Of a stretch of DNA of 37,329 nt, positions 1 to 37,329 are shown piece after piece. Origin of the DNA: Acidobacteriota bacterium. Lineage in GTDB: Bacteria > Acidobacteriota > Vicinamibacteria > Vicinamibacterales > UBA2999. The stretch covers positions 1 through 37,329 of the forward strand of contig SHUG01000014.1 of the NCBI GenBank assembly GCA_009694735.1, read 5' to 3'. The notes under the pieces were generated by a model. The model saw only the letters and a program-made list of their open reading frames with translations, was not told the DNA's origin and did not search any database. Within the stretch, counting starts at the first letter, position 1, and each line of letters starts with the position of its first letter. Position numbers and translations under genes: made by a program.

Positions 1-161
1 TGCAGGGCGTGATCGAGGAGTTCCGCAAGATGGGCATCCTCGTCGGCCGTCCGTTCCCGCCCATGCTGAACCACCTGCGCGTCTCGGTCGGCACCGCGGA
101 CGACATGGAGAAGTTCATGGCGGCCTTCAAGAAGATCTTCCCGCAGAAGGCACGCGTTTAG
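1..161 (+). CDS. Aminotransferase class I/II, HisC-like, C-terminal end (partial)
   Basis: The reading frame is open from base 3 to the TAG at 159-161 and gives about 52 residues; the 5' part lies outside the window. The peptide contains GRPFPPM followed by LRVSVGTADDMEKF and a basic, amphipathic last helix. This is the usual end of fold-type I PLP enzymes of the histidinol-phosphate aminotransferase group, where the arginine in LRVSVGT contacts the substrate carboxylate. The family call rests on this tail only. Whether the enzyme is true HisC, or another amino-acid or imidazole-acetol-phosphate-type aminotransferase, cannot be decided here. It is followed by a large hairpin and a convergent peptidase gene. 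Confidence 0.7.
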   Translation, partial: QGVIEEFRKMGILVGRPFPPMLNHLRVSVGTADDMEKFMAAFKKIFPQKARV

Positions 162-190
162 GCCATGGATTAAGCGCCGATTCGACGCCG

Positions 191-230
191 ATTAAGGGGT
201 TGCCGATGGCGTCATCGGCGGCCCCTTAAT
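191..230. terminator. Hairpin between convergent genes, probable bidirectional terminator
   Basis: An outer 9-bp stem ATTAAGGGG (191-199) pairs with CCCCTTAAT (222-230). An inner 7-bp stem GCCGATG (202-208) pairs with CATCGGC (213-219) around a GCGT loop. It lies just after the aminotransferase stop and overlaps the last codons of the opposite-strand peptidase. There is only a weak T-rich tail (TTAATTTCG) on the plus strand, so termination is inferred from position and stem strength. Confidence 0.55.
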
Positions 231-2519
231 TTCGTACGCGGGCGGTTCCGCGCCAAGCAAATGCTTCACGAAGTAGTCCCACCGCCGCCTCACCATGTAC
301 GGTTCGTTACCGAAGCCGTGCCCGCGGTTCGGAAAAATAATCAGGTCGAAGTCCTTGTTGAACTTGATCAGCTCGTTAACGACCAGCAGCGTGCTGTAGA
401 ACGGCACGTTGGTGTCCATCGAGCCGTGCGCCAGCAGCAGCTTGCCCTTGAGGTTCTTGGCGAAATTCTGGTTGGCCTGCGAGTCGTAGTTGGTCGTCCC
501 GTCGGGTCGCTTCTCGAGCAGGCCCTGCCACTTCTCGGCCCAATCATCCTCGTAGACGCGGTTGTCGTGATTGCCGGCTTGCGACACGCCTACCTTGAAG
601 AAATCTGGATACTTGAACATGGCGGCCGCGGTCGCGAAGCCGCCGCCCGAGTGGCCGTAGATGCCGGCGCGATCGATGTCGATCCACGGGTAGCGGCTGG
701 CCAGCTCCTTCATGCCGGCCACCTGGTCGGGCAGCGTGTTGTCGCCCATGTCGCCGTAGTACGCCGCGTGGAAGCGCTTCGATCGCCACGGTGTGCCCAT
801 GCCATCGATCTGCACGACGATGAAGCCGAGTTCGGCGATCGCCTGTGCATCCCCCCTGGCGGCTGAGAAGCTCCGGCCGCCCACGCTGCCGGTTTGCGGC
901 CCTGGATAGATGTTGTTGATGATCGGGTACTTCTTCGTGGGATCGAAGTTGCTGGGGCGATACATCAGGCCGTGGAGATCACCGACGCCGCCGCGATCCT
1001 TCACCGTAATCGGCATGGGCGGTTTCCAGCCGGTGGCCAGCAGGCGCGAGATGTCGGCCTTCTCGAGCGACAGCACCACCTTGCCGGTGGCGTCGCGCAA
1101 CACCGAGGTCGAGGCGACATCCGGCTTCGAGAAGTTGTCGACGAAGTACTTGCCCGATGGCGACACCGACACGGCGTGATCGGCGTCTTCCGGGGTCAGC
1201 AGCTGGCCGTTCTTGCCGTCCATGCCCACACGATAGAAGTGGCGGAAGTACGGATCGCGCCCGCGCTCGCGGCCGACACCCTGGAAGTAGAGCACGCGGT
1301 TCGCCTCGTCCACGCGCGTGAGCTGCGTGACGTTGCCGTCGCCGCTGGTGATCGGGTACTTCTGCTTGCCCGTCCGCAAGTCGTGCATGTAGAGGTGGCC
1401 CCAGTTGTCGCGTTGCGAAAACCAGATGGCCTCGTTCGAGCCCGGGAGGTATTTCCAGTTCACCTTGCCGTTCCCCGACTCCAGGAAGGTCTCCCCTTTT
1501 TCTTCCAGCACCTCGCGAATGGCGCCGGTGGCGACATCGGCCACGCGCAGGTTGGCTTGCTGATGGTTGCGCGACGTGGAGACAAACGACACCTGGCTGC
1601 TATCCGGGTTCCACTGCACATCCACCCATTCGCCGCCGCACTTCACGTCGTCACAGAGCGTCGAGCGGTGCTGGTCTGGTCCCATCTTCAGGCGGGTGAC
1701 CTTCGGGCCATCCACTTCGATGACCACGCGCTCGATCATCGTCACGAACTCGTCGCCCGGCAGCGGGTATTTCCACGCCTGCAGCGTGGGATGCCCGGCC
1801 GTGGTGTTCACCAGGTACATCTCGCCGGCTTTGCGCTGGTCCTGCTGAAACGTGGCGATCTTCCTCGAGTCGGGCGACCACTCAAGCACGGGGCTGTCGC
1901 TGCGGATCCAGCCGGCGTTGTCGGTGGCGTAGCCGTAGTCCTTGACGCCGTCGGTGGTCAGCTGCTTATCCGTGCCGGTCACCACGTCGCGCACCCAGAG
2001 GTTGTAGTCGCGGATGAAGGCCGCCAACGTGCCGTCGGGAGATGTGATGCTGTTGGGGATGCGGGCCGGGCGGTCGGTGCTCGTGCACACCGTGCCCTTG
2101 ACGTCGCAAGTCCAGCGCTTGAGGTCGCTATCGAACGAAAACGACTGGCTGTCGGCGGCCAACGTCAGCTGCATGAACGGCAGCCGCGTGGCCGACACCG
2201 GCCGGCCCATCGCCGTGGTGAGCGTCGCGGCCACCGCTGCATGGTTAAATGCCGGCGCCTTGGCCGCCCGCGCCGGCTCCCCGAGAATGAATTCGCTGCC
2301 CGTGGCGGTCACGCTGCGGTACCAGAAGCGGTCGTCTGGGAGCCAATTGGCCTGCACCGGGCCGTTCGAGACCAGCGGCGTGGCGTTGTAGCCGAGGTAT
2401 TGCTCAGCGCGCGCGTAATCGGCGGCTGTGACCGTGGCGCGTGACTGGGCGGCGCCGGGCAGGGTCATGGCGGTAATCAACGCGCCGGTCGTCACGATCA
2501 GAAGGGTGAGCTTACGCAT
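192..2519 (-). CDS. Secreted S9 family peptidase (DPP IV-like)
   Basis: The product is a 775-residue serine peptidase of the prolyl-oligopeptidase/dipeptidyl-peptidase IV family, probably periplasmic or extracellular, that trims peptides. The ATG at 2519 is chosen because it begins a clear signal peptide (MRKLTLLIVTTGALITAMTL, cleavage near GAAQS). The longer frame upstream runs antisense into the neighbouring gene and looks non-coding. Residues about 120-480 form the DPP IV N-terminal beta-propeller. The C-terminal alpha/beta-hydrolase domain holds the triad: Ser624 in GHSGGG, Asp702 in HGSMDTNVP and His734 in NRGHGFG. There is no Shine-Dalgarno; TATACT ends 7 nt before the ATG, so the mRNA is probably leaderless. 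The gene is divergent from the Asp-box gene with a 25-bp gap, which suggests co-expression. Confidence 0.93.
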   Translation of the reverse strand: MRKLTLLIVTTGALITAMTLPGAAQSRATVTAADYARAEQYLGYNATPLVSNGPVQANWLPDDRFWYRSVTATGSEFILGEPARAAKAPAFNHAAVAATLTTAMGRPVSATRLPFMQLTLAADSQSFSFDSDLKRWTCDVKGTVCTSTDRPARIPNSITSPDGTLAAFIRDYNLWVRDVVTGTDKQLTTDGVKDYGYATDNAGWIRSDSPVLEWSPDSRKIATFQQDQRKAGEMYLVNTTAGHPTLQAWKYPLPGDEFVTMIERVVIEVDGPKVTRLKMGPDQHRSTLCDDVKCGGEWVDVQWNPDSSQVSFVSTSRNHQQANLRVADVATGAIREVLEEKGETFLESGNGKVNWKYLPGSNEAIWFSQRDNWGHLYMHDLRTGKQKYPITSGDGNVTQLTRVDEANRVLYFQGVGRERGRDPYFRHFYRVGMDGKNGQLLTPEDADHAVSVSPSGKYFVDNFSKPDVASTSVLRDATGKVVLSLEKADISRLLATGWKPPMPITVKDRGGVGDLHGLMYRPSNFDPTKKYPIINNIYPGPQTGSVGGRSFSAARGDAQAIAELGFIVVQIDGMGTPWRSKRFHAAYYGDMGDNTLPDQVAGMKELASRYPWIDIDRAGIYGHSGGGFATAAAMFKYPDFFKVGVSQAGNHDNRVYEDDWAEKWQGLLEKRPDGTTNYDSQANQNFAKNLKGKLLLAHGSMDTNVPFYSTLLVVNELIKFNKDFDLIIFPNRGHGFGNEPYMVRRRWDYFVKHLLGAEPPAYEIKGPPMTPSATP

Positions 2520-2526
2520 GGGCAAA

Positions 2527-2538
2527 AGTATATATATT
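2527..2538. promoter_or_regulatory. Shared divergent -10 core (leaderless promoters)
   Basis: The 25 bp between the two divergent ATG codons (2519 minus, 2545 plus) contain one alternating AT tract. Read on the plus strand, TATATT (2533-2538) ends 6 nt before the ATG at 2545. Read on the minus strand, TATACT (2532-2527) ends 7 nt before the ATG at 2519. Normal -10 to +1 spacing would start both transcripts at or next to the start codon. No Shine-Dalgarno is present on either side. Any -35 contacts would have to lie inside the opposite gene's signal-peptide codons; no good -35 match was seen. Confidence 0.6.
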
Positions 2539-2544
2539 CTCGAC

Positions 2545-5500
2545 ATGCGCAAAGTCTTCTCTCTCGTGGCGGTGCTGATCTTGACGGCGACATGGCTAAA
2601 CGCGCGCGCCCAGGGACCGGTGGGTCTCGATCCGGGTTTATCCTCCGTAGCTTTAGCGAAGGAGGACCTGTTTCGCGAGCTCGAGTGGCGAAACATCGGC
2701 CCGCATCGCGCCAGCCGCACCAAGGCACTGGACGGCGTGCCGAGCCAGCCGCACACCTTCTACATCGGCGTCGTCAACGGCGGCGTCTGGAAGACCACCG
2801 ACGCCGGGCGCACCTGGTTGCCGATTTTTGATTCAGCGCCCACCGGCGCCATTGGCGCCCTGGCGGTGGCGCCCTCCAATCCAAGCGTGATTTACGTCGG
2901 CACCGGCGAGGCGCAGCAGCGCCCTGATCTCTCGACCGGCGACGGCATGTATAAGTCCACCGACGCCGGCAAGACGTGGACGCACCTCGGGCTGCGCGAC
3001 ACGCAGCAGATTGCGCAGGTCGTGGTCGACCCGACCAACGCCGAGCGCCTGTTTGTCGCGGCGCTCGGGCACCCCTACGGCGCCAATACCGAGCGCGGCA
3101 TTTTTCGGTCGGTCGACGGCGGCAAGACCTTCGAGCGGGTGCTCTACAAGGACGAGAACACGGGCGGCGTGGACGTGCAGATCGATCCATCTAGTCCCGA
3201 CGTCGTCTACGCGTCGCTGTGGCAGGCGCGGCAGGGCCCGTGGGAGAACGGTGACTTCCGGGGGCCAAACAGCGGGCTCTACAAGTCCGCGGATGGCGGC
3301 ACGACCTGGCGTCCGCTGACCAAGGGCCTGCCGACGTGGGAGGCGGACCGTCTTGGCCGCATCGGCATCGGCATTGCCCCCAGCCGGCCCTCGCGCATCT
3401 TCGCCATCGTCGAAGCGAGAACCCCGGGGGTCTTTCGGTCGGACGATTCGGGCGAGACGTGGGCGCGCGTGAACAGCGATCCGCGCGTGCTGGCGCGGCC
3501 GTCTGACGCCAGCGACGTTCGCGTGCACCCGACCAATCCCGACATCGTGATCGTGCCGACCGTCGTGACCTGGAAGTCCACCGACGGTGGTCGCACCTTC
3601 ACGGCCATTCGCGGGGCGCCCGGTGGCGACGACTATCAGAAGGCGTGGTTCAATCCGGCTAACCCGGACATCCTGGCGCTCACGTCGGATCAGGGCGCGG
3701 TGGTCACGCTGAACGGCGGCGAGTCGTGGAGCAGCTGGTACAACCAGGCGACGGCCGCCTTTTACCATGTGACGACCGACAATTCGTTCCCCTATCGCGT
3801 GTGCAGCGGTCAGCAGGAAAGCGGCTCGGCGTGCGTGCAGAGCCGTGGCGATCATGGGCAGATCACGTTCCGTGAATGGTCGCCGGTCGGCGTCGAGGAG
3901 TACGGTTACGTCGCGCCGGATCCGCTTGACCCAGACATTGTTTATGGCGGCAAGGTGTCGCGCTGGGACCGGCGAACGGGCCAGGTGCAACCAGTGGGGC
4001 CGAAGTTCGGACGCGATGCGAACTATCGCGTGGTGCGCACCATGCCCCTGCTGTTTTCACCACTCAACCCGCGCAAGCTGTACTACTCGTCGAACGTTCT
4101 GTGGCAGACCGTGAACGGCGGGCAGTCGTGGGATCAGATCAGTCCCGATCTGACGCGCAAGACCTGGGACATTCCAAAGAACGTCGGCATCTACGCCTCC
4201 GCGCCTGAAGCGCAGCCCACCCAGCGCGGCGTGATCTACACCATCGCGCCGTCGTACTCCGACGAGCGCACGATTTGGGTGGGGACTGACGATGGCCTGA
4301 TCCACATGACGCGCGATGGCGGCAAGGGCTGGCACGACGTGACGCCGCCGGGGCTGCCGCCGTGGTCCAAGGTGTCGATCATGGACGCTTCGCACTTCGA
4401 CGTGAACACGGCCTACGCGGCCGTCAACACCTTCCGGTTGGACGATCTGCGGCCGCACATTTATCGCACCCGTGACGGCGGCAAGAGCTGGACGCACATC
4501 ACGAGCGGCCTTCCCGACGGCGGCATCGTCAACGTCGTTCGCGAGGATCCCGTGCGCCGGGGCCTGCTGTTCGCCGGCACCGAGCAGGCGGTCTACGTGT
4601 CGTTTGACGATGGGGAGCATTGGCAGTCGCTGCGCAATAACATGCCGGCCACCTCGGTCCGCGACCTGGTGATCAAAGACGACGACCTGGTTGTGGGCAC
4701 GCATGGCCGTTCGTTCTACATCCTCGATGACATCACGCCGTTGCGGCAGGCGGCCGCCATCGCGGCCGGGCCTGAGGTGCACCTGTTTGCGCCGCAAGAC
4801 GCGTGGCGCTTCCGTTGGAACAAGAACACCGACACGCCACTGCCGCCAGATGAGCCGGCCGGCCAGAACCCTCCCGATGGCGCCGTGCTTCACTACTTCT
4901 TGAAGTCGGCGGCCCGGGGGCCGGTCACCCTCGAGATTCTCGATGCCCGGGGCGGCGTCGTGCGCCGCCACTCCAGCGCCGACCCGGCCGAGCCCCTCGT
5001 CGAGGGGCGCAACACGCCTGACTACTGGCTGCGTCCAGATCGGCCGTTGGCCGCGACCGCCGGCCTGCACCGCTTTGTCTGGGATGTGCATCATGAGCGT
5101 CCAGCCGTGACCGGCTTCAGCTATCCGATTTCCGCGACTCTCGCGAACACCCCGCGCACGCCGATGGGGTCGTGGGCGGTGCCTGGTAAGTACACGGTGC
5201 GACTGACCGTGGAAGGGAAGACGTGGACGCAGCCGCTGATGGTGAAGATGGACCCGCGCGTGCGGGCGACCGTGGCCGACATCAAGTTGCAGTACGACAT
5301 GTCGCGCGCCATCGATGCGTTGCTCGCCCGAAGTGCGACCGCGCTGCGTGAGGTGCGCGGTACGGCGACCAAGACCGCGGCGCTCACCGATCTCGAGCAG
5401 CGACTGTCGCGCGCGAGTGCGCCGCTCGGCCAGTTGTTCGGGGCGGTGGAGTCTGCCGATGCGGCGCCGACCGCGGTGGTGCGCGAAGCGTGGAAGGTGA

Positions 5501-5562
5501 CGGCGTCTGCGGTAGATGCGGCGCTGGCCGAGTGGGAAAAAATGAAGGCCGGGCTGCGGTAG
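2545..5562 (+). CDS. Secreted Asp-box (BNR/VPS10-sortilin-like) beta-propeller protein
   Basis: The product is a 1005-residue secreted protein. The ATG at 2545 starts a signal peptide (MRKVFSLVAVLILTATWLNA, then RAQ); an in-frame start further upstream would overlap the divergent gene. The body is a series of Asp-box repeats of the S-x-D-x-G-x-T-W type, for example KTTDAGRTW, KSTDAGKTW, RSVDGGKTF, KSADGGTTW and RSDDSGETW, with further copies to about residue 680. These form the sialidase/sortilin type of beta-propeller. The last 250 residues look like an immunoglobulin- or FlgD-like beta-sandwich followed by a helical tail. Such proteins are common and multi-copy in Acidobacteriota; their substrate is unknown and no glycosidase catalytic set was identified. 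The divergent S9 peptidase and shared promoter suggest a joint role in extracellular polymer use. Confidence 0.87.
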   Translation: MRKVFSLVAVLILTATWLNARAQGPVGLDPGLSSVALAKEDLFRELEWRNIGPHRASRTKALDGVPSQPHTFYIGVVNGGVWKTTDAGRTWLPIFDSAPTGAIGALAVAPSNPSVIYVGTGEAQQRPDLSTGDGMYKSTDAGKTWTHLGLRDTQQIAQVVVDPTNAERLFVAALGHPYGANTERGIFRSVDGGKTFERVLYKDENTGGVDVQIDPSSPDVVYASLWQARQGPWENGDFRGPNSGLYKSADGGTTWRPLTKGLPTWEADRLGRIGIGIAPSRPSRIFAIVEARTPGVFRSDDSGETWARVNSDPRVLARPSDASDVRVHPTNPDIVIVPTVVTWKSTDGGRTFTAIRGAPGGDDYQKAWFNPANPDILALTSDQGAVVTLNGGESWSSWYNQATAAFYHVTTDNSFPYRVCSGQQESGSACVQSRGDHGQITFREWSPVGVEEYGYVAPDPLDPDIVYGGKVSRWDRRTGQVQPVGPKFGRDANYRVVRTMPLLFSPLNPRKLYYSSNVLWQTVNGGQSWDQISPDLTRKTWDIPKNVGIYASAPEAQPTQRGVIYTIAPSYSDERTIWVGTDDGLIHMTRDGGKGWHDVTPPGLPPWSKVSIMDASHFDVNTAYAAVNTFRLDDLRPHIYRTRDGGKSWTHITSGLPDGGIVNVVREDPVRRGLLFAGTEQAVYVSFDDGEHWQSLRNNMPATSVRDLVIKDDDLVVGTHGRSFYILDDITPLRQAAAIAAGPEVHLFAPQDAWRFRWNKNTDTPLPPDEPAGQNPPDGAVLHYFLKSAARGPVTLEILDARGGVVRRHSSADPAEPLVEGRNTPDYWLRPDRPLAATAGLHRFVWDVHHERPAVTGFSYPISATLANTPRTPMGSWAVPGKYTVRLTVEGKTWTQPLMVKMDPRVRATVADIKLQYDMSRAIDALLARSATALREVRGTATKTAALTDLEQRLSRASAPLGQLFGAVESADAAPTAVVREAWKVTASAVDAALAEWEKMKAGLR

Positions 5563-5571
5563 CCCGGCCTT
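5536..5571 (-). terminator. Rho-independent terminator overlapping the Asp-box gene stop
   Basis: A perfect 11-bp stem, AAGGCCGGGCT (5545-5555) with AGCCCGGCCTT (5561-5571) and a 5-nt loop, contains the TAG stop of the plus-strand gene (5560-5562). Read on the minus strand the stem is followed by TCA and a run of six T (5541-5536), which is the classic layout for ending the convergent minus-strand gene at 5589. The plus-strand side has no T-run. Confidence 0.75.
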
Positions 5572-5588
5572 CGACGGGGAACTAGCGA

Positions 5589-6524
5589 CTAGCTGGTGCC
5601 AAACAGGATGCTGGCAATAAAGCAGAACTCTGAGTACGGCGGCATCGTCGCTTCACTGGCGACAATGCCGTTGCTCGCGCTGGTCGGTTTGGCGAACGGA
5701 AAGGTGGTCGGAGGGACCATTCGGCCGGTCGCTTCCGGGCACGTCGCCACAACTGGGGTGGCATCCACCAGGTAGTCGAACAGTACTTCCGAGTGCTCAA
5801 GCATTGTCGGCTCGCCCACGCCCTCGCCGGGTTGGGCGGCGCTGAACACCCACAAATCGGTCGCCTCCCCGGCAAGCGCCGTGAACGACTGGGCCTCAAC
5901 CGCACTCGTCAGTCGGATGGTGGTCGCGGCGCCACTTGTGTTGTGGAAGTCGACCGCGTCCGTCAGCTTCTGTTTGTAGGATCCGAACGCCCAGACTTTC
6001 CCCGCATCGGGGTGTCCGGATGAGTTCGTGATCTGCCCTCCGCGCAGTGAAACCGTGGCCGACACCCACTTCTCGACGTTGCCGCGGACACGCTTGCCCG
6101 GCGCGATGCGGCTCATCAAGGCCATTTCGGTGGCCTCGTTGGCCACGGATTCGCTAGCACCCGAGACGATGTCGAGTGCCGTGTTGTCGAGGTTTCGATA
6201 CACGAACTCTTCGGCTCGGGTGCCGATGAGTCTCGTGTCGAACGCGGCCGGAATCACACCCGGCGCCGCCGACATGCCCAGTGCCTTCGCGATCGCAGAG
6301 CCCTTGCGCGCCATCAGGAACGGCGTGTGGGTCAGGTGGTGGAAGGCGTGCTGTCCGGGGGTGGCGACCAGGAACGAGCGGTCAGCCCGCTCCATGAAGG
6401 TCATCATGCCGACGAATCGGACGTTGAGCTGTCCAGACGGGGTGGCGGCCAGCGACGGACGCGCAATGGTGGTACAGGCGGCGGCGCCGAGCGAAACTCG
6501 GCTGACAAACTGACGACGATTCAT
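5589..6524 (-). CDS. Secreted protein of unknown function with Tat-like signal
   Basis: I do not recognise this 311-residue protein. The ATG at 6524 is chosen because AGGAG lies 7 nt upstream and the peptide then starts MNRRQFVSRVSLGAAA, a twin-arginine-like signal (RRQFVS) with a short hydrophobic stretch and an ALA-type cleavage region near PSLAATP. The mature part is rich in Ala, Thr, Ser and Val and has few charged clusters, which is compatible with a beta-sandwich exported fold. No catalytic motif or metal-site pattern is visible. It is one of the few genes here with a strong Shine-Dalgarno sequence. It starts just downstream of the decayed sigma/CHAT locus on the same strand, so it may once have been the last gene of that operon. 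A rho-independent terminator follows it. Confidence 0.75.
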   Translation of the reverse strand: MNRRQFVSRVSLGAAACTTIARPSLAATPSGQLNVRFVGMMTFMERADRSFLVATPGQHAFHHLTHTPFLMARKGSAIAKALGMSAAPGVIPAAFDTRLIGTRAEEFVYRNLDNTALDIVSGASESVANEATEMALMSRIAPGKRVRGNVEKWVSATVSLRGGQITNSSGHPDAGKVWAFGSYKQKLTDAVDFHNTSGAATTIRLTSAVEAQSFTALAGEATDLWVFSAAQPGEGVGEPTMLEHSEVLFDYLVDATPVVATCPEATGRMVPPTTFPFAKPTSASNGIVASEATMPPYSEFCFIASILFGTS

Positions 6525-6547
6525 ATCTGACTCCTGAGGTTGGGGGC

Positions 6548-7724
6548 CTATCGATCGGAGCCGTACAGCACCAACGCACTCCAAGCGCCGAGTCGACCGC
6601 CGAAATACCCGCCGACATGAACGCTCTGGAGAGCGTCAAGGTGCCATCGCCGCGCGTGTTACCGTTCGTCTCGACCTCGTCGATCACGACCACCTTCGTG
6701 TCTGGCAAGGCCAGCTTGGCGATGTCTCGCCCAAGCATTGCTCCCGAGTAGTGGCGGCCAGGTTCATCGGACAGATGAACGCGTGAGAGCATGGGGTGGG
6801 TAGGGTTGGATGCCGTTTGCGCAGCCACATGGATCACACGGCGGCCAGCCGCTTCAGCGATCAGACGTGGTCCGGTACCACGACCAGCTTCGAGACCCCC
6901 GGCAATTGCCTGGAGATCGGGCGAATGATTTGGTTGAATGGGTCGGCGCTCGCGTCCGGTGTGAGCGCCTCGTGTCGGATCTCGTCCTGTCGTCGGGCGA
7001 CCAGCCGGGCCGCGTCCAACCGCGTAAGTGCGCAACGAACAATCTCGGTGCCGTCGCGTTTGATGACCCAGATGGCCAGCTCGGTATCGAACTGTCTGAG
7101 CGCGATCAGCGCTTCACCTGGTTGCATGACTTCCTGCACGGCGGCCAATGTACGAGGGCGGTTTCCTTTGGCCTCAACCAGAGTACGAGATCGGGCACTC
7201 TCAGACAGTGCAAACGCCCTGGCCTCGTCGCCACTTCGCAGTGCCAGCAGCACCGCCGTGTCGAAGAGCTGCCAGGATTCATCGAGGGTGGAAATGCGTC
7301 CCTCGTCGTTCAACGAGGCCCGCTCTTCGTCGAACGACCGAATGCCCTCATTCAGGGCCACCTGCGCCTCGGGCAGCCGTCCCCAAACGATGTTCGCTTG
7401 GGCCAGGCGTAGATTCAGTTGTGCCATCCGGAGCCGGTCTCGGCGTTGGCGCACGATTTCGATCGCCTTGGTGGCGGCACTGACCGCCGCCCGCGGATTT
7501 CGCGGGAGCATCAAGTCAGCTTCCGCTGTCAACACCGCAACATCCACGCGACTCCTGAACGCCGCATCGGAAATGGCCGGCAGTCGCCGCCGAGCCTCGG
7601 TCACATCGGCTTCGGCGTCGGCGGTTCGGCCGAGTGCGAGCAGCGTGGACGCCCGTTGCGCTAGCACTTCGGCAATCGCCGCCTCGCGGTTCCAGGCGCG
7701 CGCATTAAGGAGTGCCTGATCCGG
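6548..7724 (-). pseudogene. Decayed TPR-CHAT domain protein (missing N terminus, inner CHAT deletion)
   Basis: The sequence encodes TPR-like helices, then the start of a CHAT (caspase-like) domain, ending in LVVVPDHV and a stop at 6861. CHAT homology resumes in another frame with LIAEAAGRRVIHVAAQ and continues to RAFMSAGISAV, then jumps frame again to the typical CHAT C terminus WSALVLYGSDR and a TAG at 6548. The stretch that normally follows VPDG (about 100 residues) and the part between SAV and WSALV are missing. Both expected catalytic residues are changed: the His of the HxATHG motif reads HVAAQT, and the Cys of the LSACET motif reads IDEVET. The 5' end is fused to a sigma-factor fragment. 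This is a dead gene remnant. Confidence 0.8.
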
Positions 7725-8076
7725 CAGGGCGATCGCCATGGCTTCTTGCAGCGTGTAGCCATCGCGTGTGACCAGCCGCTCGAGCAACACCGCGGCCGGG
7801 CCCAGGCGATCGGCGACCGCCGAGGGCGGCCAGCGGCCCCAGCGCTCGACCCGAAAATCAAGCGACAGCCGCTCCACGACCGCGACGAGACGTCTGTAAG
7901 GCACTGCGGTTCTGGAACTTACGAAGAATCGCATAGTCGTCTTCGATCAGACGCAGGCGGACAAACCCGGCAAAATCTTCCTGCTCGCCGGCAGACAGGT
8001 GGGACCGCCGACCGGTCGTTCGCACGATGTGATCGATGAGCGGGAGATGTTCGAGAAGCAGCCGTTGATAGTCCAC
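7725..8076 (-). pseudogene. ECF-type sigma-70 factor, N-terminal fragment with frameshift
   Basis: The fragment likely begins at a GTG at 8076 (VDYQRLLLEHLPLIDHIV) and reads through GEQEDFAGFVRLRLIEDDYAILRKFQ, the region-2 pattern of acidobacterial ECF-type sigma factors. In the codon expected to be Tyr after SALQT, two bases are missing (near 7890). Homology continues in the next frame as LVAVVERLSLDFRVERWG and ends near AMAIAL. Regions 3-4, which contain the -35-binding helix, are absent, and TPR codons of the CHAT gene follow directly. The product cannot work as a sigma factor. The layout suggests an ancestral sigma-to-CHAT operon that lost its middle by deletion. Confidence 0.78.
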
Positions 8077-8101
8077 GCGGATCGGGATGAGAACCCGCAC
8101 G

Positions 8102-8130
8102 ATTATCGGTACGCATCGTCTCCAACACAA
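8102..8130 (-). promoter_or_regulatory. Candidate promoter of the decayed sigma-CHAT locus
   Basis: On the minus strand TTGTGT (8130-8125) is followed by a 17-nt spacer and GATAAT (8107-8102), a near-consensus housekeeping promoter. A start about 7 nt on would leave a leader of roughly 20 nt before the GTG at 8076. The promoter looks better preserved than the gene it serves. Confidence 0.45.
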
Positions 8131-8400
8131 GGACGGTAACGGACAGGTATCGAATAATTGTGGCCCGCCAGGCAGGGATGAGAGAGTCTGCGCGTGTGTC
8201 CGTCTACAGATAGAGACGGCATTGGACAGACAGCATCGCGGGCAGGCTGCCCAGTTGGCACGACTCCTGAACTACGGATGGGACAGGAAGTCCGAGGAAA
8301 TGGCAACGCTCGCAGATCGGCCGGTTTTCACGGAATCGAACGACGGTAGCGTGCAGATCGAGGTGTGCGCGCCCATGTGCGGCCCTGTGCGCGCGATTGA
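8131..8400. other. Intergenic stretch, no convincing gene
   Basis: This stretch separates the sigma remnant from the response regulator. A plus-strand frame of about 109 codons (8087-8416) crosses it, but it overlaps the minus-strand promoter, has no ribosome site and has no recognisable protein motif. A short hairpin GGAC-AGGAA-GTCC (8281-8293) is visible. I see no tRNA, no riboswitch that I can name and no repeat shared with other gaps. Given the deletions on both sides it may be further gene debris. Confidence 0.4.
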
Positions 8401-9156
8401 ATGGGTATGGTGGTGAGCTTTTTTGGCGGTCAGGATGGGGCGGGCGCCCACGTCTGGTCCGCAGGCAAAATTGTGGCGGACCAACAGGATCAGGATCAGG
8501 AGCAGTTGCGCGCGCGGATTCGCGAGCTGGAAGCGCTGTGCACCGACGTGCTCGTTGCTGGGGTCGACATCGGCCTGCCGCAGCATCTCTTGAACCAACT
8601 ATGGGGCGCGGTTGGGCACGGCGAATTGCCGCACGCATTCAATGTCGACCTGCCTCCCGCGCCGCAGCGTCCGCCTCTCCAGATTCCGGACATTCCGCTC
8701 ACCTCGAACCCGCTCACGACATCAAGAGACGATGCGCGGCCCAAGTCGCCGCAGGCTGAACTCAAGCCGATCGGCATCAAGAAAACCGTCGCCGTCGTGG
8801 ACGACGACCCGATGATGCTCGACGTGCTGTCGCGCATCCTGCAGCGCGAGAACTTCGAGCTGCTCATGGCGAGCGGCGGCCCCGAGTGCATCCAGAGGCT
8901 CAGCGAGCATTTGGGTGATCTCGACCTGCTGGTGACCGATTACGCCATGCCCGACATGCAGGGCCACGAACTGGCCGAGCACGTGCGGCAGCGCTTCCCG
9001 GCGGTCAAGGTGCTGTATCAGACCGGTTTCAGCGACCGGCTGTTCGAGAACCGGATGGAACTTGAAGAAGGCGCCGCCTTCATCGAGCAGCCGTTCACCG
9101 CGCGTGGACTGCGCGAAGCCGCCCGGCTGATGTTGTTCGGCTCGATCAACCCCTAA
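8401..9156 (+). CDS. Response regulator with C-terminal receiver domain
   Basis: The product is 251 residues long. Residues about 30-45 form a charged helix (QDQEQLRARIRELEALC), then a proline-rich linker runs to about residue 120. A CheY-like receiver (KTVAVVDDDPMMLDVLSRIL onward) fills the C-terminal half. The acidic pair is in VDDDP, the phospho-acceptor Asp is in LLVTDYAMPD, and the switch Thr is in LYQTGFS. The conserved Lys that precedes Pro (usually KPF) is Gln here (EQPF), so phosphotransfer may be altered. No DNA-binding or enzyme domain is present. No strong Shine-Dalgarno is seen; ATGs at 8401 and 8407 and a GTG at 8413 are all possible starts. The stop codon lies 15 nt before a truncated DUF4331 gene, so its downstream context has been lost. 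Confidence 0.78.
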   Translation: MGMVVSFFGGQDGAGAHVWSAGKIVADQQDQDQEQLRARIRELEALCTDVLVAGVDIGLPQHLLNQLWGAVGHGELPHAFNVDLPPAPQRPPLQIPDIPLTSNPLTTSRDDARPKSPQAELKPIGIKKTVAVVDDDPMMLDVLSRILQRENFELLMASGGPECIQRLSEHLGDLDLLVTDYAMPDMQGHELAEHVRQRFPAVKVLYQTGFSDRLFENRMELEEGAAFIEQPFTARGLREAARLMLFGSINP

Positions 9157-9171
9157 CGGTCACCGTCTCCT

Positions 9172-9609
9172 GGCGATGCCGTCGAAGACATCGCTTACGA
9201 GTGGCGCTTCACCACGGAAGTGCGCAACCCGGCGACGTTCCTCGATAACACCGGCGCGGTGACCACGCTGGACGATCCCGATCTGAACGTTCGGCAGGTT
9301 TACCGCCTCACGCGGATCGACGGCCCGCGACGGTCACGGAATTGTCGGGTCGACTGCCCGTGCCCCCGCCGAACATTGGACCGCGCTCAACGCCCAACTA
9401 TGGCGCCCTCGGTGGCGGCATTCAACAGCTCGCGGGCAGCACGCGCGTCTTTGCCGGCCAGCGCGACCGACCCCAACGCCGTGATCGGCGTGTGGTCCAC
9501 GGCCAGCCGGTTCGCCACCCGCAGGCTGTCGCCCGGCGCCCAGGCTCACAGTGGCGCTCTGGTGCAGGTCTCGCGTCTCGGCAACCCGCTCGTCAACGAG
9601 GCGGTGATT
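9172..9609 (+). pseudogene. DUF4331 family protein, fragmented
   Basis: Three collinear fragments of a DUF4331 protein lie in shifting frames: GDAVEDIAYEWRFTTEVRNP to QVYRLTRIDG (frame of 9172), then VPPPNIGPRSTPNYGAL and RVFAGQRD (next frame, from about 9355), then DPNAVIGVWSTAS to SRLGNPLVNEAVI (first frame again). The signal peptide and first 70 or so residues are missing, as is everything after NEAVI, which in intact members would continue for several hundred residues. The last fragment runs straight into a TPR gene. DUF4331 proteins are secreted and of unknown function. This copy is clearly non-functional. Confidence 0.8.
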
Positions 9610-10649
9610 ACGGCCGAGGCGCACCTGCGGGGGTTCATCAAGAACAATCCCGGTCACTACGAGGCGCAGCGCATGTTGGCTGGCGTGCTGCTCTCCCAAC
9701 ACCGATTCGCCGAGGCCATCACGCAGGCGAACAAAGTGAACGCCCTGGATCCGCGAGACGCCTGGAACCACGGCGCCATCGGCGATGGCTCGTTCGAGTT
9801 GGGCGACTACGAACGCGCCTTCGCGGCGTACGATCGCATGGGTCAACTGCAGCCCGGCCCGCCGGCCTATGCACGAACCGCGCATGCGCTCGAGATCAAG
9901 GGCGATCTCGCCGGCTCACTGGAATACATGAAGCGTGCGGCCGATGGCTCGTGGTCGAACGACCCGGAATCACAAGCCTGGCATTATGCGCAGTTGGGCG
10001 ACCTGCTGTTGCAGCAGGGACGAGTCGGCGACGCCAAGCGCGAGTACGAACACGCGGCGGTGACCTTCCCGAACCATCCCCTGGCGATGATCGGCCTGGC
10101 AAAGGTGAAGATCGCTGACGGGGATCTCGACGGCGCCCGCCTGACGTACCAGGAACAACTCGCGCGCGTCCCGACCCCCGACCTGGCCATTGCCGTCGGC
10201 GACCTGCTGGAGGCCCGTGGCGATGCCGCTGGCGCCGAGCAGTACTACCGGATGGCCGAGCAGATCGAACGGGCCGCCTGGGGCAACGGCCCGGCCCAGC
10301 CCCAGGCGCTCGCACGCTTCCTGGCCGAACACGATCGCAAGCTTCCCGAGGCCCTGACACTGGCTGAAGAGGCCGTGGTCAGCCGGCGCGACATCTTCAC
10401 GATGGACACGCTGGCGTGGAATTACTTCAAGGCCGGCCGGCTCGCGGAAGCGGACAAGGCCATGGTGCAGGCTCAACGCACGGCAGCCTTGACGCGCGAA
10501 TCTTGTATCACGCGGCTGAGATCCAAGCGGCGATGGGCAAGGGGCCCGTGGCCCAGGAAACGCTGGCGCGGATTCCGGCACCCGACGCGATCGCCGACGT
10601 GCGCCTCGCCCGCGCTGTCAAGACGCTCAGGGCGCGCCTGTCGAGTTAG
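9610..10649 (+). pseudogene. Tetratricopeptide-repeat protein, truncated and frameshifted
   Basis: The sequence codes for about eight helical TPR-type repeats (for example NPGHYEAQRMLAGVLLSQHRFAEA and ESQAWHYAQLGDLLLQQGR). Such TPR genes are frequently found next to DUF4331 genes. The N terminus is missing and fused to DUF4331 codons. Near 10483 one base appears lost (ACGGCAGC where ACGGGCAGC is expected). Past that point the true frame reads SLDARILYHAAEIQAAMGKG and ends LRARLSS with TAG at 10647-10649. The unshifted frame instead runs on to 10773 with unrelated, arginine-rich sequence. If the indel were a sequencing error the 3' part would be intact, but the 5' fusion would remain. Confidence 0.75.
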
Positions 10650-10652
10650 GGA

Positions 10653-10756
10653 GGCGGGCGGGCCTGCCCGCCGTAGCCATTCGGTGGTCGCGGGCATGGC
10701 GAAGGCGGGCTGGCCTCGCCGTAGCCGCGCACCCGAAAGCGCGGCGAAGGCGGGGC
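10653..10756. repeat. GC-rich hairpin/repeat cluster upstream of sppA
   Basis: GGCGGGC (10653-10659) pairs with GCCCGCC (10666-10672). Further on, GCGAAGGCGGGCTGGCCTCGCC forms an imperfect inverted repeat, and the word CCGTAGCC occurs twice while GCGAAGGCGGG recurs near 10743-10754. This is the style of short palindromic repeat that is scattered in acidobacterial intergenic DNA. It may also stop transcription from the TPR remnant. Confidence 0.5.
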
Positions 10757-10762
10757 TATACT
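10757..10762 (+). promoter_or_regulatory. -10 element of sppA, leaderless layout
   Basis: TATACT ends 7 nt before the GTG start at 10770, and there is no Shine-Dalgarno between them. A start at normal spacing would place +1 at the G of GTG. Confidence 0.55.
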
Positions 10763-10769
10763 TGATCAC

Positions 10770-12524
10770 GTGAAACGCGCTGTCCGGTTCGTATTTGTGT
10801 TCCTGATCGTGGCCACCATGGTGTCGGCCGCGGCCATGGTCATGCTCTATGTTTTTGTCGGGCAGTCGCCCACGGTTCCCGCCCGGGCAACGCTGGTGCT
10901 CAGCCCGAGTGGCGACCTGCCTGAAGTGCTGCCCGAGGTGGTGTTCGGCGCTGCCGAGCTGACCGTACGCGGGTACGTCGAGGTGATCCGGAAGGCGAAG
11001 TCCGATAAGCGCATCACCGGCATCCTGCTGCGGCCCGGCAGCCTGAGTTCGCCGTATTGGGCGAAGCTCCAGGAAGTTCGCGACGCCCTGAACGACTTCC
11101 GCGCGAGCGGCAAGTACGTGCATGCGTGGCTCGAATACGCCGGCGACCGCGAGTACTACCTCGCGTCGGCCGCCGACCGCGTCTACCTGCTCCCTTCGGC
11201 CACCCTCGATCTCACCGGCATCGCCAGCAACGAGTTGTTCCTGCGCGGCACGTTCGACTGGATCGGCACCTATCCGGACTTCATGCACGTCGGCGATTAC
11301 AAGAGCGCCGTCAACACCTACCTCGAGAAGTCGTATACCCCCGCCCATCGAGAAATGGCCGACTCGTTGAACCGCAGCCAGTACGAGCAGCTGGTGCGCG
11401 GCATCGCCGATGCGCGCAAGAAATCAGAAGACGACGTGCGCGCGCTCATCGACCAGGGCCCGTTCCTGCCGGTCGATGCCCTGCGCCTGGGCCTGATCGA
11501 CGAAGTGGCCTACGAGGATGAACTCGACGACCTCAACGACGACCTGCGGGGCGCCGAATTCGTGGCCGCCGAAGACTACGCCCGAGTGCCGTGGAGCGCG
11601 GTCGGCGTCACCCGCCGTTCGAAGGTCGCCGTCATCAACGCCGTCGGCGTGATCAACTCCGGCACGAGCGGCTTCGATCCGCTCAACGGCGCCGTGGTCG
11701 GTGCCGACTCGCTGGTGAAGTCCATCCGCGAAGCGCGTGCCGACCGATCGATTCGCGCCATCGTCTTGCGGGTCGACAGTCCGGGCGGGTCGTCGACGGC
11801 GTCCGACATGATCTGGCGAGAGTTGTCGATCTCGCGCGACAACTCGCGTCCGCTGATTGTCTCGATGTCGGATCTGGCGGCGTCCGGCGGTTACTACATT
11901 GCGCTGGCCGGCGATGCGATCGTCGCCCAGCCCGGCACGCTGACCGGATCGATTGGCGTCTATACCGGCAAGTTCGTGACCGCCGGGAGCCTCGAGAAGC
12001 TGGGCGCGAACATCGAGTCGGTGAGCCGCGGCAAGCAAGCGGAGATGTATTCGTCGGATCGCCGGTTCTCTCCGGCAGAGCGCCAGAAGATCACCGAGTC
12101 GATGCAGTCGGTGTACGACCAGTTCGTCGAGCGCACGGCCGCCGCCCGGCACATGCCGCCAGAGAAGGTGGATGAGGTCGCGCAGGGCCGGGTGTGGACG
12201 GGTGAGCAAGCGCGTCAGCTCGGCCTGGTCGACGAACTGGGCGGCCTCTACACGGCGATCGGGCTGGCCAAGCAACGGGCCCACATTGCCGCCGACGAAG
12301 AGGTGGAGCTGGTGATCTATCCGCCGCGCCGCAGCATGTACGAAGTGCTCGCGGATGAGTTGCAGTCGCCGCTTGGGCGGATGCAGGAGCGCTACACGGC
12401 CGACGCCTTGATTCAGCTGTTGGGACCGCGCGAGCGAAAGGCGTTATCAGCCCTGCTCGCGCCAGCCCGGTTGTTCCGGTCGGGGCAGGTGCTCGCGCAC
12501 ATGCCGTATGTGTTTGTGAGGTAG
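10770..12524 (+). CDS. sppA: Signal peptide peptidase SppA, long (67K-type) form
   Basis: The product is a 584-residue membrane-bound serine protease that cuts leftover signal peptides and membrane protein fragments. The GTG start at 10770 is followed by MKRAVRFVFVFLIVATMVSAAAM, one membrane anchor. Two tandem S49 domains are present. The general base is Lys178 in VGDYKSAVNTY of the first domain. The nucleophile is Ser372 in LAASGGYY of the second. Length and Lys/Ser positions match the two-domain enterobacterial type (Lys209/Ser409 in E. coli) rather than the short bacillar form. The gene is convergent with the foldase gene, with only 4 bp between the stop codons and no clear terminator. Both neighbours act on envelope proteins. 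Confidence 0.93.
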   Translation: MKRAVRFVFVFLIVATMVSAAAMVMLYVFVGQSPTVPARATLVLSPSGDLPEVLPEVVFGAAELTVRGYVEVIRKAKSDKRITGILLRPGSLSSPYWAKLQEVRDALNDFRASGKYVHAWLEYAGDREYYLASAADRVYLLPSATLDLTGIASNELFLRGTFDWIGTYPDFMHVGDYKSAVNTYLEKSYTPAHREMADSLNRSQYEQLVRGIADARKKSEDDVRALIDQGPFLPVDALRLGLIDEVAYEDELDDLNDDLRGAEFVAAEDYARVPWSAVGVTRRSKVAVINAVGVINSGTSGFDPLNGAVVGADSLVKSIREARADRSIRAIVLRVDSPGGSSTASDMIWRELSISRDNSRPLIVSMSDLAASGGYYIALAGDAIVAQPGTLTGSIGVYTGKFVTAGSLEKLGANIESVSRGKQAEMYSSDRRFSPAERQKITESMQSVYDQFVERTAAARHMPPEKVDEVAQGRVWTGEQARQLGLVDELGGLYTAIGLAKQRAHIAADEEVELVIYPPRRSMYEVLADELQSPLGRMQERYTADALIQLLGPRERKALSALLAPARLFRSGQVLAHMPYVFVR

Positions 12525-12528
12525 CTAG

Positions 12529-14454
12529 TTAGAGGCCGCCTGTGACACGAGCCAGGGTGTCCTGGCGAATGTTGATCTTCAGTCCGGCCTTGGCCTTCTG
12601 CATGTAAGCGCCGAAGAATTTATCGCGGCGCGCGTTCACCAGCTCGTCGCGCAACAGGTCCTTGCCCGAGGCCAGTTCGGCGTCGGTCACGGCGACCTTT
12701 TCCACCACGCGGATGACCGCGGTGCCGGTCGGAGTGGAGATGGCATCGCTGACGCCGCCCTGGGGCAGTGCGAAGGCGGCCGCATCCACCGCTTCGCTGA
12801 TGCCAAGGTCCGGAATGGCGGTTCCGCGAGCCACCAGCTCGGTGGTCTTCACTTCCAGGCTGGCGCGCTTGGCGGCTGCCGCGAAGTCTTTCGCATTCTT
12901 GAGGTCGGTGGCAATCGCGGTCGCGCGCTGCTTGGCCAGCGCCGCGGCCTTCTCCTGGCGCACGTCGTCGGCCACCCGCGCCTTGACCTCGTCCAGCTTC
13001 GGCACGTACGAATCCTGGCGGCCGGTCACGGTGGCAAACACCCAGCCGGTGGCCACGCGCATCGCGGGAGTGACTTCGCCTTCCTTCATCCCGAACACGC
13101 GGGCCGAGAGTTCGGGCTGCGCGCCGACGCCCTGGATCGGCTCGTCGGAGGCAATCAGCCCGGTCTCAACCACCGCGAGGCTGCGCTCCTTGGCGACCTG
13201 GTCGAGGTCGGCCAGCGTCTTGGTGGTGGCTTCGAGCGCCTTGGCGATCCGCTCGGCTTCGGCCTGCGCCTTCTGCCACTTCAGCTGATCCTCGAGTTCG
13301 CCGTGTACTTCCGCGAGCGCGCGCGTCATGTCAGGCTTGTTGTCGACGACCTTGATGATGTGGATGCCGAACGCGGTCTTCACCAGGTTGCTGATCTCGC
13401 CGGCCTTCATCGCAAACGCCGCCTGTTCGAACTCGGCCACCATGCGGCCGCGGCCGAAGTAGTCGAGGTCGCCGCCGTTCATGTTGTTGGTGTCGTCCTC
13501 GGAGTACTGCTTGGCCAGCGCGGCGAAGTCGGCGTTGGGCGCCTTGACCTTCTTGAGGACATCCTCCGCGATCGCCGTCACCGCCTTCTCGTCCTTGCCT
13601 TCGAGCTTGAACAGGATGTGGCTGGCGCGCACTTGCGCCGGGGTCTGGTACTGCTGCAGGTTCTGCTGGTAGAACGCCGCAATCTCGGCTTCGGGCACGG
13701 TGATCGTCGAGCGCACCTGGTCGACGTTGACCTGCGCGTACTTGATCTTGCGCTTCTCGCCGATGCGGTACTTGTCCTTGGCCTTCTCGAAGTAGGGCAC
13801 CAGTTCCGCGTCAGTGACGGTGACCTGGCTCTTGAAGGCCGCCGCCGTCACCGGCACGACCTCGAGCTTGACTTTTTCGTTGCGCTTCTTGAACTCGGCG
13901 ATCGCGTCGGCGTCGCTCACCGACATCCAGCCGGTCAATGCGGTCCGCAGCTTCTCGATCAGTAGCGCGCGGCGCAGGCTGCTTTCGAATTCCGTGGTCG
14001 AGAGCGGCGGGTTCTGGATCTGCAGAATCTGCCGGTAGCGCTGTTCACCGACGAACTTGCCGTTCTCCTGGAAGCCCGGCAACGCGAGAATGCGTTGGCG
14101 AATCTCGACATCGTTGACGGTGATGCCCTGCTTGCGCGATTCGGCGACCATGGCCTCTTCGTCGATCAGCTGCTGCAGGATCTGACGATCGATGCCGAGC
14201 TGCTTGAGCAGCTGGTCGTTCATCTGACCGCCGTAAGCATTGCGATAGGCATTGACCTGCGCGTTGTAACGCCGCGTGAAGGTGCCCACCGTGATGGACT
14301 GGCCTTCGACGTCGGCGAGCTCCTCGCTCGGCGCGGCGCCGGTGGGCGTGGTGAGAAAATCGGGGATGTAGAAGACCACGAAGGTCAGGACGACCAACGC
14401 CAGGCTCCATTTGAGCCAGCCCTTGTGTCGCCGCATCCGGTCGAGCATCGTCAT
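12529..14454 (-). CDS. ppiD: PpiD-like membrane-anchored peptidyl-prolyl isomerase/foldase
   Basis: The product is 641 residues long. A single N-terminal membrane segment (about residues 16-32, WSLALVVLTFVVFYIP) leads to a SurA/PpiD-type N domain (residues 45-175). A parvulin (PPIC) domain follows at about 275-375 (VRASHILFK ... FGRGRMVAEFEQAAF ... FGIHIIKV), and a second, degenerate parvulin-like domain sits at about 430-600. It should sit in the inner membrane facing the periplasm and help newly exported proteins fold. The start at 14454 has AGAGGA about 10 nt upstream, and a -10-like TACGAT (14486-14481) would give a short leader. An ATG two codons later is possible. The gene is divergent from the GGDEF gene. 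Confidence 0.88.
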   Translation of the reverse strand: MTMLDRMRRHKGWLKWSLALVVLTFVVFYIPDFLTTPTGAAPSEELADVEGQSITVGTFTRRYNAQVNAYRNAYGGQMNDQLLKQLGIDRQILQQLIDEEAMVAESRKQGITVNDVEIRQRILALPGFQENGKFVGEQRYRQILQIQNPPLSTTEFESSLRRALLIEKLRTALTGWMSVSDADAIAEFKKRNEKVKLEVVPVTAAAFKSQVTVTDAELVPYFEKAKDKYRIGEKRKIKYAQVNVDQVRSTITVPEAEIAAFYQQNLQQYQTPAQVRASHILFKLEGKDEKAVTAIAEDVLKKVKAPNADFAALAKQYSEDDTNNMNGGDLDYFGRGRMVAEFEQAAFAMKAGEISNLVKTAFGIHIIKVVDNKPDMTRALAEVHGELEDQLKWQKAQAEAERIAKALEATTKTLADLDQVAKERSLAVVETGLIASDEPIQGVGAQPELSARVFGMKEGEVTPAMRVATGWVFATVTGRQDSYVPKLDEVKARVADDVRQEKAAALAKQRATAIATDLKNAKDFAAAAKRASLEVKTTELVARGTAIPDLGISEAVDAAAFALPQGGVSDAISTPTGTAVIRVVEKVAVTDAELASGKDLLRDELVNARRDKFFGAYMQKAKAGLKINIRQDTLARVTGGL

Positions 14455-14519
14455 CGGTCAGAATCCTCTGGGAAAAGGGAATCGTAACACGGCGAACCCT
14501 CGGGTTTGAACCGCCGTGA

Positions 14520-14525
14520 TATATT
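14520..14525 (+). promoter_or_regulatory. -10 element of the GAF-GGDEF gene
   Basis: TATATT ends 11 nt before the ATG at 14537, giving at most a 5-nt leader with no Shine-Dalgarno sequence. It is similar to, but not quite, the leaderless layout seen elsewhere in the window. Confidence 0.4.
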
Positions 14526-14536
14526 CAGGCAGTTGA

Positions 14537-15587
14537 ATGACTTACGGCGGTTCTCGCCGTCCGGGTCTGGCCGCCCGTCTGCGTCGTGGTCAGCGCGCAC
14601 TCAAAAGCCGTCTCGAACGGACTGAGTCCGTCCTGGCCCTACTTCGCGCCGCACACGACACGCTCGACCCCGAAAGCATAGGCCGCCTCGTGGTGGCCCG
14701 TGCGGACGAGTGGTTCAAAGCGCCCGCGTGCGGGGTGTTCGCTGCCGACCTCGACGGACAAATCGTGGGCCTGTCGTCAAAGGGCATGGGGCCGGCGCTC
14801 ACGCCCGCGGCGATTGGGGTGGCGCGCTGGGTGTTGGCGCACGGGCGGGAACTGGCGTCGGCCGACCGCCGGAAAGACCCGAGGGCGCCCGGGGCCGCCG
14901 GTGCGGTACTGGCGTGGCCGCTGCGCTGCCGCGCGCAAACCGTCGGCGCTTTGGTAGTCGCGGAACGGCAGGGCGCGACGCAAGCGCCGCACCTGACGCC
15001 GGCCGTCGGCCAACTGCTGGGGGCCATGCTCGAGGGGCCGGCGCAGGCGCTTGATAACGCCTTGCGGCTGCGGCGGTCCGAAGCGTTGTCGGTGACCGAC
15101 GACCTGACCCAGCTCTACAACTCGCGGTACCTCAACCAGGTGCTGCGGCGCGAAGCCAAGCGAGCCTCGCGTTCGGGCCGTCCGCTCTCGCTGCTGTTTG
15201 GACCTTGACGGCTTCAAGGGCGTGAACGACAACCACGGGCACCAGGCGGGCAGCACGGCGCTGGTGGAAGCCGCGGCCGTGATTCGGCGGTGTGCGCGTG
15301 AGACCGACATGGTGGTGCGCTTCAGTGGCGACGAGTTTGCACTCATTCTGCCCGACACCGGGTCGGAGGGCGCCGCGGCGGTCGGCGATCGTGTCAGGGA
15401 ACGGCTGGCGGCTCATCCGTTCCTCGCGGGAAATGGGCTGAATCTACGGCTAACCGCGTCGGTGGGGGTGGCAACACTACCCGACGTGGCGGCTTCCGCT
15501 GAAGAGTTGGTGCGTGCGGCCGATATGGCCATGTACCAGGTAAAAGATTCGGGTAAAAACGGGGTTCGCATCGCCCAAGCTGAGTAG
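14537..15587 (+). pseudogene. GAF-GGDEF diguanylate cyclase gene with one frameshift
   Basis: The first frame (14537-15208) codes for a basic N-terminal helix, a GAF-like sensor domain (about residues 45-180) and the start of a GGDEF domain (SVTDDLTQLYNSRYLNQVL ... RPLSLLF), then hits a stop. The second frame resumes as DLDGFKGVNDNHGHQAG and continues to 15587. It holds the signature RFSGDEF and, five residues before SGDEF, an RETD inhibitory-site motif. Two bases are missing at about 15200 (TTT-GGAC where TTT-xxG-GAC is expected). Everything else in the cyclase is conserved, so the lesion is recent or an assembly error. If intact, it would make c-di-GMP, with the GAF part sensing a ligand. 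It lies just upstream of mreB on the same strand. Confidence 0.75.
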
Positions 15588-15626
15588 GCGGCGCTGCACG
15601 GTTCTGCACACGGCACTTAGTAAGAA

Positions 15627-15632
15627 AATACT
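15627..15632 (+). promoter_or_regulatory. -10 element of mreB operon, leaderless layout
   Basis: AATACT ends 7 nt before the mreB ATG at 15640. The 50-bp gap is AT-richer than its surroundings and has no Shine-Dalgarno sequence and no good -35 match. Confidence 0.5.
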
Positions 15633-15639
15633 GTCAAAC

Positions 15640-16665
15640 ATGGGTCTTAGTTCGTTTCTCTCGTTTCTCTCCACTGACTTGGCCATCGATCTCGGGACGG
15701 CCAATACCTGCGTGTACGCCAAGGGACGGGGCATCGTCGTCAACGAGCCCTCGATGGTGGCGGTCAACAAGGTCACCGGCCGCGTCGAGGCCGTCGGGAC
15801 CGCCGCGAAGGAAATGCTCGGGCGCACGCCCGGCAACATCGTCGCCATCAAACCGATGAAGGACGGCGTGATCGCCGACTTCGACGTCACCGAGAAGATG
15901 CTGACGTACTTCATCAAGAAGGCCCACAACGGCAACGTCTGGGTGCGGCCGCGCATCATCATCGGCGTGCCGTCGGAAATCACGCAGGTCGAAAAGCGTG
16001 CGGTCAAGGACTCGGCGTATCGCGCCAAGGCCAGCGAAGTGCACCTGATCGAAGAAGCCATGGCCGCGGCCATCGGCGCCGGCCTGCCGATCACCGAGCC
16101 GGCCGGCAGCATGATCGTCGACATCGGCGGCGGCACCACCGACGTCGCCGTCATCTCGCTGGCGGGCATCGTCTACAGCAAGGCCGTGCGGGTCGCCGGC
16201 AACGAGATGGATGAGGCGATCATGCAGTACATCAAGAAAACCTATAACCTGCTGATCGGCGAGCGCACCTCGGAACGGATCAAGATGGAACTGGGCTCCG
16301 CGTATCCGCTCGACCAGCGGATGACGATGGAGATCAAGGGGCGGCACCTGATCGAGGGCGTGCCCAAGACCATCACCATCAACGACGAGGAGATCCGCGA
16401 GGCGCTGTCCGAGACCGTCAACGTGATCGTTGACGCGGTGCGAATCGCGCTCGAACGCACGCCGCCCGAACTGTCGGCCGACATCGTCGACCGCGGCATC
16501 GTCATCACCGGCGGCGGCTCGCTGCTGAAGAACCTCGACAAGCGCCTGCGCGAAGAAACCGGCCTGCCGGTGTCGAGCGCGGAGGATCCGCTGTCGTCGG
16601 TCGTGCTCGGCGCCGGCAAGATGCTGGGCGAATTCGACCTGCTCCGTAAGATCGCCATTGATTAA
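15640..16665 (+). CDS. mreB: Rod shape-determining protein MreB
   Basis: The product is a 341-residue bacterial actin that polymerises under the inner membrane and positions the cell-wall elongation complex. The start [11 protein letters not shown] gives a short amphipathic, membrane-touching helix. The actin-fold signatures are all present: phosphate 1 ([13 protein letters not shown]), connect/phosphate 2 ([14 protein letters not shown]) and adenosine ([13 protein letters not shown]). Length is normal for the family. It heads a same-strand run of mreB-mreC-mreD-mrdA-rodA-rng. The start codon follows an AATACT hexamer by 7 nt with no ribosome site. A repeat-filled 90-bp gap separates it from mreC. 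Confidence 0.97.
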
Positions 16666-16680
16666 GCGGGAATCCGCGAC

Positions 16681-16740
16681 CCGGGATCCGGGACCCGGAA
16701 ATCAAGAATCGGATCCCGGACCCCGGATCCCCGATCCCGG
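16681..16740. repeat. GGATCC/GGGACC-rich inverted repeat between mreB and mreC
   Basis: CCGGGATCCG (16681-16690) pairs with CGGATCCCGG (16710-16719) around 19 nt, and further GGGATC/GATCCC words follow to 16740. The element sits inside the operon, where it could fold in mRNA and set the mreB to mreC ratio or protect the mreB end. Similar GGGATC-type words occur at 36457-36490. Confidence 0.6.
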
Positions 16741-16755
16741 CAAGCGATAGACCGC

Positions 16756-17601
16756 ATGGCTCTGGCCGACATCAGACAACGTCCCGGCGTCTTGCTGGGC
16801 GCCGCCATCCTGATGCACGTGGTCTTGATCTCGGCCCAGGTGAACACCGCGTCGGGACTGCCGGTGCTGCAGGTGATCACCTTCGGCTCCTTTGCCGAGG
16901 TGCAGCGCGGGACCATGGCCATGGTCGACGGCGTCCGCAACCTCTGGTCGGGCTACGTCGCGTTGAAGGACGCCCACCGCGAGAACGACGCCCTCAAGCA
17001 CGAGCTGCAGACGCTGCAAGTGCGGCTGCAGGAAGAGCGCGCGGAAGCGCAGCGCACCGACAACCTGCGGCAGTTGCTGGAACTGCGCGAGCGCGCCCAC
17101 CTCGACACCACCGCGGCCGAAGTGATTGCGGCCGCGGCCTCTCCCGAGTTCCGAACCGTCACCATCGACAAGGGGACCAGCGAAGGCCTCAAGACCGACA
17201 TGGCGGTCATCTCGCCGGCGGGCGTTGTCGGCCGCGTGATCCTGCCGAGCGGGCGGGCCGCGAAGGTGCAGTTGCTGATCGATCGCAACGCCGCGGCCGG
17301 TGGGCTGATCGAGCGGACGCGCGTGCAGGGGGTGGTTGAAGGGGTTGGCGACGGCTCGCTGCGCATGGATTACGTGCCGGCTACCGCGGACGTGAAGCCA
17401 GGCGACCTGGTGGTGACCTCGGGCATCGACGGCATCTACCCGAAGGGCTTTGTGATCGGCACGATCGAACAGGTTGATCGCGGCAGCGGCGGCTATCACT
17501 TGATCACGGTGCGCCCGGCGGTGGATTTTACCCGCCTGGAAGAAGTGCTGGTCGTGCGCACGCCGCCTGCCTCGCGCGAAGGGCCCGAGGGTAAGCCGTG
17601 A
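16756..17601 (+). CDS. mreC: Rod shape-determining protein MreC
   Basis: The product is a 281-residue bitopic membrane protein that links MreB inside to PBP2 outside. An N-terminal hydrophobic segment (about residues 12-30, LLGAAILMHVVLIS) is followed by a coiled coil at about 70-115 (DAHRENDALKHELQTLQVRL), then the beta-barrel-like MreC core (TVTIDKGTSEGLKTDMAV, PAGVVGRVI, RTRVQGVVEGVGDGSLRMDYV, GDLVVTSGIDGIYPKGF), which is highly typical. Its stop overlaps the mreD start (GTGA), so the two are translationally coupled. No clear Shine-Dalgarno precedes the ATG at 16756. Confidence 0.94.
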   Translation: MALADIRQRPGVLLGAAILMHVVLISAQVNTASGLPVLQVITFGSFAEVQRGTMAMVDGVRNLWSGYVALKDAHRENDALKHELQTLQVRLQEERAEAQRTDNLRQLLELRERAHLDTTAAEVIAAAASPEFRTVTIDKGTSEGLKTDMAVISPAGVVGRVILPSGRAAKVQLLIDRNAAAGGLIERTRVQGVVEGVGDGSLRMDYVPATADVKPGDLVVTSGIDGIYPKGFVIGTIEQVDRGSGGYHLITVRPAVDFTRLEEVLVVRTPPASREGPEGKP

Positions 17602-18104
17602 AGTTGGTGGCCGCGTCGGCGGCGATCCTGGTCGCGCTGGCCCTGCAGACGACGCTGGCCGGGCTGGTGATTCGCGGCACGGCCGCGATCGACCTGGTGT
17701 TGATCGTCGTGGTCTACATCGCGCTCAAGTCCGGTCCGGTGACGGGTTTGCTGGCCGGCACCGTGGCGGGCCTGATTCAGGATGCGCTGTCGACCCCCAT
17801 GCTCGGCATCGGCGGGCTGGCCAAGACGCTGGTGGGATTTCTGTCCGGCGTACTAGCCGCCCAGTTCATCCTGACCGGGCCGCTCCCGCGGTTCGTGCTG
17901 CTGTTGCTGGCCACTGCTTTGCACGCGGCCATCTTCATGGGACTCTGTGTCTTGCTGGATCTCCGGCAGTTCCCGGACCCGGTGCCCGCCGTCATCGGGC
18001 AGGCGCTCGGCAACGGCTTCGTCGGGGTCGTCGGATTCCAGCTGATCGAGTGGCTGCCCGGCTTCGTAGACCGGCGTCGCGCCGGACGGTTTTTGAAGCG
18101 ATAA
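17598..18104 (+). CDS. mreD: Rod shape-determining protein MreD
   Basis: The product is a 168-residue integral membrane protein with about five hydrophobic segments (for example ILVALALQTTLAGLVI, LVLIVVVYIALKSG, FVLLLLATALHAAIFMGLCVLLDL). The word GLIQDALSTPMLGI matches the conserved G-x-x-x-D region of MreD. The GTG start overlaps the mreC stop by 4 nt. The protein works with MreC and RodA-PBP2 in lateral wall synthesis. Sequence identity among MreD proteins is always low, so the call leans on position and topology. Confidence 0.9.
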   Translation: MKLVAASAAILVALALQTTLAGLVIRGTAAIDLVLIVVVYIALKSGPVTGLLAGTVAGLIQDALSTPMLGIGGLAKTLVGFLSGVLAAQFILTGPLPRFVLLLLATALHAAIFMGLCVLLDLRQFPDPVPAVIGQALGNGFVGVVGFQLIEWLPGFVDRRRAGRFLKR

Positions 18105-18116
18105 TTACAGAATCGT

Positions 18117-20015
18117 ATGGCTATCGGTGAAGACAAGTGGCGGCTCACCACCCGGCTGAACGTGCTGCGGGTATCGGTGGCGGTCGCCTTCGGCCTGCTG
18201 GCCTGCGGCTTCTGGTTCTACCAGGTGGTGCAACACGCCAAGTTCAAGGAGATGGCGGAGAACAACCACCAGCGCACGCTCACCTTGCGCGCGCCGCGGG
18301 GCATCATCTTCGACCGCACCGGCCGCCTGCTGGTCGAGAACCGCAATTCCTTCAACATCTCGATCGTCCGCGAACACACCAAGGACCTCGATCGCACGAT
18401 TCGCGTGCTGGCGGCGGTGACCGGCGTCGAGGAGAAGATTGTTCGCGAAGTGGTCGATCGCCATCGCCGCGAGCCGAGCTACCGGCCCATTCTCGTCGTC
18501 CAGGACGCGACGCTGGCGCAGGTGGCGTCGGTGACCGCGCGCCGTCTTGATTTCGAGTTGCCCGACGTGATCGTCCAGGAAGTGCCGACCCGCCGGTATC
18601 CCGACCAGGAAATGGCCGCGCACCTGATCGGCTACGTCGGCGAGGCCAGCGAAGATCAAATGCAATCCGATCGCGTCACCACCGGATCGCTGGTCGGACA
18701 GTTCGGTGTCGAGCGCGTCTACAACAAGCTGCTGATGGGTGAAGACGGCGCCAAGCGCGTGGTCGTCAACAGCGTGGGCCGCGAAATCCGCACACTCGAA
18801 GAGATTCCGCCGGTGCAGGGGCGCCGCGTCCAGCTGACCATCGACTACGCCATGCAGAAGGCCGCGGAGGACGCGTTCCGCGCCTACGGTTATTTTGGAT
18901 CGGCCGTCGTGCTCGACCCCAAGACCGGTGAAGTGCTGACGCTCACGAGCCTGCCGGCGTTCGACCCGAATGATTTCGCCACCGGCATCGACCGCACGAC
19001 CTGGAATGCGCTCAACACCGACAAGTTGCGGCCGCTGCAGAATCGCGCGATCCAGGGCCGCTATCAACCGGGATCGACCTTCAAGATCGTGGTGGCGACG
19101 GCCGCGCTCGAAGAAGGGCTGATAACGCCCGAGCGGCAGATCTATTGCCCCGGGGGCGGGACCTTCTACGGCCGGTTTTTCGCGTGCCACCTGGCCGGCG
19201 GTCACGGCTACGTCGACCTGCGCCACGCGATCGAGAAGTCCTGCAACACTTACTTCTACACGGTCGGCAACATGCTCGGCGTCGACAAGATGTACAAGTG
19301 GTCGGAGAAGTTGGGCCTCGCGCTCAAGAGCGGGATCGATCTGCCGAACGAGCAGGAGAGCATCGTCCCGTCGACCGAGTGGAAGCTGAAGCGAACCGGC
19401 GAGCGCTGGTATCCCGGTGAAACCATTTCCGTCGCGATCGGCCAGGGCCAGCTCACGGTGACGCCAATATCGATGGCGGTGATGATGGCTACCGTGGCCA
19501 ATGGCGGCACTCGCGTGGTGCCGCGCCTGGTGAAGGCCCACGACGAGGGCAAGGGTTGGGAACCGGTCAAGGTGCCGCCGTCACCGTTTGCGCCGTTCCT
19601 GCTGAAGCCGGAAACGATCGCCGCCGTCCATGACGGGCTGTGGCTCGCGGTCAACGGCGCCGGCACGGCCGGACGAGGGAGGGTCGCCGGACGGGATGTT
19701 GCCGGCAAGACCGGAACGGCGCAGGTCATTTCGAATCAAGGCAAGGAACGCGCCCGCGGCAAGACCGATCGGGACCTGCGCGATCACGGCTGGTTCGTGT
19801 TCATGGTGCCAAAGGACAACCCCGAGCTGGCCGGCGTGGTGTTCTCCGAACACGGCGAGCATGGCTATTTCAGCGCCACCGTCGCCAAGCACGTCATCGA
19901 AACCTACTTCGCCCAGAAGGATGGTTTGCCGCTCCCCGTGCTGCCGCCGCCGGTGCCGGTGGCCCCGCCCGTGCGCACCGTCGCGGCCACCGGCCCGGCC
20001 GGAGGCACGCACTAG
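18117..20015 (+). CDS. mrdA: Penicillin-binding protein 2 (peptidoglycan transpeptidase)
   Basis: The product is 632 residues. One membrane anchor (about 18-37) leads to the class-B PBP pedestal, with RAPRGIIFDRTGRLLVEN near residue 58. The transpeptidase domain has Ser320-x-x-Lys323 (PGSTFKIV), Ser375-Cys-Asn377 and Lys531-Thr-Gly533 (AGKTGTAQV). It cross-links new glycan strands made by RodA during elongation. A proline-rich tail (PVLPPPVPVAPPV) ends the protein. Its TAG shares one base with the GTG start of rodA, so the partners are coupled. GATAAT (18100-18105) at the end of mreD could act as an internal promoter 11 nt before the ATG. Confidence 0.96.
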   Translation: MAIGEDKWRLTTRLNVLRVSVAVAFGLLACGFWFYQVVQHAKFKEMAENNHQRTLTLRAPRGIIFDRTGRLLVENRNSFNISIVREHTKDLDRTIRVLAAVTGVEEKIVREVVDRHRREPSYRPILVVQDATLAQVASVTARRLDFELPDVIVQEVPTRRYPDQEMAAHLIGYVGEASEDQMQSDRVTTGSLVGQFGVERVYNKLLMGEDGAKRVVVNSVGREIRTLEEIPPVQGRRVQLTIDYAMQKAAEDAFRAYGYFGSAVVLDPKTGEVLTLTSLPAFDPNDFATGIDRTTWNALNTDKLRPLQNRAIQGRYQPGSTFKIVVATAALEEGLITPERQIYCPGGGTFYGRFFACHLAGGHGYVDLRHAIEKSCNTYFYTVGNMLGVDKMYKWSEKLGLALKSGIDLPNEQESIVPSTEWKLKRTGERWYPGETISVAIGQGQLTVTPISMAVMMATVANGGTRVVPRLVKAHDEGKGWEPVKVPPSPFAPFLLKPETIAAVHDGLWLAVNGAGTAGRGRVAGRDVAGKTGTAQVISNQGKERARGKTDRDLRDHGWFVFMVPKDNPELAGVVFSEHGEHGYFSATVAKHVIETYFAQKDGLPLPVLPPPVPVAPPVRTVAATGPAGGTH

Positions 20016-21100
20016 TGTTCGAGCGCCGCCTCTATCACCATATCGACTGGGCGCTGATCGGCGCCGTGGTCGCGATTTGCGCGATCGGCCTGGCCATGAT
20101 TTACAGCACGACCGGCGGTGCCGGCCCGGTGTACTGGACCCAGGTCTACGCCCTCGGCATCGGTGCCATGGCGCTGGTGCTGTGCCTGACGTTCGACTAT
20201 CGCTCGCTCGCCGACAAGTCGCTTTTCTTTTACCTGGCGATGATGATCGCACTGGTGGGGGTGCTGTTTTTCGGCGCCGTCCGCGGCGGGTCGCGGCGCT
20301 GGATCGACCTGGGCTCGTTCAACCTGCAGCCGTCGGAATTCGCCAAGGCGACGTTGGCGCTGATGCTGGCCAAGATGCTCGGCGAAGAGCGGCGGGCGGC
20401 GCTCACCAACACCGACCTGGCCCTTGCGGTGGTGCTGACCGCGCTGCCGTTTCTCGCCATCGCGCGCCAGCCCGACCTGGGCACGGCCGTGACGCTGCTG
20501 CCCATCCTGCTGGTCGTGGCGTTCGTGGCCGGCCTGCCGATGCGCTACCTCTACACGCTGGTGTTGCTCGCGGTGCTCGCGGCGCCGATCGCCTACAAGT
20601 TCGGCCTGCGAGACTACCAGCGCGAACGGATTTCCACCTTCCTCGACCCGGCGCAGGACCCCAGGGGCGCCGGCTATCAGCAGATTCAGGCCCGCATCAC
20701 CGTCGGCTCCGGCGGCGTATGGGGCAAAGGCTACATGCAGGGCACGCAGGGTCAGCTGCGGTTCCTTCCCGTCGCGCACAACGACTTCATCTTCTCGGTG
20801 CTGGCCGAGGAGCAGGGGCTGGTCGGCGTGCTCGTCGCACTCGGGCTCTACTTGTTCGTGATTTTTCGTGCGCTCGATGCGGCCCGTCTGGCCAAGGACC
20901 GACTCGGCGCCTATCTTGTCCTGGGCGTACTCTCCTCGTTTACGTTCCAGGTTGTCTACAACATCACCATGTCGGCGGGTCTGGCGCCGGTCAAGGGGCT
21001 CACGCTGCCGCTCATGAGTTACGGCGGCTCCTCCATGATCGCGACGCTCGCCGGGTTCGGGCTGATCCTCAACGTGAGGATGCGGCGGTTTACGAACTGA
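20015..21100 (+). CDS. rodA: SEDS peptidoglycan glycosyltransferase RodA
   Basis: The product is a 361-residue polytopic membrane enzyme that polymerises lipid II into glycan during elongation, paired with PBP2. The start is the GTG at 20015, whose first base is the last base of the mrdA stop; a longer upstream frame is a shadow of mrdA. SEDS hallmarks are seen: GGSRRWIDLGSFNLQPSE near residue 90, ARQPDLGTAVTL near 150, and NDFIFSVLAEEQGLVG near 255, with about ten hydrophobic segments. The C terminus PLMSYGGSSMIATLAGFGLI is typical. The gene is 27 bp upstream of rng. Confidence 0.95.
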   Translation: MFERRLYHHIDWALIGAVVAICAIGLAMIYSTTGGAGPVYWTQVYALGIGAMALVLCLTFDYRSLADKSLFFYLAMMIALVGVLFFGAVRGGSRRWIDLGSFNLQPSEFAKATLALMLAKMLGEERRAALTNTDLALAVVLTALPFLAIARQPDLGTAVTLLPILLVVAFVAGLPMRYLYTLVLLAVLAAPIAYKFGLRDYQRERISTFLDPAQDPRGAGYQQIQARITVGSGGVWGKGYMQGTQGQLRFLPVAHNDFIFSVLAEEQGLVGVLVALGLYLFVIFRALDAARLAKDRLGAYLVLGVLSSFTFQVVYNITMSAGLAPVKGLTLPLMSYGGSSMIATLAGFGLILNVRMRRFTN

Positions 21101-21127
21101 TGCCGACACTTTCCTCCAGAGAGTTCC

Positions 21128-22738
21128 ATGAACAAGGAAATGATCATCGCCTCGAATGGCCACGAAACACGCGTGGCCATTCTCGAGGACGACCAGCTCG
21201 CCGAGCTGTTTGTCGAGCGCGAGCAGCATCGCGGCGTCGTCGGCAACGTCTACAAAGGCCGGGTGTCGAAAGTGCTGCCCGGCATGCAGTCGTCGTTTGT
21301 CGACATTGGCCTCGAGCGCGACGGCTTCCTATACGTGTCCGACGTGATCGCCAACCTGGACGACTACGACAAGGAGGATGACGAGGCACCAGCCGAGCCG
21401 GCGGCCGACGCCAACGGCACCGCCGAGGCGGCGCCGGCCGGCGCCCAATCCGAGCGTCGCGGCCGTGGCCGGGGCCGGGGCGATCGCGAGGAGGGCAAGG
21501 AACGCGCGCCCGAGCCGAAGATCGAGGAGCTGCTGAAGGAAGGCCAGGACGTCATCGTCCAGGTCGCCAAGGAGCCGCTCGGTACCAAGGGCGCGCGCCT
21601 GACCTGCCACGTGACGTTGCCCGGGCGCTTTCTCGTGTTCATGCCGACCGTCGACCACATCGGCATCTCGCGGAAGATCGACAGCCGCGACGAGCGCACC
21701 CGCCTGCGGGGCATCGTCAAGGAATTCCGCGACCAGCATCACTTCAGCGGCGGCGTGATCATCCGCACCGCGGCGTCGAACCGGTCGAAGGACGACATCC
21801 TTGCGGACCTGAATTACTTTTACAAGATCTGGGTCGACATGCGGCAGCGCGGCGAGCAGAAGCGCTCGCCGGTCACCGTCTACCAGGAGCCCAGCCTGGT
21901 GGCCAAGCTGCTGCGCGACCTGCTGACCGACGACTACTCGGCCATTCGCATCGATCACCCGGGGGAACACCAGCGCGCGCTGGAGTTCATCGGCCGCATC
22001 ATGCCGAGCCTGGCCCCGCGCGTGAAGCTCTACGACAAGGACTTCCCGATTTTTGACGAGTACGGCGTCCAGGCCGAGCTCGACAAGGCGCTGCGCAGTA
22101 AGGTGTGGCTGAAGTCGGGCGGCTCGATCGTGATCAACCAGACCGAAGCGCTGGTCGCCATCGACGTCAACACCGGCCGCTATGTCGGCAAGAAGACCGC
22201 CGGCCGCCTGGAAGACACCATCATCAAGACCAACCTCGAAGCGGCCAAGGAAATCGTGCGCCAGATTCGCCTGCGCGACCTGGGCGGCATCATCGTCTGC
22301 GACTTCATCGACATGGAGGAGAAGAAGAATCGCCTGAAGGTGTTTGGCGCGGTGGAGCAGGAGCTGCGCAAGGACCGCGCGCCGTCGAAGGCCCTCCAGG
22401 TGTCGGACTTCGGCCTCGTGATCGTTACCAGGAAGCGCGTCAAACAGAGCCTCGAGCGCGTGCTCACCGAGCCGTGTCCATACTGTTCAGGCGCCGGCAC
22501 GATCAAGTCGAGCGCGACGGTGTGCTACGAGATTCTGTCGGAAGTGAAGAAGGTGGGCGCGGACCTCGATGGGCCGGGCGTGCTGCTGCGCGTCAACCCC
22601 GACATTGCCCGCGCGCTGCAGGAAGAGGAGAAGGGCGTGCTGCGCGACCTCAAGGAATTTCTGCGCCGCGACATCATCGTCAAGCCCGACGTGCACCTGC
22701 ACCACGAGCAGTTCGATGTGATGTCGATAGGTGGATAG
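21128..22738 (+). CDS. rng: Ribonuclease G/E family endoribonuclease
   Basis: The product is 536 residues, close to RNase G in size, with no long C-terminal degradosome scaffold as in RNase E. Catalytic metal ligands are Asp346 (VAIDVNTG) and Asp392 (IIVCDFIDM). The Zn-link is Cys450-x-x-Cys453 (EPCPYCSG). The S1 RNA-binding domain (residues about 35-175) is split by a low-complexity insert at about 78-130, first acidic then Arg-Gly rich (RRGRGRGRGDREEGKE), which could add RNA contacts. It processes rRNA and mRNA 5' ends. Position after mre/rodA echoes the mreBCD-rng linkage of proteobacteria and suggests co-transcription. AGAGAG about 5 nt upstream may serve as the ribosome site. Confidence 0.93.
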   Translation: MNKEMIIASNGHETRVAILEDDQLAELFVEREQHRGVVGNVYKGRVSKVLPGMQSSFVDIGLERDGFLYVSDVIANLDDYDKEDDEAPAEPAADANGTAEAAPAGAQSERRGRGRGRGDREEGKERAPEPKIEELLKEGQDVIVQVAKEPLGTKGARLTCHVTLPGRFLVFMPTVDHIGISRKIDSRDERTRLRGIVKEFRDQHHFSGGVIIRTAASNRSKDDILADLNYFYKIWVDMRQRGEQKRSPVTVYQEPSLVAKLLRDLLTDDYSAIRIDHPGEHQRALEFIGRIMPSLAPRVKLYDKDFPIFDEYGVQAELDKALRSKVWLKSGGSIVINQTEALVAIDVNTGRYVGKKTAGRLEDTIIKTNLEAAKEIVRQIRLRDLGGIIVCDFIDMEEKKNRLKVFGAVEQELRKDRAPSKALQVSDFGLVIVTRKRVKQSLERVLTEPCPYCSGAGTIKSSATVCYEILSEVKKVGADLDGPGVLLRVNPDIARALQEEEKGVLRDLKEFLRRDIIVKPDVHLHHEQFDVMSIGG

Positions 22739-22744
22739 AGCACC

Positions 22745-22798
22745 GCGGTCTTGGGGCTTGGGTCTTGGGAAATTCCCCCAGTCCCAAGTCCCGGGTCC
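22745..22798. repeat. CTTGGG/CCCAAG repeat after rng
   Basis: The gap holds CTTGGG words on one side (GGGTCTTGGGAAATT) and CCCAAG words on the other (CAGTCCCAAGTCCCGGGTCCC), which form an imperfect hairpin. It lies between the convergent rng and the small secreted gene and could end transcription in both directions. The GGGTC/GGGAC style resembles the mreB-mreC element. Confidence 0.5.
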
Positions 22799-23242
22799 CT
22801 AGGCGGGCGGCATGTGAATCAGGTAGCCGACGCCGGCGCGGTTAATCCACACGCGCAGGTACTCGTTACCTTTCAGCATTTCGACCTTTGAACCTGACCG
22901 TGTCGACGCCGGTGCATCGGGACCGGGCTGGAGGTCTTTGGTTTCAGCGGCGGGGACGATGCTCACGACCTCGCGACCGACGACCTTGCCACCCTGCACA
23001 AACTCGACCCAGCGTTCCATCGTCTGTCCCGGCACGGCCGGCGCGGCGGCCTGCGCCGTCAGGCGGACGGTGTAGGTCCCGGCCTTCAACGCCTTGCCAT
23101 CGGCCATCACGCTGCGGGGCAGGCGCACCGAACCGAGGGCGGCCTCACCGGCCGGAACCTGGCCTTGCGGGGTGGTTTGCGCGGACACGACGCCCGCCGT
23201 CAACACGGCCGCAAGCACTGCGACAAGAATCCTGACCTTCAT
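22799..23242 (-). CDS. Small secreted protein of unknown function
   Basis: The product is 147 residues. A signal peptide (MKVRILVAVLAAVLTAGVVSAQ) is followed by a short Pro/Gln-rich stretch and then a compact, beta-rich part with LRLPRSVMADGKALKAGTYTVRL-like features (here ALGSVRLPRSVMADGKAL) and a C terminus LRVWINRAGVGYLIHMPPA. The GTYTVRL word recalls secreted proteins that bear a carboxypeptidase-regulatory-like or DUF2911-like fold, but I cannot assign a family. GGAGGAGG lies about 6 nt before the ATG, one of the strongest ribosome sites in the window. It is a single gene, with repeats on both sides. Confidence 0.75.
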   Translation of the reverse strand: MKVRILVAVLAAVLTAGVVSAQTTPQGQVPAGEAALGSVRLPRSVMADGKALKAGTYTVRLTAQAAAPAVPGQTMERWVEFVQGGKVVGREVVSIVPAAETKDLQPGPDAPASTRSGSKVEMLKGNEYLRVWINRAGVGYLIHMPPA

Positions 23243-23331
23243 GCGTCCTCCTCCAGCGGCAATCCGGTGGATCGCCTTCGGACGCTATTATGCCAGAAGA
23301 GTGCCAGCTCTTCGACTTGACCGTTCCACTT

Positions 23332-23388
23332 GTGGCGTCCGGCTTAAGCCGGACCTGATGGCGGAATCCGCCTGAAGGCGGACGCCAC
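23332..23388. repeat. Nested palindromic (REP-like) element
   Basis: Outer arms GTGGCGTCCG (23332-23341) and CGGACGCCAC (23379-23388) enclose two hairpins: the perfect palindrome GTCCGGCTTAAGCCGGAC (23337-23354) and CCGCCT-GA-AGGCGG (23368-23381). The first palindrome recurs with one change at 35131-35148. It lies in the 224-bp gap between two minus-strand genes; the rest of that gap shows no gene. Confidence 0.7.
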
Positions 23389-23466
23389 GTACCACTTCTT
23401 GGTAATCACGATCGACCCGCTGTGGCTGCGGACCGAGATAGGCACAGATAGGCACCGTACGCACTT

Positions 23467-23766
23467 TTAGTTACCTTTCCAGTGAACCCGCGCAAAGCCT
23501 ACCACCCGTCCCGGGCTGACAGTCAGGCCCTCCGCCGATAGCAGGGACCGTTTGAGGGACAAGCTGGAATAGCCGCCCAGTCGGCCACTAGCGGCAATCA
23601 CGCGGTGATAGGGCAGTCCCGGCCGGTCGGCGGTCCGCATGATGTTGCCGACCGCTCGCGCCGCGCGTGGCTTACCTGCCATCCGGGCCACATCGCCGTA
23701 GGTCGTCACCCGGCCCGGCGGGATGCGCGACACGATAGTCAGCACCTTCTTCTCGAAGGGGGTCAC
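23467..23766 (-). CDS. Alkyltransferase-like (ATL) DNA-binding protein
   Basis: The product is 99 residues and matches the C-terminal DNA-binding half of O6-methylguanine-DNA methyltransferase: IPPGRVTTYGDVARMAG, a winged-helix core with the Arg-finger region RAVGNIMR. The active-site PCHRV motif reads PYHRVI, with Tyr in place of the acceptor Cys, so it cannot accept an alkyl group. Proteins of this type bind O6-alkylguanine and hand the lesion to nucleotide excision repair. The GTG start at 23766 overlaps the stop of the barrel gene by 4 nt (GTGA). The pairing with an outer-membrane gene looks like read-through, not shared function. Confidence 0.88.
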   Translation of the reverse strand: MTPFEKKVLTIVSRIPPGRVTTYGDVARMAGKPRAARAVGNIMRTADRPGLPYHRVIAASGRLGGYSSLSLKRSLLSAEGLTVSPGRVVGFARVHWKGN

Positions 23767-24443
23767 CGGCCTACCGTAATGCGTGCCCGGAAGCTGGTCC
23801 CTCCCAGGTTGTTCTCATTGAAGGCCTTCGATACGCCGCCGCTGCCAATGGCGTCGGGCACCGTCGTCCACGCCAGTTCCCCGGCCAGGCCGAGCCAGCG
23901 TGTGATCTTGAACTCGGCACCGCCGCGCAAGTGGTAGCCGCCGAACCGCTCGTCGACGTCTTCACCCGCTCCGGCAAACGTGGAGGTTTCCCGGTAACCG
24001 AACGACGTGTAGCCACCGGCGGCGTACGGAATCAGCTTGGGCAGCCGGCGGATGCGAAATTTCCATCCGGCGCTGATCTCGATTGGCACGATCGTCACGT
24101 CGAGCGGGATGCCGAGCGAAATCACCTGGCCATCAAGTACCAGCGCGCGCTCACCCGACTGCGCAAACCGCCACGCGCCGACATCGACGAACAGCCCGCC
24201 GAACGGCAGGCCGAGCGTGGCGCCACCGCCGACGATCGGGCCCGACGAGGTGCCGAGCACGGCGTCGAAACTCTCTGCGGCTGCGAAGGTGAACTGCCCG
24301 GCCATGGCGTAGCCGCCAATCTGGACACTTCGCGAGGGCGCGGCCGCCGGCCGCCGAGTGCGCGTTTGCGCCGCGGCTGGAACCGTCGTCGCCGCAGCGG
24401 CGATCACGGCGAGGACGGCAATGAGCGGGAGTCGGCGTGTCAT
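23763..24443 (-). CDS. Outer-membrane beta-barrel protein
   Basis: The product is 226 residues from the ATG at 24443. A signal peptide (MTRRLPLIAVLAVIAAAATTVPAAAQ) is followed by an Arg/Pro-rich spacer and alternating hydrophobic/polar strands with aromatic girdle residues, ending LGGTSFRARITVGR. The layout is that of an eight-strand OmpA/OmpW-like barrel. TTG at 24446 is a possible start one codon earlier: the ribosome site AGGAG is 6 nt from TTG and 9 nt from ATG. That site overlaps the stop codon of the upstream protease gene, about 12 bp away, so the two are likely co-transcribed. Ligand or transport function is unknown. Confidence 0.75.
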   Translation of the reverse strand: MTRRLPLIAVLAVIAAAATTVPAAAQTRTRRPAAAPSRSVQIGGYAMAGQFTFAAAESFDAVLGTSSGPIVGGGATLGLPFGGLFVDVGAWRFAQSGERALVLDGQVISLGIPLDVTIVPIEISAGWKFRIRRLPKLIPYAAGGYTSFGYRETSTFAGAGEDVDERFGGYHLRGGAEFKITRWLGLAGELAWTTVPDAIGSGGVSKAFNENNLGGTSFRARITVGR

Positions 24444-24455
24444 CAAGTACAGCTC

Positions 24456-26048
24456 CTAACGCGCGAGGCCGAGGCCGCGCAGCGTGGCGCGTGGGTTGAT
24501 GAGGCCGAAGCCGAACAGGTCGTCGCGGCCGGCGGCTCCCTTGTCGGTGGCGAACTGCTTCATCGCCGCTTCCACCGCGGCCGGACTGGTCACGCCCTGC
24601 TGCATCAGCAGCGCGGCAAAACCCGCCACATGCGGCGTCGCCATCGAGGTGCCCTGGAAGTAGTAATAGGCAAACGAATCAGCGCGCGGCGGTCCGTACT
24701 GCGACACCGGGCGGTCGTAGGTCTCGAGCAGGTCGAGATCCAGCGTCTGCTGCAGAATGCCGGCGCTGGTGCCACCCGCGCGCTGATCGCCGCCGGGCGC
24801 CGCCAGTTCCACAAAGGATCCAGACGTGGAGTAGAACGCGGAGTCGAGCGCGAGGCCGACCGCGCCAACGGCGACCATGCCGTTGATGTCGGGCGCGGGT
24901 TGCGCCAGTCGATTGGGTTGGTTGCCGCTCGCTCGCGTGTTGCCCGCCGCCACCGCGATGAAGACACCGCGGCCCACCGCATAGCGCATGGCATCGGTCA
25001 CCACGGGCGCCGGTCCGCCCTCGGAGCGGCCGATGCTGAGGTTGATGACCTTGGCGCCATTGTCGGCGGCGTAGCGAATGCCGCGCGCGACCACATCATC
25101 CGTCCCTTCGAACGGACTCGAGAAGATCTCGTCCCAGAGCCCCTGGATGATCTTCACCGGCATGATGCGCACGTTGTAAGCCATGCCGGCCACACCCAGG
25201 CCATTATTCGTGAGCTGGCCGACGGTGCCGGTCACGTGCGTGCCATGCGAATCCAGGTCGACCGGCGCATCGTCGTCCCAAATGAAGTCGCGCGGCGCCA
25301 CGAAACGCGTCGAGCCGCTGGTGCCGAGCTCCGGTGCCGCAGCGAATGGCACATCGACGATGCCCAACGCGGGATAGCGCGGGCCGCCCGGCGTCATGCG
25401 GAAGGCGAAGCGCGAGTTGTAGCGAAAGGTGCCCGAGCGGAAAGCCACGCCGCTGTCGAGCACGGCGACGATGATGTCGGCGGTGGCGCCCGGCTGGATG
25501 TCCCACGCGCGTTCCATGTCGATGGCGGGGAAGTTCCATTGATTCGCATACAGCGGATCGTTGGGCCGGCTCATCGCGTAGTTGAGGTAGCGGGGCTGCG
25601 CGTACTCGACGTCGGGCCGCTCGCGCAGCACCGCCGCGGCGGCTTCGGGATCGGCGGCGTCGGGAATGTCGATGATGTCGAAGTTGGCCCAACTGGAGCG
25701 ATCGACGGTGTCACCGGCCACTTGCCTGGTCGCGGCTGTGATGGCGCCGGCGCTCGCGCCGTCCTTGAACTTGACGATCACCGAGCCGCGCACGTACGGA
25801 AGACCGTCGTCGCCGGCCTCGGCACGCAGCCGTTCAGCATCATCCCGATTGCGTGCGGCGCGCGGCGGGTCTTGATCGCGCAAGCCGCGATCGATCGGCG
25901 GCAGCGCGGCTTCCTGCACCAGCAGTCGTGACGCGACGGGCGCCTGGAGCTCTTGCCCGGCGCCGACCGCGGTGAGCAGCCCGGCTAGGGCCACGCCTGC
26001 CAGGCCCACGCCACGCAGCGCCTGCCACACTGGTCCCGAATAGGTCAT
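24456..26048 (-). CDS. Secreted subtilisin-like serine protease (S8)
   Basis: The product is 530 residues. An N-terminal hydrophobic segment (about 11-30) acts as the signal. A long spacer and an inhibitor-I9-like propeptide (about 85-150, YVRGSVIVKFKDGASAGAI) come before the catalytic domain. The triad is Asp198 (VAVLDSGV), His268 (DSHGTHVTGTVG) and Ser468 (GTSMATPHVAG), with the oxyanion Asn370 in VAAGN. The domain ends with the usual GFGLINPRATL. The catalytic domain has inserts between Asp and His (about 65 residues) and before the Ser. TAACAT (26060-26055) ends 6 nt before the ATG, with no Shine-Dalgarno. An outer-membrane barrel gene follows in the same operon. Confidence 0.92.
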   Translation of the reverse strand: MTYSGPVWQALRGVGLAGVALAGLLTAVGAGQELQAPVASRLLVQEAALPPIDRGLRDQDPPRAARNRDDAERLRAEAGDDGLPYVRGSVIVKFKDGASAGAITAATRQVAGDTVDRSSWANFDIIDIPDAADPEAAAAVLRERPDVEYAQPRYLNYAMSRPNDPLYANQWNFPAIDMERAWDIQPGATADIIVAVLDSGVAFRSGTFRYNSRFAFRMTPGGPRYPALGIVDVPFAAAPELGTSGSTRFVAPRDFIWDDDAPVDLDSHGTHVTGTVGQLTNNGLGVAGMAYNVRIMPVKIIQGLWDEIFSSPFEGTDDVVARGIRYAADNGAKVINLSIGRSEGGPAPVVTDAMRYAVGRGVFIAVAAGNTRASGNQPNRLAQPAPDINGMVAVGAVGLALDSAFYSTSGSFVELAAPGGDQRAGGTSAGILQQTLDLDLLETYDRPVSQYGPPRADSFAYYYFQGTSMATPHVAGFAALLMQQGVTSPAAVEAAMKQFATDKGAAGRDDLFGFGLINPRATLRGLGLAR

Positions 26049-26071
26049 ACCGCCATGTTAGCGTGGGCGGT
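26049..26071 (-). promoter_or_regulatory. -10 element of the S8 protease gene, framed by an inverted repeat
   Basis: On the minus strand TAACAT (26060-26055) ends 6 nt before the ATG at 26048, a leaderless layout. The hexamer lies in the loop of an inverted repeat, ACCGCC (26049-26054) with GGCGGT (26066-26071). The repeat could be an operator, or chance in GC-rich DNA. Confidence 0.4.
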
Positions 26072-26077
26072 TCCTTT

Positions 26078-27064
26078 TTATCTCGGTCGTTCGTACACGA
26101 TCTCGCCGCCGATGACCGTGAGCAGAACGGAGGTACCGAGAATCCGCGCCGGCTCAACCGTCATCACGTCGCGATCGAGCATCGCCGGCACCGACCGCCC
26201 TTTCTTGAACTCGGCCTTCAGCGTCTCGAGCGATCCCGCCAGCATCACGTAGAGCTGCGTCTTCAGCTTGCCTCGATCGATCAGCCGCTTGTAGGCCTCC
26301 ACTTCGCGGACCGACGCGCCGGCGTCGTGCACCATCGTCAAGCCGAGGCGTCGCGCTTCAGCATCGGCGAGCAGGATCTGCTGGTCGAGCTGCGCCGCCG
26401 GCGTGTCGGGGATCTTGCGGCCGACCAGCGACTGTGCCTGATCGATCAGCACGCCGCTCGGCGTGCCTGCCGCGTCACGAATCAGCCGGCCGCCGTCGGG
26501 ATCGCGCGTGGAGCGGGACAGTCCCGCCGCAGCCATCGCCGCCTTGTTCACCATGGCCGCGTGGCCGTCCACGCGCGTGAGATACACCGGGTTGTTGGGC
26601 GCGGCAGCGGTCAGCTGGTCGTGCGTGGGCCAGGCCTTGTCGTCCCAGTCGTTCTGGTCCCAGCTGCGGCCGAGAATCCATTCGCCCGGTCGGGCGGTCG
26701 CGGCGCGTGCGCGCACCATCTCCACAATCTGGTCGAAGCTCGTGGTGCCGCGCAGCTTCAGCAGCTGCAGGCTCTCGCCGAGGTTCGTGAAGTGGCCATG
26801 TGCGTCTTGCAGTCCAGGCAACACGGCGCGGCCCGCGCCATCGATCACGCGCGTGTTGGGCCCGCGCACCTTCAGGGCGTCAACGTTGGATCCGACCACG
26901 ATGAAACGGCCACCACGCACCGCAACGGCCTCAGCCTTCGGCTGCGCGTCGTTGCCGGTGTAGACGAGGGTGTTGTGAACGATGAGATCGGCGGGCGGGA
27001 CCGGTTCCGTCGCCTGACAGCCGACGGCAAACAACAGTGAGAAGAGCCCACTGTAGCGACGCAT
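26078..27064 (-). pseudogene. YtcJ-like amidohydrolase with large in-frame internal deletion
   Basis: The open frame from the ATG at 27064 gives 328 residues; family members run to about 540-580. It begins with a lipoprotein-type signal (LFSLLFAVGCQA, with Cys at the lipobox). The N-terminal composite domain and first metal motif are present (GLQDAHGHF), as are the substrate-region words RVDGHAAMVN and GVLIDQAQ. The sequence then passes from LKAEFKKGRSVPA directly to the family C terminus (LLTVIGGEIVYERPR). About 200 residues are gone, including the VHAIGDxA and FGSD regions that hold the remaining metal ligands and catalytic Asp. The frame is intact but an active hydrolase is very unlikely. 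The promoter is well kept. Confidence 0.78.
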
Positions 27065-27070
27065 GCCGGC

Positions 27071-27076
27071 AGTATA
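27071..27076 (-). promoter_or_regulatory. -10 element of the amidohydrolase gene, leaderless layout
   Basis: On the minus strand TATACT (27076-27071) ends 6 nt before the ATG at 27064, with GCCGGC between and no Shine-Dalgarno. This start is chosen over one 27 codons upstream, which would run through the GC hairpins. Confidence 0.55.
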
Positions 27077-27120
27077 GTATCGCGCGTGAGGCTCGCGGCT
27101 GCGGCCGCGCCGACCCCTAC

Positions 27121-27163
27121 GCCGGGCAACAGCCCGGCGCCCCACGCGGACCGCGGGTCCGCG
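27121..27163. repeat. Twin GC hairpins downstream of the second HD-GYP gene
   Basis: GCCGGGC-AACA-GCCCGGC (27121-27138) and CGCGGACC-GCG-GGTCCGCG (27145-27163) are two perfect hairpins 6 bp apart. They lie directly after the HD-GYP stop (27165) on the minus strand and before the amidohydrolase promoter, so they may act as terminator as well as repeat element. No T-run follows. Confidence 0.6.
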
Positions 27164-27164
27164 C

Positions 27165-27911
27165 CTACAAGTAGCTCAAGGGATCGATTCCATACTCCGC
27201 CGGATCGAGCGGCGCCATCACGCTCTTCGCGCCTGGGCCTTCCGCCGGGGCCTCCCAGAGATTGAGGTCGTACGGCGTCTCGAGACGCTCGCGCGACGAA
27301 GTGGCGATCACGCGGACGCGGGGCTTGTACGGATCTGGCGCATGCACGGCCAGCACCACGGCGAGCGCGCCTGAGTCGAGGCGCACCAGGTTGCCTGGCG
27401 GGTAGATGCCGAGCAGCTGCGTGAAGCGCCGCACCAGGTGCTGGTCGAACTGCTGGCCGTCGTTACGCTTCATCACCTCGAGAATGCGATCCGACGGGAA
27501 CGCCTGCTGATAGGCGCGTTGCGAGCGCATGGCGTCGTAAACATCGGCGATGCCGCACAGCATGGTGCCCAGGTTGAGCCCGGCCCGCGAGACGCCAAAC
27601 GGGTAGCCCGTGCCATCGAGGCACAGGTGATGCTCGAACGCAATCACCGGCGCCACCGCGGGCATCTCCGGCGTGCGCCGCAGGATCTCGGCGCCGTCCA
27701 CCACGTGCAGGCGCATGATCGAGAACTCGGCGTCGGTCAACTTGTCAGGCTTGTTCAGGATTTCGGTGGGCGTGCGCACCTTGCCGATGTCGTGCATCAA
27801 CGCGGCGAGACCCAGCTCGCGCAGTATTGAGCCATCCATGCCGAGCGCGCGCGCCTGCGACATGGTGAGAATTGAGACGTTCACCATGTGTGTGAAGGTG
27901 TAGTTGTCGTC
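27165..27911 (-). pseudogene. HD-GYP domain protein, second copy, N terminus lost to an IS element
   Basis: Homology to the HD-GYP protein encoded at 30161-31513 starts abruptly at DDNYTFTHMVN and runs to the common end (GIDPLSYL against GIDPLAYL). About 200 residues that come before this point in the first copy are absent. Immediately upstream an in-frame TAA and IS4-type DNA occur. The HD-GYP core is kept: MHDIGK, HVVDGAEIL, EHHLCLDGTGYP and DVYDAMRSQRAY. Translation could restart at an ATG at 27887 and give about 240 residues, which begins inside the first helix of the domain. Reduced or no activity is likely. Its GYP loop (DGTGYP) is nearer to consensus than that of the intact copy. Confidence 0.8.
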
Positions 27912-27912
27912 A

Positions 27913-28120
27913 GTAGTGTCCGGTTAATTTGAGGCGCACCAGCTGGAAAGCCAATATTGACACGGGTTTCGGGGTGACGCTGGGTGTCTCCGACTTGAAT
28001 ACAAAATCGCCACTTGCGCTAGCGTTCGGGTGTTCATCAACCCGGAGCCACTATGTATCTCGGCAAGACGCTGTTCGCGCAAGTCATGGATTTCCTGCCG
28101 TGGAAGACCTTCCATCGCAT
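27913..28120 (+). mobile_element. IS4-family insertion sequence remnant (left end)
   Basis: Plus-strand DNA from about 27913 (GTAGTGTCCGGTTAATTT, a probable terminal inverted repeat) leads, after a 140-bp AT-richer leader, to an ATG at 28053. The frame there reads MYLGKTLFAQVMDFLPWKTF, then HRI. This is the well-known N terminus of IS4-family transposases with a DUF4372-type start. After 23 codons it stops matching and becomes antisense HEAT-gene sequence. The rest of the transposase and the right end are gone. The remnant lies between the cut ends of a HEAT gene and an HD-GYP gene and is on the opposite strand. No target duplication can be recognised. Confidence 0.82.
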
Positions 28121-30109
28121 CAATGACTCAATCGTCGAGAGGTATTCGCCTTCGAGCGACCCGGTGTAGCCGCTGTGCGTGAGCAAATGGACGAACAGCG
28201 GCGCGGCCCGCTCGTCGCGCAGCGACCCGAGCGCCTGGAGAATGGCGTCGCGGGTGTGCGGCTTGCCGTTCTTCAACGCGTGCTCGAGCGCCTCGTAGGC
28301 CTCGTTCGTGCCGATTTGCACAATCGCCCGCAGCGCTTCCCGCTGCACTTGCGGCTCCCCATCGTCCAGCAATCCGCGCAGATCGGGCAAGGCCGCCTCA
28401 CCGCCCAGCGCGCGCAGCAGGTCGACCGCGGCGCGGCGCACGGCCGGATTGGGCGAGGTGCGCAGCTCGTCGGCGTACTGGCGCGTGGCGGTGCCGAAGC
28501 CAATCAGGATGTCGCGCAGCCGGCGCACCGTGCGGGCGTTGTCCTCGGCGGCGAGCGCATTGGCCAGCGGTTCAACCAGCGACGGTCCGATGGTGCGGCA
28601 AATCCGTGCCGCGAGGCCCACTTCACTGTCGGTCGCTTGCCGCAGGAACAACGCGAGGTGCCGCACGAGAGAACCCTCGACCAGCCGCGTCACACCTGCG
28701 GCGGCGTATGCCGCCGTGGCCGAGTCGGTCTTCTTCGCCGCGCTGACGACGGCGTCGACCAACTGGGCGGCCAGGGCGAGATCGCCGACCAGCACCAGCT
28801 GGTCGATGCTGCCGACTGCCAGGTCCAGCACGCCCGCCCACGCCTCGGTGCGTGCCTCGATGGTCAGCAAATCCAGCAGCAGCCGCTGATCCAGGCCGCG
28901 CACTTCTTCGCCGCTGACGGTCGACACCCACGCGCGGATGCGCACCGGCGGATCGTCGCCGATCGTGTCCACCGCGGTCGCCTGGGTGCGTGCCGACGTC
29001 AGCTCGCGGGCGTAATCGTCCGACACGAACTGCGAATCGGAATCGGTGGTCAGCATCTGCGTGGAGCTGTTCCAGACGCTCTCGAACTGGGGATCCTGGC
29101 CGAACATGGCCGCGGCCTGCTCGGTGGCGGCCGCGAGGATGCTCTGCTGGCGATCCGGATCCGGCACCAGCGTCTGGAACGCGGCGGCCAGGCGATCGCT
29201 CGCGCCGCGATCCTTGACGACGTTCTCGACGAGAAACTTCGTCAGCATCTCGTCGGTTAGGCGGGCTTGCAGTTCGCTGCCCAGGTCCATGCGGGGGGCG
29301 GTGGTGCCCGGTGGCTGCGGCGGCGGCGGATCGATGATCAGCGTGAGCAGCATCTCCGGCGACATCTGCGCGGCGGCGCCGGCCATGCGGTTCAGCACCG
29401 CATCCAGTTCGCCGGGCTGGCGATCGGCGGCGTAGTTCGCCAGGCCGTGCATCAGCTCCAGCAGTGACTTGCGCTGCTGAACCGAATCGTCGCCGCTGGC
29501 GCGGCCGTGCGCCTGCAGCCGCTCGGCAAACTGAGCCAGCCGCTCCGAGTCTTTGGCCATCTCGAGCATGCCGGCCATGCCCGGCTCGAGCTCGCCCGAC
29601 TCGTCCTTCTCCTCGCTGAGCGTCGCCAGAATGCGGTCCCACGACGCTGACTCGCCGCGGCCGGCGCGCTCGCGCAGGACCTCGGCGTAGTCGATCTCCT
29701 TGAGCGTGATCGACTTGTTGCCGATCGCCGTCCACGCGTGGGCGAGGCCGCCAATGGCCCGCACGTCTTCCGGTGTTTTGGCCAGCAGCATCAGGAACGC
29801 ATGCCACTCGTCGGGCTCAAGCGTGCTGAGCAGCGTGAACTCGCCGATCAACTGCTGGTGGAGCAGCGTTGCCAGTTCGGTCGCCGCGGGATCGGATTTG
29901 GTGAATCCCCGCCCGCCCACCAGCAACGCATCCGGCAGCACGGTGATCGGTAACGGTCCGTTGTAAACCGCCTGCTTGCCTGCCTCGGTGATGCGCGCGA
30001 GCGCCGCCTGAATGGTCGGGTGGCTCGGCGGATACATCGAGACCAGCCGGGTGGCCGCCTTGCAGGCCTTGGCGAATTCCGACAGCCGTCCGGCCGTGTC
30101 GGGCGACAA
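28037..30109 (-). CDS. HEAT-repeat protein B with N-terminal YPPxHP module, 3' end replaced by IS DNA
   Basis: The open frame has 690 residues. The first 110 hold the module shared with the two upstream neighbours: MYPPSHP at residues 25-31, then PITVLPDALLVGG and LLHQQLIGEFTLLSTL. A long helical middle follows, and HEAT repeats occupy about 550-655 (NPAVRRAAVDLLRALGGEAALPDLRGLL; DGEPQVQREALRAIVQIG). From about residue 663 the codons are antisense to the IS4 remnant, so the native end is lost. The frame has no ATG or GTG; TTG at 30109 is the only usual start. An ATG at 30141 lies in another frame and would join if the C5 run near 30130 were C6, giving a natural MAPPPTAQPDS start. No enzyme motif is seen; a scaffold role is likely. 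Confidence 0.72.
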   Translation of the reverse strand: MSPDTAGRLSEFAKACKAATRLVSMYPPSHPTIQAALARITEAGKQAVYNGPLPITVLPDALLVGGRGFTKSDPAATELATLLHQQLIGEFTLLSTLEPDEWHAFLMLLAKTPEDVRAIGGLAHAWTAIGNKSITLKEIDYAEVLRERAGRGESASWDRILATLSEEKDESGELEPGMAGMLEMAKDSERLAQFAERLQAHGRASGDDSVQQRKSLLELMHGLANYAADRQPGELDAVLNRMAGAAAQMSPEMLLTLIIDPPPPQPPGTTAPRMDLGSELQARLTDEMLTKFLVENVVKDRGASDRLAAAFQTLVPDPDRQQSILAAATEQAAAMFGQDPQFESVWNSSTQMLTTDSDSQFVSDDYARELTSARTQATAVDTIGDDPPVRIRAWVSTVSGEEVRGLDQRLLLDLLTIEARTEAWAGVLDLAVGSIDQLVLVGDLALAAQLVDAVVSAAKKTDSATAAYAAAGVTRLVEGSLVRHLALFLRQATDSEVGLAARICRTIGPSLVEPLANALAAEDNARTVRRLRDILIGFGTATRQYADELRTSPNPAVRRAAVDLLRALGGEAALPDLRGLLDDGEPQVQREALRAIVQIGTNEAYEALEHALKNGKPHTRDAILQALGSLRDERAAPLFVHLLTHSGYTGSLEGEYLSTIESLMRWKVFHGRKSMTCANSVLPRYIVAPG

Positions 30110-30160
30110 CGAGTCGGGCTGAGCGGTGGGGGCGGTGCCATGGGATGAGCTAACCCGGAA

Positions 30161-31513
30161 TTATAGGTAAGCCAGCGGGTCGATGCCTACCAGGGTCCCG
30201 TCCACTGCTTCGACAACCGCGCGGGTGAAATTCCCGCGCGCATCCCGGTCCCAGGTGTTGGTCAGGAGCGGCGTCTCGAGTAGCGCCCCCTTCTCGTCGA
30301 GCACCAGCTTCACCTGGGGCCGGAACGGATCCTCCGGATGCGTCTGCGTGACCACGCCGACTTCCTCGGTGCTGAGCCGCACCACCGTGCCGACCGGAAA
30401 CAGCCCCATCAGGTTCACGAAGCGGCGGAGCAACGAGGGATGGAACGCGGTGCCGTCCTGCTGGCCCATGATGTGCTTGATGCGATCGGTCGCCAGCCCG
30501 GCGCGATACGCGCGGTTGCTGCGCAGCGCGTCGAACACGTCGACGATGCTCACCACCATGGTGCACAGGTTCAGGGTGCGGGCGCCGATGTTCTCAGGGT
30601 AGCCGCTCAGGTCTTGTTTCAAGTGGTGCTCGAAGGCCACCACCGGCGCCAGCGCGGGCGTCTCGGGCGTGCGGCGCAGGAGGTGGGCGCCGTTCACCAC
30701 GTGCAGCTTCATGATGGTGAACTCTTCGGTGGTCAGCTTGTCGGGCTTGTTCAGGATCTCGAGCGGGGTATGGACCTTGCCGATGTCGTGCATCAGCGCG
30801 GCGAAGCCAAACTCGCGCAGCATCGGCCCTTCGAGATCGAGCGATCGCGCCATCGCCATCGACAGCGCCGCGACGTTCACCATGTGCGTGAAGGTGTAGT
30901 TGTCGTGGCGCTTGAGGGCGGTGAGGGCGAGCAACGACGTGCGGTCCTGGTAGACCAGCTTCGACAGGCTGTCGATAATGCCGCGGGCGTCGGCCGGGTC
31001 GGGTTGCTCGCCGGCCTTGGCCGCCGTCCAGATCGTTTCCGCGGTCGAGACCGCCTTCGTGTACATCTGCTTCGCCGCCGCCAGGCCGACTTCTTCGTCG
31101 TTCTCCTCCTCGGGGACGACCTTCGACACCTGGATGCGACGGATGCCGCGCGACGTGAGGCGGTCGTTGACGCCGGTTCTCGACGTGCGGTCCGCCAGCT
31201 CGTCCATCAGGGCGCGCACGTCCGACACCTCGACGCCGCGCGCGAAGGTGATCTTCTCAACCTTGCGATCACGCATGTCGCGCAGCAGGCCCGCCAACGA
31301 ACCCGATCCGCGCGGCAACCGGAAGTCGTTCAGCACCACGTCGTCTTCCAGGAAGGCGACGATCACGGTGGGGGAGTCGACGAGCACCGGTGCGAGGATG
31401 CCGTGCAGCGCGGACGCCGAGCGATCGACCAGCGGATGCGTGGGCGCGTAGAGTTCCGAGGCGCGCACCGCGGCGCCGAGTCGCCGGACGATGTCTTCCT
31501 GTGGAGTGATCAT
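30161..31513 (-). CDS. HD-GYP domain phosphodiesterase with N-terminal YxPxHP module
   Basis: The product is 450 residues. The ATG at 31513 overlaps the HEAT-A stop (ATGA), which decides the start. Residues 5-110 carry the shared module: LYAPTHP (21-27), VIVAFLEDDVVLND (50-63) and LLRDMRDRKVEKITFARGV. A helical linker follows to 200. The HD-GYP domain then gives H210 (NYTFTHMVN), H242-D243 (MHDIGK), H271 (LHVVNGA), H296-H297 (EHHLKQDLSGYP) and D-V-F-D-A-L. Such domains hydrolyse c-di-GMP. The usual HHE is HHL here, and DG before GYP is DLS, so activity may be weak or altered. It is coupled to HEAT-A and followed, 51 bp on, by HEAT-B. Confidence 0.88.
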   Translation of the reverse strand: MITPQEDIVRRLGAAVRASELYAPTHPLVDRSASALHGILAPVLVDSPTVIVAFLEDDVVLNDFRLPRGSGSLAGLLRDMRDRKVEKITFARGVEVSDVRALMDELADRTSRTGVNDRLTSRGIRRIQVSKVVPEEENDEEVGLAAAKQMYTKAVSTAETIWTAAKAGEQPDPADARGIIDSLSKLVYQDRTSLLALTALKRHDNYTFTHMVNVAALSMAMARSLDLEGPMLREFGFAALMHDIGKVHTPLEILNKPDKLTTEEFTIMKLHVVNGAHLLRRTPETPALAPVVAFEHHLKQDLSGYPENIGARTLNLCTMVVSIVDVFDALRSNRAYRAGLATDRIKHIMGQQDGTAFHPSLLRRFVNLMGLFPVGTVVRLSTEEVGVVTQTHPEDPFRPQVKLVLDEKGALLETPLLTNTWDRDARGNFTRAVVEAVDGTLVGIDPLAYL

Positions 31514-33729
31514 GCCGGTGGCCGGGTCGCCGTGGCGGCCGCCAGCCGCCGCAGGAAGAAGTCGCCGCTCTTCGCCAGGTCGGCCAGCGTCTGCTTCGCC
31601 TTCGGCGTGCCGATTCGCGAGAGCGTGCGGAGCGACACCTCGCGCAGTTGCGTGGTCTTGCCCCAGGCCAGCCATCGCCGCCGTCTCGCCGTGGCCGCAA
31701 TCTGCGCCAGCGCGCGGTCGTCGCGGAACGATGCCAGCGCGTCGAGGGTATCGAGCACCATCGACAGGTCATCACCGAACGGGTCGCTGTCGTCGAGAAT
31801 GCGCCCCAGCATCGGCACCACGCGCGGATCCTTGAGGCCGACCAGCGCGGCAATCACGGCGGCGTGCGCCTCGCCCGCGGTGGCCTTGAGCACCATCTGC
31901 ATGGCCCGCGCGGCGGCTGGGTCATCGATTCGCGCGAGCGACGACACCGCCGCGTGCATGACGCGCACGTCCGTGCGCCGCAGCAAGGCTTGCAGCGGCG
32001 GCACCGCGGCCGGGGTGCCGATCTGTCCGAGCAGCTTGGCGAGTTCGCGCTGCACGAACCAACGCTGGTCATCAATTGCCGCGGCCAGGCCGGGAATGGC
32101 CGCGGTGCCGAGCTTGCCGAGCAGGTGCGACGCGCGCTCCGTGGCCACGCCGCCCTCCTCTTTCCGGTACGCGCCGAGCAGCGCGGGCACCGCGGGCGCA
32201 CCGATGCTGCGCACGACGGTCTCGAAATTGGCGAGTTCATCCCTGGACAAATCGGCGAGTCCCAGCGCGGCTTCGGCCAGGGCGCTGGACCCGCCGAGGC
32301 CATCGAGCGCGCGGCGACAGGCATCGGGCGCCAGCGACGGCTGGCGGGTGATCGCCGCGCCCAGCTCGGTCACGACCGGCACCACATCCGCGAAGGCCCC
32401 GGCGAGCAGGAGTTCTTCAACGAAGGCCGCCATGTCGCGCGCGGTCTCGGCCATCCGCTCGGCTTGCGACTCGTTGCGCAGCAGGTCGATCAGCAACTGG
32501 CCTGACAACCGGCGGACGCTTTCGTGCCCGAGCGTCTCGAGCCACTCGGCCATTTCCGGCGGCAGGCCGCGGGCCGCCAGGTCGGCGGCGCGCTCGCCGG
32601 CCGATTCCATCGACTCCCGGTACTCGCCCGACACGTACGTGGACTCGTCGTACCTGAGCAGCAACTCGTCGAGCGACTGCCGAATGTCGTCGATCGGCCG
32701 CTTGCTGCCGAAGTCGCGTTCCGAGATCAACCGCTTGGCCAGGGTCAGCACGCGCCGCTTGCGCTCGGCGTCGGGCGCCAGGGTGTCGAGCACCTTCGCC
32801 AGCCGGCTGGTCGGGTGGCCCGGTGATGACAGGGCGCGCGCCAGCAGCATGGCGACTTGCTGATCGTCGAAGGCCTGCTTGAGCGCGCCGACAATCTGCA
32901 CCCCTTCGCCCGCGCTCTCTTCCTGCAGCATCAGTTCGAGCGCGGTCGACGAGTCAAGATTCGACGCCGCCAACGCCAGCGACTGGATGACCTCCTGCAC
33001 GCGCTCCGGCTCGAGGGCGGCCACGGTCTTGGCGATGTGGCGATACACCGCGAGCACGGTGGCCGCCTGCGTGGTGACCAGTGGCGAACCATCGGGCGTG
33101 GTGAACGGTTCCTTGCTGTCTTTCGCCAGCTCACCGATGGCGCCGACGTCGCGCGAGATGTCGAGCAGGCGCTGTTGCTCGTCGGCGGTAAACGTCGAGC
33201 GGCCCATGATGATGAACTGGACGATCGCCTTCCAGGTGGAGTCGCGGCGTGCCGGCCCCTCGTCCATCTCGCGCTCGAGAAGTTCCTGGTAGTCGATCTG
33301 CTCGATCAGAATCGCCGCCTGGTCTTCGGCCTCCCAGATGGCGGCCGGCCCGCCGCGCGCGCGCCGCGTGCCGCGATCGAGCGACAGCACCGCCAGCAAC
33401 GACCGGATGACGGCCTCGGCCGGCGCCATCAGCACCGTGACCTGCAGGATGTCGCGATCGTGCAGCAGCTCGGCGCATTCAACGACCGCCAGGTCGGTGG
33501 AATCGAGGGCGATGCCGTCGAGCAGGAGCTGATGCGGCGTGACGGCGAGCTGCATCATGCCGCCCGACGCGGCCTCGGCGGCCGCCGTCGCCAGGCGCTC
33601 CACCGCCAGCACGACGGCCGGATGCTCAGGCGGATAGAAGCCCCAACTGCGCAGCGCGATGGTGATCGCGCGCGCCAGGTTGACTGCGCTTCGGGTGATC
33701 TCGGCGGCCGACGCCGCTCGCTGGGCCAT
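31510..33729 (-). CDS. HEAT-repeat protein A with N-terminal YPPxHP module
   Basis: The product is 739 residues. The ATG at 33729 is chosen because the sequence upstream belongs to the divergent promoter. Residues 15-125 hold the shared module (FYPPEHP at 31-37; QLAVTPHQLLLDG; LLHDRDILQVTVLM). The centre is helical with EYR/YVSGEY-like words that also occur in HEAT-B (for example RYDESTYVSGEY against SDSQFVSDDYAREL). The C-terminal 250 residues are HEAT/PBS-lyase-like repeats (APAVPALLGAYRKEE; TAAIPGLAAAIDDQRWFVQRELAKLLGQIG; TPAAVPPLQALL). No catalytic motif or membrane segment is seen. It overlaps the HD-GYP gene by 4 nt and is divergent from the nucleoside phosphorylase with a 31-bp gap. 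A scaffold or regulator for HD-GYP is inferred. Confidence 0.8.
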   Translation of the reverse strand: MAQRAASAAEITRSAVNLARAITIALRSWGFYPPEHPAVVLAVERLATAAAEAASGGMMQLAVTPHQLLLDGIALDSTDLAVVECAELLHDRDILQVTVLMAPAEAVIRSLLAVLSLDRGTRRARGGPAAIWEAEDQAAILIEQIDYQELLEREMDEGPARRDSTWKAIVQFIIMGRSTFTADEQQRLLDISRDVGAIGELAKDSKEPFTTPDGSPLVTTQAATVLAVYRHIAKTVAALEPERVQEVIQSLALAASNLDSSTALELMLQEESAGEGVQIVGALKQAFDDQQVAMLLARALSSPGHPTSRLAKVLDTLAPDAERKRRVLTLAKRLISERDFGSKRPIDDIRQSLDELLLRYDESTYVSGEYRESMESAGERAADLAARGLPPEMAEWLETLGHESVRRLSGQLLIDLLRNESQAERMAETARDMAAFVEELLLAGAFADVVPVVTELGAAITRQPSLAPDACRRALDGLGGSSALAEAALGLADLSRDELANFETVVRSIGAPAVPALLGAYRKEEGGVATERASHLLGKLGTAAIPGLAAAIDDQRWFVQRELAKLLGQIGTPAAVPPLQALLRRTDVRVMHAAVSSLARIDDPAAARAMQMVLKATAGEAHAAVIAALVGLKDPRVVPMLGRILDDSDPFGDDLSMVLDTLDALASFRDDRALAQIAATARRRRWLAWGKTTQLREVSLRTLSRIGTPKAKQTLADLAKSGDFFLRRLAAATATRPPA

Positions 33730-33741
33730 GCGAACACCTAC

Positions 33742-33749
33742 GATATACT
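33742..33749. promoter_or_regulatory. Overlapping divergent -10 elements, HEAT-A and deoA
   Basis: GATATACT holds TATACT on the plus strand (33744-33749), ending 11 nt before the ATG at 33761, and TATATC on the minus strand (33747-33742), ending 12 nt before the ATG at 33729. The whole gap is 31 bp, so leaders are 6 nt or less and the two promoters cannot be used by two polymerases at once. Confidence 0.5.
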
Positions 33750-33760
33750 GCCGACCGTCC

Positions 33761-35098
33761 ATGCGAGCCGTTGACATCATTCGTGCCAAGCGGGACGGCG
33801 ACGCACTCTCGCGCGAGGCCATCGAGGCCTTTGTGACCGGCGTGACCGACGGCTCGTGGCCCGACTACCAGGCCTCGGCGCTGCTCATGGCCATTGTCCT
33901 CAAGGGCATGAACGCCGTCGAGACGGCCTGGCTCACCGACGCCATGGCCCGATCGGGCGACCGCGTCGACCTGAGCCACATTCCCGGCATCAAGGTCGGC
34001 AAGCACAGCACGGGCGGGGTGGGCGACAAGGTGTCGATCGTGCTCGCGCCGCTGGCGGCGTCCTGCGGGGTCGTGGTCCCGAAAATATCCGGCCGCGGCC
34101 TGGGTCACACGGGCGGCACCCTCGACAAGCTGGAGAGCATTCCCGGCTTCCGGGTGGCGCTGTCGCTCGATGAGTACAAAAAGATGCTCGCCGAAGTCGG
34201 CTGCTGCCTGATCGGCCAGACCGCCACCATTGCCCCGGCCGACAAGACCCTCTACGCGCTGCGCGACGTCACCGGCACCATCGAAAGCCTGCCGTTGATC
34301 GCGTCGTCGGTGATGAGCAAGAAGCTCGCCGAAGGGAGCGATGCCCTGGTGCTGGACGTCAAGTGCGGGCGCGGCGCGTTCATGCAGCGCCCGCCGGAGG
34401 CGCGGGCGCTCGCGCGCGCGCTCGTCTCGATCGGCACCGCAGCCGGCGTGCGGACCGAGGCGTTCATCACGCGCATGGATGTGCCGCTGGGCCGCGCGGT
34501 GGGCAACGCGCTTGAGATCGCGGAGTGCATCGACCTGCTGAAGGGCGAGGGACCGGCGGATCTGACCGAAGTGATCGTCAGGTTGGGCACCAGGATGGTT
34601 CGCCTGGCCGAGCAGGCGGCGAGCGATGACCAGGCGACCGCCAAAGTGCGCCACGCGCTCGCCTCCGGCGCGGCACTGGCGAAACTGCGCGAGATGATTG
34701 CCGGGCAAGGCGGCGATGTCTCGGTGGTCGACGACCCCAGCCGGCTGCCATCGGCATCGCTGACGCGCATGATCACCGCGCCGCGCGCGGGTTTTGTCAC
34801 CGCGCTCGATGCGCTGCTCGTGGGGCGCGCCGCCGTCGCCTTGGGTGCCGGGCGCGACAAGAAGGGCGACGCGGTGGACCTGTCGGCCGGCATCCTGTTG
34901 CCCAAGAAGCCAGGTGATGCCGTGAAGTCGGGCGAGCCCGTGATGGAGCTTCGCTACAACGATCCGGCACGGCTCGACGCAGCGGTCGCCTTGGCGACGC
35001 AGGCGATGGTGGTGGGCGACCTGGCGCCCGCGCCACAGCCACTCGTGCTGGGGTGGGTACACGACAGCGGCGAGACGATGTTCGTCGCCGGAATGTAG
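33761..35098 (+). CDS. deoA: Pyrimidine-nucleoside (thymidine) phosphorylase
   Basis: The product is 445 residues. It splits thymidine, and possibly uridine, with phosphate into base and (deoxy)ribose-1-phosphate in the cytoplasm. The start MRAVDIIRAKRDGDALS is the family's usual N terminus; the frame upstream is antisense to HEAT-A. The phosphate site KHSTGGVGDK and the family signature SGRGLGHTGGTLDKLESI are both present, as are the KxSGxMSKK-like ASSVMSKKLAEG and the C-terminal domain with GRAAVALGAGRDKKGDAVD. Length is normal. The start has no ribosome site and follows TATACT by 11 nt. CNT transporter and purine-nucleoside phosphorylase genes follow on the same strand, so this is a nucleoside-salvage set. 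The last codons are part of a 31-bp tandem duplication. Pdp is an alternative name. Confidence 0.95.
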   Translation: MRAVDIIRAKRDGDALSREAIEAFVTGVTDGSWPDYQASALLMAIVLKGMNAVETAWLTDAMARSGDRVDLSHIPGIKVGKHSTGGVGDKVSIVLAPLAASCGVVVPKISGRGLGHTGGTLDKLESIPGFRVALSLDEYKKMLAEVGCCLIGQTATIAPADKTLYALRDVTGTIESLPLIASSVMSKKLAEGSDALVLDVKCGRGAFMQRPPEARALARALVSIGTAAGVRTEAFITRMDVPLGRAVGNALEIAECIDLLKGEGPADLTEVIVRLGTRMVRLAEQAASDDQATAKVRHALASGAALAKLREMIAGQGGDVSVVDDPSRLPSASLTRMITAPRAGFVTALDALLVGRAAVALGAGRDKKGDAVDLSAGILLPKKPGDAVKSGEPVMELRYNDPARLDAAVALATQAMVVGDLAPAPQPLVLGWVHDSGETMFVAGM

Positions 35099-35148
35099 AG
35101 TCCGGCTTTAGTTCGTTGCCGGAATGTAGAGTCCGGCTTTAGCCGGAC
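35081..35148. repeat. 31-bp tandem duplication across the deoA stop, plus palindrome
   Basis: Bases 35081-35111 and 35112-35142 are the same 31-bp unit with one C/T change. The first copy contains the last four codons and stop of deoA. The second copy runs into GTCCGGCTTTAGCCGGAC (35131-35148), an 18-nt palindrome that differs by one base from that at 23337-23354. The hairpin may act as an mRNA end or processing site between deoA and the transporter gene. Confidence 0.75.
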
Positions 35149-35181
35149 TTCTGAAGAGAGCACGCGGATCGTGAGGGACCT

Positions 35182-36450
35182 GTGGGAGTGTTGAGCACGC
35201 TGCAACCGCTGATTGGGCTGGTCGGCATCCTCGGGCTGGCGTATGCGCTGTCGACCAACCGGCGTGCGATCAGTCCGCGCGTGGTGGGCTGGGGCCTCAG
35301 CCTCCAGGTCTTGTTCGCGCTGATCGTCCTCAAGACCAGCGTCGGGCAGCAAGTGTTCACGGTGCTCGGCGACAAAATGCGGCAACTGCTCGAGTTCTCG
35401 GTGGTGGGCTCGGGGTTTGTCTTTGGTCCGCTCGGTGATGCCTCGGTGTGGCGCCGCGTCATGATCGGCGCGCTCGGTGAGGAGGGCGCGCGCTACGGCG
35501 TGGTGTTCGCGTTCCAGATTCTGCCGACTATCATCTTCATCGCGGCGTTGTTCGCGATCCTGTACTACCTCGGCGTGATGCAGGTGATCGTCCGGTTGCT
35601 CGCCGTCGTCATGAACCGGGTGATGGGCGCGAGCGGCGCCGAATCCCTGAACGTGGCGGCCAGCATTTTCATGGGCCAGACCGAGGCGCCCCTGACGATT
35701 CGCCCCTTCCTTGCCAAGATGACGCAGTCGGAACTGATGACGGTGATGACCTCCGGCATGGCCCACATTTCCGGCGGCATCATGGCCGCCTACATTGCGT
35801 TCGGCATCGACGCCAAGCACCTGCTGACCGCCGTGATCATGACCGCGCCGGGCACGCTGATGATGGCCAAGATGTTCGTGCCCGAGACCGAGACCCCGGA
35901 GACGCGCGGCACGGTGAAGCTTGAAGTCGTCAACGAAGACGTCAACATCATCGACGCCGCCGGCCGCGGCACCGCCGAAGGCCTGCACCTCGCCATGAAC
36001 GTCGGCGCGATGTTGATCTCCTTCGTCGCCCTGATTGCCCTCGTCAACGCGCTGCTCGGCGCCGCCGGTGGCTGGTTCGGGCTCGAAGGGTTTTCGCTGC
36101 AGACCATCTTCGGCTGGGTGTTCGCCCCCGTGGCCTGGAGCCTGGGTGTGCCCTGGAAGGACGCCGCGACCGTCGGCAACCTGCTGGGCACGCGCATGGT
36201 ACTCAACGAGTTCATCGCCTTTGCGCAGTTGGGCGCCATGAAGGACGCGCTCGACCCGCGGTCGTTCACCATCGCGACGTTCGCGCTGTGCGGCTTCGCC
36301 AACTTTGCCTCGATCGGCATGCAAATCGGCGGCATCGGCGCGCTCGCGCCGACCCGGCGCGGGGACCTGGCACGGCTCGGCCTGCGCGCCATGCTGGCCG
36401 GCACCCTTGCCAACTTCCTGACCGCCATCATCGTGGGCTTCTTGTTGTGA
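35182..36450 (+). CDS. nupC: Concentrative nucleoside transporter (CNT/NupC family)
   Basis: The product is a 422-residue inner-membrane symporter that brings nucleosides into the cell with Na+ or H+. Family words are clear: GSGFVFG near residue 73, SIFMGQTEAPLTIRPF near 167, MTSGMAHISGGIMAAYIAFG near 190 and GNLLGTRMVLNEFIAF near 333. About nine or ten hydrophobic segments are visible, with a soluble loop at about 235-270 (PETETPETRGTVKLEVVNEDVN). The GTG at 35182 is preferred, as GAGG lies 5 nt upstream; another GTG is two codons later. It feeds the two phosphorylases encoded on either side, and its stop overlaps the next start (GTGA). Confidence 0.93.
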   Translation: MGVLSTLQPLIGLVGILGLAYALSTNRRAISPRVVGWGLSLQVLFALIVLKTSVGQQVFTVLGDKMRQLLEFSVVGSGFVFGPLGDASVWRRVMIGALGEEGARYGVVFAFQILPTIIFIAALFAILYYLGVMQVIVRLLAVVMNRVMGASGAESLNVAASIFMGQTEAPLTIRPFLAKMTQSELMTVMTSGMAHISGGIMAAYIAFGIDAKHLLTAVIMTAPGTLMMAKMFVPETETPETRGTVKLEVVNEDVNIIDAAGRGTAEGLHLAMNVGAMLISFVALIALVNALLGAAGGWFGLEGFSLQTIFGWVFAPVAWSLGVPWKDAATVGNLLGTRMVLNEFIAFAQLGAMKDALDPRSFTIATFALCGFANFASIGMQIGGIGALAPTRRGDLARLGLRAMLAGTLANFLTAIIVGFLL

Positions 36451-37301
36451 GCGTTTCAGGGATCGGGGATCAGGGATCAGGGATCGGGGACTTCGATCGC
36501 GCGACCGAGGCCGCCGAGTGGCTGCGTGGCCACGGCTGCGGCGGCGCCGACGTGGCGGTGGTGCTCGGCTCCGGGCTGGGCGATTTCGCGGATCATCTCG
36601 GCGACTCGTTTACGATTCAGTATTCCGACCTTCCGCATTGGCCGGCCGCGCGCGTGATCGGTCACGCCGGTAAGCTGGTGGGTGGCACCTTACGCGGGAA
36701 GCAGGTGCTGGCGCTGTCGGGTCGCGTGCATGCCTACGAAGGCCACGACATGAAGACCGTCACCTTTGCCATGCGCGCCATCGGACGGCTCGGCGTGCCG
36801 CGCGTGATTCTCACCAACGCGGCCGGCGGCATCTCACCCAACTGCTCGCGCGGCGCCCTGATGGTGATCGACGATCACATCAACCTGATGGGCGACAACC
36901 CCCTCGTCGGGCCCAACGACGACCGCTTCGGTCTCCGCTTTCCCGACATGAGCCTCGTGTATTCGCCGCGGTTGCGGGCGATCGCCGATGAGGTGGCGAA
37001 CGAGCAGGGCGCCCCGATTCAGCACGGTGTCTACGTCGCCGTGTTGGGGCCCAGCTACGAGACGCCTGCCGAAATTCGCGCGTTCCGCACCCTCGGCGCC
37101 GATGCCGTTGGCATGTCGACCGCGCCCGAGGCGATCGTCGCCCGGCACATGGGCATGGAGGTCCTCGGCATCTCGTGCATTACCAATGCCGCCGCCGGCG
37201 TCTTCCCCGAACCGTTACATCACGAAGAAGTGATGGAAACCGCGCGCCAGGTGAAAGGGCAGTTCATTGCCCTGCTGGAGGGGATCATTGGCCGCCTCTG
37301 A
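36447..37301 (+). CDS. punA: Purine-nucleoside phosphorylase, trimeric type
   Basis: The product is 284 residues from the GTG at 36447, which overlaps the transporter stop by 4 nt. It splits inosine or guanosine with phosphate. Motifs are complete: VVLGSGLGDFADHL (phosphate Ser), LSGRVHAYEGHD, ILTNAAGGISP, HINLMGDNPL, GVYVAVLGPSYETPAEI (purine-site Glu region), GMSTAPEAIVARH and ISCITNAAAG (base-binding Asn). The first 14 residues (VSVSGIGDQGSGIGDF) are encoded by a GGGATC-type simple repeat and look like added sequence, not part of the fold. A downstream start is not obvious. The enzyme completes the salvage set with deoA and nupC. The symbol could also be deoD-like in some catalogues, but the trimeric type fits punA. 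Confidence 0.92.
   Translation: MSVSGIGDQGSGIGDFDRATEAAEWLRGHGCGGADVAVVLGSGLGDFADHLGDSFTIQYSDLPHWPAARVIGHAGKLVGGTLRGKQVLALSGRVHAYEGHDMKTVTFAMRAIGRLGVPRVILTNAAGGISPNCSRGALMVIDDHINLMGDNPLVGPNDDRFGLRFPDMSLVYSPRLRAIADEVANEQGAPIQHGVYVAVLGPSYETPAEIRAFRTLGADAVGMSTAPEAIVARHMGMEVLGISCITNAAAGVFPEPLHHEEVMETARQVKGQFIALLEGIIGRL
36457..36490 (+). repeat. GGGATCR simple repeat at the start of punA
   Basis: The bases read as five near-repeats of GGGATCA/GGGATCGG in direct order. They lie inside the first codons of the purine-nucleoside phosphorylase gene, just after the transporter stop. The 7-nt-like period means each unit is read in a shifting frame, giving GIGDQGSGIGD. Confidence 0.65.
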
Positions 37302-37329
37302 GGCCGCCACCTCCGCTCAAGCTTCGGTG
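37288..37329 (+). CDS. Possible start of a downstream gene (partial)
   Basis: A TTG at 37288 follows GAGGGG by about 4 nt and opens a frame (AASEAATSAQASV) to the window edge. It would overlap the phosphorylase end by 14 nt. Only 14 codons are visible and no family can be named; in such clusters cytidine deaminase or a phosphopentomutase would be natural, but the sequence does not show either. Confidence 0.25.
   Translation, partial: MAASEAATSAQASV

Follow-up and report, generated by a model that had tools for sequence, protein, structure and literature searches.

Among the enzymes of c-di-GMP, the HD-GYP proteins are the class that is less well understood, and the way in which they are coupled to an output is often unknown. 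Members of the binuclear Y/F subfamily of these proteins are expected to hydrolyze their substrate in one step (PMC8177086). A search of the literature on HD-GYP proteins in combination with HEAT repeats, PBS lyase and Acidobacteria, which leaves out most subscription journals, yielded no description of an HD-GYP protein paired with a HEAT-repeat protein. Within that range the result agrees with a preliminary description of the locus studied here, in which the HEAT partner and a domain common to both proteins had been called undescribed. What is new here is a variant of HD-GYP signaling in which the HEAT partner is conserved and the common domain has no name; the HD-GYP and HEAT families themselves are known.

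The window analyzed is a DNA stretch of 37,329 nucleotides from an Acidobacteriota bacterium of the order Vicinamibacterales. On its minus strand, between positions 33729 and 27165, genes for HEAT and HD-GYP proteins alternate in the order HEAT-A, HD-GYP-A, HEAT-B, HD-GYP-B (Table 1). This gene order had been recognized in the preliminary description, as had the exact positions of the three N-terminal motifs and the ATGA overlap of the first two genes; the assignment of all four genes to 28037-33729 had to be changed, HD-GYP-B (27887-27165) being located outside that segment. The HEAT_2 scores of HEAT-A and HEAT-B were 59.8 and 93.7 bits, respectively (Pfam cut-off 27.7), and the HD_5 scores of HD-GYP-A and HD-GYP-B were 63.7 and 84.9 bits (Pfam cut-off 27.2).

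HEAT-A is composed of an N-terminal domain (N-domain; residues about 8-145) and a part that is all-helical from residue 147 on in the AF2 model and carries HEAT repeats at about 400-739. Its C-terminal solenoid was matched by alphaRep (Z 13.7 over 406-737) and by the karyopherin Kap121p (Z 13.1). Identity of the HEAT proteins with the bilin lyase CpcE or with NblB was rejected, as the scores reached 29.6 and 31 bits versus NCBIfam equivalog cut-offs of 330 and 300, respectively. In HD-GYP-A, the N-domain is followed by a helical linker, the HD-GYP domain (about 200-375) and a C-terminal tail. A search for RNA elements between 27000 and 35300 found none. Divergently oriented genes at 33761-37301 (plus strand) code for a pyrimidine nucleoside phosphorylase, a Na+ nucleoside transporter and a likely purine nucleoside phosphorylase.

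Table 1. Features of the HEAT/HD-GYP locus, with positions in the window.
Feature	Position	Strand	Evidence and remarks
HEAT-A, 739 aa	31510..33729	-	Pfam HEAT_2 3.3e-16; AF2 pLDDT 87.8; solenoid matches 399-739
N-domain of HEAT-A, residues 8-145, FYPPEHP 31-37	33295..33708	-	hhalign; AF2 helices/strands; profile match
HD-GYP-A, 450 aa, HHLKQDLSGYP	30161..31513	-	Pfam HD_5 2.4e-17; 40/40 orthologues with the catalytic residues
N-domain of HD-GYP-A, residues 1-132, LYAPTHP 21-27	31118..31513	-	hhalign; AF2
ATGA shared by the stop codon of HEAT-A and the start codon of HD-GYP-A	31510..31513	-	-4 is the commonest spacing in relatives
HEAT-B, N-domain and HEAT repeats, TTG start	28037..30109	-	Pfam HEAT_2 8.7e-27
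N-domain of HEAT-B, MYPPSHP 25-31	29752..30109	-	hhalign; profile match 9e-37
Insertion-sequence piece, terminal GTCAGTAGTGTCCGGTTAATTTGAG and transposase-like frame start MYLGKTLFAQVMDFLPWKTFHRI	27909..28122	+	72% copy at own contig C26:179-392; local matches 83-89%
HD-GYP-B, truncated, HHLCLDGTGYP; HD-GYP domain kept, N-domain and linker absent here	27165..27887	-	Pfam HD_5 7.2e-24

The relationship of the N-terminal parts was determined with four orthologue families of 33-36 sequences each, of which the N-terminal parts alone were compared by hhalign. Comparisons of HEAT with HD-GYP proteins resulted in probabilities of 97-98% and in E values of 5e-13 (HEAT-A/HD-GYP-A; probability 97.9%), 4e-11 (HEAT-A/HD-GYP-B), 5e-11 (HEAT-B/HD-GYP-A) and 6e-11 (HEAT-B/HD-GYP-B). 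Within each protein type the E values were 8e-35 (HEAT-A/HEAT-B) and 6e-39 (HD-GYP-A/HD-GYP-B). All controls, i.e. 16 comparisons with segments from elsewhere in these proteins and five with shuffled columns, gave E values above 0.02 and probabilities below 2.2%. The match between the profiles is significant and the controls are clean, which confirms the N-terminal domain that had been proposed for HEAT-A, HD-GYP-A and HEAT-B. It is also carried by the full-length HD-GYP-B proteins of relatives, and its size is nearer 120-145 residues than the 110 residues originally given.

Structure prediction for the N-terminal regions of HEAT-A and HD-GYP-A led to the same conclusion. In the AF2 models, with pLDDT values mostly near or above 90 in this part, helices (H) and strands (E) follow each other in the same order, HEAT-A having one extra short helix (HEAT-A: H8-31 H37-55 E59-63 E68-70 H80-91 E94-99 H105-115 H119-124 H128-134 E140-144; HD-GYP-A: H4-21 H27-46 E49-55 E58-61 H71-82 E87-91 H96-107 H115-121 E127-130). 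Pfam contained nothing credible for the first ~150 residues, no Pfam or NCBIfam family matched more than 1/30 of the N-domain members, and no sequence relative was found in the PDB. The N-domain could not be named after any Pfam, NCBIfam or PDB entry, given that no match was consistent. A profile search of this genome detected the domain in HEAT-A, HD-GYP-A and HEAT-B only, and a search of plasmids found none at E 0.01.

Matches to the N-domain profile were present in 103 of 297 Acidobacteriota genomes. All four genes occurred in the same order in 25 of 40 loci (L056-L095), most of the others being cut by contig ends. Some Vicinamibacterales kept pair B alone (L048-L052), and more distant members of the class had a single pair (L053, L054). 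Among the loci opened in other Acidobacteriota families, an N-domain HEAT gene was directly followed on the same strand by an N-domain HD-GYP gene in 17 of 20, and the N-domain HEAT gene stood alone in three.

A pair with a short gene overlap was also found in L096 ('uncultured proteobacterium'), and the N-domain was detected in 98 of 238 genomes of the phylum to which L096 belongs, a sample without overlap with that of the Acidobacteriota. Forty loci of this second phylum were opened, 20 of which had been picked for the length of the open frame without regard to pairing. With L096 included, they yielded 29 pairs, each with the HEAT gene first and its partner on the same strand. When genes from the two phyla were combined in one set, Pfam recognized HEAT_2 in 27 of the 31 genes in first position and HD_5 in 27 of the 32 in second position. 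Among the proteins and loci examined, and apart from L160 and L173, which could not be read, solo N-domain proteins were of the N-domain-HEAT type, and no full-length N-domain HD-GYP protein was seen that had no HEAT neighbor. L173 contains two adjacent N-domain genes (1649-3079 and 3120-5654, both minus strand) in which Pfam recognizes neither HEAT nor HD and which are perhaps a far-diverged pair. The N-domain HD protein encoded at L174:3705-6506 (plus strand) has a C-terminal extension of ~540 residues to which Pfam finds no match.

The genes of a pair usually touch or overlap. Exactly -4 was the spacing of 49 of 93 pairs in Vicinamibacterales, where some genomes were entered twice and counts are not independent; outside this order it was again the commonest spacing (9/19 and 9/29 pairs). 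Genomes with the HEAT gene only (L123-L125, plus several of the second phylum) indicate that the HEAT protein can work without a paired HD-GYP protein. In accordance with the expectation that the genes are neighbors in related genomes, the conserved unit is the pair, an N-domain-HEAT gene directly upstream of an N-domain-HD-GYP gene, and this is strongly supported. One might argue that the adjacency merely reflects a housekeeping tie to the divergent nucleoside-salvage genes, and that the pair is no unit of its own, as 47 of 49 Vicinamibacterales loci have the gene for pyrimidine nucleoside phosphorylase in divergent orientation to the module and 43 have that for the nucleoside transporter. 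However, the phosphorylase gene is absent beside the pair in other Acidobacteriota families and in the second phylum, and the pair persists there. With these neighbors conserved only within Vicinamibacterales, such a link is largely refuted and is considered very improbable.

In one metagenome-assembled genome, a single frame of 1042 aa (L140:4910-8035, plus strand) comprises an N-domain, a HEAT-like part, another N-domain and a degenerate HD domain. The middle part of this fusion matched the HEAT gene of L152, a locus in which the pair is of the usual kind (E 2.5e-21). In phylogenetic trees of the HEAT and of the HD-GYP proteins, A and B were sister clades with 100% bootstrap support, and the groupings in the outgroup were largely the same. 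These mirrored trees imply that in Vicinamibacterales both genes of the pair were duplicated together. Correlation of evolutionary distances was 0.86 and 0.79 for the cognate pairs versus 0.59-0.73 for non-cognate HEAT/HD combinations (two neighbor genes controlled); since the distances are non-independent, the correlation is suggestive only.

The fusion, the duplication as a unit, the mirrored trees and the overlapping genes lend indirect support to the idea, put forward in the preliminary description, of one signaling complex. The sequences show the homology of the domain, the pairing and order of the genes, their joint duplication, a fusion and the conserved residues; a physical complex, docking through the N-domain, the substrate and the output are inferred. 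It appears moderately probable that the N-domains join a HEAT scaffold to a cyclic-dinucleotide phosphodiesterase, or to a receptor where the active site has decayed, and that the two proteins make up one signaling unit. The N-domain might instead be a sensory or ligand-binding input, by which both proteins read one cue without any need for contact. N-terminal input domains are common among HD-GYP proteins, an example being the GAF domain of PmGH (PMC4159591), and GAF domains predominated among the weak Foldseek matches of the HD-GYP-A 1-205 model (linker included), which were far from significant (best E 0.47, PelD GAF); with a second aligner, the matched rows (VIA) fell mainly on the helices of the linker (133-199). 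Against a sensory input speaks the absence of a clear ligand-site pattern, as Y32 and H/N36 (HEAT-A numbering) were the only strongly conserved polar positions in 127 N-domain sequences from both phyla. Short of proof, this scarcity makes an enzymatic N-domain less likely than one that is structural or serves for docking. Moreover, association explains the fusion and the duplication as a unit more easily, and we regard the sensory function as improbable.

Active-site positions of the HD-GYP proteins were mapped on PmGH (PMC4159591). Equivalents of D183, H189, H221, D222, K225, H250, H276, H277, GYP, D305 and D308 were present in 40/40 orthologues of HD-GYP-A and in 37/37 of HD-GYP-B, or in 36/36 at sites absent from one truncated copy. 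No A protein, and no B protein that has the site, lacks any of the metal ligands (H...HD...H...HH...D) or the GYP triad. At the position of E185, all A and B proteins having the site carry Tyr and not the Glu/Asp of the trinuclear subfamily, which places both in the binuclear Y/F subfamily (defined in PMC4159591). The HD-GYP proteins of Vicinamibacterales are predicted to be active binuclear phosphodiesterases. The motif HHL[KR]QDLSGYP was present in 40/40 A proteins, and the usual DG[TS]GYP type was found almost throughout in B. Proteins with GGDEF and PilZ domains are encoded in the same genome, indicating that a cyclic-dinucleotide network is present. A gene for a GAF-GGDEF diguanylate cyclase (14537-15587) is distributed over two frames, with matches that end at 15199 and resume at 15198; the split near 15200 is either a real frameshift or an assembly error.

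The A and B proteins differ at the site of PmGH K317, a residue that contacts a guanine (PMC4159591), with R in 40/40 A and Q in 37/37 B proteins. Given this difference at a base-contact position, they may prefer different nucleotides, and a substrate other than c-di-GMP, e.g. 3',3'-cGAMP, could be envisaged at least for pair B. However, the K317A exchange hardly changes the activity of PmGH (PMC4159591), and, according to a review, the glutamine it describes is not conserved in other cGAMP-hydrolyzing HD-GYPs. A different substrate is therefore considered rather unlikely.

In the HD-GYP proteins examined from other Acidobacteriota, most ligands are intact. Roughly one in three HD-GYP partners of the second phylum has lost most metal ligands and is still encoded beside the HEAT gene. 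Pairing is thus more constant than catalysis, and catalysis is not the common function. The label of c-di-GMP enzyme is consistent with the intact residues in Vicinamibacterales but does not hold as a universal activity, given the many ligand-poor partners of the second phylum. It could be argued from these partners that the HD-GYP protein mainly assists the HEAT protein without catalysis, by binding a nucleotide or as a structural element, with activity as an ancestral trait retained in some lineages. Several ligands are lost in L151, L153-L155, L158, L166, L167, L169, L170 and L174, yet the genes are paired, and Bd1817 is a known inactive HD-GYP protein (PMC4159591, PMC8177086). By contrast, the retention of all catalytic and GYP residues in the A proteins of Vicinamibacterales, and in the B proteins with the site, implies selection for activity, so that a mainly non-catalytic function seems unlikely.

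In the genome studied here, pair B is damaged. An insertion-sequence scar (27909-28122) stands where HEAT-B should end and where about 200 residues at the start of HD-GYP-B are missing; the junction may be an assembly join and not a genuine deletion. In addition, the ancestral ATG of HEAT-B (30141) is out of frame by one base, so that decay of pair B is probably under way here. The closest relative (L036/L056, a genome from a Lake Baikal metagenome) has lost pair B by a different deletion with a short remnant left. At L036:7457-7672 (minus strand), this independent loss has fused HEAT-B, at QLIGEFTLL, with the last part of HD-GYP-B (DPLVYL). Scar and frame defect here and the separate deletion in the closest relative suggest that pair B is being lost in the lineage. 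At L055:6701-7963 (minus strand), an in-frame product of 421 aa combines the N-terminal part of HEAT-B with the C-terminal half of the HD-GYP domain of HD-GYP-B, and another deletion in pair B is the apparent cause.

For the two-protein unit favored above, the following course of events can be envisaged. A HEAT-repeat scaffold in the cytosol would be made from the first gene and an HD-GYP protein from the second, and the two would associate through their common N-domains. The HD-GYP protein would turn over or sense a cyclic dinucleotide, and the HEAT solenoid might bring in, present or capture a target or relay the output, with HEAT binding controlled by the state of the enzyme or the bound nucleotide. 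HD-GYP proteins without metal ligands, as found in many genomes of the second phylum, could be receptors or purely structural partners in the same architecture. More broadly, we propose, tentatively and with slightly less than even confidence, an undescribed cyclic-dinucleotide module of at least two phyla in which a HEAT and an HD-GYP protein are held together by a new domain and which in some lineages has turned from enzyme to receptor as its active site decayed. Being a conserved partner that shares the N-domain, the HEAT protein is a concrete candidate for the link between HD-GYP proteins and their output, and intact and apparently dead HD-GYPs within one architecture offer a model for the change from enzyme to receptor. 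If this holds true, the Acidobacteriota gain a defined signaling system, together with a domain that is missing from curated libraries.

Among known systems, the HD-GYP phosphodiesterases of the Y/F subfamily, with PmGH (4mcw) and Bd1817 (3tm8) as solved relatives, share the HD-GYP domain with the A and B proteins, which keep the GYP triad and all metal ligands except at the E185 position, where they have the Tyr of that subfamily. Unlike proteins of the PmGH/Bd1817 type, those described here possess an N-domain without a Pfam, NCBIfam or PDB sequence relative and, in nearly all cases, have a HEAT gene directly upstream; moreover, the A paralogues read DLSGYP in place of the usual DG.GYP. The PmxA-type 3',3'-cGAMP HD-GYP of Myxococcus xanthus belongs to the HD-GYP family as well and is set apart from the present pair by description only, in that the sections available on it mention no HEAT partner. 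HEAT_2 and PBS-lyase-type HEAT proteins (PF13646, PF03130) are like the HEAT proteins of the pair in their C-terminal solenoid, which scored above both Pfam cut-offs. What sets the HEAT protein described here apart from them is the N-domain, an additional all-helical region (about 160-400) and its genetic link to an HD-GYP protein.
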